In this document: piece by piece, positions 1 through 64,000 of the stretch | How the letters are laid out: the number at the start of each line of letters is the position of its first letter | How positions within the stretch are numbered: position 1 is the first letter of the stretch | NCBI GenBank assembly: GCA_011391255.1 | Contig: JAABQV010000007.1 | Location: forward strand, 1 to 64,000 | Length of the DNA stretch: 64,000 bases | Direction: 5' to 3' | Source: Dechloromonas sp. | GTDB taxonomy: Bacteria > Pseudomonadota > Gammaproteobacteria > Burkholderiales > Rhodocyclaceae | Notes under the pieces: generated by a model | Databases searched by the model: none | What the model was told of the DNA's origin: nothing | What the model saw: only the letters and a program-made list of their open reading frames with translations | Translations under genes and position numbers: made by a program

Positions 1-1043
1 CGTTTCCCAACAATGTTGATCAGGTCGGCATGCCGACCATGCAGCAAAAAACGGCCATCGGCGAGGACTTCGATGAGATCGGACAAAGGCACGCGGCCTT
101 CAACGTGCCCGCCAAAGGCTATCGTTTGGCCATCAAGCTGCTCAAGCGCGACACCGGGCAGCAGCTCCCAGGCGAGATCGGCGGTTGTCCGCCGACTCGC
201 CAGCTGGCCGCTTTCGGTCGAGCCGTAGATTTCATAAAGTGGCGCGTTGAAGCGAGCCTCGGCGTCGGCGGCCAGTTGCGCCGGGAGCGGGGCAGTGGCC
301 GAGAGCAGCAGGTCGACCGCCGGCAAATCGACGCCGGCGGCGAGCAGGGCGGCGAGGTGGAAGGGCGTCGTCACCAACAGGCGCGGCGCCGGCATGGCAT
401 TGAGCGCGGCGACGATGTCCTGCGGATAGAAGGGCTTGCCGGCCCAGAACGGGGAGTTGCCGTGCAGGGCAAGCAGCACCGTGGACTCGAACCCGTAGCT
501 GTGCTGCGCCGGCACGGTGCCGACAATATTGTGCGGTTGCTGCAATAAGCCGAGACGCTGCGCTTCGGCGCGCCCGTTGAGCACCAGCCGCCCCCAGGAT
601 TTGCCGTGTGCGACGGGACTGCCGGTCGAGCCGGAAGTGAATAGTTGAACCGCCTCGAAGTCAGCTGGAATGAGCGGGATTTTTGCCACTTTTCCGGCGT
701 TGACCGCAAGAGACGGAAAATCGAGGCGCGGCAGGTCGAGATGGTCAAAATCACTGTCGCACAAACAGACAACGTCCGGACAGGCGGTTTTGATCTGCCG
801 CAGCGTTTCGGCGGCTTGTGATGAAGGCTGCAGGCTGACCTTGCCGCTAACCAAGCCGGCCGCCAAGCCTACCGTAAAGCGATAGCGATCCTGACAAACA
901 TTGAGCAGATGCCTGCCGGACGGAAAAATTGCCACCAAAGCCTCAACATCGGCGAGAAAATCCCGCACCCGCAAAGCGCCACTCGCCCGGTAGGCGAAAA
1001 TATCGTCGAGACTGGCGTGGCCGATTAGCGGGATCTGGCTCAT
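1..1043 (-). CDS. AMP-dependent acyl/aryl ligase, aryl polyene type (3' end outside window)
   Basis: This gene runs off the left edge, so about 347 N-terminal residues are visible and the ORF track misses it. I translated it from the ATG at 1043. It belongs to the ANL adenylating superfamily: the phosphate-binding loop reads FTSGSTGSPVAHGKSW and a later motif reads YGSTESGQLASR, matching the A3 and A5 motifs. The A3 lysine position is a histidine here. The usual C-terminal catalytic lysine would lie outside the window. Its start overlaps the COG4648 gene by four bases (ATGA), so it is the fifth gene of a coupled operon of ACP, ketosynthase, ACP and COG4648 protein. In aryl polyene clusters the equivalent ligase is thought to activate an aryl acid starter and load it on a carrier protein. 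That role is inferred from context; the exact substrate cannot be read from the sequence. Confidence 0.85.
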   Translation of the reverse strand, partial: MSQIPLIGHASLDDIFAYRASGALRVRDFLADVEALVAIFPSGRHLLNVCQDRYRFTVGLAAGLVSGKVSLQPSSQAAETLRQIKTACPDVVCLCDSDFDHLDLPRLDFPSLAVNAGKVAKIPLIPADFEAVQLFTSGSTGSPVAHGKSWGRLVLNGRAEAQRLGLLQQPHNIVGTVPAQHSYGFESTVLLALHGNSPFWAGKPFYPQDIVAALNAMPAPRLLVTTPFHLAALLAAGVDLPAVDLLLSATAPLPAQLAADAEARFNAPLYEIYGSTESGQLASRRTTADLAWELLPGVALEQLDGQTIAFGGHVEGRVPLSDLIEVLADGRFLLHGRHADLINIVGK

Positions 1044-1702
1044 GGCTGTTCAGGGGGGCGGCGCGTCGATAGCCGGTAGCCACGGATGGTGTCGGCGATG
1101 CTCGATTGATCCTCCGGCGCCAGCACCCGCAGGCGAACAAGATGTTCGCCGATAAACATCAGGACAATCAGCAGCAGGCTGAGCAAATTTGCAAAGGCCG
1201 ACCAGGCAGCGGCCGGCGCAAAAAAGAACAAAAATGCAGAAACGCTGGCCATGCCGAGAAAAAACAGTGTCCAGGCGATGGTGACACTGCGCGTATAGCG
1301 TTCTTTGGCCGGCGAAATTTCGCCGGCGTGCGCGAGAAGCGCGAAGTGCGTAACCAGAGGCTGACGCCCGGCCAGCAGAGTGCGGCCAAAGAAGATGCCA
1401 AGTGCCAGATTGGTACCGAGGTGTTGAATGAAGTAGAGCAGCGCGACGTTCTGGCGCAGCTCAGGCCATAAATAGGCTAGCAGCGCCAGCACGCTCAAGC
1501 CGCCGAGCACCATCCAGAGCGGATTGACTACCCGCCAGAGGAGGAGAATGACGATGGCGACGAGGGGAGACACCGCCAGTGCCGCAGCAAAATCGGAGTT
1601 GCCGTCACCGGAGCTGCCGTAATGAGCCAGGGCGGCCCAGGCGAGGATCAGCACCCCGATAGCGAGTCCGCGCAGGATGGCGGTCGGGGTTATGCCGGTC
1701 AT
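1040..1702 (-). CDS. COG4648-family membrane protein of aryl polyene cluster
   Basis: A 220-residue polytopic membrane protein with about six hydrophobic segments (for example near residues 10-25, 42-60, 64-80, 88-105, 143-160 and 167-185). The sequence and its place between an ACP and an AMP ligase match the COG4648 family, a signature component of aryl polyene and xanthomonadin gene clusters (ApeG-like). No catalytic motif is evident and the biochemical role of the family is not established; anchoring or presenting the biosynthetic machinery at the inner membrane is speculation. It overlaps the upstream ACP and the downstream ligase by four bases each, which indicates translational coupling. 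Confidence 0.75.
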   Translation of the reverse strand: MTGITPTAILRGLAIGVLILAWAALAHYGSSGDGNSDFAAALAVSPLVAIVILLLWRVVNPLWMVLGGLSVLALLAYLWPELRQNVALLYFIQHLGTNLALGIFFGRTLLAGRQPLVTHFALLAHAGEISPAKERYTRSVTIAWTLFFLGMASVSAFLFFFAPAAAWSAFANLLSLLLIVLMFIGEHLVRLRVLAPEDQSSIADTIRGYRLSTRRPPEQP

Positions 1703-1983
1703 TTGGTTCGCTGAGTGGCGATATGGGCAGTCAGGTTGCGCAGTGAGGTGAAAATACGGGTGTTGTCCTCGTTGTCAGAGCGCAGCTGGAAGCCATAGCG
1801 CTTGGAAATCACCAGCGCCAGTTCCAGTACATCAATCGAGTCGAGCCCCAGCCCTTCACCGAAAAGCGGCGCATCCGGCTCGATCTCGCTTGCTGCCATC
1901 TCGAGATTCAAGGCGGAAACGATCAATTCGGCGACATCGGGCAACAGCGCGTCGACAACTTCCGGGGTGATGGCTTCAGACAT
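1699..1983 (-). CDS. Acyl carrier protein (second ACP of the operon)
   Basis: A 94-residue acyl carrier protein. The phosphopantetheine attachment motif GLDSIDVLEL places the modified serine at residue 49, and acidic residues follow as in other ACPs. The N-terminal extension before the motif is longer than in the housekeeping ACP. It lies 18 bases after the ketosynthase gene and overlaps the next gene by four bases. Aryl polyene clusters typically carry two distinct ACPs next to each other or close by, and this one resembles the ApeF position next to the COG4648 protein. It would carry the growing polyene chain or the aryl starter; which of the two cannot be decided here. Confidence 0.88.
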   Translation of the reverse strand: MSEAITPEVVDALLPDVAELIVSALNLEMAASEIEPDAPLFGEGLGLDSIDVLELALVISKRYGFQLRSDNEDNTRIFTSLRNLTAHIATQRTK

Positions 1984-2001
1984 GAGGGGTTTTCCGTGAA
2001 T

Positions 2002-3252
2002 TTAATGAGCCAGCGCACGGAACGCGAGAACCGCGTTGCTGCCGCCGAAAGCAAAGGAATTGGATAGTGCCGCCCGCAAGGGCTGGTCGCGTCGTGCGCT
2101 GGTGACATGATCGACACCGACGCAAGCCGGCTCGATCTCGTGCAGATGAGCAGTTGGTGGAATCGCTTGCTGGTGCAAGGCGAGCACCGTGATGATCGCC
2201 TCGATCGCCCCGGCAGCACCCAATTGATGACCGTGCATCGACTTGGTCGCACTGACCGGCAAACAACTGGCACGTTCGCCAAAGACGCCGATCAGGGCAG
2301 CGACCTCGACCGGATCACCCTCAGCCGTTGCCGTCCCATGGGCGTTTATATAGTCAATTTCTTCGACCGGCAAACCACCATCGCTCAGCGCTGCATTCAG
2401 TGCGCGAATCTGGCCGGCGGCTTCCGGGCGCACCAGATGGCTGTGGTCGCAACTGGTGCCGTAACCGACTATTTCAGCGTAAATCCTGGCGCCACGGGCG
2501 ACCGCACGATCCCAATCCTCAAGCACCAGCGCCGCACCACCTTCGCCGAGGACGAGGCCGGCTCGATCGGCACTGAACGGGCGGCAGGCTTGCGGCGACG
2601 TCGTTTCATTACCGCTTGCCATCACCCTCAGGGCTTCCCAGGCACGCGCCACGCCGTAGGCCTGCGGTGCATCGGAGCCACCGGTCAACATCACCGGCGC
2701 CTCACCACTGCGCACCCGGCGGAAGGCTTCGCCGATGGCGATCGCCGACGATGCACAGGCCACCGTGTGGCTCATACTGACGCCGCCGAGGCCAAGTTGT
2801 ATCGAAATATGCGCATTCGCCGCGTTGTTCATGCCGAGAATAACGGAGAGCGGCGAGACCCGCTCACGACCCTTCTGCCATAGCTCCTTGTAGCCCTTCT
2901 CGTAAGCCAGCGTACCGCCAAGCGCCGTACCCCAGGCGACGCCCCAATTTTCGCGGTCTTCTGCCGGTTGACCGCGCGTGAGTCCGGCATCAGCCCAGGC
3001 CTCGAAGGCCGCTGCTGTTCCCAGCTGGGCGAAGCGATCCATCGTGCTGGCAAGCGGACGACCCAGCGTGGCATCGACATCGAAACCAGGACAACTGACA
3101 AAGGGGATGCTCAGTGGGCGGGGAATGTCATCGGTACGCAAAAAACGGACAGCCGATTCACCAGCCAGCAAACGCGCGAAAAAATCCTGAAGATCACCAC
3201 CAAAAGGGCTGATCAGCCCCAGTCCGGTAATTGCCACCCGCCGCTGGCTCAT
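2002..3252 (-). CDS. Beta-ketoacyl-ACP synthase, FabF/KAS II type
   Basis: A 416-residue condensing enzyme with a complete Cys-His-His active site: nucleophile Cys166 in TVACASSA, His305 in INAHGTATAEGD, and His342 in KSMHGHQLGAAGA with Lys337 ahead of it. It is therefore expected to catalyse decarboxylative condensation and is not a chain-length-factor-like inactive partner. Length and motifs match FabF-like ketosynthases. It sits between two acyl carrier protein genes, only three bases after the first, so it is probably dedicated to this pathway and not to housekeeping fatty acid synthesis. Aryl polyene pathways use such enzymes iteratively to extend the chain; that assignment rests on context. 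Confidence 0.9.
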   Translation of the reverse strand: MSQRRVAITGLGLISPFGGDLQDFFARLLAGESAVRFLRTDDIPRPLSIPFVSCPGFDVDATLGRPLASTMDRFAQLGTAAAFEAWADAGLTRGQPAEDRENWGVAWGTALGGTLAYEKGYKELWQKGRERVSPLSVILGMNNAANAHISIQLGLGGVSMSHTVACASSAIAIGEAFRRVRSGEAPVMLTGGSDAPQAYGVARAWEALRVMASGNETTSPQACRPFSADRAGLVLGEGGAALVLEDWDRAVARGARIYAEIVGYGTSCDHSHLVRPEAAGQIRALNAALSDGGLPVEEIDYINAHGTATAEGDPVEVAALIGVFGERASCLPVSATKSMHGHQLGAAGAIEAIITVLALHQQAIPPTAHLHEIEPACVGVDHVTSARRDQPLRAALSNSFAFGGSNAVLAFRALAH

Positions 3253-3255
3253 GGC

Positions 3256-3492
3256 TCAGTTTTGTTCGCTGCGCAATTGATCCATCAAGGCCACCATCTC
3301 GCCAACGGTTTTGGGGCTTTTCAGGTCTTTGGAGAGCGAGATGCCGAAGCGATCTTCGAACTCGAACATTAATTCGAGCATCATCAGCGAATCGACGCCC
3401 AGGCTTGCCAGTTGCGCATCAGCGACAACCCGCTCCAGCGCAACGCCGAGGCGATCCTTGAGAAATTCGCGTATCAGTTCCAGGGATTCCAT
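3256..3492 (-). CDS. Acyl carrier protein (first gene of the aryl polyene-type operon)
   Basis: A 78-residue acyl carrier protein of normal length. The attachment motif GVDSLMMLEL gives Ser35 as the phosphopantetheinylated residue. It is the first gene of the leftward operon, 53 bases downstream of the dsbD stop, which reads in the same direction. No terminator is evident in that gap, so read-through from the permease-cutA-dsbD genes is possible. The pairing ACP-ketosynthase-ACP-COG4648-AMP ligase is characteristic of aryl polyene loci. Confidence 0.88.
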   Translation of the reverse strand: MESLELIREFLKDRLGVALERVVADAQLASLGVDSLMMLELMFEFEDRFGISLSKDLKSPKTVGEMVALMDQLRSEQN

Positions 3493-3545
3493 AGTCCGCC
3501 CATTTTAGCCCAAGCCCAACTATTTACAAAAAATCACGAACGAAT

Positions 3546-5312
3546 TCAGGGCACCTGATTCAGGGTTTTTAGAAATGCGGTCGCATCAACAAAACCAACG
3601 ACGCGGATCGACTTTATTTCCTTTCCGGATTTATCGAAAAACAGGATTCCGGGCGGGCCAAAAAGGCCAAAACGCGCCAATAAAGCCTTGTGATCGGCAT
3701 TATTATCTGTCACATCGGCTTTCAACAGCTTGAAACCAGCCAGTTTCGCCTGAACCGCCGGGTCAGAAAAGGTAAAGCGCTCCATTTCCTTGCACGAAAC
3801 GCACCAATCGGCGTAAAAATCGAGCATGACTGGCTGACCGGCCGCCATCACTTTGCTTTCAAGATCAGCCAGCGAAACCACCGGCTCAAACGGCAATTTT
3901 TTGCTCTCCGCCGCCATCGCCTGTCCGCGCAATCCGCTCAATGGTTGCAATGGATCGCGACCGCCGGCGAGGGCTCCAATCAGCAAGGCGGCGCCGGTCA
4001 GCAGCATGAAAATTCCAATACCTTTCCAGAAGCGCTGCCAGCCCTTGGCGTGCGGCGGTAGCGGGTCGAGGGCGTGGAGATAAATCGCCGGGATAATCAA
4101 CAAGGCGGCCCACGCCAACATTTGGGCAAAGGCCGGAATTACCGGTGAAACCAGCCAGACTGCGGTTGCCAGCAGCAGCACACCAAAAAATTTCTTGACC
4201 GCCTCCATCCACGCCCCGGCACGCGGCAAGAGCGTTCCGGCCGACAAGCCAACGATCAGCAGCGGCACGCCCATGCCGAGCGCCATGACGAAGAGCGCCG
4301 TGCCGCCAAGGACAGCATTGCCGGTCTGCCCGATGTAGAGCAGCGCACCGGCCAGCGGCGCGGCAACGCAGGGGCCGACGATCAGCGCCGACAGCGCACC
4401 CATGACGAAGACGCCGATGCCGCGCCCGCCCTGCAAATGGCCGGATTCTTCAGATAATTTGCTTTGCAGCGAGGTCGGCAACTGCAATTCGTAGAAGCCG
4501 AACATCGAGAACGACAACACGACAAAGACCAGCGCAAAGCCGCCTAGCACCCACGGGTTTTGCAGCGCCACAGAGAGCAGGGTGCCGGTCATCCCGGCGG
4601 CAACACCGGCGGCGGCGTAGGTTACTGCCATGCCGAGAACGTAGATCAAGGACAGCGCAAAGCCACGCCCGCGCGAAATTTTGTGGCCCTGACCGGCAAT
4701 AATGCCGGAGAGGATAGGAATCATCGGGAAGACGCAGGGCGTCAGCGAGAGGCCGAGACCGGCGAGGAAAAAGAAGCCGAGGATCGCCCAGAAGCCGGCG
4801 TCTTTCAGCAGGCCGGCAATTTTGCCGCTCTCATCGCCGTCGACCGCAACAGCCTCCCCGGCTGCCACCAAACCTGCCACCGCCGGCGTTGTTGCCGGAT
4901 CGGGCAATTCAACATTGAGCACCTGAGTCTGCGGCGGGTAGCAAACACCTGCATCGGCACAGCCTTGCGAACTCGCCTCAAGCTTGATCTGCAGGGTGCC
5001 GGAGGCATTGCGCTCAACCGGCACGCGAATCGCCACACTCTTGTAGAAAACCTCGACCTTGCCGAAAGTCTCGTCATCCTTTTCCTTGCCCTTGGGGATT
5101 TGCGCAGCGCCGAGACTCACCGCCGCACCCGGCGCGGCAAACCGGAATTTGTCGCGGTAGAGGTAATAACCCTTGGCGATCTCATAAGTGACTTCGATGG
5201 TTTGTCCGTCGAGCGCGCGCGCTGTGGGCTTGAAGGCCACCGCCGGGTCGAGGAATTCCTGAGCATGCACCAGCGAGATCAGAAAGCTGAAGAGGAAAAT
5301 AAGGATTTTCAT
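3546..5312 (-). CDS. dsbD: Thiol:disulfide interchange protein DsbD
   Basis: A 588-residue inner-membrane electron conduit that moves reducing power from cytoplasmic thioredoxin to periplasmic partners. Three regions are visible: a signal peptide (cleavage likely after LISLVHA), an N-terminal periplasmic domain with the redox pair in QGCADAGVCYPP, a membrane domain with Cys-containing segments SLTPCVFPM and VGPCVAAPLAGAL, and a C-terminal thioredoxin-like domain with DWCVSCK (cysteines 504 and 507). All six expected cysteines are present, so it should be functional. Its start codon overlaps the cutA stop by one base (TAATG), the usual cutA-dsbD arrangement in proteobacteria. Confidence 0.95.
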   Translation of the reverse strand: MKILIFLFSFLISLVHAQEFLDPAVAFKPTARALDGQTIEVTYEIAKGYYLYRDKFRFAAPGAAVSLGAAQIPKGKEKDDETFGKVEVFYKSVAIRVPVERNASGTLQIKLEASSQGCADAGVCYPPQTQVLNVELPDPATTPAVAGLVAAGEAVAVDGDESGKIAGLLKDAGFWAILGFFFLAGLGLSLTPCVFPMIPILSGIIAGQGHKISRGRGFALSLIYVLGMAVTYAAAGVAAGMTGTLLSVALQNPWVLGGFALVFVVLSFSMFGFYELQLPTSLQSKLSEESGHLQGGRGIGVFVMGALSALIVGPCVAAPLAGALLYIGQTGNAVLGGTALFVMALGMGVPLLIVGLSAGTLLPRAGAWMEAVKKFFGVLLLATAVWLVSPVIPAFAQMLAWAALLIIPAIYLHALDPLPPHAKGWQRFWKGIGIFMLLTGAALLIGALAGGRDPLQPLSGLRGQAMAAESKKLPFEPVVSLADLESKVMAAGQPVMLDFYADWCVSCKEMERFTFSDPAVQAKLAGFKLLKADVTDNNADHKALLARFGLFGPPGILFFDKSGKEIKSIRVVGFVDATAFLKTLNQVP

Positions 5313-5632
5313 TATGGATTGACCGTTTCTGTAGCCAGCCAGTTCAAATAGGCCGGCAAGCCTTGCGTGATTGGCAAGGCGATGATTTCAGGGGTGTCGT
5401 GCGGATGGCGCGCGCGGATCAGGGTTTCGAGCGCCGGATAGTTTGTTGCGGTCGACTTGATAAACAGGGGGATTTCCGTTGCCGACTCAATGACGCCTTG
5501 CCAGCGGTAAAGCGACTGGACGCGCGGCAGAATATTGACGCACGCAGCGAGTCCGGCCTCAACGACAGCCAGCGCAATCGCGTTGGCGCTTTCTTCGTCG
5601 GGGCAATTGGTGAGTATCAGCAGGGCTTCCAT
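5312..5632 (-). CDS. cutA: Divalent cation tolerance protein CutA
   Basis: A 106-residue small trimeric protein of the CutA1 family, recognised from its N-terminal ILTNCPDEESANAIA segment, the core ACVNILPRVQSLYRWQG and the later FIKSTATNYPALETLI. CutA proteins bind divalent metals such as copper and their physiological role remains uncertain. It lies between the ABC-2 permease and dsbD on the minus strand, with nine bases before it and a one-base overlap after it, so the three genes probably share a transcript. Confidence 0.93.
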   Translation of the reverse strand: MEALLILTNCPDEESANAIALAVVEAGLAACVNILPRVQSLYRWQGVIESATEIPLFIKSTATNYPALETLIRARHPHDTPEIIALPITQGLPAYLNWLATETVNP

Positions 5633-5641
5633 CAGCGAATT

Positions 5642-6412
5642 CTACTTGAGCAGGCGGCGCTGCGTCAGGCGCAGGGCAATGGCAAAGGCAATGCCGGCGG
5701 TCACCAGCAAAACCGCAATATGGAGCAGGGGATCTGCCGGCACGTTGCCAGCCAGCAGCGGCCGGATCAGCGCGACGCCTTGCGCCAGGGGCAGAATAGA
5801 ACCAATCGCGGCGAGCCAGCCGGGCAATTGATCGGTCGGGAAAAAGACGCCGGAAATCAGCGTCATCGGCGTGATGAACAGCGTGAAGTAATACATGAAG
5901 AAATCGTAGGACGGTGCCAGCGCATTCCAGATCAGGCCGAGCGCGGCAAAGGCCAGCCCGGTGAGGACGATGGCCGGTAGCGCCCAAAGCACCAACGGGC
6001 CGTTCGTCAGCCCCATGGCAGTAATGACAATCAATATGGCGGCGCCGGAAAATAGCGATTTGGTCGCCGCCCAGAACAACTCGCCGGCGACAACATCGCT
6101 GAGACCGAGCGGGGTGTTGAGGATGGCATCCCAGGTCTTCTGCACATGCATCCGGGAAAATGAGGAATACAACGCCTCAAAGGTGGCGGCATTCATCGTC
6201 GAGGCGCAAACGGTGCCGGCGGCGAGAAAGGCGACGTAAGGCTGGCCTTCTATCGTCGGCAACATTGCGCCCAGCCCGTAACCGAGGCCGAGCATGTAAA
6301 TCAGCGGATCAGCGAGATTGCCGAGGATAGACGGCAGGGCGAGTTTGCGCCAGACGAGAAAATTGCGGCGCCATACCGGCAGCCAGCCAAGCGAAAAAAG
6401 CGAGGACACCAT
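5642..6412 (-). CDS. ABC-2 type transporter permease (no ATPase partner nearby)
   Basis: A 256-residue membrane protein with about six transmembrane helices and the ABC-2 permease signature region (segments such as LGLGYGLGAMLPTIEG and PMTLISGVFFPTDQLPGWLA), closest in style to NodJ/YadH exporters. Such permeases work with a separate ATP-binding protein. None is encoded upstream, where a divergent rhodanese gene lies about 117 bases away, nor downstream, where cutA follows. The ATPase must be elsewhere or lost. The substrate is unknown; NodJ-like permeases export polysaccharides, lipids or other small molecules. Confidence 0.82.
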   Translation of the reverse strand: MVSSLFSLGWLPVWRRNFLVWRKLALPSILGNLADPLIYMLGLGYGLGAMLPTIEGQPYVAFLAAGTVCASTMNAATFEALYSSFSRMHVQKTWDAILNTPLGLSDVVAGELFWAATKSLFSGAAILIVITAMGLTNGPLVLWALPAIVLTGLAFAALGLIWNALAPSYDFFMYYFTLFITPMTLISGVFFPTDQLPGWLAAIGSILPLAQGVALIRPLLAGNVPADPLLHIAVLLVTAGIAFAIALRLTQRRLLK

Positions 6413-6529
6413 GTTGCCGCAAGCGCCTTGAATCAGGGAAAGGAGACTGATTGTAACGCGCCGCCCGGGATCAAGCCTTGCGCTATGATTAAGGTTTTAC
6501 GCACTTTGCCATTCGAGGAGTTTTACCCC

Positions 6530-6952
6530 ATGTATAACCTGTACAAACCCGAGCAAGCGGTTGGACTGATGGACTTCGTCAAGGCTGCCAAGTCCTGCAT
6601 CACCGAGATTTCGCCGAGCCAGCTCAAAGCAAAAATGGATGCCAAGGAAGATTTTTTGCTGGTCGATGTCCGCGAATCCGCCGAGTTCGAACACGGCCGC
6701 ATCAGCGGTGCCCATCTGGTACCGCGTGGCATTCTCGAAGCCGCCGCCGACCCGACCTACCCCAAGCAATACCTGCCGCTTTCTGAAGCACGTGATCGTC
6801 AGGTCATCCTCTATTGCGCCAGCAGCGGGCGCTCAGCGATGGCTGCAGCGGTTTTGCAGATGATGGGATTCAAGAATGTACTCAACATGAGCGGCGGCTT
6901 CGGCGGCTGGGAAGCTGAAGGCCTGCCGGTAGTTCGCGAAGCTGAGTACTGA
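6530..6952 (+). CDS. Single-domain rhodanese-like sulfurtransferase
   Basis: I place the start at the ATG at 6530 and not at 6428 as in the ORF track, because GAGGAG at 6515-6520 is well spaced before it and the upstream 34 residues look unlike protein. The product is then 140 residues. It has one rhodanese domain: LLVDVRESAEFEHGRI near the N-terminus and the active-site loop YCASSGRSAMAA with the catalytic cysteine. It lacks a signal peptide, so it is cytoplasmic. Single-domain rhodaneses move sulfane sulfur, but the acceptor is not indicated by neighbours. Confidence 0.88.
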   Translation: MYNLYKPEQAVGLMDFVKAAKSCITEISPSQLKAKMDAKEDFLLVDVRESAEFEHGRISGAHLVPRGILEAAADPTYPKQYLPLSEARDRQVILYCASSGRSAMAAAVLQMMGFKNVLNMSGGFGGWEAEGLPVVREAEY

Positions 6953-6997
6953 TCAATCACCAAGCCAGGCCGCACCGAAATCGGCGAAAATCCGCGC

Positions 6998-8011
6998 ATG
7001 GAATTTGAACACAACGTTGATCTCAGCCGTTTCAATACCCTAGCCCTGCCTGGCCGGGCGGCGGCTTACCAAAAAATCACCGGCGCCGGGCAGTTGACCG
7101 TGGCCAACGATTTTGCCGGCCGCCGCTTCATCCTCGGCGGCGGCAGCAACCTCGTCCTCAATGGCGACTTTGACGGCCTCGTGCTGCACATGGCGATCCC
7201 CGGCAAACGTCTTGTCAAGGAAGACGGCGAGGCCTTTTATATCGAAGCCGGTGCCGGCGAGAACTGGCACGATTTCGTCCAATGGACTTTGCAGCAGGGC
7301 TGGCCCGGGCTGGAGAATTTGAGCCTGATTCCCGGCACGGTAGGCGCCGCACCGATCCAGAATATCGGCGCTTACGGACTGGAAGTCGGCGAAATGCTGC
7401 ACAGCGTGAACGCCTGGGACTTCAAAAATCAGGCTTTTTTCACCGTTGACCGCAACAACTGTCGTTTTGCCTACCGCGACAGCCTGTTCAAGCAGGAAGG
7501 CTGGCATTTGAATGGGCAGATCGCGATTACGTCGGTCATTTTCCGGCTGCCGAAAGCCTGGGTCGTCAATACCCGTTACGCCGATGTCACGCAGGAACTG
7601 GCGGCGCAACAAATTGCGGCAGCGACGGCACAGGACATCGCGCAGGCGATCATCGCCGTTCGCCAGCGCAAGTTGCCTGACCCGGCGACGATTCCCAACT
7701 GCGGCAGTTTTTTCCACAATCCCTTGGTCGACAGCGCGACCGCCGGGCGCCTCAAATCAGCGCATCCCGCCTTGCCGCAATATCCGCAGCCGGCTGGCCG
7801 GGTCAAGCTGGCAGCCGGCTGGCTGATCGAGCAGGCCGGCTGGAAGGGCAAGCGCCTCGGCAGCGTCGGCATGTACGAAAAGCAGGCGCTGGTGCTGGTC
7901 AATCATGGCGGCGCTAATGGCAATGATGTGCAGCAAACGATGGCGGCAGTGCAAGCCGACGTCACCGCCCAATTTGGCGTCGCCCTTACTCCCGAGCCGG
8001 TTTTTCTGTAA
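6998..8011 (+). CDS. murB: UDP-N-acetylmuramate dehydrogenase MurB
   Basis: A 337-residue FAD enzyme that reduces UDP-GlcNAc-enolpyruvate to UDP-MurNAc in peptidoglycan precursor synthesis. It is of the longer E. coli type I class: FAD-binding segment FILGGGSNLVL, the IPGTVGAAPIQNIGAYG stretch, and GSFFHNPLV carrying the serine that serves as general acid. The start follows the HNVDLSRFNTLAL motif typical of MurB N-termini. Its 3' end overlaps the convergent amidase gene by 26 bases, so the two genes share sequence across their stops. Confidence 0.96.
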   Translation: MEFEHNVDLSRFNTLALPGRAAAYQKITGAGQLTVANDFAGRRFILGGGSNLVLNGDFDGLVLHMAIPGKRLVKEDGEAFYIEAGAGENWHDFVQWTLQQGWPGLENLSLIPGTVGAAPIQNIGAYGLEVGEMLHSVNAWDFKNQAFFTVDRNNCRFAYRDSLFKQEGWHLNGQIAITSVIFRLPKAWVVNTRYADVTQELAAQQIAAATAQDIAQAIIAVRQRKLPDPATIPNCGSFFHNPLVDSATAGRLKSAHPALPQYPQPAGRVKLAAGWLIEQAGWKGKRLGSVGMYEKQALVLVNHGGANGNDVQQTMAAVQADVTAQFGVALTPEPVFL

Positions 8012-8699
8012 CGTAGAGGCAGCCGGCAATGCCGGTGGCCAGCGCATCCGCCATGCGCGCCTGACGCTCGGGATCGGCCAATTCCAGCTCTTCCTCGCGG
8101 TGCTTGATGACGCCAGCCTCGAAGAGAACGGCCGGCAAGGTGGTGCGGTAAAGCACCACCAGATTGTCGTAATACCAGACGCCGTTTTGAGCATCCGCAG
8201 CGAGGTGTTTGCGCCCATGCCAGGGCGTCGGCACAAAGCCGTTGCGCCGCATCTGCGCCCCGATGCTCGAGGCACAACGCAAACTGGTGCTGAGATCGGG
8301 GCTGCGTTCGGAGACAAACAGCCCGAAACCGCGCTTGACGTCGGTATAGCTCGCCTCGCTGCCGTCCCAATCCCAGAATTTCAGATATTGCGTGTTGATC
8401 GAGTCATGGTGGATAGCGATGAAAAAATCGGCACCCTTGGCCAATTTCGGCCGATCACTCAAAACCCGCACGCTTCCGTCGAAATTGACTTCGCGCACAC
8501 CGAGGCCACGCGCCCGCACAGTGCCGGCCAAAACGCCGGCAAAATCCCGATTGAACTCATACTCGCTGCGCCCCCGGGCGCTAAATGCGCCGGGATCAAC
8601 GATGCCGTGGCCAACATCAATCGCCACCAGCGGCGCCGCGCCAGCGCTTGCGGTCAACGACCAAAACAGGGCAAAAAATGGGTGCACTCGAAAATTCAT
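7986..8699 (-). CDS. N-acetylmuramoyl-L-alanine amidase, Amidase_3 type
   Basis: A periplasmic zinc amidase that cleaves the amide between N-acetylmuramic acid and the stem peptide. I chose the ATG at 8699 (237 residues) because it opens a convincing signal peptide (MNFRVHPFFAL to SAGA) and has GGAG upstream; the track uses a longer start at 8729. Zinc ligands appear in DVGHG, in a Glu of SEYEFNRDF and in FIAIHHDS, and the catalytic Glu is in LFEAGVIKHREEE. It lacks the AMIN targeting domain of AmiC and the LytB/CwlB-type repeats, so it is a minimal enzyme. Convergent with murB, with overlapping ends. Confidence 0.88.
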   Translation of the reverse strand: MNFRVHPFFALFWSLTASAGAAPLVAIDVGHGIVDPGAFSARGRSEYEFNRDFAGVLAGTVRARGLGVREVNFDGSVRVLSDRPKLAKGADFFIAIHHDSINTQYLKFWDWDGSEASYTDVKRGFGLFVSERSPDLSTSLRCASSIGAQMRRNGFVPTPWHGRKHLAADAQNGVWYYDNLVVLYRTTLPAVLFEAGVIKHREEELELADPERQARMADALATGIAGCLYVTEKPARE

Positions 8700-8754
8700 G
8701 CGGGAATTATCTCCGCAATTTAATATCATAATGCCCTAATCCAATGGAAACGCT

Positions 8755-9120
8755 ATGCGCCTACTCGCCCTTGCCCTCTCGTTAATCTGTCTACCCGCCG
8801 CAGCCCAGGAAAAGTCGGGAGCCGAGGTCTACAACGCGGTATGCCAGGAGTGCCACGGCACCGGCAAGCTCAACGCACCCTTGTTTGGCAACCAAAAACA
8901 GTGGGGGAAACTGGTTCGCGAAGGACTTGACGATTTGGTGCCCGCATCCCTAAAAGGCATCCGCAAAATGCCACCCAAAGGTGGCAATGCTTCATTGAGC
9001 GATCTCGAAGTGGCACGCGGTGTCGTCCACATGGCCAACGCCGGTGGCGGCAAATTTGCTGAACCAACGCCGGAAGATGCAGCCCGCTGGCGCGCCAAGG
9101 CGGATCGCAAGAAAAAATAA
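8755..9120 (+). CDS. Small monoheme c-type cytochrome (class I, c5-like)
   Basis: A 121-residue exported cytochrome. A signal peptide (MRLLALALSLICLPAAAQ) precedes the heme-binding motif CQECH near residue 31. The distal ligand is probably the methionine in IRKMPPKGG. The C-terminal tail is lysine and arginine rich. Overall it resembles the small cytochrome c5/c552-type electron shuttles of betaproteobacteria. It is divergent from the amidase gene with about 55 bases between the starts. No oxidase or reductase lies beside it, so its electron partner cannot be named. Confidence 0.9.
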   Translation: MRLLALALSLICLPAAAQEKSGAEVYNAVCQECHGTGKLNAPLFGNQKQWGKLVREGLDDLVPASLKGIRKMPPKGGNASLSDLEVARGVVHMANAGGGKFAEPTPEDAARWRAKADRKKK

Positions 9121-9212
9121 TCAGTTTGTGGCCAAAATGAAAGAAAAAACGACGATATCGAGCTTTTCCAGGCGCTCAGCACGCCGTTGTGTTTGTTCTC
9201 AGGCCGCCGCAT

Positions 9213-9533
9213 CTAGAACGCGGCAGCAGCTTCCCAGACGATATTAGCCTTGGCGCCACCCTGACTGGTGCGTTCGAGCATATCAACCAGTGGCCAGGCG
9301 CGGGAACGCAGGGCAACCGGTTTTTCGCCACCGGCATCCGCCTCGTCCTCAGGCAAATCGCCTTCACCGCGTGCGACTGCCTCGCGGAGCATCTTCGCCG
9401 CCGGCATCATTTGCTCGCGGGTAAAGGTGCCGCGTGCCGTGCATTCCTTGCCAATCGCACGCAACAGAGTACCTGCCGCTTCTGAAAACATCAGCAATTC
9501 ACCCGTCTCGCTCGATAAAAATTTTACCAACAT
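9213..9533 (-). CDS. DUF1840 family protein
   Basis: A 106-residue protein of the DUF1840 family, recognised from MLVKFLSSETGELLMF and the following LLRAIGKECTARGTFT. The ATG at 9533 is preferred to the TTG used by the track because AGGA lies upstream at suitable spacing. The middle is acidic (EGDLPEDEADAGGEK). No catalytic residues or membrane segments are seen and the function is unknown. The family is mainly found in betaproteobacteria. It is divergent from the next gene. Confidence 0.75.
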   Translation of the reverse strand: MLVKFLSSETGELLMFSEAAGTLLRAIGKECTARGTFTREQMMPAAKMLREAVARGEGDLPEDEADAGGEKPVALRSRAWPLVDMLERTSQGGAKANIVWEAAAAF

Positions 9534-9616
9534 CAATATTTCCTTTGCTTGCTCTGGGTTTCAGGTTGTCAGGTGCTTGCGCATTCGTGCACAATGGTCA
9601 CACGGAGGCAAAAAAT

Positions 9617-10267
9617 ATGATTTCCGATATTAACGCGAATACCTTTGACACGGGCGTGGACGAACTGGAGCGCTTTGCGCTTGAAGAATGTACCAAACGC
9701 CAGCTACTCGATCGTCAGGTCGCCGCGATGGTTATGCCAGCCAGTCATTGCGAGTTGGCAGTCAAATTCGCCAAGCTTGGCGCCAGCGTTTTAGCGGTCG
9801 ACCGTCCAGCCAAGCGCAGCGCTATTGAGGACTGTATTCTGGCTAGCGGCCTGACCGATCAAATTAGATACGCAGCCATTACGTTGCCAAATATTCCGGA
9901 CGCTTTGCCCGATGCGCCTTACGATATTATCTTCATTCGCTACGGGCTCGACCATCTGGTTTACGCAGAGGCGCGTGAAGTGATCCGCCAACTGATGAAG
10001 AAATTGCGGATCGGCGGCAAGCTCTACGTTTCAATTCTCGGGCTCAAATCCGAGCTCGGCGATGGCTACGAAGATGCCGAAAAGTCCGTCGAAGAACGTT
10101 TTTGCCACCTGCCGCCGGCGATGATCAAAAAATACGGCATCAAGAGCAAGGTTTGCCTCTACTCCGAGCGCAACCTTTTTCTCTTGATGCTTGAAGCCGG
10201 CGCCAGCGTCTTACGCACCCTGACCACCACCTACGGCAACGTCAAGGCGGTTGCGGTCCGGGTTTGA
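9617..10267 (+). CDS. Class I SAM methyltransferase-like protein
   Basis: The track begins at 9434, but GGAGG at 9604-9608 points to the ATG at 9617, giving 216 residues. The fold pattern suggests a Rossmann-type methyltransferase: a hydrophobic strand ASVLAVDRP, then YDIIFIRYGLDHL, then LRIGGKLYVSIL. The first SAM-binding glycine motif (GxGxG) is not preserved (VMPASHCELAVKFAKLG), so cofactor binding is uncertain and the protein may be a degenerate member. Its stop overlaps the start of the ROK gene (TTGA), suggesting coupling. The target is unknown. Confidence 0.6.
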   Translation: MISDINANTFDTGVDELERFALEECTKRQLLDRQVAAMVMPASHCELAVKFAKLGASVLAVDRPAKRSAIEDCILASGLTDQIRYAAITLPNIPDALPDAPYDIIFIRYGLDHLVYAEAREVIRQLMKKLRIGGKLYVSILGLKSELGDGYEDAEKSVEERFCHLPPAMIKKYGIKSKVCLYSERNLFLLMLEAGASVLRTLTTTYGNVKAVAVRV

Positions 10268-11166
10268 ACGAGCTACGACTGGGCGTTGATCTTGGCGGCA
10301 CCAAGATCGAAATTATCGCCCTCGATCCGGCCGGCCGCGAACTGTTGCGGCGCCGCATCGCCACCCCGCACGGCGATTATCAGGCTACCGTTATTGCACT
10401 GATTGATCTGGTCAAGGCAACCGAAAGTACGCTGGGGAAATCGGGAACAATCGGCATCGGCATTCCCGGTGCAGAATCCCTGGCCACCGGGCTGATCAAG
10501 AATGCCAATTCAACCTGCCTGATCGGGAAACCCTTGCGCGACGATCTCCAGCAAGCGCTACAGCGGGAAGTTCGCCTCGCCAACGACGCCAATTGTTTTG
10601 CCCTGTCGGAAGCAATCGACGGCGCCGGCAAGGGCGCGGCGATTGTTTTCGGCGTCATCCTCGGCACCGGAGTCGGCGGTGGTATCGTCGTGAATGGCAA
10701 GGTGCTGACCGGCGCCAATGCGATTGCCGGCGAGTGGGGGCACAACCCGCTACCCTTGCCGGTTGCCGGCGATCTGCCGCTACCTGCCTGCTATTGCGGC
10801 CGCCACGGCTGCATCGAAACTTATCTGTGCGGCCCAGCATTGACCCGCAACCACTTTCTGCACAGCGGTGAACAGCTAGCTCCCGAGGAAATCGACCACC
10901 GCGCAAACGCTAGCGATTGGGCCTGTGAAGCCAGCCTGCAGCGCTACGAAGCGCGCCTTGGTCGGGCGCTGGCCAGCGTCATCAATATCCTTGATCCGCA
11001 GGTGATCGTGCTCGGTGGCGGCCTATCGAAACTGGAGCGGCTCTACCGCAATTTGCCGGCCTGTTGCGGTCAACACGTTTTTTCCGATGTTTTTAACAGC
11101 AAAATCGTGCCACCTGCACATGGGGATTCCTCGGGGGTGCGCGGCGCGGCCTGGCTATGGAATTGA
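10264..11166 (+). CDS. ROK family sugar kinase
   Basis: A 300-residue kinase of the ROK (repressor, ORF, kinase) family with a TTG start that overlaps the preceding stop by four bases. The N-terminal phosphate loop reads LGVDLGGTKIEIIAL, a central motif reads GTGVGGGIVVNGK, then GEWGHNPLP and the zinc-binding CYCGRHGCIETY. It has no DNA-binding N-terminus, so it is an enzyme and not a repressor. The motif set fits fructokinase (Mak) or N-acetyl-hexosamine kinases; the sugar cannot be fixed by sequence alone. A parS-like site follows at 11188. Confidence 0.88.
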   Translation: MNELRLGVDLGGTKIEIIALDPAGRELLRRRIATPHGDYQATVIALIDLVKATESTLGKSGTIGIGIPGAESLATGLIKNANSTCLIGKPLRDDLQQALQREVRLANDANCFALSEAIDGAGKGAAIVFGVILGTGVGGGIVVNGKVLTGANAIAGEWGHNPLPLPVAGDLPLPACYCGRHGCIETYLCGPALTRNHFLHSGEQLAPEEIDHRANASDWACEASLQRYEARLGRALASVINILDPQVIVLGGGLSKLERLYRNLPACCGQHVFSDVFNSKIVPPAHGDSSGVRGAAWLWN

Positions 11167-11187
11167 TGGCACAATCGGCAATCCAGC

Positions 11188-11203
11188 CGTTTCACGTGAA
11201 ACC
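11188..11203. promoter_or_regulatory. parS: parS-like centromere site 1
   Basis: The 16-mer CGTTTCACGTGAAACC holds the perfect 14-bp palindrome GTTTCACGTGAAAC, the core of the ParB/Spo0J binding site. It lies in the 46-base gap between the ROK kinase and the MFS transporter. Confidence 0.85.
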
Positions 11204-11212
11204 GGATTCCCC

Positions 11213-12430
11213 ATGAGCACCTCTGATCCCCGCCAACTGCTGTTGCGCCTGTTCCTGCCATTTGCCGCCGGCTATTTTCTTTCCTATCTCTATCGCACGG
11301 TCAACGCGGTTATCGGGCCAATTTTGGCGAGCGAACTTTCGCTCGGCGACAATGCGTTGGGGCTGCTGACCAGCACCTATTTTCTGGCTTTTGGTCTCGC
11401 GCAATTGCCCCTCGGCATGCTGCTCGACCGCTTTGGTCCGCGCCGCGTCGAAGCCGGTCTGCTGCTTCTGGCTGCCAGTGGTGCGGTAATTTTTGCGCTT
11501 TCCGATACGCTGGGCGGGCTGGCTACTGGCCGCGCCTTGATCGGCCTCGGCGTTTCGGCTTGCCTGATGGCCTCGTTCAAAGCCTTTGCGCAGTGGTATC
11601 CGCCCGAACGCCTGGCTTCGCTGACTGGCTGGATCATGGCCTCCGGCGGCCTTGGCGCACTGGCCGCCTCCAAGCCGCTGGAAATCGCTTTGGGCTTCGC
11701 CACCTGGCGCGAGATAGCGCTGATACTGGCCGCCGTCACTCTTGCCGTGGCTGCCGCCTTATGGTTTTTAGTCCCGGACAAAGCCAGCGATGACAAAGCT
11801 GCCGGTTTTGCCGAACAAATGGCCGGCGTTCGCAGCATTTTCAGCAGCGCGCATTTCTGGCGTTATGCGCCGATGGGGTTCTGGTTCACCGGCGGCTTCA
11901 TGGCCGTTCAAGGGCTCTGGGTTTCACGCTGGATGAGCGTCATGGAAGGCCTCGACGGCAGCGCAATTGCTGCCCGCCTGACCTGGATCGGTGTCGCCAT
12001 GCTCGCCGGATTTCTGTTCATGGGCTTTTTCGCAACGGCAATGTTGCGACGCGGGTTAAAACTGGAAAAGGTCTACATTTTCGCCATGCTGCTCGGCCTC
12101 ACCACCCTTTTGATCATCAGCATTGCACCGACGGCGGTCAGCTACTTGCTTTGGCCTATCCTTGGCGCCTGTTTCTCGCTCTCTAATACTGCCTATTCAC
12201 TGGTCGCCCAAGCCTTTCCACCGGCGCTTTCGGGACGTGCCAATACGGCTTTGAACTTGATGGTCTTCGCCGGCGCATTCGGCCTGCAATGGGGCATCGG
12301 CATCCTCGTCGATACCTTGCAGGCGAGCGGATGGGCGGGCGATACCGCCTATCGCGCTGCCTTTTTCGCGCTCCTAGGCGGCCAGTTTCTGGCCATTATC
12401 TGGCTGCTGCGTCCCGCCCGCCAGGTCTGA
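11213..12430 (+). CDS. Major facilitator superfamily transporter
   Basis: The ATG at 11213 gives a 405-residue protein with about 12 transmembrane helices; the longer start in the track would run through the parS site and the ROK gene. Helix 2-3 loop signature GMLLDRFGPRR is the classical MFS motif A. Substrate is unknown; nearest resemblance is to the nitrate/organic anion type transporters of proteobacteria, but that is weak. Its last 57 bases overlap the 3' end of the convergent EF-hand-like gene, an unusually long convergent overlap that suggests both ends are genuine and tightly packed. Confidence 0.85.
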   Translation: MSTSDPRQLLLRLFLPFAAGYFLSYLYRTVNAVIGPILASELSLGDNALGLLTSTYFLAFGLAQLPLGMLLDRFGPRRVEAGLLLLAASGAVIFALSDTLGGLATGRALIGLGVSACLMASFKAFAQWYPPERLASLTGWIMASGGLGALAASKPLEIALGFATWREIALILAAVTLAVAAALWFLVPDKASDDKAAGFAEQMAGVRSIFSSAHFWRYAPMGFWFTGGFMAVQGLWVSRWMSVMEGLDGSAIAARLTWIGVAMLAGFLFMGFFATAMLRRGLKLEKVYIFAMLLGLTTLLIISIAPTAVSYLLWPILGACFSLSNTAYSLVAQAFPPALSGRANTALNLMVFAGAFGLQWGIGILVDTLQASGWAGDTAYRAAFFALLGGQFLAIIWLLRPARQV

Positions 12431-13363
12431 AACCGCCAGATCGACTTGCTGCAAGCTACCGACGCTGCCAGCCTCGTTGAGATAAATACCGGCGGAGCGA
12501 ATTTCGCCAAGCAGACCGTTCGACGCATTTTTCAGGCTAAAAGGCGCGTCGACCGCAGCCGTGTAGAGCGCACCGACGCCACGACCAGCCAGCGAACTCC
12601 ACGAGTCGCCCGACCAAACAGCCAACTTTGAAAATACCGGATCGGCCTCGTCGATCCAGCCGTTATGATCGAGATCGAAATCGGCCAACTCGGCAAAACC
12701 ATTGCCGCTGCGCGCGCCGAACAACTCCTTACCGTTGTCCGCCTTGCCATTGCCGTTACGGTCAAAAACCAGAAAACCACTACTCGCACCGAGGCCTGGA
12801 ATGCTTTCAAGCTTGCCGTCGGAGTCAAGATCAAAGTTCTGGCGCTGATTGGTCAATTCGCTGGCTTTGCCGTCAAAGCTGAGCACCAACGGGTCGCGCA
12901 AGACAACCGAGCCAGAATCCTCGAAGACCTTTTCGCTCTTGAATTCGCGCGCCATCTCAAGCGCGTAGTTGAAGGCGATCTCCCGACCATCGCAGGTCTT
13001 GACCCGCCCGTTGCCGCAAACCGTGGTTTTTTCCGATTCGCAAATCCGCTCGATCGTCTTGCAATGCCAGCTAAGCTCGCGACCGGCACTAGCCTCCTTC
13101 TCTGTATCGCTACTTGGCAGAGGCGATGAAGCGGCAAACTTATCCTGGCAGTTCTTGCCTTCCATTGCCGCCATCAGGGCATCAATTAGTGACTGTAGCA
13201 GCTGGACAATGCGCTCCTGGAGAGCTGCCTGACTCTCGCTTTCGCCACTCTTCATGCTTTCAAAAACTTGCCGGAAGTTGTTCTCCAGTGTGATTTCACT
13301 CGTTTGGCTACGCTCGGCCTGGTGGCTGGCCGACAGCGCAACCGTCGATTCGGCGATTCTCAT
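12374..13363 (-). CDS. EF-hand-like calcium-binding repeat protein, unknown function
   Basis: The ORF track starts at 13369, but GGAG directly abuts that ATG; the second ATG at 13363 has a six-base spacer and gives 329 residues. The N-terminal third is polar and helical, rich in Ser, Glu and Gln. The middle has a Cys-containing stretch (four cysteines between HCKTIERICESEK and KTCDGRE). The C-terminal half has three calcium-loop-like repeats: NFDLDSDGKLESIPG, VFDRNGNGKADNGKELFG and DFDLDHNGWIDEADP. This DxDxDG pattern occurs in bacterial EF-hand and VCBS-type proteins, often secreted or surface proteins, but no signal peptide is seen. A type I secretion route is possible but not shown. Confidence 0.72.
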   Translation of the reverse strand: MRIAESTVALSASHQAERSQTSEITLENNFRQVFESMKSGESESQAALQERIVQLLQSLIDALMAAMEGKNCQDKFAASSPLPSSDTEKEASAGRELSWHCKTIERICESEKTTVCGNGRVKTCDGREIAFNYALEMAREFKSEKVFEDSGSVVLRDPLVLSFDGKASELTNQRQNFDLDSDGKLESIPGLGASSGFLVFDRNGNGKADNGKELFGARSGNGFAELADFDLDHNGWIDEADPVFSKLAVWSGDSWSSLAGRGVGALYTAAVDAPFSLKNASNGLLGEIRSAGIYLNEAGSVGSLQQVDLAVSDLAGGTQQPDNGQKLAA

Positions 13364-13374
13364 GCTCATCTCCT

Positions 13375-13401
13375 TGCAGTGATTGGGAAGACATCACTGC
13401 A
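13375..13401. repeat. Inverted repeat between priA and EF-hand-like gene
   Basis: Perfect 9-bp arms TGCAGTGAT and ATCACTGCA separated by nine bases, in the gap after the priA stop. It lies just upstream of the ribosome binding site of the next gene. No T-run follows on either strand, so a factor-independent terminator is not supported; an operator or an RNA hairpin is possible. Confidence 0.5.
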
Positions 13402-13414
13402 AAGGGCGTGCCGG

Positions 13415-15397
13415 TCAAAACTCCAGCGGATCAACCTCGATGTGCCAGCGCAATTTTGAAGGTGATCTGAGACCCTCGATAGCCTCTCGCCAGCGCGGCA
13501 AAAATGCCTGCAAAGCCGGGCGGGATGGCGATTCCGCCAGCAATTGACCGCGCTCAAGACTGGCCAGGCGCGACAGCTTCATCGGAATCGGGTCGTAGAT
13601 CATTACATTCTGATGCCCGGCGATCACCGGCAAATCGGCCGCCGCCTTGAGGAAGGCAATTGAATCGGCCATTTCGGGAGCTTCGGCGCGCAACATGGCC
13701 TGAAAAGTATAGGGTGGAAAGCCAGCTTGTTCGCGCTCCTTGAGCAGCGTCGCAGCAAAGCCCGGGTAATCGTGGGCGACCAGCGCCGCGTAAAGCGGGT
13801 GATCCGGGTATTGCGTCTGGATCAGCACCTCGCCCTTCAGTTCGGCGCGCCCGGCGCGGCCGGCAACCTGCATTAACTGCGCAAACAACCGCTCGGGTGC
13901 CCGCCAGTCGGCGGCAAAGAGGGCAGCATCGGCGCCCAGCGCACCAACCAGCGTCAGCTTAGGGAAATCGTGGCCCTTGGCGAGCATTTGCGTACCGACC
14001 AGAATATCCGCCTCACCACCATGGATGCGCTCGAGCATGACTTCCCATTGCTTGCGGTTTTTCACCGAGTCGCGGTCAACGCGCAGAATTCGTGCCTCCG
14101 GAAACTCCTCCTGCAACCAGCTTTCCAGGCGCTGTGTACCGCGCCCGAAGGGATGAATGTCCTGGTTGCCGCAGGTCGGACACGCTTTCGGAACTCGATG
14201 CTCAAAACCACAGTGGTGGCAACGCAAGCGGCGATCAGCCAGATGCAGCACCATATTGGCGGCACAGCGCGTGCAGCGCGAAACCCAGCCACAGGCCATG
14301 CAGGCCAGCACCGGCGCGTAGCCCCGGCGGTTGAGGAAAACCAGACTTTGCTCACCGCGCGCCAGGCGTTCCTTGATCGCGGCGATCAGTGCCTCGCTGA
14401 CACCTTCTTTCAAGGCCATTTTCCGCGTATCAAGCAGTTTCACGGCCGGCAGCGTTGCCTCAGGATTGGCCCGCTCCTTTAGAGTCAGCAAGGCGTAGCG
14501 CTTGTTTTGCGCATTCGCCCAGGACTCCAGCGCCGGCGTCGCCGAACCGAGCAGGATGGGAATATTTCCTTGGTGCGCGCGAAAAACCCCAACGTCGCGC
14601 GCCGAATAACGCATGCCGTCCTGCTGTTTGAAGGATTGATCATGCTCCTCATCAATGACGATCAAACCAAGCCGCGGCAGCGGGGTAAAAATCGCCAACC
14701 GCGTGCCCAGAACAATGTCCGCTTCGCCGGCAAAAGCCGCCCGCCAGTTACGCTCACGCGCAGCTTCGGCCAGTTCGCTGTGCAGCGAAACGACGCTGGC
14801 CTCAGTAAATCTGGCGCGAACCCGACCCTCAAGCTGCGGCGTCAGGTTGATCTCGGGCACCAGCAAAAGAACCTGTTTGCCGTCACCCAAAGCACGCGCT
14901 ATCAGGCGCAGATAAACCTCGGTCTTGCCGCTCCCCGTAACACCATGCAGAAGATGCGCCGAAAAGCCGCCCGCCAGATCAATGGCAGCTAGCGCCGCCG
15001 ACTGCTCGTCTGTCAGCTCGGGCGCGCGGGCCGCCAGCGTCGGCCGCGTAGGGCGCGCCTGACGACGAAGCGGCGGATCAAGTCGCTTAAGCCCCACCGG
15101 CAACCCCTGCATGATCACTTCACCAAGAGGTGCCTGATAGTAAGTACTGGCGAAATTGCACAGGGCGAAAAATTCGGCCGGCAGCGGCGCGATATCACGC
15201 AATATTTCAATGGCTGGCTTGATCTGCGCCAGGGGCCAATCGCTGTTTTCCGAGACCTCTACAACGACACCAATCCGCTCGCCACGACCAAACGGAACGC
15301 GAACCCTCAGACCGACATCGGCAGGTGTCGCGCTATCGATTGTGTAATCGAAGAGGCGATGCAAAGGGAGGTCAAGAGCAACACGCAGAACAGTCAT
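13415..15397 (-). CDS. priA: Primosomal replication protein N' (PriA helicase)
   Basis: A 660-residue helicase that restarts stalled replication forks by loading DnaB away from oriC. The N-terminal DNA-binding domain spans about the first 120 residues. Walker A GVTGSGKT lies at 152-159, with the DEEH box in VIDEEHDQSFKQQ. The zinc-binding region is intact (CMACGWVSRCTRC, CHHCG, CPTCG). The conserved helicase motif AGRAGRA follows. Length is slightly shorter than E. coli PriA (732). It is transcribed away from the hemE gap that holds DnaA boxes, so its promoter probably overlaps them. Confidence 0.96.
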   Translation of the reverse strand: MTVLRVALDLPLHRLFDYTIDSATPADVGLRVRVPFGRGERIGVVVEVSENSDWPLAQIKPAIEILRDIAPLPAEFFALCNFASTYYQAPLGEVIMQGLPVGLKRLDPPLRRQARPTRPTLAARAPELTDEQSAALAAIDLAGGFSAHLLHGVTGSGKTEVYLRLIARALGDGKQVLLLVPEINLTPQLEGRVRARFTEASVVSLHSELAEAARERNWRAAFAGEADIVLGTRLAIFTPLPRLGLIVIDEEHDQSFKQQDGMRYSARDVGVFRAHQGNIPILLGSATPALESWANAQNKRYALLTLKERANPEATLPAVKLLDTRKMALKEGVSEALIAAIKERLARGEQSLVFLNRRGYAPVLACMACGWVSRCTRCAANMVLHLADRRLRCHHCGFEHRVPKACPTCGNQDIHPFGRGTQRLESWLQEEFPEARILRVDRDSVKNRKQWEVMLERIHGGEADILVGTQMLAKGHDFPKLTLVGALGADAALFAADWRAPERLFAQLMQVAGRAGRAELKGEVLIQTQYPDHPLYAALVAHDYPGFAATLLKEREQAGFPPYTFQAMLRAEAPEMADSIAFLKAAADLPVIAGHQNVMIYDPIPMKLSRLASLERGQLLAESPSRPALQAFLPRWREAIEGLRSPSKLRWHIEVDPLEF

Positions 15398-15694
15398 TTA
15401 GATCCGGCAGTCGCCGTAGATTCTCCGGAAATGCACGCAAGCCCTTCAGTCGTTGGCAGTTTTCAGATTGTCCACAAAAGCTGTGGATAACTTTGTGGAT
15501 TTAATTGAGAATCTGGCGCCGTGTGGCGTTTGCTAAAGGATTTCGTCACTTTGCCGAAATATTAGGCAAAGTGACAAATCGTTTTAATTCATACACTTAG
15601 AAAATAAAATAACTGTCAAGCGATTTGTTGAATTATTTTTGTCCGACGCACGGTTCTCTGTGAGTAAGTCAGTCGGCCAATTTGAATCCAAGCA
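15398..15694. other. hemE-priA spacer with DnaA boxes, inverted repeat and AT-rich tract
   Basis: This 297-base gap has no convincing gene. It carries a perfect DnaA box, TGTGGATAA at 15482-15490, flanked by TTGTCCACA at 15468-15476 (one mismatch) and a weaker TGTGGATTT at 15494-15502. An 11-bp perfect inverted repeat follows at 15545-15575, then a strongly AT-rich tract around 15580-15650. The clustering of boxes next to an AT-rich stretch looks origin-like. Simpler readings are a DnaA-regulated priA promoter or a DnaA-titration site. Confidence 0.6.
15545..15575. repeat. Perfect 11-bp inverted repeat downstream of hemE
   Basis: Arms GTCACTTTGCC (15545-15555) and GGCAAAGTGAC (15565-15575) with a nine-base loop. 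It lies 120 bases beyond the hemE stop. No T-run follows on the hemE strand, so a terminator is only one option; an operator for a dimeric regulator of priA is another. Confidence 0.6.
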
Positions 15695-16762
15695 CTACTT
15701 TCGCAATAGACGGCTGTGCGAATGGACCGTTTCAACCAGCGCGGTGACACTATCCGGTGGCGTGAATTGTGAAATCCCGTGTCCGAGGTTGAAGACATGT
15801 CCGGTATTGCCTGGGCCAAAGCTATCCAAAACCTTTTTGGCTTCGGCCGCAACGATTTCTGGGGCAGCAAACAGCACGTTGGGGTCGAGGTTGCCTTGCA
15901 AGGCAACCTTGCCACCAACACGCCGCCGCGCATCGCCTATATCGATCGTCCAGTCCAAGCCAACCGCATCGCAGCCGATATCGGCGATTTTTTCCAGCCA
16001 GAGGCCACCGTTTTTGGTGAAAACAATGCTCGGAATACGCTGCCCGTCTTTTTCTTTCTTCAGGCCGGCGACAATACGGCGCATGTATTGCAGCGAAAAC
16101 TCTTCGTAAGCAGCGTTTGACAGCGAACCGCCCCAAGTATCGAAAATCATCACCGCTTGGGCGCCGCAATCAATCTGGGCGTTGAGATAGGAAATCACTG
16201 AATCAGCGGTCACCGAGAGGATGCGGTGCAGCAGATCCGGGCGGTTGTAGAGCATGCCCTTGATATTGCGGAAATCGCTCGAACCCTCGCCCTCGACCAT
16301 GTAGCAGGCGAGCGTGTAAGGGCTACCGGAAAAGCCAATCAGCGGCACCGAGTTATCGAGCGCGCGACGGATTTCCGAAACGGCATCCATCACGTAACCA
16401 AGATGCTCGTAGGGATCGGGTGCCGTCAGATTATTGATCGCCCATTCTTCGCGTAGCGGACGTTCGAATTTCGGCCCCTCGCCTTCGGCAAAATAAAGGC
16501 CAAGACCCATCGCATCGGGCACCGTCAAAATGTCCGAGAAAAGAATGGCCGCGTCCAAGTCGTAGCGTGCCAAAGGCTGCAGCGTGACTTCGCAGGCCAT
16601 TGCCGGCGATTTGCAGAGATTGAGGAAATTGCCGGCCCGTTTGCGCGTCGCGCAGTATTCGGGCAAATAACGTCCGGCTTGGCGCATCAGCCAGAGCGGG
16701 GTGTAGTCGGTCGGCTCCTTCAACAGGGCGCGCAGGAAAGTATCGTTCTTGGGTCGGCTCAC
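15695..16762 (-). CDS. hemE: Uroporphyrinogen decarboxylase
   Basis: A 355-residue enzyme that removes four carboxyl groups from uroporphyrinogen III to give coproporphyrinogen III in heme synthesis. The N-terminal signature [14 protein letters not shown] and the later [16 protein letters not shown] are both diagnostic. It starts with GTG (GTGAGCCGACCC), supported by GGAG seven bases before. It is the last gene before the DnaA-box-bearing spacer and follows trkH in the same direction. Confidence 0.97.
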
Positions 16763-16820
16763 GGGGGCACTCCGCCAGAAAATCGGAAAGGCGGGATTAT
16801 CCGCCTTTCTGCGCCTCAGG

Positions 16821-18275
16821 TCACTTACGCCAGAAAGCCGGGGTCAACACGACAAGCAGGGTGAAAATTTCGAGTCGGCCAAGCAGCATGGCGAAAATGC
16901 AAATCCAGGTCTGGAAGTCTTCAAGAACCTCATAAGTGGTTGATGGCCCAACGACACCAAGCCCCGGCCCGGTGTTATTGATGCTGGCAACAACGGCGGT
17001 GAAGGCGGAAATAATATCTAGCCCGGTAAAGGCCAGAATCAGTGTCAGAGAAACGATGCTGACCATATATATAAAGGCAAAGGACAAAACCGCAAACAAT
17101 ATCGGCTGCGGAGCAACCTGTCCGCCTATCCTGATGTTGTAAACCGCACTCGGGTGCATCGCCCGCAATAACTCGCGATAAACCTGTTTGTAGAGCAGCA
17201 GGGCGCGAGCCATCTTGATGCCGCCACCGGTTGAACCTGCACTGGTGGCAAAACTGGATAGAAAGAGCATCCAGAGCGGCGCAAAAATCGGCCACAACGC
17301 ATAGTCTACGCTGGCATATCCCGTCGTTGTCGCGATGGAAACGACATTAAAGGCTGAGTGACGTAAAGCCGTTTCGAACTCGGGGTAGACGCCGTCTTTC
17401 CAGATGTACATGGCGATGATCAGAATACTGAACAGCGTTACGACAACAAACCAGCGCGCCTCTGGATCAAGGAAGTAGGGGCGTAGCGAGCGCCCACTGA
17501 CGGCGAGAAACAGGGTGCCAAAATTGATCCCGGCAATCAGCATGAAAACAATTGCTACCGCCTCGATGGCCGGTGAATTAAAGAAGCCGAAACTGGCGTC
17601 GTGGGTTGAAAAACCGCCCAGTCCCATCGTCGAAAACATGTGACAAGCAGCATCAAACCAGGACATGCCAGCCCAACGATAGGCCAGCAGGCAAGCGATT
17701 GAAACGGAAACATAAACCAGCCACAGGCCTTTCGCCGTTTCGGCAATGCGCGGGGTCATCTTGGAGTCCTTCATCGGCCCAGGCGTTTCGGCCTTGAACA
17801 TTTGACGGCCACCAATACCGAGCATCGGCAGGATAGCAACGGCGAGAACGATCAGTCCCATGCCGCCGATCCAGACCAGTTCGTGGCGCCAGAGATTGAT
17901 CGACATCGGCAGCGTATCCAGACCGGAGATCACCGTAGAACCGGTCGTCGTCAAGCCGGACATCGTTTCAAAATAGGCATCGGTATGGCTCAAGCCGAGA
18001 TGAATCATCAAGGGAATCGCGGCAAAGGCGGGTAGTACGGTCCACACCAGAACGACCATCAAAAATCCGTCGCGGATATTGAGTTCGCGCTTGCAATGGC
18101 GGTAGCGATACCAGAGAAAGGTGCCACTCAGCAGCGTCAGTAAAAAGGCCTCGTCATAGGCTGACTGCGCACCATCGTTGTTAACATAGGAAACCACGAG
18201 CGGGGCGAGCATGGTCAGGGCGAAGAGCATGATGATCATGCCCAGGGCGCGATAGACCGGTGCGAAACGAGTCAC
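16821..18275 (-). CDS. trkH: Trk system potassium transporter, membrane subunit TrkH
   Basis: The ORF track begins at 18359, overlapping trkA; AAGGAG before the GTG at 18275 gives 484 residues, the usual TrkH length. It is a potassium channel-like protein with repeated pore loops, for example [30 protein letters not shown]-like, [13 protein letters not shown] and NNTGPGLG, each holding a selectivity-filter glycine. It passes K+ under control of TrkA, encoded 10 bases upstream. With trkA and the ntrYX-like pair it forms a conserved betaproteobacterial block. Confidence 0.95.
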
Positions 18276-18285
18276 GGTCGACTCC

Positions 18286-19719
18286 TTAAAGGAAGTGAAA
18301 TCCAACCTGGAACAACTTCTCGACCTTTTTGACCAGCTTCTTGCGTGTGCAAAAAACAATCACATGATCATCGGCCTCAATCACCGTGTCGTGGTGGGCG
18401 ATCACCACCTCACCATGTCGGGTGATTGATGTCCAGTCATCGGTCTGACCAACGACGACCGTCTTGTCGAAATTTCTCACCAATGCCGCGACGGTGACGC
18501 CGCCTGGCCAGGCGATCTGATCAACCCGCCGACCTACAATCTTCGAGGTTTTGGCATCACCATGCGCAACGATTTCGAGCGCCTCGGCGGCGCCACGTCG
18601 CAAGGAGTGAACTTCGGCGACGTCACCCGTACGAACGTGCGCCAGGAGCGTACCGATCGACACCTGAGCTGGCGAAATACCGATATCAATCGGGCCGCCC
18701 TCAATCATTTCCGCATAAGCCCGGCGATTAATCAACGCAAGTACCCGCTTGCAACCCAGCCGTTTAGCCAGATTACCGGCCATGATGTTGTCTTCATCAT
18801 CATTGGTCAGCGCCAGGAAGAGATCCATTTCGGCGATGTTTTCCTGCTCGAGCAATTCTTCGTCCGTCACATCGCCAAGCAGAACCAGCGTATCGTCGAG
18901 TTCGCTGGCGATCTGTTCTGCACGTTCCTTGCGACCTTCTATGATCTTCAATTCGTAGCGCTTTTCGAGACCTTTCGCGACGCGCAAACCAATATTGCCA
19001 CCCCCGGCAATCATGATGCGCCGGACAGGAGTCACCATTCGTCTCAATTGGCGTAATACCGGCCGGATGTTCTCTGAAGCCGCGAGCAAGAACACCTCAT
19101 CACCCGCCTCAATAACGGTGTCACCATCCGGAAAAACCGGCTGATCGCGCCGGAAAATTGCTGCGATCCGCGCTTCCATTTCAAGTGGTAGCAGTTCCGG
19201 CATGCTTTTGATCGGCTTGCCAACCAGCAAACCATCCTCATAAGCGCGCACCGCCACCAAACTCACCCGGCCCCGGGCAAATTGCAGCACCTGCAGCGCT
19301 TCTGGAAATTCGACCAGGCGGCGGATGTAATCGGTAATCACCTGTTCCGGACAAAGCGCAAAATCGACAGCGAAGTTGTCCTCTGATAACAGTTCTTTGT
19401 CATCGAGAAAATCCGGCGAGCGCAAGCGGGCGATGCGGGTTGGAATGTTGAAAACGCTGTGCGCCAGCTTGCAGGCGACCAAATTAGTCTGATCGCTCTG
19501 GGTCAGGGCGATAATCATATCGGCATCTTCCGCCCCGGCCCTACGCATCACTGAAGGCAAGGCGGCATTGCCCTGTACCGTCCGCAGATCAAGGCGATCC
19601 TGTAACTTGGCCAGATGGGCGCCGTCCAGATCAACGATCGTGATGTCGTTTTCTTCCGAGACCAGGCCTTCGGCCACACTGGCGCCGACCTGACCGGCAC
19701 CCAGAATGATGACTTTCAT
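18286..19719 (-). CDS. trkA: Trk system regulatory subunit TrkA
   Basis: A 477-residue cytoplasmic NAD-binding regulator of TrkH. It has two Rossmann-type RCK_N domains, starting MKVIILGAGQVGASVAEGL and, in the second half, RIMIAGGGNIGLRVAKGLE, each followed by a C-terminal ligand-binding domain (the last ends VFCTRKKLVKKVEKLF). Nucleotide binding opens or closes the TrkH pore. It lies 10 bases upstream of trkH and 29 bases downstream of the NtrX-like regulator. Confidence 0.96.
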   Translation of the reverse strand: MKVIILGAGQVGASVAEGLVSEENDITIVDLDGAHLAKLQDRLDLRTVQGNAALPSVMRRAGAEDADMIIALTQSDQTNLVACKLAHSVFNIPTRIARLRSPDFLDDKELLSEDNFAVDFALCPEQVITDYIRRLVEFPEALQVLQFARGRVSLVAVRAYEDGLLVGKPIKSMPELLPLEMEARIAAIFRRDQPVFPDGDTVIEAGDEVFLLAASENIRPVLRQLRRMVTPVRRIMIAGGGNIGLRVAKGLEKRYELKIIEGRKERAEQIASELDDTLVLLGDVTDEELLEQENIAEMDLFLALTNDDEDNIMAGNLAKRLGCKRVLALINRRAYAEMIEGGPIDIGISPAQVSIGTLLAHVRTGDVAEVHSLRRGAAEALEIVAHGDAKTSKIVGRRVDQIAWPGGVTVAALVRNFDKTVVVGQTDDWTSITRHGEVVIAHHDTVIEADDHVIVFCTRKKLVKKVEKLFQVGFHFL

Positions 19720-19748
19720 ACTTCCCCCCTAGCTGCGACTGCAATTTT

Positions 19749-21014
19749 TTATTCTTCGTGACGCTTGTTCAAGGCAATCCCAAGTTGTTTCATTTTACGG
19801 TACAAGTGCGTTCGTTCGAGACCGGAGCGCTCGGCCAACTTGGTCATGTTGCCACCCTCAAGGCGCAGATGGTGCTCGAAATAAAGCTTCTCAAAGGCAT
19901 CCCGCGCTTCACGCAGGGGCCGCCCGAAAAGTGGCAGCAATGATGCCTTCTCGCTTTCGGGATTGTCTTCAACAGGCGCGACACGACGTACATCCTCGGC
20001 ACTGATTTCTTCCTCCAGCGCGGTCAGCGCGAGGTTGCGGACCAGTACATAAAGATCGCCCCAACTGGCTTCCGGCTGGTTTTTCCAGGGCAGGGTGCGC
20101 AGGGCATTGAGCGCCCCGGAAGAAAAACGACGCGACTGGACCTCTCCACGCTCGACGAAATTGGTCAGCAGCAAGCTGGCGATTTCCGGTAACTCGTCGG
20201 CATGCCCGGCCAAAGGCGGCAGGGACAACCAGACTTCACCCAGTTTGGTCAGCAATTTATTGTCCCAGCCAGCCTCGATCAGACTGGAAAGCGGGCGGGC
20301 AACGGCAGCGACTATCTGCAAATTCAGCTTATCCAGACGGTCGACCGCGTAAGCCAGATTCATTTGCTGCATTTTGCCGAGAACCGCCAGATCGGGGACA
20401 AAAATCAGCCCGCCGGAAATTTTTTCAAGCATTTCCTGAGTCAAGGCGCTGCTTAAGGACGACAAATCCAGCCATGGCGCACGCGGCGGGAGCAGGGTGC
20501 GGGCACAAATTTCCGCCATACCGCCGGTCACTCCCTTGATCATGACCAGCGAGGATTTGGCCGCAGCCTGCTCAAGGCGACGCTTGAATTCCTTAACGAA
20601 GGCCGAGCGACCGAAAGCCTCCAGCGTCAGCGGCGGATGCAGCGGCGGCGCGTCGTGCTTGAGTGCTTTCTGGACGGTCGACAGCAATTTTTGCAGCCCG
20701 ATCGGTTTTTCGAGGAAATCGAAGGCGCCAAAACGCGTCGCTTCAACCGCCGTATCGATCGTACCGTGGCCGGACATCATGACCACCGGCATACTGAGCT
20801 GGCCGCCGACATGCCATTCCTTGAGCAGTGAGATGCCATCGGTATCGGGCATCCAGATATCCAGCAAAACCAGATCCGGGCGTAACTCCGTCCGGATGCG
20901 GCGCGCCGCCGTCGCATTTTCTGCCAAACGCACGTCGTAACCTTCGTCGATCAGAATCTCCGAGAGCAACTCCCGGATACCGACTTCGTCGTCAACGACC
21001 AATATTATTGCCAT
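19749..21014 (-). CDS. NtrX-like response regulator with degenerate AAA+ domain
   Basis: A 421-residue regulator with three parts: an N-terminal receiver domain (phosphoacceptor Asp52 in VLLDIWMPDTDG), a central region aligned with the sigma-54 AAA+ domain, and a Fis-type helix-turn-helix (MTKLAERSGLERTHLYRKMKQLG). The central region has lost its signature residues: the Walker A position reads IKGVTGGMAE with no GKT/S, no GAFTGA loop is present, and the Walker B place reads GGLIFVPDLAVLG. It is therefore unlikely to hydrolyse ATP or open sigma-54 promoters and may act as a sigma-70-type regulator or repressor. It overlaps the kinase gene by 23 bases. The ntrX identity is by context. Confidence 0.85.
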   Translation of the reverse strand: MAIILVVDDEVGIRELLSEILIDEGYDVRLAENATAARRIRTELRPDLVLLDIWMPDTDGISLLKEWHVGGQLSMPVVMMSGHGTIDTAVEATRFGAFDFLEKPIGLQKLLSTVQKALKHDAPPLHPPLTLEAFGRSAFVKEFKRRLEQAAAKSSLVMIKGVTGGMAEICARTLLPPRAPWLDLSSLSSALTQEMLEKISGGLIFVPDLAVLGKMQQMNLAYAVDRLDKLNLQIVAAVARPLSSLIEAGWDNKLLTKLGEVWLSLPPLAGHADELPEIASLLLTNFVERGEVQSRRFSSGALNALRTLPWKNQPEASWGDLYVLVRNLALTALEEEISAEDVRRVAPVEDNPESEKASLLPLFGRPLREARDAFEKLYFEHHLRLEGGNMTKLAERSGLERTHLYRKMKQLGIALNKRHEE

Positions 21015-23148
21015 TTTTGGCTTCCTCCTCTTTCACCAGCGGCAGACGGACAAAGATCCGCGCCCCGCCCTCTGGTGCGTTGCTGATTTCAATAGTGCCC
21101 AAATGTTCGTCAATGATCTTCTTGACGATGGGCATGCCAAGACCGGTGCCCCGCGCCTTGGTAGTGACGTAGGGTTCAAAAATGCGCGGCAGGATTTCCG
21201 CCGGGAAGCCCGGGCCGTTGTCGGTGATCAATAATTCGGCATGGCGATTTAGGGCTTTGGTGGCGATAACGATACAGCCTTCAACATTCCCCTCCAGTGC
21301 GTCCTCGGCATTACGCAGGAGATTGTGAATAACCTGGCGCAGTTGGGTTGCATCGCCCAATACCTGTGGCAAATCATCGGCCAGTGCCAGTTTGATCGTC
21401 GCCGATGAGCTTTCATAGAGACCGAGAACTTCGCTAATTAACTCATTGAGATCAAGCGGTGAAACTTCCGGCGTCGGCAAGCGGGCATAGTCGCGGAAGT
21501 CATCAACCATACGCTTCATTGCCTGTACCTGATTGATGATGGTTTGCGTACCGCGCGCCAGCATATCTGCGTCGCTACCGGCCAGCTTGCCGGAGAGCTT
21601 GAATTGCAGACGCTCGGCCGAAAGCTGTATCGGCGTCAGCGGATTCTTGATTTCATGCGCCAGCCGCCGCGCCACTTCACCCCAGGCCGCGCTACGCTGA
21701 GCTGCGATAAGGCGCGTTACATCATCAAAAACCACGACATCGCCGCCGCCACTGACCTCAGGCAAGCGCGAGCCGCGCAACAAAAGCACCTGCGGCATGC
21801 CGTTCAGGCGCTCCATTTCGAGCTGAGCTTGCCATTCGGCTTCTTCAGTCGCCGCGAAATGCTCGCGAATAAATTCGCCAAAGATGGTCTGGCGCGGCCA
21901 AGTGCTTACGTCGCGGCCGATCAAGTCTTCAAAATCATCACTGAGAATATTCAATGCGCCTTCATTGACCGTGCGCAGGACAAAATTGCGGTCAAATACC
22001 AATACGCCGGCAGACAGATTGGCGAGTATGGACTCCAGATAACCGCGTGCTGCTTCGAGTTCATTGCGATGGCGCTCGGTTTCACGGCGGGCATCATCAA
22101 GCTGACGGGTCATGCGATTAAAGGACTGCGTTAGTACACCCAATTCGTCACTGCTATAAACCGCTTCACGTGGCGAGAAGTCGCCTTTGGCAACGGCGTG
22201 CGTTCCCTCGGCGAGAATCAGTAGCGGTGCGACCAGACGCCGGGCCATCACATACGCCAGCGCAAAAGCCCCAAACAGTGCAACGAGTACGGTCAACGTC
22301 AAAGTCAGGGCATAAATTTGCGTCAGTCCCTGACGCGCCAATTGCAGCTCTTGATAGTCTCGATAGACGGCTTGCACGGCATCGGCATCACGCGCCAGTC
22401 CGTCAGGCACCGGATGAGTCAGCTGCAGAATGCGCGGCTCCTCGTATAAATCTCTTGCTGCCACCGGCACCAGCACCCGTAAATGCAACTTGCCACCTTC
22501 GCCTTCGACCGAAGTCACCGAGCGCGTCGAGCGCGCCTGCTTGAGCTGCGCCTGACTGGGCAGATCGGGAAGTAAGCTGCTGAGATCCGCAGTTGCACTC
22601 GACAGGAGCTGCCCGCCTACCGAAAACAGCGCGAGCGACTGAACGCTCTGCTCATCACGCAACCGCAAGAGCGCTGAACGCCGCGAAATTTCAGAAATTC
22701 CTGACAATTCTGCAGCCATGCCCCGGGCTTTTTCAACCAGATCATCGAGCTGCGAATCGAGCGCTGTGCGGCCGAGCTGGAGTCCTGACTCAAGCGCCTT
22801 CTCGACGCGCACATCGAACCAGCTCTCAATCGATCGCGTCACAAACTGAACCGAAACACCGTACACCAGCGCCCCCGGCAAGACCGCGACGATACCAAAC
22901 ATCAACATCAGACGCAGCTTGAGGCGGGCTCCAAAAATCTGCGCACGATAGTCATTCCACAATGAGCGCACCTGCCAGCCAACCAGCGCCAGCATGCCGA
23001 TTGCCAGAATCACGTTGAGAACGATCAAGAGCGGGTAATTTCGCGAAAAGACAACCGTGTCGGCAGCAGTCGACATCAGCAGCAAAAACCAGACGATGCC
23101 GCCAATCGCAACGATCACGGCACCGCCAGCGGCCAAAAAGCGCTTCAC
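20992..23148 (-). CDS. NtrY-like membrane histidine kinase
   Basis: The start is taken as the GTG at 23148, which overlaps the DUF4390 stop in GTGA; the track's longer start would run through that gene. The 718-residue product has two N-terminal transmembrane segments, a periplasmic or membrane-proximal region, a third segment (ALTLTLTVLVALFGAFALAYVMA), a HAMP domain, a PAS domain (LSAGVLVFDRNFVLRTVN), the phospho-histidine box RRLAHEIKNPLTPIQLSAERL and an ATPase domain (NLLRNAEDALEG, DNGPGFP, GTGLGMPIVKKI). This is the NtrY architecture. Its partner is the degenerate NtrX-like regulator immediately downstream. Confidence 0.92.
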   Translation of the reverse strand: MKRFLAAGGAVIVAIGGIVWFLLLMSTAADTVVFSRNYPLLIVLNVILAIGMLALVGWQVRSLWNDYRAQIFGARLKLRLMLMFGIVAVLPGALVYGVSVQFVTRSIESWFDVRVEKALESGLQLGRTALDSQLDDLVEKARGMAAELSGISEISRRSALLRLRDEQSVQSLALFSVGGQLLSSATADLSSLLPDLPSQAQLKQARSTRSVTSVEGEGGKLHLRVLVPVAARDLYEEPRILQLTHPVPDGLARDADAVQAVYRDYQELQLARQGLTQIYALTLTLTVLVALFGAFALAYVMARRLVAPLLILAEGTHAVAKGDFSPREAVYSSDELGVLTQSFNRMTRQLDDARRETERHRNELEAARGYLESILANLSAGVLVFDRNFVLRTVNEGALNILSDDFEDLIGRDVSTWPRQTIFGEFIREHFAATEEAEWQAQLEMERLNGMPQVLLLRGSRLPEVSGGGDVVVFDDVTRLIAAQRSAAWGEVARRLAHEIKNPLTPIQLSAERLQFKLSGKLAGSDADMLARGTQTIINQVQAMKRMVDDFRDYARLPTPEVSPLDLNELISEVLGLYESSSATIKLALADDLPQVLGDATQLRQVIHNLLRNAEDALEGNVEGCIVIATKALNRHAELLITDNGPGFPAEILPRIFEPYVTTKARGTGLGMPIVKKIIDEHLGTIEISNAPEGGARIFVRLPLVKEEEAKNGNNIGR

Positions 23149-23723
23149 TTGGCGTCCGCCGCAGGTAGTGGTGGCAGCGTCACCGGCCACGTCTTCCAGT
23201 CAGATGCCAGGTTCCACTCCTTGTTGCCCAACGCACTGATCTGGAAGGGGCGCGGCAGCTGGTTGAGGTCGAGCCGCAGACGCAGCGCAGCCTCGTAGGA
23301 CTCAGCAGGACGTACTGCCTTGTCGGCCTTTTCAATGACCAGCCAGCCGCGGACCCGGGAAAAAACCAGCAAGGCATCAGCGAGCGATGAAAAGCTCTGA
23401 TGCAAACCACCCGTCGTCACCCGGTATTGGCGGGTCAGCGCATGGTAGGACAAGCGGTAGGTTTGCGTTCGTATTGCCGCTTTTTCTTCCAGCCAGTACC
23501 AACGCGGCTTGGAAAGTTCAAACTCAAGGATAAAATTGAGGACAACGCCCTTGGCGACCGCATCTTCAAGACGCTGACTGATCTCAAAATTGAAATCCGC
23601 CGCCACAACATAGCCATCTTCACTCACCGTAAGCTGTGGTTTGACGACCTCGATTTCGGCCGCAAAGAGCCACGCCGGCACCAGCAGCACCACAAAGAGC
23701 AGGGCGCGCAGGCGTTCAGGCAC
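23145..23723 (-). CDS. DUF4390 exported protein
   Basis: A 192-residue exported protein of the DUF4390 family. I prefer the GTG at 23723 because it yields a classical signal peptide (VPERLRALLFVVLLVPAWLFA, cleavage before AEIEVV); the ATG at 23756 would overlap rsmB by 41 bases. The mature part is a beta-rich domain with motifs such as LNFILEFELSKPRWYWL and TYRLSYHALTRQYRVTTGG. The function is unknown. Its fixed place between rsmB and the ntrY-like kinase, and its export, suggest it could act on the signal seen by that kinase; this is inference. Confidence 0.78.
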   Translation of the reverse strand: MPERLRALLFVVLLVPAWLFAAEIEVVKPQLTVSEDGYVVAADFNFEISQRLEDAVAKGVVLNFILEFELSKPRWYWLEEKAAIRTQTYRLSYHALTRQYRVTTGGLHQSFSSLADALLVFSRVRGWLVIEKADKAVRPAESYEAALRLRLDLNQLPRPFQISALGNKEWNLASDWKTWPVTLPPLPAADAK

Positions 23724-24978
23724 GCTTTTCGAGCAGGCTGTAGAAAAAACCGTCATTATCGGCAGTCGGTAACAATTGCTCCTCGGCGGCGCGCCGTGCG
23801 CTGTGCTGCTGGCGGGCGAGAAAACGGGTAATTTGACCGGTATTTTCAGCAGCAAACACCGAGCAGGTGGCGTAGAGGAGTTTACCGCCAGGACGCAAGC
23901 AAAGCCACAGGGCGTCAAGCATCCGCGATTGCGTTGCGGCAAAACTGGCAATGTCGTCAAAACGCCGCAGCCACTTGGCGTCGGGGTTGCGCCGCACGAC
24001 GCCACTTGCGGTGCACGGCACATCAAGAAGGATGGCATCAAACAATTGACCATCCCACCAGGTATCTTTTTTGATGCAGTCGGCAACCTTGACCGTTGCG
24101 GTCAACCCCAGACGCAGCAGATTTTCTTCAATGCGCCGGCAGCGCGCCGGTTTGAGATCAAGCGCGAGCAGATCGAGATCGCCCAATTCGAGCAAATGCG
24201 CCGCTTTACCGCCGGGTGCTGCACAGGCATCAAGCACCCGACTTCCCTGCACTGGATTGAGCAGTCGGGCAGCGCGTTGCGCGCCGGGGTCCTGAACCGA
24301 GACGAGGCCTTCGGCAAAACCCGGCAAACGATCAACCGGCACCGGCTTGTCGAGCAGGATCGCACCATTGTCATCGCTGCGCGCGGTAATCCCGGCCGCT
24401 TCCAGAAGCTGCAGATAGGCTTCAGGGCTGACTCGCCGTTGGTTGGTGCGCAAGGCCATTGGTGGCGGCGAGTTGCCAGCCGCCGCGATTTCCTGCCAAT
24501 TATTTGGCCAGGCGGCACGCAAGGCTTCCAGCCACCAGCCGGGATGCTGGTGCAAGGCGACTTCGTTGCCGGCGACGGCCAAAGCCAATTCTTCACGACG
24601 CCGCAAATAGTTGCGCAAAACGGCGTTGACCAGTCCGCGCAAACGGCCATCGATCAACTCGCCAGCCGCCAGAACCGCCTGATCAACCGTCGTGTGCGCC
24701 GCTTCCGGACGCACCTCAAGCCGGGTCATGGCGACCAGCAGTAGCGCGCGGATTTCGGGCACATCAAGCGGGCGCTCCATCAGCCGGGCGAGGATGAAAT
24801 CGCCCCAGCCAAAGCGCCGCAAAGCGGTATAGAGCAAATCCTGAACCGCCGGCCGGGCGAGGGGATCGACCTGCGCCAGCAGATTTTCGGCAAGGCTGCG
24901 GCCGCCGAAGACAGCCGCGCACGCTTTTGATGCATGCAGCAGCGCATAAGCGAGAGAGGTGGGGGCAAGATTGGACAT
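23716..24978 (-). CDS. rsmB: 16S rRNA m5C967 methyltransferase RsmB
   Basis: A 420-residue SAM-dependent enzyme that methylates C967 of 16S rRNA. The ATG at 24978 (MSNLAPTSLAYAL) is chosen over the track start at 25020. It has the NusB-like RNA-binding N-terminal domain (LLYTALRRFGWGDFILARL) and a RsmB/NOL1 catalytic domain with SAM motif LDACAAPGGKAAHLLEL, and both cysteines of the mechanism, in DVPCTASGVVRRNPD and YATCSVFAAEN. It is divergent from the nuclease gene with 33 bases between the starts. Confidence 0.95.
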   Translation of the reverse strand: MSNLAPTSLAYALLHASKACAAVFGGRSLAENLLAQVDPLARPAVQDLLYTALRRFGWGDFILARLMERPLDVPEIRALLLVAMTRLEVRPEAAHTTVDQAVLAAGELIDGRLRGLVNAVLRNYLRRREELALAVAGNEVALHQHPGWWLEALRAAWPNNWQEIAAAGNSPPPMALRTNQRRVSPEAYLQLLEAAGITARSDDNGAILLDKPVPVDRLPGFAEGLVSVQDPGAQRAARLLNPVQGSRVLDACAAPGGKAAHLLELGDLDLLALDLKPARCRRIEENLLRLGLTATVKVADCIKKDTWWDGQLFDAILLDVPCTASGVVRRNPDAKWLRRFDDIASFAATQSRMLDALWLCLRPGGKLLYATCSVFAAENTGQITRFLARQQHSARRAAEEQLLPTADNDGFFYSLLEKRA

Positions 24979-25011
24979 AGCGCCGATTATCGCACGCGGC
25001 ATAATGGCGCA

Positions 25012-25893
25012 ATGAAACAACTCTTGCTCGCCCTGACGCTTTGTTTGGCTTCACCGCTCTGCCACGCCTGGAATGCCGCCGGCCACCGACTGGTGGCGGT
25101 AATTGCCTGGGAACAGTTGTCGCCGACGAGTCGTGAGCTAATCGGCAGCATACTTGCCAGCCATCCGGATTACGAACGCTGGGTGCAAAAAGCCAAATCC
25201 GGCGACAGCCCTGATATTTTCGCTGAGGCCTCAACCTGGCCTGACGATATCCGTAACGACCCGCGCTTTGATGATGAATCGGGCAAGGTACCGGCCATCG
25301 CCGGCTTACCAGACAATCGACGGCACAAAAACTGGCATTACGTCGATTTGCGCGCTGACGGGAGCGTCAAGGAAGGCCTGCTTGACCAGCAGATTGAACG
25401 ATTGCGTGAGGTGTTGCGGTCAACTGCCGATATGGCTCAAATTTCTTATGCCTTGCCCTGGTTACTCCATCTTGTTGCCGATATCCACCAGCCCCTGCAT
25501 GTCGGCCGGCATGGCGACGAAGGTGGCAATCATGTCGAAATTGAAAACCCGTTCAACCGTCGCCTGCCGTTTTCCAGCCTGCATACTTACTGGGATGACC
25601 TGCCCGGCGCGCCCTGGCTGCGCGGCAAGCGTCTGAAGCAAAGAGCGCACGATTTGATTGAGCGCTATCCGCCACCACCGCAAGCCAACGTCCGGCGCTG
25701 GCGCGATGAGAGCCATCGCCTGCTGGCACAGGCCTACCCGAACGCTGAGGGCAGCCTGCTGCCGATCATCACTGAGGAATTTCAGCGCTGGGCAATTGGA
25801 ATCGCCGAGCAGCGGATCGTCGAAGCCGGCTATCGCCTCGGCCGCCTGCTGGAAGAAACGCTCAAGGCTGGCGTTTCACGTGGAACCCCATAA
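25012..25893 (+). CDS. S1/P1-type secreted nuclease
   Basis: A 293-residue exported nuclease of the zinc-dependent S1/P1 family. The ATG at 25012 opens a signal peptide (MKQLLLALTLCLASPLCHA), leaving the family's conserved mature N-terminal tryptophan (AWNAAGHRL). Zinc ligands and active-site motifs are all present: GHRLVAVIAW, HKNWHYVDL, HLVADIHQPLHVGRHGDEGG and LHTYWDD. It would degrade single-stranded DNA, RNA or 3'-nucleotides outside the cytoplasm, likely for nutrient recovery. It interrupts the usual fmt-rsmB neighbourhood on the opposite strand, and its last codons contain a parS-like site. Confidence 0.9.
   Translation: MKQLLLALTLCLASPLCHAWNAAGHRLVAVIAWEQLSPTSRELIGSILASHPDYERWVQKAKSGDSPDIFAEASTWPDDIRNDPRFDDESGKVPAIAGLPDNRRHKNWHYVDLRADGSVKEGLLDQQIERLREVLRSTADMAQISYALPWLLHLVADIHQPLHVGRHGDEGGNHVEIENPFNRRLPFSSLHTYWDDLPGAPWLRGKRLKQRAHDLIERYPPPPQANVRRWRDESHRLLAQAYPNAEGSLLPIITEEFQRWAIGIAEQRIVEAGYRLGRLLEETLKAGVSRGTP
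25872..25887. promoter_or_regulatory. parS: parS-like centromere site 2 (one core mismatch)
   Basis: The 16-mer CGTTTCACGTGGAACC differs from the palindromic core at one base (GTGGAAC for GTGAAAC). It lies inside the last codons of the nuclease gene, so it is constrained by both roles if real. It is the weakest of the four sites. Confidence 0.6.
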
Positions 25894-25905
25894 AATGGAC
25901 AGGCC

Positions 25906-26280
25906 ATGAACGGATTACACCTGATCGCCGATCTCCACGACTGCCGTTGTGCGAGCAATTTTTTGCTCGATGCCAGCGGCTTGGAAAGCTACTGTGTTGA
26001 TGCCTGCACCCGCCACGAGCTAACTGTTGTTGGCCGTCTTTTCCACGCTTTTCAGGACGCTGCCGGCAAGCCGGCGGGGGTCACCGGCACCGTTGTCCTC
26101 GCCGAGTCGCACCTGGCGATTCACACCTGGCCCGAAGTGAGTGGCGTCACACTGGATGTCTATGTCTGCAATTTCAGTGGCGACAATAGCGCCCGCGCGC
26201 ACGCTTTATTCGATGAAATGCTGAATGCCTTCGTGCCAGGCAGCCTGGAAAAACAGGTGCTCGTGCGGGGCAAGGTCTAA
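25906..26280 (+). CDS. speD: S-adenosylmethionine decarboxylase proenzyme
   Basis: A 124-residue prokaryotic-type AdoMet decarboxylase that supplies decarboxylated SAM for spermidine synthesis. It is made as a proenzyme that self-cleaves before Ser68 in LAESHLAIHTWPE to form the pyruvoyl cofactor. Other conserved parts are CTRHELTVVGRLFHAF and the Cys-containing VYVCNFSGDN. It lies 12 bases after the nuclease gene in the same direction. Its stop abuts the convergent fmt stop with no spare base. No spermidine synthase is in the window. Confidence 0.95.
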   Translation: MNGLHLIADLHDCRCASNFLLDASGLESYCVDACTRHELTVVGRLFHAFQDAAGKPAGVTGTVVLAESHLAIHTWPEVSGVTLDVYVCNFSGDNSARAHALFDEMLNAFVPGSLEKQVLVRGKV

Positions 26281-27204
26281 TCAGGCCGGCAGATCGAAAC
26301 AGTCGCCGGGCCGCCAAGGGTTGCCGGCCAAAAACTGCTGAACCGGCAAGCGTTTGCCTCCGGCTTTTTGCAATTCGCTGATCGCCAGAGCACCCTCGCC
26401 GCAAGCAATGACGATCCGGTTGCGGTCAACCGCCAAAATCTGCCCGATTTCTCCCTGCCCAGGTGCCGGTAGCGCCTGCCATAGCTTGATCGTCTGCCCC
26501 TTGAACTGCGCCTGTGCGCCCGGAAAAGGGTTAAAGGCGCGCAGATGACGATCCAGTTCAAAGGCCGTTTTCCGCCAGTCAATCAGCGCTTCAGATTTCT
26601 CGATCTTGTGGGCGTAAGTAATCCCTTCTGCCTCCTGCACTTCGGTAGCCATCGGCAGTGCCGCCAGTGCTTCGACGATCAGGCCGGCACCGAGTGCGGC
26701 GAGACGATCGTGCAAACTGGCCGACGTGTCCAGCGCATCAACAGGGAATGCGCGGCGCAGCAACACTGGCCCGGTATCCAGACCGGCTTCCATTTGCATG
26801 ATGCAAACGCCGGTCTCGGCATCACCGGCAAGCAGCGCGCGTTGAATCGGTGCGGCACCACGCCACCTCGGCAGCAAGGAAGCGTGGATATTGAGGCAAC
26901 CATGACGCGGCAAATCGAGCACCGCCTGCGGCAATATCAGGCCATACGCGGCAACCACCATCACCTCGGCCTGAATGCTTGCCACGCGCGCCCTGGCTTC
27001 AGCATCCTTCAGGCTAGGCGGCTGAAAAACCTCGATCTGTTTTTCCAGAGCCAGTTTTTTGACCGCTGAGGGTTGCAAGGCCATACCACGCCCACCCGGC
27101 CGGTCAGGCTGAGTCAAGACCATCGCAACCTCATGGCCGGCATCAATGATCGCCGCCAACGCCTGTGCGGCAAACGCCGGTGTTCCTGCAAAAATGAGCT
27201 TCAT
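26281..27204 (-). CDS. fmt: Methionyl-tRNA formyltransferase
   Basis: A 307-residue enzyme that formylates initiator Met-tRNA using 10-formyl-THF. The catalytic block [20 protein letters not shown] holds the Asn and His of the active site, with the Asp of the motif in GLDTGPVLL. The N-terminus [16 protein letters not shown] is typical. Its start overlaps the def stop by four bases (ATGA), the classical def-fmt pair. Confidence 0.97.
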
Positions 27205-27704
27205 GCGGTGACGCGTGCTTTCTTGGCTAGCTTGTTTTTTATTCGCAGCTGCTTGAGCTGCGACAAATGATCGACAAAAACGATACCGTTCAAATGATCT
27301 AATTCATGTTGCAGACAAACCGCGAGCAAACCGTCGGCAACCAAAGACTGCGGCTGTCCGTCGAGATCCAGGTAATGCACAGTCACCCGCTCCGAGCGTT
27401 CAACCTTGTCATAAATGCCAGGCACCGACAGGCAACCTTCCTCACCTTCCTGCAAACCTTCGCAATGGTCAAGTTGCGGATTGATGAAAACGCGCAGATC
27501 ACTCTTGTCTTCGGAAACATCAATGATGATCAGTTGCTTGTGGACATCGACCTGAGTCGCTGCCAACCCGATACCTGGCGCCTCATACATCGTCTCGGCC
27601 ATATCAGCGGCGAGCTGACGAATACTTTCGTCAAAAACAGTGACCGGCTGCGCGATTTTTTTCAGACGGAGATCAGGGAAACGCAGAATGGGTAGAAGGG
27701 CCAT
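27201..27704 (-). CDS. def: Peptide deformylase
   Basis: A 167-residue metalloprotease that removes the N-formyl group from nascent proteins. All three signature motifs are intact: [18 protein letters not shown] with the metal-binding Cys, and QHELDHLNG with the two His ligands and catalytic Glu. It is the first gene of the def-fmt pair and is divergent from the LysM gene, with about 140 bases between the starts that must hold both promoters. Confidence 0.97.
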
Positions 27705-27844
27705 ATCGAATAGGGAAAAAGCTTGCTCGCTTAGGTTATTACGTGCAGAATCTCAAGCAGTTTCCGAGATCAAGAAACGGCTTCGCACGTCTGAATGGAC
27801 AACAATTTTCGCGCCGTGTTCCACCGGCACGTGAGGTGACAACT

Positions 27845-28861
27845 ATGGTTCGCATTATATCCGCGCTCATCCTGGCCGTAATGGCCACCTGCAGCTTTGC
27901 TGAAACTCCCGTTCGTCTGGTGGATAACCCGCCTGACCGGCATATTGTTGTTCCCGGCGATACGTTATGGGGAATTTCCGGAAAATTCCTCAAGGAACCC
28001 TGGCGCTGGCCTGAGGTCTGGCGCATGAACCGCGAGCAGATCAAAAACCCGCACCTCATTTATCCCGGCGATATTGTTTTGCTTGATGACTTCCGTGGCA
28101 GTCCGCGCTTGCGCATTGCCAAGCCGATCAAGCTACAGCCCAAGGTGTATAGCGAGGCGATCCAGAAGGAAATCCCCAGTATCCCGGCCAACATCATTGA
28201 GCCGTTCCTTTCCAAGCCGCTGATTATTCAGGCTGATGAACATGCCAGCGCGCCGCGAATCGTCGCCACCCAGGAAGATCGTGTTTTTATTGGCAGCGGC
28301 GATACCGGATTTGTCTCAGGCATTCCTGATGCAACAGTCCTCAACTGGCACATTTACCGTCCCGGAAAACCGCTGAAAGATCCTGACACCCTGGAAATTA
28401 TTGGTTATGAAGCCTATTTCCTCGGCAGCGCCAAGCTGGTACAACCCGGTGAGCCGGCGGTGTTACGCATTACCGAAGCGAAAGAAGAAATCGGACGCGG
28501 CGACCGGTTGGTTCCGGCACCGCCCGCCAACCTGATTGCGTACGTACCGCATCGACCGGAAGAGCCGGTGAGCGGAAAAATCATATCGATTTATGGAGGT
28601 GTCAGCGAGGCAGGCAAGTATTCGGTCGTCAGCTTAAATCGTGGCAAAGACGCACAACTGGAAATTGGCCATGTGCTCGCTGTGTTCCGGAACCGGGTTT
28701 CGCAAGGCCACAACGAGAACGGCCGCCGCGAAACGACCGTCATTCCAGAAGAGCGCTATGCGCTAGCCTTTGTCTTCCGCGTCTTTGATCGTATCGCCTA
28801 TGCGCTGGTGGTCGAAACATCCAAGCCGGTGATCGTTGGCGATAGCGTCAGGAATCCGTGA
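27845..28861 (+). CDS. Exported LysM domain protein
   Basis: The ATG at 27845 starts a signal peptide (MVRIISALILAVMATCSFA), which the longer start in the track would bury; GAGGTG lies upstream. The product is 338 residues. A LysM peptidoglycan-binding domain follows directly (HIVVPGDTLWGISGKFLKEPWRWPEVWRMN to NPHLIYPGDIVLL). The remainder has no recognised domain. This LysM-then-dprA order is conserved across betaproteobacteria. The stop overlaps the dprA start in GTGA. Confidence 0.88.
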   Translation: MVRIISALILAVMATCSFAETPVRLVDNPPDRHIVVPGDTLWGISGKFLKEPWRWPEVWRMNREQIKNPHLIYPGDIVLLDDFRGSPRLRIAKPIKLQPKVYSEAIQKEIPSIPANIIEPFLSKPLIIQADEHASAPRIVATQEDRVFIGSGDTGFVSGIPDATVLNWHIYRPGKPLKDPDTLEIIGYEAYFLGSAKLVQPGEPAVLRITEAKEEIGRGDRLVPAPPANLIAYVPHRPEEPVSGKIISIYGGVSEAGKYSVVSLNRGKDAQLEIGHVLAVFRNRVSQGHNENGRRETTVIPEERYALAFVFRVFDRIAYALVVETSKPVIVGDSVRNP

Positions 28862-29934
28862 ATAATCAGGAGGGGTTAGCCGCCTGGCTGCGGCTGACCC
28901 TGATTCCGGGGATAGGTGGCGAGACTCAGCGCAAGCTTCTCGCCGCTTTCGGTTTACCCGAAGCAATTTTTGCAGCCGGACGCTCTGTAGTAAATGCGGT
29001 AATTGGAAAAAAGGCTGATCTTCTATTTGATTTTGATACCCTGGAAGCCGTTGACCGCAGCATGGCCTGGGCCGATGAGTCGGGTCATTCCATTCTGACA
29101 CTGGCCGATTCGGGCTATCCACAATCATTGCTTGAAATTGCCGATCCACCCAATGTGCTCTACGCGCGCGGCAACGCCGACCTCTTGCAAGATAGAGGCT
29201 TGGCCATCGTCGGCAGTCGTAACGCAACGCCACAAGGCATACAAACCGCCGAACAGTTCGCAAGAGCCCTGGCGGCCAACGGTCTGAGCATTATCAGCGG
29301 GCTCGCACTGGGTATTGATGCCGCTGCCCACCGTGGCGCGCTGTCTGTCGACGGGAAAACTGTCGCAGTTATCGGGACCGGCGCGGACCGGCTCTATCCT
29401 GCCCGCAACCGCGATTTGGCTCTGGAAATTGCCGAACATGGCGTTATTGTTTCTGAATTCCCGCTCGGCACGCCTGTTCTCGCCGCCAATTTCCCCCGCC
29501 GCAACCGGATTATTTCAGGACTCTCCCGTGGTGTCCTGGTCGTCGAGGCGGCTACCGAAAGTGGTTCACTAATTACTGCGCGACTCGCCGGCGAACAGGG
29601 GCGCGAGGTTTTCGCCATTCCCGGCTCGATTCATTCACCCGTCGCTCGCGGCTGTCACCGGCTGATCAAACAAGGTGCCAAGCTGGTTGAAACTGCCAAT
29701 GACGTCCTTGAAGAACTCGGCCAAATTGTTCCGGCAACAATGCTTGACCCGGCAAGCGGAGAAACTGATCAAAGCCCCATACTCGCCGCCCTCGGCCATG
29801 ACCCTTGCACTCTGGATGAACTGGTTGAACGAACAAGCCTGGGGGCTGATCAACTCCTCGGAGAATTGCTGACCCTTGAACTCTCTGGTCGGCTCACTGG
29901 CCTACCCGGCAACCGCTACCAACGCCTCGGCTAA
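28858..29934 (+). CDS. dprA: DNA processing protein DprA
   Basis: A 358-residue protein that loads RecA on incoming single-stranded DNA during natural transformation. It starts at GTG, overlapping the LysM stop. The Rossmann fold core is visible (AIVGSRNATPQGIQTAEQFARALA, SGLALGIDAAAHRGAL, VAVIGTGADRLYPARN, EFPLGTPVLAANFPRRNRIISGLSRG), with an N-terminal SAM-like region and a C-terminal winged-helix-like DprA domain (LDELVERTSLGADQLLGELLTLELSG). The smg (DUF494) gene often found after dprA in this lineage is not present between it and topB. Confidence 0.95.
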   Translation: MNNQEGLAAWLRLTLIPGIGGETQRKLLAAFGLPEAIFAAGRSVVNAVIGKKADLLFDFDTLEAVDRSMAWADESGHSILTLADSGYPQSLLEIADPPNVLYARGNADLLQDRGLAIVGSRNATPQGIQTAEQFARALAANGLSIISGLALGIDAAAHRGALSVDGKTVAVIGTGADRLYPARNRDLALEIAEHGVIVSEFPLGTPVLAANFPRRNRIISGLSRGVLVVEAATESGSLITARLAGEQGREVFAIPGSIHSPVARGCHRLIKQGAKLVETANDVLEELGQIVPATMLDPASGETDQSPILAALGHDPCTLDELVERTSLGADQLLGELLTLELSGRLTGLPGNRYQRLG

Positions 29935-30012
29935 ACCCATCCTATTGAATGACGGCTTGCCAAGCCGCGCGCCGCGCACTTATCATGCCTCGGCACCCAA
30001 CCGATAAAATCC

Positions 30013-32532
30013 ATGACCAAAAAGCTAATCATTGCCGAAAAACCCTCTGTAGCCGCCGATATTGCCAAGGCGCTGGGTGGTTTTACCAAGCACGACGACT
30101 ACTTCGAGAGTGACACTCACGTTATCTCTTCTGCCGTCGGCCACTTGCTCGAACTGTCCTGCCCCGAAGAATTCGAGGTCAAGAGAGGGAAATGGTCATT
30201 TGCCCATCTGCCGGTGATTCCACCGCACTTTGCGCTATCGCCCATCGAAAAGACAGAACCGCGCCTGCGCGTTCTTAATAAGCTAATCAAACGCAAGGAT
30301 GTTGACGGCTTAATCAATGCCTGTGACGCGGGGCGCGAGGGCGAGTTGATCTTCAACTACATCGCACAGCACAGCAAGACGACCAAGCCGGTACAACGCC
30401 TGTGGCTTCAGTCCATGACCCAGGGGGCCATCCGCGACGGCTTCTCGCGCTTGCGCCCGGGAATTGAAATGCAGGGACTTGGCGATGCTGCCGTCTGCCG
30501 CTCTGAATCTGACTGGCTGGTCGGCATCAACGGCACGCGGGCGATGACCGCCTTCAATTCCAAGACCGGTGGCTTCCACCTGACGACGGTAGGCCGCGTT
30601 CAGACGCCAACTTTGGCTATTGTTGTTGATCGCGAAAAGCGCATCCGTGAGTTCAAATCGCGCCCTTACTGGGAAGTCGAAGCCAGTTTTGCCGCCAAGG
30701 CCGGTGATTACACCGGCAAATGGTTTGACGAAGCCTATAAAGGCAAAAATGAAGACGAACATGCGCGTGCCGATCGTCTTTGGGATGAAAAGCGCGCTGA
30801 TGCCATACGCGCAGCGACGCTGGGCAAACCTGGTATTGTTACCGAAGAAGCCAAGCCGGAAACCCGTCTTTCACCGCAACTCTTCGATTTGACAAGCCTT
30901 CAGCGCGAAGCAAACGCTCGCTTCGGTTTTTCCGCCAAGACCACGCTGAGTATTGCCCAGGCGCTTTATGAAAAGCACAAAGTTCTTACTTATCCGCGAA
31001 CCGACTCTCGTTGCCTGCCGGAAGACTACATTCCTACCGTCAAGACCACCCTGGCGGTGTTGACCGGCGAAGGTGCGGGCAAAGGACACGATGAAGTACT
31101 GCTCGCGCGCTACTCACCGTTTGCCCACCAGATCCTGGCGCGTAACTGGGTGCTGCCCAATAAACGTATTTTCAACAACGCGAAAGTAAGTGACCACTTC
31201 GCAATTATCCCAACGCCACAGGCACCGAAAGCACTTAACGAGATCGAGCAGAAGCTTTACGACTTTGTCGTCAAGCGCTTCCTTTCAGTGTTTTTCCCGC
31301 CTGCAGAATATCTTGTCACAACCCGCATTACCCGCGTCGAGAGCGAGCCCTTCAAGACCGAAGGCAAGGTTCTGGTCAATCCGGGCTGGCTGGCAGTGCA
31401 CGGCAAGGAAGGGCAGGAAGGTAACGACGGCAATCTGATTGCAGTCGACGCCGGCGAGAAGGTAAAAACCGAAGACGTCATCGTCAAGGCCAACGAAACC
31501 AAGCCGCCACCGCGCCATTCGGAAGCTACACTGCTTTCTGCCATGGAAGGTGCCGGCAAGATGGTTGATGATGAGGACTTGAAAGCGGCGATGGCCGGAC
31601 GCGGCCTCGGCACGCCGGCAACACGCGCGCAGATCATCGAAAATCTGATCGGCGAACAGTACATGGTTCGCGAAGGTCGTGAACTAACACCTACCGCCAA
31701 GGCATTTTCCTTGATGACGCTGCTCAACGGCCTCAGCATCAATGAACTCACCCATCCGGAGCTAACCGGCGATTGGGAATGGAAGCTGGGGCGAATCGAA
31801 AAGGGTGAATTCACCCGCACCGAGTTCATGCGCGAAATCGCCGAGATGACCCGGCACATGGTTGAGCGCGCCAAAACCTTCGATAGCGACACAATCCCGG
31901 GTGATTTTGGCGTGTTGACTGCGAAATGTCCGCGTTGTGGCGGTGAAATTCGCGAGAATTACAAAAAATTCCAGTGCGGGAGCTGTGATTATTCGCTATG
32001 GAAGATCGTTGCAGGGCGCCAATTCGAGCCTGCCGAGATTGATACCCTAATTAACGAGAAACAAGTCGGCCCGCTGACCGGCTTCCGTAACAAGATGGGG
32101 CGCACCTTTGCTGCAGCCATCAAGCTCAATGACAAGATGGAGCCGGAGTTTGATTTCGGCCAGGATAAATCCGACGAAGCCAATGCCGAGCCGGTCGACT
32201 TTTCCAGCCAACAAAGTCTGGGCAAATGCCCGAAATGTACTGCCGGCGTTTTTGATCACGGAAATTCTTACGTTTGTGAAAAATCGGTTGGCCCCGACAA
32301 GACCTGCGACTTCCGCTCCGGAAAGATCATTCTGCAACAGCCAATTGAAGCGGCACAAATGAACAAGCTGCTGAGTGAAGGCAAAACCGAATTGCTCAAG
32401 GAGTTTGTTTCCAACCGCACACGGCGGAAATTCTCGGCTTATCTGGTCGCCAAAGAAGGCAAGGTCAGCTTTGAATTCGAGAAAAAAGTCGCCAAGCCCA
32501 AGGCTGCGCCCAAGAAGAAGGCAGAAGCCTGA
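30013..32532 (+). CDS. topB: DNA topoisomerase III
   Basis: An 839-residue type IA topoisomerase. The N-terminus KKLIIAEKPSVAADIAKALGG and toprim motif NACDAGREGELIFNY are TopB-like, and the active-site tyrosine lies in LTYPRTDSRCLPEDYIP. The C-terminal 200 residues carry two Cys4-type zinc-ribbon-like modules (CPRCGG...CGSC, and CPKCTAG...C...C), followed by a lysine-rich tail. It is longer than E. coli TopB (653 residues), as is usual for betaproteobacterial versions. A parS-like palindrome follows in the convergent gap. Confidence 0.93.
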   Translation: MTKKLIIAEKPSVAADIAKALGGFTKHDDYFESDTHVISSAVGHLLELSCPEEFEVKRGKWSFAHLPVIPPHFALSPIEKTEPRLRVLNKLIKRKDVDGLINACDAGREGELIFNYIAQHSKTTKPVQRLWLQSMTQGAIRDGFSRLRPGIEMQGLGDAAVCRSESDWLVGINGTRAMTAFNSKTGGFHLTTVGRVQTPTLAIVVDREKRIREFKSRPYWEVEASFAAKAGDYTGKWFDEAYKGKNEDEHARADRLWDEKRADAIRAATLGKPGIVTEEAKPETRLSPQLFDLTSLQREANARFGFSAKTTLSIAQALYEKHKVLTYPRTDSRCLPEDYIPTVKTTLAVLTGEGAGKGHDEVLLARYSPFAHQILARNWVLPNKRIFNNAKVSDHFAIIPTPQAPKALNEIEQKLYDFVVKRFLSVFFPPAEYLVTTRITRVESEPFKTEGKVLVNPGWLAVHGKEGQEGNDGNLIAVDAGEKVKTEDVIVKANETKPPPRHSEATLLSAMEGAGKMVDDEDLKAAMAGRGLGTPATRAQIIENLIGEQYMVREGRELTPTAKAFSLMTLLNGLSINELTHPELTGDWEWKLGRIEKGEFTRTEFMREIAEMTRHMVERAKTFDSDTIPGDFGVLTAKCPRCGGEIRENYKKFQCGSCDYSLWKIVAGRQFEPAEIDTLINEKQVGPLTGFRNKMGRTFAAAIKLNDKMEPEFDFGQDKSDEANAEPVDFSSQQSLGKCPKCTAGVFDHGNSYVCEKSVGPDKTCDFRSGKIILQQPIEAAQMNKLLSEGKTELLKEFVSNRTRRKFSAYLVAKEGKVSFEFEKKVAKPKAAPKKKAEA

Positions 32533-32542
32533 TTTTTATGGC

Positions 32543-32566
32543 GCTACGTTTCACGTGAAACATAGC
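32543..32566. repeat. 28-bp extended palindrome around parS site 3
   Basis: The parS core sits in a longer palindrome: arms GCGCTA and TAGCGC flank it with one mismatched base pair at the parS edge. It fills the gap between topB and oxyR, which converge. No T-run follows on either strand, so it is not a standard terminator. The coordinates given cover the central part of the palindrome. Confidence 0.6.
32547..32562. promoter_or_regulatory. parS: parS-like centromere site 3
   Basis: CGTTTCACGTGAAACA matches the TGTTTCACGTGAAACA consensus at 15 of 16 positions. It lies in the 39-base convergent gap between topB and oxyR. Confidence 0.88.
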
Positions 32567-32571
32567 GCTGC

Positions 32572-33486
32572 CTAGCGCCGGGAATTCGTACCCGGCAGGC
32601 GGCAGGAAAGCAGGGCGGCGCGTACCGCGTCAATCGCCTGCGGGCGGGGAAAGGTAACCCGCCAAACCAAACCAACCGTGCGAAATGGCGAACTTCCGGA
32701 AAATGGCAAAACCTTGACCAAGGGCTCCTTGCCGATCAGCGGATCAGCAGCCGTACTCGGCATCACAGCGACGCCGGCGCCACTCGCCACCATGTAACGT
32801 ATGGTTTCTAACGAACTACCTTCGAGCGAATGCTCGAGAGCATCGGGCGCCGCCAAACGCGGGCAGGACTCAAGTACCTGCTCACGGAAGCAGTTGCCGT
32901 GACCAAGTAACAGCAAACTTTGCCCGTCGAGTTCGTCGGCAAGCACATCCGCGCGATCAACCCAGGGATGACTGGCCGGCACGACCACGCGGAAAGGTTC
33001 GTCATAAACCGGCTGGGCAACCAGCCCGGGCTCGGCGAAGGGCAGGGCAATGACAATCACGTCGAGCTCGCCGGCCTTCAGGGCGGGGATCAGATTGGCG
33101 GTGAAATCTTCCTTGAGAAACAAAGGCATCGCCGGCGCATGCTTGTGCAAGGCCGGTATCAGCTTGGGAAATAGATAAGGTGCAATGGTGTAAATGACGC
33201 CGACACGCAATGGCCCCGTCATCGGATCACCAGCAGCCCCGGCGATTTCTTCGAGACGAACTGCCTCTTCAAGAACGCGCAGCGCTTGATTGACGATGCG
33301 CTCACCAAGCGCGGTAATTCTGACGTCGGAAGCAGTTCGTTCAAACAAGGCGGCACCGAGTTGGCCCTCGACCTTCTTTAGCGCCACCGACAAGGTTGGC
33401 TGGCTAACGTGACAGGCTTCAGCCGCCTTGCCGAAATGACGCTCGCGAGCCAGCGCAACGATATAGCGCATTTCGGTCAGAGTCAT
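32572..33486 (-). CDS. oxyR: Hydrogen peroxide-sensing LysR regulator OxyR
   Basis: The start at 33486 (MTLTEMRYIVALAR) is taken over the track start because it matches the OxyR N-terminus; the product is 304 residues. It has a LysR helix-turn-helix (AAEACHVSQPTLSVALKKVE) and a substrate-like domain. Counting from this start, the redox pair falls at Cys199 and Cys208 in GHGNCFREQVLESC, the same numbers and spacing as in E. coli OxyR. It should therefore form the peroxide-induced disulfide. Its start overlaps the rsuA stop by four bases. No catalase or peroxidase gene lies nearby. Confidence 0.9.
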   Translation of the reverse strand: MTLTEMRYIVALARERHFGKAAEACHVSQPTLSVALKKVEGQLGAALFERTASDVRITALGERIVNQALRVLEEAVRLEEIAGAAGDPMTGPLRVGVIYTIAPYLFPKLIPALHKHAPAMPLFLKEDFTANLIPALKAGELDVIVIALPFAEPGLVAQPVYDEPFRVVVPASHPWVDRADVLADELDGQSLLLLGHGNCFREQVLESCPRLAAPDALEHSLEGSSLETIRYMVASGAGVAVMPSTAADPLIGKEPLVKVLPFSGSSPFRTVGLVWRVTFPRPQAIDAVRAALLSCRLPGTNSRR

Positions 33487-34190
33487 AATAAATATCCCAG
33501 CTTTTTCAGGTCGACCGCAGATAACCAGCGCCAATCGCCGGGGGCCAAGTCACCCGGCAAAGATAAGTCGCCAATGGACTCGCGTTGCAATGCTTCAACC
33601 CGATTACCGGCAGCGGCCACCATGCGCTTCACCTGATGATATTTACCCTCGGTCACTGTCAGGCGCAGCAGATGCGAACCGGCAATCTCGCAAGCAGCGG
33701 CACGGATCGGCTCGGGTTCGTCATTCAACAAAACCCCGTTCAGCAGCTGCTCGATCTGATCCTGCTCAACCGCATGTTTGGTCATTGCCAGATAAACTTT
33801 GGGAACCTTGCGTTTGGCCGACGACAAAACGTGATTGAGTTGGCCATCATCGGTTATCAGCAGCAAACCAGTGGTGTCCTCGTCGAGACGACCAATCGGC
33901 TGGACGCCGCGTTCGCGCAAGGGCAAAGGCAGCAAGCTCAAAACACTGGGGTGGTGCAGGGGCTTACGCGAACATTCGTAGCCGCTTGGCTTGTTGAGCA
34001 TCAGGCAGGCGAACTCGGCATACGGCCAAACGATGTCGTCCACCGTAAAGATGAGTCCTGAGGTTTCAAATTCTGCGAAAGGATCAGTGCAAATTTCGCC
34101 GTTGACCGTAACTCTTTCGTTACGAACGAGTCCCCGGCAGCCTTTACGCGTGCCGAAGCCGTGTTTCTGGAGCAGTCTGTCTAGTTGCAT
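33483..34190 (-). CDS. rsuA: Ribosomal small subunit pseudouridine synthase RsuA
   Basis: A 235-residue pseudouridine synthase acting on U516 of 16S rRNA. It has an N-terminal S4 RNA-binding domain (MQLDRLLQKHGFGTRKGC) and the catalytic motif GRLDEDTTGLLLIT with the essential Asp, then EGKYHQVKRMVAA. It belongs to the RsuA/RluB/E/F branch rather than the RluA branch at the other end of the window. It is upstream of, and coupled to, oxyR. Confidence 0.9.
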   Translation of the reverse strand: MQLDRLLQKHGFGTRKGCRGLVRNERVTVNGEICTDPFAEFETSGLIFTVDDIVWPYAEFACLMLNKPSGYECSRKPLHHPSVLSLLPLPLRERGVQPIGRLDEDTTGLLLITDDGQLNHVLSSAKRKVPKVYLAMTKHAVEQDQIEQLLNGVLLNDEPEPIRAAACEIAGSHLLRLTVTEGKYHQVKRMVAAAGNRVEALQRESIGDLSLPGDLAPGDWRWLSAVDLKKLGYLL

Positions 34191-34213
34191 GGCCGGAATG
34201 CTAACATTGCGCC

Positions 34214-34684
34214 ATGAATTTCGAACATCTTCTCCAGATCAACGACCCGGAAAACCCGTTGATCGATACCCTGACCCGCGACCAGCTTTGGCAGGGTCTG
34301 TTGCATCGGGTCGAGAACCCGCTGCCTTTTCTGCCCGGACTTGAAGCCTGCACCATCCTTGAGCGCGACGGTAGCACGCTGTTGCGCGAACTGGATTTTG
34401 GCCCGGCCGCCATTCAGGATCGCGTGACACTTGCCGAGCAAGACTGGGTGCGCTTTGCCATTGTGCCCAGCGAACAGCATGCCGGCGGCAGCCTGACGAT
34501 CACCATCGAGGAACCGGAGCCCGGCTTTCTGTTTTTGCGTTTCGCTTACGAAACCACGTTGGCGAAAGACCCGAACTCGGAAGAACGGGCCTACATCGAA
34601 TACGTTAAATCAGCCTATCACCAGTCCGATGTCGATTGCGTGCGGATCATCCGCACGCTGGCTGCCGGTGGCCTACCCAAGTAA
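34214..34684 (+). CDS. DUF1857 (SRPBCC-type) protein
   Basis: A 156-residue protein of the DUF1857 family, which has an SRPBCC/START-like ligand-binding fold. The visible pattern is LPFLPGLEACTILERDGSTLLRELDFG and later LRFAYETTLAKDPNSEERAYIEYVKSAYHQSD. No catalytic residues are evident. It is divergent from rsuA by 23 bases and its stop abuts the convergent ybiT stop. Function unknown; some relatives are annotated as AtaL-like. Confidence 0.75.
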   Translation: MNFEHLLQINDPENPLIDTLTRDQLWQGLLHRVENPLPFLPGLEACTILERDGSTLLRELDFGPAAIQDRVTLAEQDWVRFAIVPSEQHAGGSLTITIEEPEPGFLFLRFAYETTLAKDPNSEERAYIEYVKSAYHQSDVDCVRIIRTLAAGGLPK

Positions 34685-36307
<1,623 letters not shown>

Positions 36308-36457
36308 GGCAATTCCAATCCGGTGAATGGTCTAGGACAAGGGTCTGGATTTTACCCGCTTTAGAAGCCGAGCCCGCCAAACACGGCCAATTTTGACCAA
36401 AATCGATGCAAGTTCGAGTATTTTTTGGCACACTGTTTGATTCAGGGAGGAAACAGA

Positions 36458-37582
36458 ATGCATGCGAAAACTCACATCGCGGTCGTCGATGACAATCCGC
36501 CGCAACGCATGATTTTGTCTCGCCTTCTGGAAAGCAATTACCGGGTAAGCACTTTTGACAACGGTGAGAAGTTTCTCGCCAGCGAAGAGGCTTTTGATGC
36601 CGTCCTGCTCGATATCGAAATGCCCGGCCTCAATGGCTACGAGACTTGCCGCAAGTTACGCGCCCGCACCGAAGGAAAAGAAATCCCGGTAATTTTCGTT
36701 TCAGCCCACGATACCGCACCGGAACGCGTAGAAGCCTACGAGGCTGGCGGTGATGATTTCGTGACAAAGCCGATCACCGCCAGTGAACTACGTTACAAAC
36801 TAAAAGGTGCAATCGAGCATCGCCTGCGCGTTCAGGATCTTGCCGCCCTATCGTCAAATGCCCAACAAGTTGCCTTCACCGCAATGATCAGTATGGGCGA
36901 CCTCGGCGTCGTTATCGACTTCCTGCGTAACTCGTACAACAACCGCAGCTATGAGTCCATTGCCCAGAAACTGATTAATGCGATTTCTGCCTGGGGATTA
37001 TTGGGAATCGTTCAGGTACGTGGCCGCAACGGGCACCTTGATCGGAGTTCGGCCGGTGATATCTCGCCATTGCAGGCTTCGGTGCTCGAAACGATGCGCG
37101 GGATGGGGCGCATTTTTGAATTGGGCTCGCGCGCCATTGTTAACTACAAGCATGTCTCACTGTTGATCCAAAATCTGCCGACTGACGATCCGGATAAAGT
37201 CGGGCGTCTGCGCGATCACCTTGCAGTGTTGGCGGAAGGCGCTGATATGCGCGTCGCTGCACTTGATGCGGTCGACGAGCGAAATCTGCAAAAAAATGGG
37301 ATTACCGGCGCTTTGGCCGAACTGCGTAACGCTTTACAGAGGATCGGCGAGCAGAATCGGGGCAATCGAGCCAACGGGCAAAACCTCATGCTTGAATCAC
37401 TCGAAAATCTATCACGTACCCTGCCCACCCTTGGCCTGACGGACAGTCAGGTGGGCTACGTTGACGATCTGCTCAAGGAAACTCAGGACGAGACCAAGCA
37501 GTATTTCGATCAGGCGCAGAGCATCGAAAGCGAGTTCAGTGAAGTTCTCAGTCAACTCGAACGCCTCGCGCGGGCTGACTAA
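36458..37582 (+). CDS. Response regulator with uncharacterised C-terminal output region
   Basis: The ATG at 36458 has GGAGG upstream and gives 374 residues. The receiver domain spans about residues 5-125, with the phosphoacceptor Asp52 in VLLDIEMPGLNGYE and the Lys in DDFVTKP. The rest has no DNA-binding, GGDEF, EAL or HD motif; it looks largely helical, with a possible GAF-like portion (residues 140-270) and a coiled-coil-like C-terminal tail (ETQDETKQYFDQAQSIESEFSEVLSQLERLAR). Output is therefore likely protein-protein interaction. A hybrid sensor kinase 4 kb downstream is a possible partner, though other genes lie between. Confidence 0.82.
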   Translation: MHAKTHIAVVDDNPPQRMILSRLLESNYRVSTFDNGEKFLASEEAFDAVLLDIEMPGLNGYETCRKLRARTEGKEIPVIFVSAHDTAPERVEAYEAGGDDFVTKPITASELRYKLKGAIEHRLRVQDLAALSSNAQQVAFTAMISMGDLGVVIDFLRNSYNNRSYESIAQKLINAISAWGLLGIVQVRGRNGHLDRSSAGDISPLQASVLETMRGMGRIFELGSRAIVNYKHVSLLIQNLPTDDPDKVGRLRDHLAVLAEGADMRVAALDAVDERNLQKNGITGALAELRNALQRIGEQNRGNRANGQNLMLESLENLSRTLPTLGLTDSQVGYVDDLLKETQDETKQYFDQAQSIESEFSEVLSQLERLARAD

Positions 37583-37678
37583 AGCCGTTAATTAAACGGC
37601 AACCCGGCTACGGCCCATTTTGGTGCACCGCAGTGTAAGATGCCGGACAAGCCCCTTAGCCGAAGACTCTGACTGATC

Positions 37679-38962
37679 ATGGTTCCTCACCTTACCACCG
37701 CCCTCAGCGGCCCCATTCTGGAGCTGGAGCGCCGCTTCCTGGATAGCAGCGCGCAAATTGAGCACTGGCTGCGCAGCCAGTGGCAGGAGCACACGCCGCC
37801 GTTCTATTCCTCCTGCGATTTGCGTAACTCAGGTTTCAAGCTGGCGCCGGTTGATACCAATCTCTTCCCGGGCGGATTCAACAATCTCAACCCGGCCTTC
37901 TTGCCGCTCTGCGTTCAGGCAGCGATGGTCGCCATCGAGAAAATCTGCCCGAATGCCAAGAACCTGCTGCTGATTCCTGAGAATCACACGCGCAACCAGT
38001 TTTACCTGCAAAACGTAGCGCAACTGTTCACCATACTGCGCCATACCGGCCTGAATGTCCGGATCGGAACGATGTTGCCGGAGATCACTCAGCCTACCGA
38101 GATTGCCCTAAGCAACGGGCAAAGCCTGCTACTTGAACCGCTGGTTCGCACCGAAAACCGGCTCGGTCTCAAAGACTTCCAGCCATGCGCTATTTTGCTC
38201 AATAACGATCTTTCGGCCGGCATCCCGGAAATCCTCAAGAATCTCAATGATCAATATGTCTTGCCGCCCTTGCATGCCGGCTGGGCAGTACGCCGCAAAT
38301 CCCACCATTTCGCTGCTTACGACGAAGTGGCTACTCACTTTTCAAATGAAATCGGGATCGACCCGTGGCGCATCAACCCGGCGTTCGACACCTGCCGCAG
38401 CATCAATTTTCATGAAAGGCAGGGCGAAGAATGTCTGGCCGCCAAGGTCGCCGGCGTGCTCGATATCGTCAAGGAAAAATACAAGGAATACGGCATTAGC
38501 GAAACCCCTTATGTAGTCGTCAAGGCCGACGCCGGCACTTACGGCATGGGGGTGATGACGGTACGCGATGCGGATGAAGTGATCGCCCTCAATCGTAAAC
38601 AACGCAACAAAATGAGTGTTGGCAAGGAGGGCATCGAAGTCAGCGAAGTCATCATTCAGGAAGGGGTGCACACTTTCGAAACCCTTAACGAAGCGGTTGC
38701 CGAACCAGTTATTTACATGATGGATCACTTCGTTGTCGGCGGCTTTTACCGCGTTCATACCGGGCGCGGCAAGGATGAGAATCTCAATGCGCCGGGCATG
38801 CACTTTGAACCGCTCGCATTCGAAACCGGCTGCAACCTCCCGGATTACGGTGGCGGACCGGATACGCCGCCCAACCGTTTCTACGCTTACGGTGTCGTCG
38901 GCCGCCTTGCCTGTCTGGCGGCCGCCATCGAGCTTGAGCGAACGGCGCCGGATAACGGCTGA
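37679..38962 (+). CDS. gshA: Glutamate-cysteine ligase (Acidithiobacillus-type GshA)
   Basis: A 427-residue first enzyme of glutathione synthesis of the family seen in Acidithiobacillus and many betaproteobacteria, unrelated in sequence to E. coli GshA. Supporting segments are FNNLNPAFLPLC near residue 65, VLPPLHAGWAVRRKSHHF, VVVKADAGTYGMGVMTV and YGVVGRLACLAAAIELE. The adjacent gshB, 11 bases downstream, supports the assignment strongly. A 96-base gap separates it from the response regulator gene. Confidence 0.9.
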   Translation: MVPHLTTALSGPILELERRFLDSSAQIEHWLRSQWQEHTPPFYSSCDLRNSGFKLAPVDTNLFPGGFNNLNPAFLPLCVQAAMVAIEKICPNAKNLLLIPENHTRNQFYLQNVAQLFTILRHTGLNVRIGTMLPEITQPTEIALSNGQSLLLEPLVRTENRLGLKDFQPCAILLNNDLSAGIPEILKNLNDQYVLPPLHAGWAVRRKSHHFAAYDEVATHFSNEIGIDPWRINPAFDTCRSINFHERQGEECLAAKVAGVLDIVKEKYKEYGISETPYVVVKADAGTYGMGVMTVRDADEVIALNRKQRNKMSVGKEGIEVSEVIIQEGVHTFETLNEAVAEPVIYMMDHFVVGGFYRVHTGRGKDENLNAPGMHFEPLAFETGCNLPDYGGGPDTPPNRFYAYGVVGRLACLAAAIELERTAPDNG

Positions 38963-38973
38963 ACACCCGAGGC

Positions 38974-39993
38974 ATGGCGCAACAGCTGCACTTCGAAAAA
39001 CATCTGCTCGGCGGCAGCAGTCAGCCTCTCAAACTGGCCTTCATTCTCGACCCGCTGACCACTTTAAAGGCCTGGAAAGATTCGTCTGTGGCGATGATGC
39101 GCGCTGCCGAAAAGCATGGCCACGAGGTATTTGCCATCGACTGCGCCAGCCTCGCCTGGCGTCGCCCGGAGCCCGGCCACTCCGGCGGCGTCTTTGGCGA
39201 AGCAGTGCAGTTGCACATGCGTCCTGATGATCACGACTGGTATCGAGAAACGGGGCATGCCAGCATGTCACTCGGCAATTTTGCCGCTGTCATCATGCGC
39301 AAGGATCCGCCGTTTGATTTTGAATACCTGACCGCCACCTGGCTGCTTGAACGCGCCGAAGCTGATGGTGTTCGTGTTTTTAACCGCCCGCGGGCGCTGC
39401 GCGAACATTCGGAAAAGCTGTCGATCACCGAATTCAACGAGTTCACCCCGCCGACGCTGGTGGCGCGTGACATGCACTTGCTCCAACAATTTATTGATGA
39501 ACAACGGGATATCATCCTGAAACCGCTTGATGGCATGGGTGGTAGCCAGATATTCCGTATCCATCGCAATGATCCCAACCGCAACGTCATTATTGAAACA
39601 CTGACCAATGAGGGTCAACGGACGGTTATGGCCCAACATTACCTGCCGGCGATCAGTCAGGGCGACAAACGTATTTTGCTGATTGCCGGCAAGCCCGTAC
39701 CCTTTTGCCTGGCACGCATTCCAAAAGCGGGTGAAACCCGTGGCAATCTTGCGGCCGGTGGCACCGGCGTCGCCCAGGAACTTTCGCCGCGTGATCGCGA
39801 GATTGCCGAGAAACTGGGGCCCATACTGTTCAAACGCGGGCTAATGCTGGTTGGAATTGATGTGATTGGCGATCACCTGACTGAAATTAACGTCACCAGC
39901 CCGACCTGCATGGTTGAAATCCGTCAGCAAACCGGTTTTGATGCGGCCGGATCCTTCATTTCTGCGGTTGAGCAAGCATGTGGCGTTTCCTGA
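38974..39993 (+). CDS. gshB: Glutathione synthetase
   Basis: A 339-residue ATP-grasp enzyme that joins glycine to gamma-glutamylcysteine. Compared with E. coli GshB it has about 18 extra N-terminal residues (MAQQLHFEKHLLGGSSQP) before the conserved LKLAFILDPL; no internal start is available there. Other motifs: MRKDPPFDFEYL, DIILKPLDGMGGSQIFRI, KRILLIAGKPVP and LTEINVTSPT. It overlaps the apbE gene by 16 bases at the 3' end. Confidence 0.95.
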   Translation: MAQQLHFEKHLLGGSSQPLKLAFILDPLTTLKAWKDSSVAMMRAAEKHGHEVFAIDCASLAWRRPEPGHSGGVFGEAVQLHMRPDDHDWYRETGHASMSLGNFAAVIMRKDPPFDFEYLTATWLLERAEADGVRVFNRPRALREHSEKLSITEFNEFTPPTLVARDMHLLQQFIDEQRDIILKPLDGMGGSQIFRIHRNDPNRNVIIETLTNEGQRTVMAQHYLPAISQGDKRILLIAGKPVPFCLARIPKAGETRGNLAAGGTGVAQELSPRDREIAEKLGPILFKRGLMLVGIDVIGDHLTEINVTSPTCMVEIRQQTGFDAAGSFISAVEQACGVS

Positions 39994-41009
39994 GTTTCTG
40001 CCTCTGTTTGCTTTGCTTGACAGCATGCGGGCGGGTTACGGTGCAGGAACAACAAGCCTTCGTCTTCGGTACCCGCGTCGAAGTGCTGGTGATCGGCGAC
40101 GATCCAGCACTCGCGCAAAAGGCCATTTCTGCCGTATTGCGTGAATTTGACCGCCTGCACCGCACCTATCACGCCTGGCAGCAATCCGAGCTGACAGCAT
40201 TAAATTTGGCCATTTTTCAGGGTCGACCGCAGCAAGTTAGCGACGAACTCGCCAGCCTGATCCGTGAAAGCCGGGAACTCGCCAGCCAGGGTGACAATCT
40301 CTTTGATCCCGGTATTGGCCAACTCATCAAAGCCTGGGGCTTTCATGCCGAAGAGTTCAAAGCCGTTCTACCCGCTGAGGCGGAGGTAAAGCGACTGCTT
40401 GCGGCGCGTCCGACTATTCAAGACCTGAGTCTGAATGGCAACACCGTCACTAGTCGCAACAGCGAGGTAGCGATTGATTTTGGCGGCTACCTCAAAGGTG
40501 TCGCGCTTGATCGGGCAGCCAACATTCTTCGTCAGGAAGGTATCACCAATGCACTGATCAACATCGGCGGTAATGTCATGGCGCTGGGCAGCAAGGAGGG
40601 ACGGCCGTGGCGTGTCGGGATTCAGCATCCCCGACAATCCGGCCCACTGGCTACAGTTGAGCTGGCAGATGGCGAAGCGATCGGCACCTCGGGAGACTAC
40701 CAGCGCTATTTCGAACTGGACGGCAGACGCTACAACCACCTGCTTGATCCACGTAGCGGCTATCCGGCATCGCATACCGAGGCCGTCACCATTTTGATTC
40801 CGGCCGGGCCAAGGGCCGGAACGCTATCCGATGCTGCCTCAAAGCCGGTCTTTGTCGCCGGCGCAACGGCATGGCAACAACTCGCCAGGCAGCAAAATAT
40901 CGAATTTGTAATGCGGGTTGATCAAAGCGGGACAATTCAAGTCACTGAAAAACTGGCCGGGCGTCTAAAGTTTCTCGGTAGCAATCCGTCTTTCGAAGTT
41001 GTGCCCTGA
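39978..41009 (+). CDS. apbE: FAD:protein FMN transferase (ApbE), lipoprotein
   Basis: A 343-residue enzyme that covalently attaches FMN to proteins such as Na+-NQR or Rnf subunits. A lipobox LCLTAC marks it as a lipoprotein (Cys17), so it works at the outer face of the inner membrane or at the outer membrane. Conserved parts: AFVFGTRVEV, DFGGYLKGVALDRA, NIGGNVMALG and NHLLDPRSGYPA. No flavinylated target such as nqrB or nqrC is in the window. Its start lies within the end of gshB. Confidence 0.92.
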   Translation: MWRFLSFCLCLLCLTACGRVTVQEQQAFVFGTRVEVLVIGDDPALAQKAISAVLREFDRLHRTYHAWQQSELTALNLAIFQGRPQQVSDELASLIRESRELASQGDNLFDPGIGQLIKAWGFHAEEFKAVLPAEAEVKRLLAARPTIQDLSLNGNTVTSRNSEVAIDFGGYLKGVALDRAANILRQEGITNALINIGGNVMALGSKEGRPWRVGIQHPRQSGPLATVELADGEAIGTSGDYQRYFELDGRRYNHLLDPRSGYPASHTEAVTILIPAGPRAGTLSDAASKPVFVAGATAWQQLARQQNIEFVMRVDQSGTIQVTEKLAGRLKFLGSNPSFEVVP

Positions 41010-41048
41010 GGTTTAAAATAAACAATACAAATAGAAGGGGATTACGCC

Positions 41049-41822
41049 ATGTTTTTCAAGTATTTTTTGGCCGGTTTTGTCGTTTTGATCGCTAGCCTTC
41101 CGGTCAAGGCAGAAGACCAGAATCTGCTGATTTATTGTGGTATCACGATGGTCAAGCCGATCACCGAGCTTGCGCGGACTTTTGAGCAGAGCGAGAAAAA
41201 TGTTCGCATCACCCTCGCGCAGGGCGGCTCCGAAGATCTTTACCAGAGCGCCAAGAAAAGCCGGATCGGCGATATCTACTTTCCCGGCGAACCAAGCTAC
41301 CGCAACAGGCATTTAGCCGAAGGCCTGCTCGGCGAATACAAATTGGTCGGCTACAACCAGATGGCCTTGTTCGCTCCAAAAGGAAATCCGAAACAAGTCA
41401 AAGGCGACGCCAACGAACTGTTACGCAAAGATCTTATCGTCATGATAGGCAATGCCGAAAGCGGCAGTGTCGGGCAGGAAACCAAAGCGATGCTCGACAA
41501 AGCCGGGATTTACCCAAAAGTTGTGAACAAGGCGGTTGCCTTAATGCCCGATTCACGCGCAATCAACCTTGCGCTAAAGCGCGGCGAGGCAGATCTCGCG
41601 GTCAACTGGCGTGCAACTGCTTTTTTCCCGGATAACGCAGCGCATATAGAAGCCATCAGTCTCGATTCAAAAATAGCAAAACCACAGGCTCTGCTTCTTA
41701 TTCAGCTAACTTTTACAAAAAACCCGGCGCTCAGCCGCAAATTTATTGATTTTGTCGCCTCCGAAGAAGGGCAAGCCGTTTTCCGCAAGCACGGCTTTCT
41801 TGATAATAAGACCAAGCTCTGA
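41049..41822 (+). CDS. ModA-like periplasmic solute-binding protein
   Basis: A 257-residue exported protein with signal peptide [21 protein letters not shown] and AAGGGGA-type ribosome binding site upstream. The fold resembles the molybdate/sulfate-binding type II family ([68 protein letters not shown]). No transport permease or ATPase follows; instead a hybrid sensor kinase starts six bases after its stop. It may therefore be a sensory ligand-binding protein. The ligand, possibly an oxyanion, is not decided by sequence. Confidence 0.78.
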
Positions 41823-41827
41823 ACAAT

Positions 41828-44209
41828 ATGAAAAACCGGCATCTCGATGACACCAGCCGCGCCAGCCGCGCGCTGCTCATCCTGTTCTTTGTCGGTTTTC
41901 TGGCGATTGTCGGCGTCAGTACGATCATTTCCGGCCTTATTGAGGATCTCAAGCAAAAAAGTCGCAATGAACAAGCCAGACTTTTCATAGGTGAACAGAT
42001 CGTCAATACCATCGGCAAAATTGAAAGCACTGTCTATCAATTAGCCCCGGTTTCGGGTAACGCCTCCCACCTTCGCCTCAGCGCTCAAATTCTAGCAATG
42101 ACTGACCAGCTCGAAAAAGACCTTCTTGTTCTCCAGCAAGGTGGCACGGTCACTCATCGGGTTGCCCTGAACATCGAAGGTCAGGATGAAATGGTCAGGG
42201 AGGTGCACTACATACCGCAATCCGATGACCACCGTTATGTCTTGGAGGTCATCGAAATCGCCCCTCATTTGGAGCAGATTCGCCAACGGGTCAGCGAGTT
42301 GGTCAGGCGCCTTGGCGTCAGAGACGCCTGCGAAGAGCGCGACCCTCTTTGCTTCAGGAACACTTCGGATGAGGTCACAGCCTATTACAAGACGATTCCC
42401 TCTTTTTTCTTTCGCCTCAACGAGAACGCCAACCGTCTATTTTATGAAAGCAATCAGCACCTGGTCGAACTTGAAGCACGATTGGACAATCAGCAGCGCA
42501 ACTTGAAAATCACACAAGCTAGCGTCGTACTACTTGTCGTATTTTCGGTAATGGGCCTCGGAATTTTCTTTATCCGCCGCATCAATACTGCCCAGGATCA
42601 TCTCCGCAAAGCAAAGGAAGAAGCGGAAGCGGCAAGCATCGCCAAGTCCCAGTTCCTGGCAAATATGAGCCATGAAATCCGTACCCCGATGAACGGCATC
42701 ATCGGCATGACTGACCTTGTCCTTGACAGCCAACTGGATAATGAGCAACGCGATTACCTGAGAATTGTCCAATCTTCTGCTGACTCGTTACTAACCGTGA
42801 TTAACGACATTCTGGATTTTTCCAAAATTGAAGCCGGCAAACTTAGCATCGAGGCAATTCCCTTTGATCTAACCCGACTGCTTTGGGAAACCACGCGCTC
42901 CCTGTCCTTGCGCGCAAATGAAAAGGGCTTGGAGCTGATTTGCGATATTTCCTCCGAGATGCCAGACCAGCTTCTTGGTGATCCGGGTCGCCTTCGACAA
43001 ATTGTCCTTAATTTGATGGGCAATTCGATCAAATTCACCCAGAGTGGCGAGATCGTCCTGCGTGCTCATAGGCAGCTCGGAGCACCTGAGGGTTATTGCC
43101 GCATTCATCTAGCCGTTCAAGATACGGGTATCGGCATTTCTACCGACAAGCAACAACTGATTTTCGAAGCTTTCACTCAGGAAGATACGACAACTACCCG
43201 ACGCTTCGGTGGAACCGGGCTCGGCCTGTCAATTTCAAGCCGGCTTGTCGAACTCATGAAGGGACGGATCTGGGTCGATAGTCAGCCTGGCGAAGGAAGT
43301 TGCTTCCAGTTTGAAATTGATTTGCCGGTAGTGAAAACAGCGCCGACACCAATTGCCTGTGATCTTGCGTTGCTCGTCGGCAAAAGCGCGCTGATCGTTG
43401 ATGACAACAAGACCAACCGGCAGACGCTGGAAAATTGGTTGAAACAGTGGCAACTCAAGGCCTTTTCAGTCGCGAATGGAGCGGAAGCGCTGGAGTTTGT
43501 CGAGTTGCATGGTGATACCGTAGATTTCATTCTCCTCGATACTCAAATGCCTGATCTCGATGGCTACTCGCTTGCCCGACGCTTACAAGAGAAATTCAGT
43601 ACGGTACGACCAGCGATGGTTATGTTGACTTCCTCAGCCATGCGTGGCGATGCAGAACAGTGCAAAGAACTCGGCATCGATGCCTATTTTCCGAAGCCGG
43701 TGGCACCTTTTGATTTGCGGCTAGCGCTTTGCCAGTTGGCCAAACACGTCAAAGTTGAAAAAGCCACGGCCAAATTGCTCACCCGGCACAGTTTGCGCGA
43801 AGCGAATACCTTGCTCGATATCCTGTTGGTTGAAGACAATCTGGTGAACCAAAAACTAGCGGTTAGCCTGTTCAAGAAATGGGGTCATTTTGTCAGCGTT
43901 GCCGAAAATGGTCAGGAAGCACTGGATATTCTCGCGAATAAGCGCTTTGATGTTATTTTCATGGACATGCAAATGCCGGTCATGGGCGGTCTGGAAGCAA
44001 CCCGCATTTATCGTGATCGGGAACTCGCCCTGAATTTGCAGCGAACATCGATCATTGCGATGACCGCCAACGCCATGGACAAAGATAAGAACGATTGTCT
44101 GGAGGCCGGCATGGACGATCATATTTCCAAGCCGATCAACATCAAAAGTTTGCAGGAACGCCTGGCGACAGTGATCAAACAGCCGGGGGCAGCCGGCCCG
44201 GCGCCATAA
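41828..44209 (+). CDS. Hybrid sensor histidine kinase with two receiver domains
   Basis: A 793-residue membrane kinase. Transmembrane segments at about 15-35 and 231-250 enclose a periplasmic sensor region of about 195 residues with a lone Cys pair ([10 protein letters not shown]). Then come a HisKA domain with His282 ([18 protein letters not shown]), an ATPase domain ([27 protein letters not shown]), receiver 1 (Asp571 in [12 protein letters not shown]) and receiver 2 (Asp713 in [12 protein letters not shown]). No Hpt domain is present, so phosphate must pass to a separate Hpt or receiver. It starts six bases after the solute-binding protein and probably senses it. Confidence 0.9.
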
Positions 44210-44228
44210 GTTTCCGCATGAACCATTG

Positions 44229-44262
44229 AGTAGAAGTCGGCCCGTTCGGGGCGACCTCTACT
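44229..44262. terminator. Candidate bidirectional terminator hairpin between convergent genes
   Basis: A 15-bp stem with 13 paired positions (AGTAGAAGTCGGCCC / GGGGCGACCTCTACT) and a GTTC loop, in the 61-base gap between the hybrid kinase and gyrB stops. No clear T-run follows, so termination would rest on the stem or on Rho. Confidence 0.5.
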
Positions 44263-44270
44263 GCGAACCT

Positions 44271-46781
<2,511 letters not shown>

Positions 46782-46785
46782 TCAA

Positions 46786-47892
46786 TCAAATACGCATCGG
46801 CATGACGACATATTTAAAGCGGTCGTTGCCCGGCAAGGAAATAAGCGCGCTCGAGTTCGCGTCATTAAAACTCCATTGCACTTCATCAGCTGCAACGTTA
46901 TTCAGGACGTCAAGCAAATAACCCACGTTAAAGCCGACGTCGATTGGCTCACCGGTGTAATTCACTTCAATCTCATCCTGCGCTTCTTCCTGTTCAGCAT
47001 TGGCGGCGATCAACTTCAAGCTGTTTTCGCTGAGTACCACGCGAACACCCCTGAACTTTTCATTGGTCAGAATCGCTGCCCGCGTCATTGCCTGCATCAA
47101 AGCCTGACGACCTACCGTCATGTGGTTGCGAAGTGTCGCTGGAACCACCCGCTCGTAATCCGGGAATTTGCCATCAATCAATTTGGAAACCAGAACAACG
47201 CTACCAAAGGCAAAACGAATCTGATTGCTCGCCAAAGTAATTTTCAACGGCTCATCGTTATCAACCAGTAAGCGATTAAGTTCAAGGACTGTCTTGCGCG
47301 GCAAAATCAGTTCCTGACGCGGCAAATCGGCTTCAATCTCGACACTCGCGTAAGCCAGGCGATGGCCGTCGGTAGCAACCGCCCTCAATTCTTTGCCTTC
47401 GACCAACAACATCAGACCATTCAGGTAATAACGAACATCCTGTGCGGCCATGCTGTACTGGGTTTTACCGAGCAATTGCCGGAAAGCTTTTTGCGAAAGC
47501 TGAAACTCTTTGGTTTCACCTTCGCTAATCGTCATTCGCGGGAAATCATCCGCCGGCAGCGTTTGCAGGCTGAACTTGCTTTTCCCTGCACGAACTTGCA
47601 AACGCTTGTCTTCGAGCACCAGACTGACTTCAGTTTTTTCTGGCAAGGAGCGGAGAATTTCCTGCAACTTGCGTGCGCCAACGGTAACAGCGCCATCACC
47701 CTCACCACCAGCAACATCAGTTGCGGTGGTGATCTGGATCTCGATATCAGTAGCCAACAGGGTAAGACGATCACCGTGTTTTTCAAGCAACACATTCGAC
47801 AGAATGGGAAGCGTGTGTCGACGTTCTACGATTCCCGAAACTGATTGCAAAGGAGCAAGTAGGGTGTCTCTATGGGTTTTGATAAGAACCAT
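46786..47892 (-). CDS. dnaN: DNA polymerase III beta sliding clamp
   Basis: A 368-residue ring-forming processivity clamp. Three beta-clamp domains of about 120 residues each can be followed: LLAPLQSVSGIVERRHTLPILSN at the start, ARKLQEILRSLP and FSQKAFRQLLGK-like in the middle (FQLSQKAFRQLLGKTQYSM), and the C-terminal YLLDVLNNVAADEVQWSF and VVMPMRI. It follows dnaA after a 209-base spacer containing DnaA boxes. Confidence 0.98.
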   Translation of the reverse strand: MVLIKTHRDTLLAPLQSVSGIVERRHTLPILSNVLLEKHGDRLTLLATDIEIQITTATDVAGGEGDGAVTVGARKLQEILRSLPEKTEVSLVLEDKRLQVRAGKSKFSLQTLPADDFPRMTISEGETKEFQLSQKAFRQLLGKTQYSMAAQDVRYYLNGLMLLVEGKELRAVATDGHRLAYASVEIEADLPRQELILPRKTVLELNRLLVDNDEPLKITLASNQIRFAFGSVVLVSKLIDGKFPDYERVVPATLRNHMTVGRQALMQAMTRAAILTNEKFRGVRVVLSENSLKLIAANAEQEEAQDEIEVNYTGEPIDVGFNVGYLLDVLNNVAADEVQWSFNDANSSALISLPGNDRFKYVVMPMRI

Positions 47893-48101
47893 AAATTAAA
47901 ATCCTTTAATAACTATATCGAGAACAATTCTGTGGATAACTAAAAATAACATCAATTATTCAGATAGTTAATTTACAAAAACAGCTCTTGGTAAAGCACT
48001 GAAAAGCCTGTGGATGAAAAGTGGACAATTTTCGCACAAAGTGGATAAACAACAATTACCCACATTGCACTAACAGCTTCTACACAGACTTACTGACAAG
48101 C
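47893..48101. other. oriC: dnaA-dnaN spacer, candidate chromosomal origin
   Basis: A 209-base AT-rich gap with several DnaA-box-like sites: perfect TGTGGATAA at 47931-47939, TGTGGATGA at 48009-48017, AGTGGATAA at 48040-48048 and TTACCCACA at 48056-48064 (one mismatch each). An AT-rich tract lies around 47893-47990. This makes it the strongest origin candidate here, although the rpmH-dnaA spacer (one perfect box) may also belong to the origin. It must also carry any dnaN promoter. Confidence 0.7.
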
Positions 48102-49472
48102 CTATCCCTTTAATACTTGCAACAAAACATGAAGATCATGGTTCAACTCGTTTTCCTTGATGCGCAAGGAATCTATGGTTTTAACGGCATGAATGACGGT
48201 AGTGTGATCACGTCCACCAAAAGCATCACCAATTTCAGGAAAGCTATGGGTAGTTACTTCACGACACAACCACATGGCGACTTGCCTTGGTCTGGCAATT
48301 GCCCGTGTTCTCTTCTTTGAGAAAAATTCAGCAACTTTGATTTTGTAATAGTCGGCGACAGTCTTTTGAATATTATCCATACCGACATTTCGTGACGACC
48401 CGATCAAATCCTTGAGCGCCTCCTTGGCCAGGTCGAGAGCGATCACGCGACCGTGAAAAGACGAGTAGGCAAGTACCTTCTTCAACGCCCCTTCAAGCTC
48501 GCGAACATTTGAACGCAAGTGTTTGGCAATGAAAAAAGACACCTCATCGTCGAGATGCATGCCCTCGGCTTCGGCCTTCTTCTTGAGAATGGCGACGCGC
48601 ATTTCGAGCTCAGGCGGCTCGATTTGGACAGTAAGACCCCAGTCGAAGCGGGTTACCAGTCGATCATCAAGACCGTTGATATCCTTCGGGTAGGTGTCAC
48701 AGGTAATGATTATTTGCTTGCGGGCTTCAATCAGAGCGTTGAAAAGGAAGAAAAATTCCTCTTGTGAGCGATTCTTGCCATTGAAAAATTGAACATCGTC
48801 GAGCAAAAGTACATCCAGCGAGCGATAAGTCCGCTTGAAGGTGTCGAATGATTTTTGCTGGTAGGCACGTACAACATCCGAGTAATAGTCTTCGGCGTGA
48901 ACATAGCGAACAATTTTTTGGGGGTTTTCGGCAAGGATGGTGTTGCCGATAGCGTGAATCAGGTGTGTTTTGCCGAGCCCGGCGCCACCGTAAATAAACA
49001 GCGGGTTGTAGGCAGCCCCGGGGTTATTGGCAACCTGAACCGAGGCAGCGCGCGCTAAATCGTTAGCTTTACCGACAATTAGATTGTCAAACGTAAAGGA
49101 CGGGAATAGGCGCGATTTTTCGTAAGGGTTCGCTTTTTGCGTGGTTCTTGGATCACTGGTTGCTGTAGCGGCGGTGGTGCTCGTTTTGGACTGCACGGCT
49201 TCACGAGCGCCAGCTGCAAGCGGTTTGTTCTGGCCAATAATCAGTGCAACGCTAATTGGTGCGGCAAAAAAAGCCTGGGCGTATTCTTCGATTCGGGTCA
49301 GGTAGCGGTCGCGTACCCATTTAAGGATGAAACTGTTCGGGGCAATCAGACGTAAGCCATCCTGTGGCGCAGTTTCACCTTCGAGCCGCAATGGCTTGAT
49401 CCAGGTATTGAACTGTTGCGCAGGCAACTCCTGCTCAAAACGCAGCAGACAGGATTCCCAGAAACCAGCCAT
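48102..49472 (-). CDS. dnaA: Chromosomal replication initiator DnaA
   Basis: A 456-residue initiator. The ATG at 49472 (MAGFWESCLLRFEQELP) is preferred to the TTG three codons earlier. Domain I is followed by a Ser/Thr/Ala-rich linker, then the AAA+ domain with FIYGGAGLGKTHLIHAIGN and LLLDDVQFF, and domain IV ending with the box-binding GRDHTTVIHAVKTI. It is transcribed leftward from the rpmH spacer, with a DnaA box over its candidate promoter, suggesting autorepression. Confidence 0.98.
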   Translation of the reverse strand: MAGFWESCLLRFEQELPAQQFNTWIKPLRLEGETAPQDGLRLIAPNSFILKWVRDRYLTRIEEYAQAFFAAPISVALIIGQNKPLAAGAREAVQSKTSTTAATATSDPRTTQKANPYEKSRLFPSFTFDNLIVGKANDLARAASVQVANNPGAAYNPLFIYGGAGLGKTHLIHAIGNTILAENPQKIVRYVHAEDYYSDVVRAYQQKSFDTFKRTYRSLDVLLLDDVQFFNGKNRSQEEFFFLFNALIEARKQIIITCDTYPKDINGLDDRLVTRFDWGLTVQIEPPELEMRVAILKKKAEAEGMHLDDEVSFFIAKHLRSNVRELEGALKKVLAYSSFHGRVIALDLAKEALKDLIGSSRNVGMDNIQKTVADYYKIKVAEFFSKKRTRAIARPRQVAMWLCREVTTHSFPEIGDAFGGRDHTTVIHAVKTIDSLRIKENELNHDLHVLLQVLKG

Positions 49473-49553
49473 GAACAGCAAGACCCCTTTCCGTCCAGTC
49501 GGTAAATCCAGCTGGCGGTATTAACTATTTGATTTAAATCAGGCTAAACGAAC

Positions 49554-49577
49554 AAAAATGGCGGCTATCGGGCCGCC
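49554..49577 (-). terminator. Hairpin plus T-run in the dnaA leader (possible attenuator)
   Basis: On the dnaA strand GGCGGC-CCGATA-GCCGCC is followed by ATTTTTG. It resembles a factor-independent terminator but lies between the candidate dnaA promoter and the dnaA start, so it may attenuate dnaA transcription. Confidence 0.55.
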
Positions 49578-49588
49578 TGTAGAGCCGA

Positions 49589-49617
49589 ATTCTACCTTGT
49601 GGAAGATTAGTTATCCA
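49589..49617 (-). promoter_or_regulatory. Candidate dnaA promoter overlapping a DnaA box
   Basis: On the minus strand the -10 reads TAGAAT (49589-49594), 17 bases after a weak -35 TGGATA (49612-49617). The -35 lies inside the perfect DnaA box TTATCCACA at 49611-49619, so DnaA binding would block this promoter. Confidence 0.5.
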
Positions 49618-49639
49618 CAGCTTTAATAAATAATTGGGC

Positions 49640-49669
49640 TTGACAAAGGGCGTTGTTATGGAGTGTAAT
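49640..49669 (+). promoter_or_regulatory. Candidate rpmH promoter
   Basis: TTGACA at 49640-49645, an 18-base spacer and TGTAAT at 49664-49669. This is the best sigma-70-type match seen in the window. It is 37 bases before the rpmH start and would drive rpmH-rnpA-yidD-yidC-mnmE. Confidence 0.75.
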
Positions 49670-49705
49670 CGCTCGTTTTTCTTCGCTCATTCAAGGGACT
49701 CCCAA

Positions 49706-49840
49706 ATGAAACGCACGTATCAACCGTCGGTCGTGCGCCGCAAGCGCACCCATGGCTTCCTGGTTCGTATGCGTACCAAGGGTGGTCGTGCAGTTATTGC
49801 TGCTCGCCGCGCCAAAGGTCGCACACGTCTGGCTGTATAA
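49706..49840 (+). CDS. rpmH: 50S ribosomal protein L34
   Basis: The ATG at 49706 gives the standard 44-residue L34 ([22 protein letters not shown] and [11 protein letters not shown]); the track's longer start adds an unrelated 24 residues. AAGGGAC precedes the start. First gene of the rightward rpmH-rnpA-yidD-yidC-mnmE set. Confidence 0.98.
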
Positions 49841-49858
49841 GCCGGACGTTCAGGCGGG

Positions 49859-50221
49859 GTGAATCTATCCTTCGCCAGAAGCTATCGCCTGACCAAAACG
49901 GATGATTTTTCATCCGTTTTTGGTTTTAAAAGGGCGATACGAGGCCAATTGATCATGTTGCATTATCGGCCGCGCGAGGCAGCTGCAGAGGGCGCTCGGC
50001 TCGGTTTGGTAGTGGGGAAAAAACAGCTTAAAAAAGCAGTTGACCGCAACACTTTCAAACGCGTAATTCGTGACCAATTTCGTCTCTGTCGGGCAACCCT
50101 GCCGGCGGTCGATCTGATCGTCAGACTCGCTGTAAAGCCAGTGAAAACTAATCGTAGAGTAATAGCCGACGAGTTTTTGTCCCTGGTTAAAAAATTACCC
50201 AATCGGCCGCTAAACCCGTGA
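49859..50221 (+). CDS. rnpA: Ribonuclease P protein component
   Basis: A 120-residue basic protein that assists the RNA subunit of RNase P in tRNA 5' maturation. The GTG at 49859 is used as the start. The diagnostic basic helix reads [16 protein letters not shown]. The codons for VDRN contain one copy of the TTGCGGTCAA-type decamer. Its stop overlaps the yidD start in GTGA. Confidence 0.96.
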
Positions 50222-50427
50222 AAAAAGTTTTGCTGGCGATTTTTAAAGCTTATCAGTACGCGATAAGCCCGCTTTTAGGACAAAATTGCCGCTTTTTTCC
50301 TTCCTGTTCGGAATACGCGGTGGAAGCAGTAGAGAAACACGGTGCGATGAAGGGTAGCTGGCTCGGTGCAAAACGCATTTGCCGCTGCCATCCGTGGCAT
50401 CCCGGCGGGTATGATCCCGTACCTTGA
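50218..50427 (+). CDS. yidD: Membrane protein insertion efficiency factor YidD
   Basis: A 69-residue protein starting at GTG within the rnpA stop. The conserved block [27 protein letters not shown] with its three cysteines is diagnostic, followed by [17 protein letters not shown]. YidD assists YidC-dependent insertion at the inner membrane. The gene is 27 bases upstream of yidC. Confidence 0.96.
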
Positions 50428-50454
50428 TGATTGAATTTTTTTAGTAGGCCGTTA

Positions 50455-52116
50455 ATGGACACTCGACGCCTGATACTGGTGATGATCTTTGTTTTCTCTA
50501 GCTTCATGCTTTGGGAAAGCTGGCAAAAATTTAACCAGCCGAAACCACTTGCCGATGCGCTAGCTACAACGCCGGCGGGTAGCCTGGCGAAACCTGGTAG
50601 CGCGCCACCAACGCCAACCACCAATCTGCAAGCCGCCGGCACGACGCCGCCGGCGGTTGCAGCCGCGCCGGCCGCAGCTGAAAGCTTCACCGTTAGCACG
50701 GATCGGGTTAAAGCAACGATCTCGCTTCAGGGCGGCGATATCGTTCAACTTGAACTGCTCAAATACAAGGAACACGACAACAAGGACAAAACCTTCCTGT
50801 TGTTTGATCCGAAACACCAATATCTCGCACAAAGTGGCTTGATTGGTGAAGGTTTTCCGAGCCACCGCAGCCTTTTCAAGCGCGTTTCCGGACCGACTGA
50901 ACTGTCAGAGGGCAGCGATGAACTCAAGGTTCGTCTTGAAGCAACAACAGCAAATGGCGCCAAAATCGCCAAAATATTGACCTTCAAGCGCAGCTCCTAT
51001 CTGATCGACGTTGCCTGGGAAGTTGTTAATACGACTGGTAAGCCCATTCTCACCCATGCTTACTTCCAGTTGCAGCGGGATGATGTGGCACCGGCTGGCG
51101 AATCAGCGATGGTGTCGACCTTTACCGGTCCGGCGGTGTTCACCGAAGCTGAAAAATTCCAGAAGATCAATTTCAGCGACATTGCCGACAACAAGGCCAA
51201 GTTTTCCAAAACGGCAGATAACGGCTGGCTGGCTTTTGTTCAGCATTACTTTGTTTCCGCCTGGGTACCGCAGGACAAGGTGCAGCGCGAGTTTTACATG
51301 CGCAAGCTGGATGGCGTGAACACCTTCCAGGCCGGCCTGATCGTTCCTTTGGCTGAAATTGCCCCCGGAGCAATTGGCAGCACTTCGGTCAGCCTGTTTG
51401 CTGGTCCGCAGGAACAGTCAGCCCTCAAGAAACTTGCGCCCGGCCTTGATCTGGTCGTCGATTACGGTTGGCTGACCGTGGTTGCCGCACCAATTTTCTG
51501 GGCGCTAGAGGCGATCTACAGCTTGGTCGGTAACTGGGGCTGGGCAATTGTTGTCCTGACCATAATTATCAAGGGTATTTTCTACCCGCTCTCGGCGGCT
51601 TCCTACAAGTCAATGGCAAAGATGAAGGTGCTGACGCCGCGCTTGATGCAGTTGAAAGAGCGCTTTGGTGACGACAAGCAGCGTTTGAATCAGGAAATGA
51701 TGAAGATGTACCAGACCGAGAAGGTCAACCCGCTCGGCGGTTGTTTGCCGATTTTGGTCCAGATTCCGGTCTTCATTTCACTGTACTGGGTCTTGCTTGG
51801 TGCCGTAGAGATGCGCGACACGCCCTGGATACTGTGGATCCAGGATCTCGCCTCGCCGGATCCTTACTTTATTTTGCCGGTGATCATGATGGCCTCGATG
51901 TTCATCCAGACCAAACTCAATCCGACGCCGCCAGACCCGATTCAGGCCAAGGTGATGATGGCTATGCCACTGATTTTCGGTGTCATGTTCTTCTGGTTCC
52001 CGGCCGGTCTGGTGCTCTACTGGGTGGTCAACAATGTGCTCTCGATTGCCCAGCAATGGCAGATCACGCGGATGATCGAAAGTGGTGGCAAAGCCGCCAA
52101 CGACGCCAAGGCTTAA
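50455..52116 (+). CDS. yidC: Membrane protein insertase YidC
   Basis: A 553-residue inner-membrane insertase starting at the ATG at 50455 (MDTRRLILVMIFVFSS); the track start lies eight codons earlier. It has an N-terminal transmembrane helix, an Ala/Pro-rich linker, the large periplasmic beta-sandwich domain of Gram-negative YidC (residues about 80-330), and the conserved C-terminal insertase core with five helices (GNWGWAIVVLTIIIKGIFYPLSAASYKSMAKM, LGGCLPILVQIPVFISLYWVL). Confidence 0.97.
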   Translation: MDTRRLILVMIFVFSSFMLWESWQKFNQPKPLADALATTPAGSLAKPGSAPPTPTTNLQAAGTTPPAVAAAPAAAESFTVSTDRVKATISLQGGDIVQLELLKYKEHDNKDKTFLLFDPKHQYLAQSGLIGEGFPSHRSLFKRVSGPTELSEGSDELKVRLEATTANGAKIAKILTFKRSSYLIDVAWEVVNTTGKPILTHAYFQLQRDDVAPAGESAMVSTFTGPAVFTEAEKFQKINFSDIADNKAKFSKTADNGWLAFVQHYFVSAWVPQDKVQREFYMRKLDGVNTFQAGLIVPLAEIAPGAIGSTSVSLFAGPQEQSALKKLAPGLDLVVDYGWLTVVAAPIFWALEAIYSLVGNWGWAIVVLTIIIKGIFYPLSAASYKSMAKMKVLTPRLMQLKERFGDDKQRLNQEMMKMYQTEKVNPLGGCLPILVQIPVFISLYWVLLGAVEMRDTPWILWIQDLASPDPYFILPVIMMASMFIQTKLNPTPPDPIQAKVMMAMPLIFGVMFFWFPAGLVLYWVVNNVLSIAQQWQITRMIESGGKAANDAKA

Positions 52117-52119
52117 GGG

Positions 52120-53478
52120 GTGAGTGGCTTAACCGCCGCCCACACCATTGCTGCCATCGCCACCGCCCCGGGGCGTGGCGGGGTTGGCGTGATCCGGGTC
52201 TCGGGCAGCAATTTGCTGCCCTTTTCTTTGGCGCTGACCGGCAAGACACCACCGCCGCGTTACGCAACGCTGACGGATTTCAATGACGCCTACGGTGTTG
52301 CGGTCGACAGCGGAATTCTGCTGTTTTTTCCCGCGCCGCATTCGTTCACCGGCGAAGACGTCCTCGAGTTGCAGGGTCACGGCGGGCCGGTGGTGATGAA
52401 CATGTTGCTCGCGCGCTGCCTTGATCTCGGTGCGACGCTCGCCGAGCCCGGCGAATTCAGCCGCCGCGCCTTTTTGAATGGCAAAATCGATCTGACTCAG
52501 GCTGAAGCCGTCGCCGACCTGATCGACGCCGCAACGGCCAGTGCTGCCCGTTCCGCTGTGCGCTCGTTGCAAGGCGAATTCTCGAAAGCCATCCACGCCC
52601 TGACCGATGAGCTAATCAACTTGCGCATGCTGGTTGAGGCAACGCTGGATTTCCCCGATGAAGACATCGATTTCCTCAAGGCTGCCGATGCCTTTGGGCG
52701 ACTGACCCGCCTGCAAACAAAGCTGGGCGAAATATTCGAGCGCGCCAGTCAGGGCAAGCTGCTGCAATCCGGCCTCCATGTCGTTCTCGCCGGCCAGCCA
52801 AATGTTGGTAAATCTTCGTTGTTGAATCGTCTGGCTGGTGATGATCTGGCCATCGTCACGCCGATTGCCGGGACGACGCGTGATGCCTTGCGGTCAACCA
52901 TCCAAATCGAGGGAATTCCGCTACACATCATCGACACCGCCGGCCTGCGCGAAACCGATGACGAAGTGGAAAAAATCGGCATCGAACGAAGCTGGAAGGA
53001 AATCGAGCGTAGCGACGTGGTGCTCTTGCTGGTCGATGCACGCGATGGCGTCGGTGCTGCCGACCGCGAAATCCTGGCGCGTCTGCCGGCCGGTTTGAAG
53101 CGGATTACCGTCTTCAACAAAATAGATCTCGCCGGCACTGCAGCGGAAATTCATGGCGAAGAAAACGGTTCGGCGATTTCGCTATCCGCCCGTTCAGGCG
53201 AAGGCATCGAGCTATTACGGCAGGAGCTTCTTAAAATTGCCGGCTGGCACCAGACCGAAGACGTTTTCATTGCACGTGAGCGCCATTTGCGCGCTTTGGT
53301 TGCCGCCCAATCCCACATCGACGCCTCCCGGCAGGTGGTTGAAAGCCGGTTACCGGCGCTGGAACTCTTTGCCGAGGAGTTGCGTCTGGCGCAACAAACC
53401 TTGGGGGAGATTACCGGTGAATTTACTGCCGACGACCTGCTGGGTGTGATTTTCAGCAGGTTTTGTATCGGCAAGTGA
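52120..53478 (+). CDS. mnmE: tRNA modification GTPase MnmE
   Basis: A 452-residue GTPase that, with MnmG, makes 5-carboxymethylaminomethyl uridine at the wobble position. It starts at GTG three bases after yidC. The N-terminal folate-binding domain ([21 protein letters not shown]) is followed by a helical region interrupted by a G domain ([37 protein letters not shown]), and ends in the required FCIGK motif. mnmG is not in the window. Confidence 0.97.
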
Positions 53479-53484
53479 ATTTAT

Positions 53485-54078
53485 TTATTGATGTTCCGCC
53501 TCAAAACGATTGCGCCGGATGATTGCTTCGGCAATCGCATGACTAATCGCTTCGGCATCCGGCAACTCATTGGGACGGAAGACGATCAGCGGAATTCCAA
53601 GACTGTGCAGGGACTGGCGCTTTTCTTCCTCGGCTGAAATACCGTTGGTTTCACGCGTTGGCCAGACTAATTCAATGGCGGCGACAATCGAAAAATCCTC
53701 CCCGCAAACCACAAAATCCACCCCGCGCCCGGCCATTCGGCTAAGCCGCTGCGCTTCGGTGCGCCCGCGTAGCAGCGCCAGTTGGGCGACGCCTACCTGG
53801 GCAAAAACGGTCATATTGGGCATCGCTTCGCACAGGCGGTGGTAAAGTTCCTGCTCGCTGTCATTGAGCAGGCGAAGCTTTTTTCGGACAGGTGTTTCGA
53901 CGAAGCGGGTTCCCGGATCAAGACCGAGATCCTGCTGTTGCCAATCTTTGGGTCGGATGTCCCGGATGATGGTCATCGGGGTTGTGAATGTGTCAGCTGA
54001 TGAGCGCCGGGTCCGGAGAAAGACGAAAACAGCCAGAATACCGGCTGCAATCAACAAAGCAACAGTGAACCAATCCAT
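53485..54078 (-). CDS. DUF2726 membrane-anchored protein
   Basis: A 197-residue protein with one N-terminal transmembrane helix (WFTVALLIAAGILAVFVFL) and a cytoplasmic DUF2726 domain, whose fold in related families is PD-(D/E)XK nuclease-like (visible segments: LLNDSEQELYHRLCEAMPNMTVFAQVGVAQL, RGVDFVVCGEDFSIVAAIELV, and KRQSLHSLGIPLIVFRPNE). Function unknown. It converges on mnmE with only six bases between stops, and is divergent from the TauE-type gene. Confidence 0.75.
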   Translation of the reverse strand: MDWFTVALLIAAGILAVFVFLRTRRSSADTFTTPMTIIRDIRPKDWQQQDLGLDPGTRFVETPVRKKLRLLNDSEQELYHRLCEAMPNMTVFAQVGVAQLALLRGRTEAQRLSRMAGRGVDFVVCGEDFSIVAAIELVWPTRETNGISAEEEKRQSLHSLGIPLIVFRPNELPDAEAISHAIAEAIIRRNRFEAEHQ

Positions 54079-54160
54079 GATTTTCCCTTTGTTTCCCCTT
54101 TTTTAATGATGCCACGAAAACCTCGCAAGGTCTGATTGCATTGATATTTTTTACCCAAGC

Positions 54161-54946
54161 ATGATCTACGACCTGATCGATCCAGCACTTTTTGCGCTAA
54201 TACTTGCCGCCTTTGTTGCCGGTGCGATTGACGCCGTCGTCGGCGGTGGTGGTTTGATCCAGATCCCGGCGTTATTCACTGTTTATCCGGGGCAATCGGC
54301 AGCGACGCTGTTCGGCACCAACAAATGCGCAAGCGTCGTCGGAACGATCAGTGCCAGTTGGCGCTATGCCAGCCAGGTGCAGATGCCATGGCGCACCATA
54401 CTGCCCGCTGCGTTAGCAGCCTTTGTGCTCTCTTACCTTGGGGCGGCAGCCGTTGCCTGGCTGCCGAAAAATGCAATCCGGCCGATGATTCTGCTGCTGC
54501 TCATACTTGTTGCGGTCTACACCTTAAAACGCAAGAATTTTGGCTTGGAGCACCGGCCTGCCCATATGGGAAATCGCGAGTTGGTTTACGCGCTGCTGCT
54601 GGGTGGGGTAATCGGCTTTTACGACGGCTTTTTCGGCCCCGGTACCGGCAGCTTCCTGATTTTTCTTTTTGTTCGCTTTTTTGGCTTTGATTTTTTGCAT
54701 GCTTCGGCCAGCGCCAAGGTCGTCAATGTCGCGACCAATCTTGCCGCGCTCGCCTATTTTGTGCCGAACGGCTATGTTTTGCCGGTGCTCGCGCTATTCA
54801 TGGCACTCGCCAACGTCAGCGGATCGCTGGCTGGCTCATGGCTGGCAATCAAGCATGGCAGCGGATTCATTCGTCAGGTTTTCCTGATCATTGCCGGAGC
54901 TTTGATCGTCAAATTTGCGTGGGATACTTTTCAGATTTTCCACTAA
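54161..54946 (+). CDS. TauE/SafE family membrane exporter
   Basis: A 261-residue protein with about eight transmembrane helices of the TauE/SafE family, in which members export sulfite, sulfoacetate or other anions. Supporting segments: AGAIDAVVGGGGLIQIPAL and GFYDGFFGPGTGSFLIFLFVRFFGFDF, the two family repeats. It lies 30 bases upstream of the radical SAM gene on the same strand and could belong to that operon, but its substrate is not apparent. Confidence 0.85.
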   Translation: MIYDLIDPALFALILAAFVAGAIDAVVGGGGLIQIPALFTVYPGQSAATLFGTNKCASVVGTISASWRYASQVQMPWRTILPAALAAFVLSYLGAAAVAWLPKNAIRPMILLLLILVAVYTLKRKNFGLEHRPAHMGNRELVYALLLGGVIGFYDGFFGPGTGSFLIFLFVRFFGFDFLHASASAKVVNVATNLAALAYFVPNGYVLPVLALFMALANVSGSLAGSWLAIKHGSGFIRQVFLIIAGALIVKFAWDTFQIFH

Positions 54947-54976
54947 AATTCAGGGACTTCGTTCAAGGAATCGACC

Positions 54977-56608
54977 ATGCGCATTACGCTGGTTCACCCG
55001 GCCGGTTTCAATTTTGTTCCCGGCCAACCGGATTTTTCTGTGCTCGCCAATCGCATGCCGCCGATTGGCATCATGCAACTGGCGTCGTGGCTGGAAAAGT
55101 TCGGCCACAGCGTTGCTTTACATGACTGTCTCGGCCCTTATGCGCCGCCGACAATTGCTGAAAACGCCGAGATCGTGCTCGCTACTGATCCGGAAATGGT
55201 CGGTTTCTCGGCAACCACCTCCGGGTTTATGGATGCTTTTGAGCTCGCTGCCTATATTCGCGCGCGCCGGCCGGAGATCAAGATTGTCTTTGGCAACGTC
55301 CACGTTTCCTCGCTAGGCGCGCCGATCCTCGAACAATTCCCGGAAATCGATCTGCTGGTGATCGGCGAAGGCGAGGGCGCCATGCTTGAACTTGCCAATG
55401 GCAAACCGCTCAAGGAAATCGGCAACCTGGTCTACCGCGATGAAGCTGGCAAGATCCACATCAATCCGCGCCGCGATCGCATTCTCGATCTCGACGAACT
55501 GCCTTTTCCGGCCTACGAAAAACTCGCCGGTTTCCCGCACGCTTACCACCTGCCGCTTTTCGCCTATGAAAAGCGCTACGGTGCGACGATGATTACCTCG
55601 CGCGGCTGCCCCTACACCTGCTCCTTCTGCGATCGCACGGTGTTCGAGCGTCTCTACAAGACCAACTCGGCGCAATACACCTACGACCACATGAAGTACC
55701 TGCGCGACAAGTTCGGCGTCTATCACATCAACATGTACGACGACTTGTTCACCGCCAAGAAGCAGCGCGTCTTTGACTTGTGCGAGTTGCTGATCAAGGA
55801 ACCGCTCGGCATTCAGTGGAATTGCGCGATCCGCACCGGCCAGACGTCCGATGAAATGTTGGCCAAGCTCAAGGCGGCCGGGGTGCTGATGGTTTCGATG
55901 GGTGTCGAGTCGGCTGATCCGGCGATGATGGAACGCCACAAGGCTGGCGTCACGCTGGAAGCAGTGCGCGAGACAGTGCGCCAGATTCACGCCGCCGGGA
56001 TGCGCGCCAAGGGTTTGTTCATCTTCGGCATGCCCGGCGAAACACCGGAAACGGTCAAAACGAGCAGCGATTTCATTCTCTCGCTCGAACTCGACGAGAT
56101 GAACATGACCAAGTTCAGCCCGCTGCACGGCGCGCCGATCTGGGAGGAATGCGCCAGCGGGGTTGGCGGCGAGATGATCGAAGACTGGCGGCTGATGAAT
56201 TGCCTGAATTTCGTTTATCTGCCTGAAGGCTTTTCCTCGCGCGAGGAAATGGACGCGCTTTACAACTGGCACGTCAAACGCTTTTACGACAGCAAGGGCT
56301 ATCGCCGGCGTTTTGCCAAACGCCTGTGGGCGCACCGCTGGAGCTTGTGGCATGTGCTCAAGCATTTGCCGGAAACCATCGCCGCCGCGCGTTATTTCAG
56401 CGCCAACAAGGCGCAACTTGAGAAGGCCAAGCGCGAATTCAAACTGCATCCGCGCCAGCCGGTTGGTCTCAAACCTTATCTCAGCCCGGATCTGCAGGTG
56501 GATAATGTGGTTGCCATGTCACCGGTCAAACTGACGCGGCGTGAGGCGATTAAGGTGGTTGAGGCAAAAAGCTGCAGCACCTCGCCGGATTTGCAGCCGG
56601 CGCTATAA
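54977..56608 (+). CDS. B12-binding domain radical SAM enzyme
   Basis: A 543-residue enzyme with an N-terminal cobalamin-binding-like domain (VHPAGFNFVPGQ...PPIGIMQLASWLEKFGHSVALHD) and a radical SAM domain whose [4Fe-4S] cluster is held by CPYTCSFC near residue 213. The core continues to VSMGVESADPAMMERHKAGVT and KGLFIFGMPGETPETV. The arrangement matches BchE-like enzymes, some of which methylate or cyclise unreactive carbons. It lies 25 bases upstream of the lipoprotein and opens the coupled operon with chorismatase and acyl/glycosyltransferases, so modification of an aryl or acyl product is plausible. The reaction cannot be read from sequence. Confidence 0.88.
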   Translation: MRITLVHPAGFNFVPGQPDFSVLANRMPPIGIMQLASWLEKFGHSVALHDCLGPYAPPTIAENAEIVLATDPEMVGFSATTSGFMDAFELAAYIRARRPEIKIVFGNVHVSSLGAPILEQFPEIDLLVIGEGEGAMLELANGKPLKEIGNLVYRDEAGKIHINPRRDRILDLDELPFPAYEKLAGFPHAYHLPLFAYEKRYGATMITSRGCPYTCSFCDRTVFERLYKTNSAQYTYDHMKYLRDKFGVYHINMYDDLFTAKKQRVFDLCELLIKEPLGIQWNCAIRTGQTSDEMLAKLKAAGVLMVSMGVESADPAMMERHKAGVTLEAVRETVRQIHAAGMRAKGLFIFGMPGETPETVKTSSDFILSLELDEMNMTKFSPLHGAPIWEECASGVGGEMIEDWRLMNCLNFVYLPEGFSSREEMDALYNWHVKRFYDSKGYRRRFAKRLWAHRWSLWHVLKHLPETIAAARYFSANKAQLEKAKREFKLHPRQPVGLKPYLSPDLQVDNVVAMSPVKLTRREAIKVVEAKSCSTSPDLQPAL

Positions 56609-56633
56609 TTCCATGCTCACGTCAGGGATAAGT

Positions 56634-57359
56634 ATGAGAAACATGCGAATTTTTGGCCCTTTTGGGCTGTTGACCGCAACACTTCTGGTTTTGACGCTCA
56701 ATGCTTGTGGTAGCGGCAATGCGGCGATCAAGGCCGCCGAGGAAAAGGAAGCGGCGACGCTGGCTGCGACCGGTGGCCGCGTTTCTTCGGCGCAGGGGCT
56801 ACGCCTTGGATACGCCTGTTGCAATCTGCGTTACGTCGGTGACTGGATCAGCGACATGGGCTCCGGCGAGTTGCCGTTTATCCCGCTGGGTACGCAGGTT
56901 ATGGTGCGAGAGCTTGAGACTAATCGCGCCAATATCGAGGTGGATGGAAAGCCGTACCGCCTCGGACATGATTACGGCCGGGCGCAAGAAAAGACGGCGG
57001 AGTGGGTCGATAAGCTGATTGTTCTCGATAATCCGGCGGCCGCATTGGCCAAATATCCGGCGAGTATGCGCAGCACTATCGAAGCCGGCAAAATGGCAAA
57101 GGGGATGACCAAAGAGCAACTCATCATGGCCATGGGTTATCCCGCAACCAGCGATACCCCCAAGCTGGAGGCCGCAACCTGGAAATATTACTGGGAGCGT
57201 TACCCGATCATTGTGCATTGGAGCGGTGGGCGCGTCAGCAAGATCGAGGGCAATCCGGCTATCGTCGCCAAGGCGCAGATGGCGTCGGTGGCAACAGCCA
57301 ATGTGAAATCGAGCACGACAGGAGGCAAGGGTGGAAAATCAGGCACAAGCAATAAATAA
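56634..57359 (+). CDS. Lipoprotein with SmpA/OmlA (BamE-like) C-terminal domain
   Basis: The ATG at 56634 has AGGG upstream and gives 241 residues; the track start is inside the radical SAM tail. A signal peptide ends in a lipobox with Cys25 (LTLNAC). A first domain of unknown type has a Cys pair (GYACCNLRYVGDWISDMGSGELPFIPLGTQVMV). A second, from about residue 165, has the SmpA/OmlA pattern (MTKEQLIMAMGYPATSDTPKLEAATWKYY). A Gly/Lys/Ser-rich tail overlaps the next gene by 29 bases. It is probably at the outer membrane with the MipA-like protein. Confidence 0.78.
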   Translation: MRNMRIFGPFGLLTATLLVLTLNACGSGNAAIKAAEEKEAATLAATGGRVSSAQGLRLGYACCNLRYVGDWISDMGSGELPFIPLGTQVMVRELETNRANIEVDGKPYRLGHDYGRAQEKTAEWVDKLIVLDNPAAALAKYPASMRSTIEAGKMAKGMTKEQLIMAMGYPATSDTPKLEAATWKYYWERYPIIVHWSGGRVSKIEGNPAIVAKAQMASVATANVKSSTTGGKGGKSGTSNK

Positions 57360-58668
57360 GGCGAGCTGTGACGTTCTGGTCATTGGTGGTGGCCCGGCCG
57401 GAACGACGGTCGCCCCCTTGCTGGCCGAAATGGGTCACAAGGTGGTGCTGCTGGAAAAGGCGCACCATCCGCGTTTTCACGTTGGCGAATCACTATTGCC
57501 AGCCAATTTGCCGCTCTTCGAGCGCCTAGGCGTGGCGGCTGAGGTCAAGGCCATCGGGATGGAAAAATGGGGTGCCGAATTTGTTTCGCCACACCATGAA
57601 ATGTCGCAGACCTTCCAGTTCGGTGAAGCCTGGAATAAATCCATGCCGCACGCTTATCAGGTCAAGCGCGCTGATTTCGATACCATTTTGATCCGCAATG
57701 CTGCCAAAAAGGGTGTTGAAGTTCACGAGGGTTGCAAGGCCAAGGCAGTCGAGTTTTTGCCCGAAAACGCCGGCGCTGTAATACGCGCTGAAAACGACGA
57801 TGGCAGCCAGACCGAATGGACGGCGCGTTTTGTCGTTGATGCTTCCGGGCGCGATACCTTCCTCGCCAACCGCTTCCAGATCAAGCACCGCAATCCGAAG
57901 CACAACAGCTCGGCGATTTACGGGCATTTCTCGGGTGCCAGGCGGCACGAAGGGCAGGCCGAGGGCAACATCACCATTTTCTGGTTCGAGCATGGCTGGT
58001 TCTGGTTTATCCCGATGATGGACGGTATCACCAGCATTGGCATGGTGACCTGGCCGTATTTCATGAAGACCAGGGGCGAACGCAGCATTGAGCAGTTCAT
58101 GCGTGACGGCATGGCGATGTGTCCGAAACTCACCGAGCGGATGAGCGATGCGGTGCTGGTCAATGAAATCGAGGCGACCGGTAACTTCTCCTACGTTTCC
58201 GAGCGCAATCACGGTGCCAATTACATGCTGCTCGGTGATGCCTACGCCTTTATCGACCCGGTGTTTTCATCCGGGGTGATGTTGGCAATGAATAGCGGCG
58301 TGATTGCCGCCGAGGCGATTGATACCTGCCTGAAAAGGCCGGCCGAGGCGCCGGCGGCGCTCAAGCGTTTCGATGCCCTGATGAAGCACGGACCGAAGGA
58401 ATTTTCCTGGTTCATCTATCGCGTGACCAACCCGATCATGCGCAATTTCTTCATGAACCCGAAGAATATTTTCCGCGTCAAGGAAGGCTTACTGTCGATG
58501 CTGGCCGGCGATATTTTCGGCAAAACACCGATCTGGCGCTCGATTCTGATGTTCAAGACACTCTATTACCTGGCCAATATTTTTCAGCCCCGGCGCGCTT
58601 ACAAGGGTTGGAAACAGCGCCAATTCAACATCCGCCGGGTCGATGACACGGCAATGAACTCAATTTAG
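57331..58668 (+). CDS. FAD-dependent halogenase-like oxidoreductase
   Basis: A 445-residue flavoprotein starting at GTG with GGAGG seven bases upstream, inside the end of the lipoprotein gene. The FAD fold is IGGGPAGTTVAPLLAEMGHKVVLLEKAHHPRFHVGESLLP, and GWFWFIP matches the WxWxIP motif of flavin-dependent halogenases. The GxGxxG site and GDAYAFIDPVFSSGV are typical of that family. Halogenation is not certain: many close relatives act as hydroxylases or dehydrogenases. Related genes occur in xanthomonadin and aryl polyene clusters. The stop overlaps the chorismatase start by one base. Confidence 0.85.
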   Translation: MENQAQAINKASCDVLVIGGGPAGTTVAPLLAEMGHKVVLLEKAHHPRFHVGESLLPANLPLFERLGVAAEVKAIGMEKWGAEFVSPHHEMSQTFQFGEAWNKSMPHAYQVKRADFDTILIRNAAKKGVEVHEGCKAKAVEFLPENAGAVIRAENDDGSQTEWTARFVVDASGRDTFLANRFQIKHRNPKHNSSAIYGHFSGARRHEGQAEGNITIFWFEHGWFWFIPMMDGITSIGMVTWPYFMKTRGERSIEQFMRDGMAMCPKLTERMSDAVLVNEIEATGNFSYVSERNHGANYMLLGDAYAFIDPVFSSGVMLAMNSGVIAAEAIDTCLKRPAEAPAALKRFDALMKHGPKEFSWFIYRVTNPIMRNFFMNPKNIFRVKEGLLSMLAGDIFGKTPIWRSILMFKTLYYLANIFQPRRAYKGWKQRQFNIRRVDDTAMNSI

Positions 58669-59684
58669 TGAATCTGACCTTATTAACCGCTGAAAAAATC
58701 GATCTGCAGCACCTTTTGGCCGGTGCGGCAGGCTGCGTGCTGGGTGCCAGCCGGATTGGTTTGCCGCTCGCCGATAGCGAAGCCGGCTGGCCGGTACAGT
58801 CGATCTCGGCGCCGCTGTTGGGCAAGAGCGATAGTTGCCTGCAGGAGATCTGGCGTCTTGATGCGCTTTGTCAGTCCGGCACTTTCGAGGAAATCAATTA
58901 CCGTCGCGCCGGCCCGCTGTTATTTGGTGTCATCGAGCTCGACGAGGCGGGCTTTGGCGATGCCGCCGTGCCGCTGCAGGCGGCGACCGAAGCGGCGTAC
59001 CGGCAGATTTTTCGCTTGCTCGACCGCGAAGGCGTGCCGCATTTGTGGCGCACCTGGAACTATCTCGCCGGGATCAATCGTGAGAGCCACGGTCTGGAGC
59101 GTTACCGCCAATTCAATATTGGCCGTCAGGAGGCTTTCATTGCCTGTCAGCGCATGGCAACCGGCAATGTGCCGGCGGCTTGTGCCATCGGCCTGGCCGG
59201 CGGGCCGCTCAGCATTGCCTTCATGGCCGGTGCGCAGGCTGCGGTAGCGGTTGAGAATCCACGCCAGATCAGCGCCTACAACTATCCGGCGGCATACGGC
59301 CCGCGCAGCCCGACCTTTTCACGGGCGGCGCTGGTTTATCTGCCGGGCCAGGAAATTTTCTTCATTTCCGGTACGGCCAGCATCGTTGGTCATCAGACCG
59401 TCTGCCCTGGCGATGCCGCAGGCCAGGCGCGTGAAAGTCTGGCCAATGTGGCGGCGGTGCTGGAAGCCGCCAATAAACTGAGCCGTGGTTCAGCCTATCA
59501 TCTGGAAAAGCTTTCCTATCGTGTCTATATCCGCCATGCAGCCGACTATCCGGCGATCCGCGAAGTACTGCTCGCGCGTCTCGGCGCTGCCGCCGATGTA
59601 GTTTATCTTCAGGCCGATATTTGCCGGGCGGATTTGCTGGTCGAAATTGAAGCCATGGCTTCACAGCCTTTAGGGAGTTGTTGA
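58668..59684 (+). CDS. Chorismatase, XanB2/FkbO/Hyg5 type
   Basis: A 338-residue enzyme of the chorismatase family with a GTG start that overlaps the previous stop by one base. Diagnostic segments: PLLFGVIEL, LWRTWNYLAGIN, LERYRQFNIGRQEAF, ENPRQISAYNYPAAYGPRSP and FFISGTASIVGHQTV, with the C-terminal DICRADLLVEIE that carries the conserved catalytic Glu. Members convert chorismate to 3-hydroxybenzoate (and, in XanB2, also 4-hydroxybenzoate) plus pyruvate, or to dihydroxycyclohexadiene acids. In Xanthomonas, XanB2 supplies the starter of the aryl polyene xanthomonadin. This is the key gene linking the operon to an aryl starter. Confidence 0.88.
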   Translation: MNLTLLTAEKIDLQHLLAGAAGCVLGASRIGLPLADSEAGWPVQSISAPLLGKSDSCLQEIWRLDALCQSGTFEEINYRRAGPLLFGVIELDEAGFGDAAVPLQAATEAAYRQIFRLLDREGVPHLWRTWNYLAGINRESHGLERYRQFNIGRQEAFIACQRMATGNVPAACAIGLAGGPLSIAFMAGAQAAVAVENPRQISAYNYPAAYGPRSPTFSRAALVYLPGQEIFFISGTASIVGHQTVCPGDAAGQARESLANVAAVLEAANKLSRGSAYHLEKLSYRVYIRHAADYPAIREVLLARLGAAADVVYLQADICRADLLVEIEAMASQPLGSC

Positions 59685-60520
59685 TGTTTCGAATATTCAA
59701 ATCCTGTTTAATTGGCGCGCTGGCACTGGTTGCCGGCCTGTCGCAGGCGGATCAGGAAAAGCCCTTATGGGAAGTCGGTATCGGCGTCGCAGCGCTGAGT
59801 TTTCCGGCCTACCGTGGTTCCGATCAGACCACCAACTTCGCTGTGCCGGTGCCATTGTTCAGCTATCACGGCGATTTCTTCAAGGCTGACCGGCACGGGA
59901 TTCGCGGCAGTCTTTTCGACTCCGACCGGCTCGATCTGACCCTCAGTCTGGCCATTTCCCCGCCGGCCAGCAGCGACGACGTCAAGGCGCGCAAGGGCAT
60001 GTACGATCTTGAGGGCACTTTTGAATTCGGCCCGCAGATGGATGTCACCTTCTGGCGCTCCGAGAACCGCGCGCGCTTTTTCAAGCTGCTGATGCCGCTG
60101 CGCGCGGCCTTCACCGTCGATGGGCCGCCCAAGGACATTGGCTGGGTTTTTCATCCCAAGTTGAATGTCGATATTACCGACTTGCCCGGCCTGCCCGGCT
60201 GGAACCTTGGCCTGCTCGCCGGCCCGGTGTTCGGCAACGAGCGCCAGAATTCCTACTATTACAGCGTCGCGCCGCAGTACGTGACAGTGGATCGTCCGGC
60301 TTATCAGGCGAGCAGTGGTTACGCCGGGATGCAATACACCATGGGTTTCTCCAAGCGCTTCCCGAAATTCTGGGTCGGCACTTTCCTGCGTTACGACAAC
60401 CTCTCCGGTGCCGTCTTTGAAGACAGCCCGCTGGTCAAGCAGAAGGATTATTTCGCCGGCGGCGTTGCTGTTACCTGGGTGCTTGGCGAATCTTCGACCC
60501 GCGTGATGGTGAATGACTGA
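59684..60520 (+). CDS. MipA/OmpV family outer-membrane protein
   Basis: A 278-residue beta-barrel protein. The ATG at 59684 is chosen because AGGGAG precedes it, and it opens a signal peptide ending around GLSQADQ. The family feature FPAYRGSDQTTNFAVPVPLFSY is clear, with repeated amphipathic strands and an aromatic-rich C-terminus (AGGVAVTWVLGE). Most MipA family members are of unknown function or act as scaffolds for peptidoglycan enzymes. Its position inside the biosynthetic operon suggests it helps to place or export the product at the outer membrane. Confidence 0.85.
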   Translation: MFRIFKSCLIGALALVAGLSQADQEKPLWEVGIGVAALSFPAYRGSDQTTNFAVPVPLFSYHGDFFKADRHGIRGSLFDSDRLDLTLSLAISPPASSDDVKARKGMYDLEGTFEFGPQMDVTFWRSENRARFFKLLMPLRAAFTVDGPPKDIGWVFHPKLNVDITDLPGLPGWNLGLLAGPVFGNERQNSYYYSVAPQYVTVDRPAYQASSGYAGMQYTMGFSKRFPKFWVGTFLRYDNLSGAVFEDSPLVKQKDYFAGGVAVTWVLGESSTRVMVND

Positions 60521-61319
60521 TCTGCAGCGCCCGGGCGGAGTACTCCGGGCTGCTTACGAAACCTTCGCGATGGTTTTCGGCCTTGGCCTGCTGGCATTAA
60601 TTTGCCTGCTCTGGTTGCCCTTCGCGCTGGTTTTCTATCCGTTGCTGCCGCGCCGCTGGGGACAGCCGGTCGGCCGTTACTTCATCGCCTACGGCTTTCG
60701 TTTTTACCTGCGCTGCCTGGAGATTTTTTGCGCCTGTAAGTTCGATCTCAAGGCGCTGGATCAATTACGCAACCAAGGGCCGTTGATTCTTGCCGCCAAT
60801 CACCCGTCGCTGCTCGATGCCGGGTTGATTACGTCGCGTCTGCCGAATGCCGTCTGTGTGATGAAGGCTACGCTCATGGATAACCTGCTGTTTGGCGCAG
60901 CGGCGAGGCTGGCGCGCTACATTCGCAACAATGCGCCCCTCGAAGCCATCCTCGGTGCGCGTGAAGAATTACGCAGTGGTGCGCACCTGGTGATTTTCCC
61001 CGAGGGTACGCGCACTGATCAGTTCCCGTTGATTGCCCTCCAGAAGAGTACCGCCTTGATTGCCAATCGTTCGGGCGTTGCGGTGCAAACCTTGCTGATT
61101 GAGTTCAGCACGCCATATCTCGGCAAGCACTGGCCCTTGTTCCAGCGTCCGAGCCTGCCTTTGCAGTTCTCGATTCGTCTTGGCCGGCGCTTTGAGGCGC
61201 CGAAGGATGTCAGCGCCTTTACCGAAGAACTGGAAGCCTATTTCCGCGAACAATTAGGGGCAAAAATGCCGTTGACCGTAACCAGCGGGGATATCCCGCT
61301 GGCCGGCAGCGTCCGATGA
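60513..61319 (+). CDS. Lysophospholipid-type acyltransferase (PlsC family)
   Basis: A 268-residue membrane acyltransferase that starts inside the end of the previous gene. One or two N-terminal hydrophobic helices precede the catalytic block NHPSLLDAG (HX4D) and FPEGTR, the two signature motifs of the PlsC/LPLAT family. In aryl polyene loci such acyltransferases are linked to attachment of the polyene to a glycerol or lipid backbone. The following glycosyltransferase overlaps it by four bases. Confidence 0.88.
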   Translation: MTDLQRPGGVLRAAYETFAMVFGLGLLALICLLWLPFALVFYPLLPRRWGQPVGRYFIAYGFRFYLRCLEIFCACKFDLKALDQLRNQGPLILAANHPSLLDAGLITSRLPNAVCVMKATLMDNLLFGAAARLARYIRNNAPLEAILGAREELRSGAHLVIFPEGTRTDQFPLIALQKSTALIANRSGVAVQTLLIEFSTPYLGKHWPLFQRPSLPLQFSIRLGRRFEAPKDVSAFTEELEAYFREQLGAKMPLTVTSGDIPLAGSVR

Positions 61320-62092
61320 CCGCCATGCCGGACGCCTCTAGCAGCCACCTCGTTCTGATTCCCAGCTACAATCCCGGCGCCAAAGTTGGTGAAACCGTGC
61401 GCGCTGCCCGCGCGCAGTGGACGCCGGTATGGGTGGTGGTCGACGGCAGCAACGATGGCAGCAGCGAGTTGTTGCGGGCAATGGCGGCGAACGATCCGGG
61501 TTTGCGGGTGATCGTCATTCCGGAAAACCGTGGCAAGGGTTCGGCTGTGCTCGCCGGCATCTCGCAAGCGGCTGCCGAGGGCTTCAGTCATGCGCTAACT
61601 ATGGATTCCGACGGCCAGCACCCGGCCGATTTAATCCCCGCTTTCATGGCCGCCTCGCAGGCCAAGCCGGCGGCGATGGTGCTCGGTAAACCGGTTTTTG
61701 ATGCCGATGCGCCCGCCTTGCGCGTCAATGGCCGCAAGGTCTCGAACGGCTGGGCCAATCTCGAAACGTTGTGGATGGGTATCGGTGATTCGCTCTACGG
61801 CTTTCGCGTCTATCCGATCCGGCCGCTGATCAAAATTATGCAGGCCAACCGTTTTATGCGGCGCTTTGATTTCGACCCGGAGGCGGTGGTTCGCCTCTGC
61901 TGGGCGGGCGTCAAACCGGTCAATCTTGATGCCCCGGTGCGCTACTTCCGAGCTGACGAGGGCGGTGTTTCACATTTTCGTTACCTGCGCGATAACACTT
62001 TGCTGACCTGGATGCACACCCGCCTGTTTTTGGGCTTCTTAATGCGTTTACCGGTGCTGATCTGGCGCCGTCTGAGTGATTCCTCTTCCTAA
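61316..62092 (+). CDS. Family 2 glycosyltransferase
   Basis: A 258-residue GT2 protein with overlap ATGA to the acyltransferase. The nucleotide-sugar fold shows VLIPSYNPGAKVGETV, a DGS box (VVDGSNDGS), and the metal-binding DSDGQHPADL. A later segment carries GDSLYGFRVYP. It is likely cytoplasmic with a C-terminal hydrophobic stretch (RLFLGFLMRLPVLIWRRL). Aryl polyene clusters often hold a glycosyltransferase beside an acyltransferase, either separate or fused; here they are separate but translationally coupled. Confidence 0.9.
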   Translation: MTAMPDASSSHLVLIPSYNPGAKVGETVRAARAQWTPVWVVVDGSNDGSSELLRAMAANDPGLRVIVIPENRGKGSAVLAGISQAAAEGFSHALTMDSDGQHPADLIPAFMAASQAKPAAMVLGKPVFDADAPALRVNGRKVSNGWANLETLWMGIGDSLYGFRVYPIRPLIKIMQANRFMRRFDFDPEAVVRLCWAGVKPVNLDAPVRYFRADEGGVSHFRYLRDNTLLTWMHTRLFLGFLMRLPVLIWRRLSDSSS

Positions 62093-62093
62093 T

Positions 62094-62852
62094 ATGCCTG
62101 ATACTAACTCGCCCAATGCGGCGTTAAAAGCCGACCCGCGCCTGCGCACCTATTTTGCCGACGAAGCCGAGCGCCGCGCCGTCACACAGGCGATGTTCAA
62201 CCAGGCCGCCGCCGGCTACGACCGGGCGGAAAACCTGACAGCGCTTGGCAGCGGTTCCTGGTATCGGCGCGATGTGCTGCGCCGCAACGGTTTGAAAGCC
62301 GGCATGACGATCCTTGATATCGCGGCGGGCACCGGCCTCGTCGCGGTCGAGGCACAAAGCCTGATCGGGCCGCAGGGACGGCTGCTGGCGCTTGATCCAT
62401 CGCCCGGCATGCTCGCCGAATTGGCGAGCAAGCTCAAGGTCGAGACCATTGAGGCATACGCCGAGGCGATTCCCTTGCCCGATGATCACGTCGATTTCAT
62501 TTCCATGGGCTACGCCTTGCGCCATGTTGGCGATATTGATCAGGCTTTTGCCGAGTATCTGCGCGTCCTGCGCCCTGGCGGGCGCGTTTGCATCATGGAA
62601 ATCAGCCGCCCGAAAAGTCGTATTGGTCAAAGCATGATGCGCTTCCATATTGGCGTCGTGGTTCCCTTTCTAGCCCGCCTGACCGGCAGCCTGGCTGACG
62701 TCAAACTGCTCTGGGAGTATTACGGTGACACCATCGATGCGGCAATTGAGCCGGCATTGATACTCGATGGCTTACGTCGTGCCGGCTTTGTCGATGTCGA
62801 GTGTTCAGTCAGCCTTGGTGTTTTCCGTGAATATCTCGGGCGCAAGCCTTGA
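62094..62852 (+). CDS. Class I SAM methyltransferase, UbiE-like
   Basis: The ATG at 62094 lies one base after the glycosyltransferase stop and gives 252 residues; the track begins 18 bases earlier at a GTG. Motif I reads MTILDIAAGTGLVAVEA, motif II LLALDPSPGMLAELASKL, and motif III IPLPDDHVDFISMGYALRHV, which resembles the UbiE/COQ5 family. It may methylate the aryl head group of the product; UbiE itself would sit elsewhere, and this copy is unlikely to be the ubiquinone enzyme because it lies in this operon. Its true substrate is not known. Confidence 0.8.
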   Translation: MPDTNSPNAALKADPRLRTYFADEAERRAVTQAMFNQAAAGYDRAENLTALGSGSWYRRDVLRRNGLKAGMTILDIAAGTGLVAVEAQSLIGPQGRLLALDPSPGMLAELASKLKVETIEAYAEAIPLPDDHVDFISMGYALRHVGDIDQAFAEYLRVLRPGGRVCIMEISRPKSRIGQSMMRFHIGVVVPFLARLTGSLADVKLLWEYYGDTIDAAIEPALILDGLRRAGFVDVECSVSLGVFREYLGRKP

Positions 62853-62874
62853 AAAAATCGCCGGCTTTTCGCGG

Positions 62875-62884
62875 TTGACCGCAA
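62875..62884 (-). repeat. TTGCGGTCAA decamer immediately upstream of rluA
   Basis: One of 12 exact copies, and the only one outside annotated coding sequence. It ends one base before the rluA start codon. The 12-mer GTTGCGGTCAAC is complete here on the minus strand. Confidence 0.85.
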
Positions 62885-62885
62885 C

Positions 62886-63509
62886 ATGCCGACTTTCGAG
62901 CTGATTTACGCTGACGACAGCCTGATTGTCGTCAATAAGCCCTCCGGGATGCTCTCGGTGCCCGGTCGCGGGCCGGACAAGCAGGATTGCCTGATTCACC
63001 GCGTCCAGGCCGACTATCCTGACGCGCTCAGTGTCCATCGTCTCGACATGTCGACCTCCGGCCTGCTGCTGGTGGCGCGCGGGGCGAGCATGCATCGCGA
63101 ACTTTCCCGCCTCTTTGAGCAACGCAAAGTCAGTAAACGCTACATCGCCGTTGTGGCTGGCCAACTCAAGGAAGCCTCCGGCGAAATCAATCTGCCCCTG
63201 ATTTGCGACTGGCCGAACCGGCCGCGGCAAAAGGTCGATTTCGAGATAGGCAAAGCTTCGCAAACCCGTTATCGCCTGCTCAGTTACGACGCCCAATGCG
63301 ATTGCAGCCGGGTCGAGCTGGAGCCGATTACCGGCCGCTCGCACCAGTTGCGCGTGCATCTCGCCGAGCTTGGCCACCCGATTTTGGGCGACGAGCTTTA
63401 CGGCTCCGAGGAAAGTGCCCCGCGCTTGCTGCTGCACGCCACGCAGCTCAGCTTCCCGCTACCGGGCAGCGATGAAATCAGGTCGTTCGAGTCATTCCCG
63501 GACTTCTGA
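62886..63509 (+). CDS. rluA: RluA-family pseudouridine synthase
   Basis: A 207-residue enzyme that makes pseudouridine in 23S rRNA (and tRNA for RluA itself). The catalytic motif reads SVHRLDMSTSGLLLVARG with the essential Asp, followed by RYIAVVAGQL and GRSHQLRVHLAELGHPILGDELYG. It lacks the S4 domain, matching RluA rather than RluC or RluD. It follows the methyltransferase after 33 bases and may be read through from the operon. Confidence 0.9.
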   Translation: MPTFELIYADDSLIVVNKPSGMLSVPGRGPDKQDCLIHRVQADYPDALSVHRLDMSTSGLLLVARGASMHRELSRLFEQRKVSKRYIAVVAGQLKEASGEINLPLICDWPNRPRQKVDFEIGKASQTRYRLLSYDAQCDCSRVELEPITGRSHQLRVHLAELGHPILGDELYGSEESAPRLLLHATQLSFPLPGSDEIRSFESFPDF

Positions 63510-63809
63510 GCGGCGAGAAACCATTCCTGTGGCGCCCTGTTGCGTTTATTGCCCAAAAGCCACCAGCGAGCCCATAAAAGCCAGTCAGGTTTCTTACCCT
63601 AAGGACAGCTATGCAGCGTTAAGAGACGCTCAGGTCTGGGAACCATTAGGCAAATCTCGGCCACAACCAGCCGGTCACCTTCTCTCGACAACGGCCACTC
63701 GAGCGGCAGCACCACTCCGAAACCTGCCGGATGGTCTCTCGGCCTGAGCGGCCATTCGGGTATCTCAGGCCAGATGGCTGCAATCCAAGAGTGCTTACCA
63801 GCCAAAGGC
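63510..63809. other. 300-base stretch with no supported gene
   Basis: After rluA no reading frame is convincing. The ORF track offers a 108-codon minus-strand frame across this stretch (63599-63925), but it shares bases with the more protein-like partial gene at 63810 onward and has no recognisable domain. Nothing resembling a tRNA, promoter array or insertion sequence end is visible. Confidence 0.6.
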
Positions 63810-64000
63810 TCAAATCTCGCTCGTGCAGCACGAGCGTTGATACGCCGCTTCCTTACGAATAGCCAACTCGTCTTGAAACGCCTGATTGTCAGGAAATTCA
63901 CGAACGTAATGGCGAAGTGAGCCAAATTTCCCTTTGCACTGAGCTACAAGCGGTATTTTCGGACTCCCGATCTGCTGGAAATATTCCGCCTGGCCTTCAA
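63810..64000 (-). CDS. 3' end of unidentified gene (leaves window at right)
   Basis: A frame not in the ORF track, because it is open to the right edge, ends at a stop at 63810-63812. Its 62 readable residues include EYFQQIGSPKIPLVAQC and REFPDNQAFQDELAIRKE, a natural-looking composition of charged and hydrophobic residues. I do not recognise the family. It could be the tail of a real gene converging on rluA, or of a decayed one. Confidence 0.4.
   Translation of the reverse strand, partial: EGQAEYFQQIGSPKIPLVAQCKGKFGSLRHYVREFPDNQAFQDELAIRKEAAYQRSCCTSEI

Follow-up and report, generated by a model that had tools for sequence, protein, structure and literature searches.

Genes on either side of dnaA

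The window, meaning the whole 64,000-nucleotide stretch analyzed here, is the start of contig C58 of Dechloromonas sp. draft assembly G000 (60 contigs), with its left edge at the contig end; C58 continues to 149,075 bp, and genes in this GC-rich DNA were called with a codon-usage caller. Operon A lies at the left edge on the minus strand. Its first gene encodes an acyl carrier protein (ACP1, 3256–3492; PF00550, motif GVDSLM) and is followed by a FabF-like ketosynthase (2002–3252; PF00109/PF02801) with an intact active site (Cys166, HGT at 305 and HGH at 340, the Cys166-His305-His340 region); a second, arcV-like carrier protein (ACP2, 1699–1983; NF006617 at 135.7 bits against a cut-off of 70, phosphopantetheine serine motif GLDSID); a 220-residue COG4648-type, arcU-like membrane protein (1040–1702); and an arcT/xanA2-like AMP ligase (1–1043; PF00501). 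The ligase reads for 347 residues before the contig end cuts off its C-terminal ~100 residues, and the orthologue in G016 has 447. Profile searches of the membrane protein with Pfam and NCBIfam gave no match; its position is conserved as arcU/COG4648 in every relative examined. These are the five genes named in the original prediction, and the four-base overlaps reported with them are found between ligase and membrane protein and between membrane protein and ACP2. Upstream of operon A, dsbD, cutA and an ABC-2 permease (block Y, 3546–6412, minus strand) travel with it, in an order identical to that beside operon A in G016, G021, G031 and G036.

The dnaA gene (48102–49472, minus strand) marks the origin region between the two operons, as had been noted, with the GC-skew minimum at 48582 and a perfect DnaA box, TTATCCACA, at 49611. 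It is followed by rpmH-rnpA-yidC-mnmE and by a TauE-like exporter (54161–54946, plus strand), the ancestral neighbor between mnmE and operon B that is kept in G016, G017, G021, G031 and G036. Operon B (54977–62852, plus strand) opens with a B12-binding radical SAM enzyme of the HpnJ/BchE-like type (54977–56608; PF02310 and PF04055, CxxxCxxC at 211), which was not found in G021, and a lipoprotein-like protein that belongs to no family and has a conserved position (56643–57359). These are followed by a flavin-dependent halogenase-like protein (arcA, 57331–58668; PF04820), which carries the WxWxIP motif (WFWFIP at 223) and whose best PDB relatives are halogenases; an arcB/xanB2-like chorismatase of the FkbO/Hyg5/XanB2 type (58668–59684; PF21168, catalytic glutamate present), which scores 240 bits against TIGR04444, under the cut-off of 325; a MipA outer-membrane protein (arcC, 59684–60520; PF06629); a glycerophospholipid-type acyltransferase (arcD, 60513–61319; PF01553); a family 2 glycosyltransferase (arcE, 61316–62092; PF00535); and a UbiE-like methyltransferase (62094–62852; PF01209), the final gene before the breakpoint, after which an antiporter comes next in G021 and G024. 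The chorismatase, acyltransferase, glycosyltransferase and methyltransferase expected in this operon are thus confirmed by family matches; the radical SAM enzyme, the halogenase and MipA had gone unnamed in the original prediction.

Contig C8 ends with the remainder of operon A, its genes arranged as they are after the ligase in relatives. Sequence from the G017 assembly bridges the two contigs, its ends matching C58:11–71 and C8:54025–54146, and we infer that C8 and C58 are joined across a gap of ~250–350 bp. The C8 part holds two dehydratases, an LPLAT-type acyltransferase, a LolA-like protein, an MMPL exporter, methyltransferases, a ketosynthase, a chain-length factor and a ketoreductase, so that the dehydratase, ketoreductase, MMPL exporter and LolA genes predicted to lie left of the window are all present. 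The LolA-like gene (PF19574) adjoins those for the MMPL exporter (PF03176) and the acyltransferase (PF03279); the dehydratases have no Pfam match and are assigned by position and orthology. A motif check identified ACSSS, HGT and GHTLGA in the ketosynthase (C8 44309–45502), which is of the active type, and none of the three in its partner chain-length factor (C8 43509–44312), where the catalytic residues are absent. Operon A therefore has the features of an aryl polyene/xanthomonadin-type pathway, including two ACPs, the AMP ligase, ketoreductase and dehydratases. A search of the completed operon for a chorismatase, an ammonia lyase or a glycosyltransferase found none; the whole genome has no PF00221 ammonia lyase and exactly one chorismatase, that of operon B. 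A does have an acyltransferase of its own, of the LPLAT type, as does the Azoarcus arc locus. A and B are complementary, as proposed, but not symmetrical halves, with A forming a complete chain-building core.

Arrangement in relatives and the inversions

In 22 genomes of the same genus (Dechloromonas-like, Rhodocyclaceae), A and B stand together as a single convergent cluster, usually ~10 kb from dnaA, with the chorismatase usually 7–12 kb from dnaA. In the unsplit clusters of G016, G031, G036 and Dechloromonas sp. SSB2 (G020), orthologues are mostly 60–90% identical and stand in the same internal order beside dnaA; unlike in G000, A and B are adjacent and there is no break before the antiporter. 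A cluster from D. aromatica RCB is cited in PMC3949708. The cross-genome check suggested earlier gave an operon A ligase in all 30 chorismatase-bearing relatives (30/30; Fisher p = 2e-13, phylogeny ignored), and at the level of the order, where only matches above 390 bits to the broad MMPL family were counted, co-occurrence was 38/41 (p = 7e-30, phylogeny ignored). Both sets are missing together in, for example, G011, G013, G019 and G032, and within the genus B never occurs without A.

Gene content, gene order, co-occurrence and the minimum number of inversions are shown by these genomes. The outer flanks are identical, and the block order is recA, X, Y, Z, gltB in G031/G036 versus recA, −Y, −Z, X, gltB in G000, where Z comprises rhodanese, murB and onward to gyrB, dnaN and dnaA. 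The junction between blocks Y and Z (6413–6484) is a new adjacency relative to G031, G036 and G016. That between operon B and the pseudouridine synthase of block X (62853–62885) stands where unsplit relatives have the antiporter directly after operon B, and it recurs in an independent assembly (G017:C198); G017, whose ligase and DnaA make it the genome closest to G000 by identity, shares this one new junction. A breadth-first search gave a minimum of two inversions from the G031/G036 order to that of G000. A single oriC-centered inversion was rejected, since the observed orientations are impossible from one such event and two are needed. On this synteny, A reached the far side of dnaA through two inversions, and one breakpoint falls within the ancestral operon B, whose last gene, the antiporter, was left next to A. 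G024 was considered as sharing the same split and rejected; its dnaA is 1.3 Mb away and its flanks are different, so its split is independent of that in G000.

A probable single pathway and its alternatives

A and B very probably constitute one arcuflavin/xanthomonadin-like aryl polyene pathway, for a yellow membrane pigment, that was split by two inversions in this lineage. The original prediction of one pathway split around oriC is borne out by the sole chorismatase, the 30/30 co-occurrence, the 22 unsplit clusters and the two-inversion synteny. In the ancestor, A and B stood as one convergent cluster beside dnaA; two inversions, one including the origin, then parted them, with B staying at its ancestral site ~9 kb from dnaA and A crossing over together with dsbD-cutA. 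By analogy with characterized relatives, the chorismatase of B is predicted to convert chorismate to 3-hydroxybenzoate, which the AMP ligase of A would load onto an ACP of A. The ketosynthase/chain-length factor pair, the extra ketosynthase, the ketoreductase and the dehydratases, all in A, would build the polyene, and the methyltransferases and acyl- and glycosyltransferases of both operons would modify and attach it, while LolA and the MMPL protein (A) and MipA (B) may carry the product to the envelope. A and B presumably continued to function jointly after the split.

It could instead be proposed that A is an ordinary aryl polyene operon drawing its starter from elsewhere (e.g., 4-hydroxybenzoate from UbiC) and that B makes a separate hydroxybenzoate-derived product. 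A alone is a nearly complete chain-building set, and of the 58 order-level genomes in which a close MMPL match occurs, 20 are without this chorismatase, which indicates that A-like sets can work without one. Two independent pathways are nonetheless very unlikely, given the single convergent cluster in 22 same-genus genomes, the joint absences and lack of any B without A in the genus, and the loss of pigment upon mutation of either Azoarcus locus (PMC3949708). It is harder still to credit that C58 is chimeric and that A and B are truly adjacent on the chromosome: the assembly is a draft in 60 contigs and the window opens right at a contig end within operon A, but four separate new junctions, each within a contig, fit one two-inversion history, the junction of B with pseudouridine synthase is also present in the independent G017 assembly, and an artifact would not keep the outer flanks in ancestral orientation.

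A further question is whether the split was favored by selection or was neutral. Comparison of the orientations relative to dnaA in G000 and G031/G036 indicates that both operons now point outward from oriC, co-directional with replication, whereas ancestral A faced the fork. Selection is nevertheless doubtful, as most relatives keep A unsplit and head-on with no apparent penalty, the split pathway of G024 lies elsewhere, 1.3 Mb from dnaA, and inversions around oriC are common.

Known systems, likely product and a dispersed motif

The arcuflavin pathway of Azoarcus sp. BH72 (Schoner et al. 2014, PMC3949708) has the same gene set, with the arc genes in two unlinked loci and the dar genes in another, as here; both arc loci are essential, with mutants in either being colorless, and ArcB makes 3-HBA, which ArcT adenylates. 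There is thus already a known example of such a split pathway, the rearrangement is an ordinary one, and only the particular split in G000 is new; the predicted contrast with the usual single cluster holds for the genus but is not new to the family, a two-locus version having been published. Azoarcus arcE-arcD-arcC-arcB-arcA corresponds to operon B genes and arcM-arcV to the first part of operon A. In Azoarcus, the ketosynthase, chain-length factor, dehydratase, ketoreductase and antiporter lie with the chorismatase, whereas in G000 they lie with the ligase (the antiporter through breakage), and operon B differs in its B12 radical SAM enzyme, lipoprotein and UbiE-like methyltransferase. The xanthomonadin cluster of Xanthomonas shares an XanB2-type chorismatase, AMP ligase, ketosynthase, chain-length-factor-like protein, dehydratase, ketoreductase and acyltransferase (PMC3949708), but is a single locus with a brominated product and pigments that have no dialkylresorcinol part. 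The ape clusters of Xenorhabdus and Acinetobacter, in the portions of PMC8358021 consulted, likewise have two ACPs, the ApeO-ApeC ketosynthase/chain-length factor pair, a second ketosynthase (ApeR), the ketoreductase ApeQ and dehydratases; the model there uses a 4-hydroxybenzoate starter, and those portions mention no chorismatase. A literature search combining aryl polyene with chorismatase gave no match.

The dar locus in G000 is on a third contig (C4:13657–21261), in the gene order of Azoarcus. Profile scores for the StlD/DarB subfamily (611 bits), DarG (174) and DarH (466) are all above cut-off, and the stricter resorcinol_DarB model gives 512, under its 550. By analogy, this locus would supply the dialkylresorcinol partner, and because it is present the product of A and B (with dar) is likely arcuflavin-like, as judged from gene content. 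Among the chorismatase marker residues defined in PMC7170507 (Hyg5 numbering), Gly240 and Cys327 are conserved and Gly173 is replaced by Ala; the chorismatase product is not predictable from sequence (PMC3949708). Operon B has the halogenase-like protein with WxWxIP, but Azoarcus has arcA and makes a non-brominated pigment. An arcuflavin-like pathway has been kept complete after cluster breakage on no fewer than two occasions within a single genus (G000/G017 and G024), as it has in Azoarcus. Genome mining that relies on clustering would call A and B two unrelated fragments, and the case speaks against treating the chorismatase operon as a pathway in its own right.

The motif GTTGCGGTCAAC with two A/T tracts is dispersed as 102 near-exact copies over 435 kb and is closely similar to a Pasteurellaceae DNA-uptake signal; a literature search found no report of such sequences from either Rhodocyclaceae or Dechloromonas. 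Of the four new junctions, two (C8:38164 and window 62866–62886) have a copy of GGTTGACCGCAAC inside the junction gap (p ~0.04 versus other intergenic gaps), and with only two of four junctions at this p value we make no firm claim on breakpoint repeats. It is a long shot that the first inversion arose when two inverted copies of this genus-specific uptake-signal-like repeat recombined; if it did, natural-transformation repeats would be tied to remodeling of the origin region.

Completion and content of a probable divided aryl-polyene pathway

The window covers the initial 64,000 bases of a 149,075-bp contig (C58) of a 3.29-Mb draft genome in 60 contigs. Operon A reads leftwards on the minus strand from position 3492 past the contig end and, within the window, encodes ACP1, a ketosynthase (KS), ACP2, a membrane protein and an AMP ligase. 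The Cys-His-His set is present in the ketosynthase and the serine motif in both ACP1 and ACP2. Operon B (54977–62852, plus strand) is composed of genes for a B12-binding radical SAM enzyme (HpnJ/BchE-like, 54977–56608), a lipoprotein, a halogenase, a chorismatase, MipA, an acyltransferase, a glycosyltransferase and a UbiE-like methyltransferase. The GC-skew minimum at 48582 and a DnaA box at 49611 place the origin at dnaA (48102–49472), and both operons read away from it. In most of the genomes examined, the B12 radical SAM gene is the first of the chorismatase operon; it was not found in the related genome G021 and is absent from the published Azoarcus arc loci.

Our genome has one close homologue of the MMPL exporter found in the cluster of the related genome G016, and it lies at the right-hand end of contig C8. 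The terminal 12 kb of this contig, reading leftward, encodes an ApeI-like dehydratase truncated where the contig stops, LPLAT, LolA, MMPL, an alpha/beta hydrolase and a polysaccharide deacetylase, followed by a methyltransferase, an isoprenylcysteine-methyltransferase-like protein, a MerR-methyltransferase protein, KS, CLF, an ApeP-like dehydratase and FabG. The ligase-to-dehydratase sequence of the relative G017 matches C58:11–71 at one end and C8:54025–54146 at the other, so that C58 adjoins C8 across a gap of ~250–350 bp. The dehydratase, ketoreductase, MMPL exporter and LolA-like genes that the original prediction had placed to the left of the window are therefore present. A left-hand cluster with its own starter and tailoring genes would have made operon B an independent pathway, but neither a chorismatase nor an ammonia lyase nor a glycosyltransferase occurs in the completed operon A (C58 plus C8), and the split-pathway reading stands. 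Across the whole genome no PF00221 lyase was found, and the operon B chorismatase is the sole one. Within operon A, C8:45762–47036 encodes a MerR-type regulator fused to a methyltransferase domain, where relatives have another gene or none.

Linkage in relatives and history of the split

Among 61 relatives, an A-type ligase is found in all 30 chorismatase-bearing genomes, with the ligase alone in 4 (Fisher p = 2e-13, relatedness ignored), so that the two loci co-occur. Among 300 order-level genomes, a close MMPL exporter is present in 38 of 41 chorismatase-bearing genomes (p = 7e-30, relatedness ignored); in the others with both genes, the pair lies within 19 kb on one contig in 33 of 37, the remainder being G188, with the pair 281 kb apart, and 3 genomes with the pair on different contigs. 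The single cluster assumed to be usual is also observed, as A and B are convergent in 22 same-genus genomes having both on one contig, with a ligase-chorismatase spacing of 12–23 kb in 20 of these and an MMPL-chorismatase spacing of 18.5 kb in the remaining 2. Chorismatase usually lies 7–12 kb from dnaA in the genus. The only two same-genus exceptions are both divergent, with a spacing of 58 kb in our genome and 171 kb in G024. Since in G024 dnaA is 1.3 Mb distant and the flanks are unlike ours, its split is independent.

G031 and G036, both complete genomes, have their blocks arranged as recA, X, Y, Z, glutamate synthase. Block X starts with a pseudouridine synthase and ends with a radical SAM gene, Y comprises an ABC permease, cutA, dsbD, operon A and an antiporter, and Z comprises operon B, tauE, mnmE, yidC, dnaA, dnaN, gyrB, priA and murB, among others. 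Our genome has recA, -Y, -Z, X and, further on, glutamate synthase. The outer flanks on both sides keep their ancestral orientation. At least two inversions are needed to reach this order, passing from (X Y Z) through (-Y -X Z) to (-Y -Z X). Operon B stayed at the ancestral site by dnaA, and operon A relocated. The Y/Z breakpoint falls inside ancestral operon B, immediately ahead of arcG, the antiporter gene, and this explains the present location of arcG on C8 (38220–39419). The junction of operon B with the pseudouridine synthase recurs in an independent assembly, G017 (contig C198), the genome with top identity to ours (ligase 86%, DnaA 91%); the change therefore arose before the two lineages separated and does not stem from misassembly.

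Predicted product and the arcuflavin precedent

The pathway itself and a two-locus architecture are already known; the new details are this specific split, the two inversions behind it and the breakpoint within an operon. Arcuflavin of Azoarcus BH72 is specified by two physically unlinked arc loci (azo3910–3921 and azo0253–0264) plus a dar locus (Schoner et al. 2014, PMC3949708); judging from locus numbering, the arc loci may also lie on opposite sides of the origin. In Azoarcus, arcK or arcT mutants are colourless, ArcB forms 3-hydroxybenzoate and ArcT adenylates it (PMC3949708). By annotation, arcA–E, arcG–K and arcM–V have counterparts here. The dialkylresorcinol locus (C4:13657–21261, between pyrG and a thioredoxin-like gene), with DarB, DarG and DarH family matches, is complete and has the Azoarcus gene order. 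Together, these matches make a polyene-dialkylresorcinol ester the best prediction for the product. The operon B chorismatase has the catalytic Glu and 2 of 3 Hyg5-type marker residues (PMC7170507). The halogenase-like protein has the WxWxIP motif, and Azoarcus likewise has such a protein, though its pigment is non-brominated. Elsewhere, on contig C30, consecutive genes encode a KASIII-like protein, an alpha/beta hydrolase and an AMP ligase, an arrangement similar to that of an ole (long-chain olefin) operon.

A dispersed uptake-signal-like motif

The junction checks brought to light a dispersed motif that reads GTTGACCGCAAC on one strand and GTTGCGGTCAAC on the other. Over 435 kb of our genome the most over-represented 10-mer is GTTGACCGCA, with 68 copies where a third-order Markov model predicts 1.7, and the 12-mer at ≤1 mismatch has 102 copies (orientations 45/57), 83 in genes and 19 between genes, an enrichment over the 11% of DNA that is intergenic. 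The window has 19 such copies against 0.42 expected, with exact 12-mers at 7445, 11063, 24095, 25413, 26419, 50039, 56669 and 62874. Exact 13-mers number 59 in the whole genome (0 for the reversed control), 0–26 in other same-genus genomes and almost none outside the genus; same-genus relatives have dialect-like variants such as TGCGGTCGAC and TACGGTCAAC. A/T tracts lie at -21 to -16 and -8 to -5 of the motif, ~12 bp apart, the centre of the first being ~100% A/T. In the opposite reading, a GCGG core precedes two A/T-rich regions, as in the Pasteurellaceae uptake signal sequence, which has GCGG as its inner core (PMC12616744). The motif is a candidate new uptake-sequence family, here in a betaproteobacterium; none of the papers searched dealt with uptake sequences in Rhodocyclaceae or Dechloromonas.

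Two of the four rearrangement junctions have a motif copy in the junction gap (window 62853–62885 and C8:37964–38219), compared with 6 of 72 intergenic gaps overall (p ~0.04 for the excess), and the motif is absent upstream of the corresponding genes in the unsplit relatives G031, G036 and G016. GTTTCACGTG/CACGTGAAAC is likewise strongly over-represented in our DNA and in G031 and G036 stretches near dnaA, as we would expect of what are presumably parS sites.
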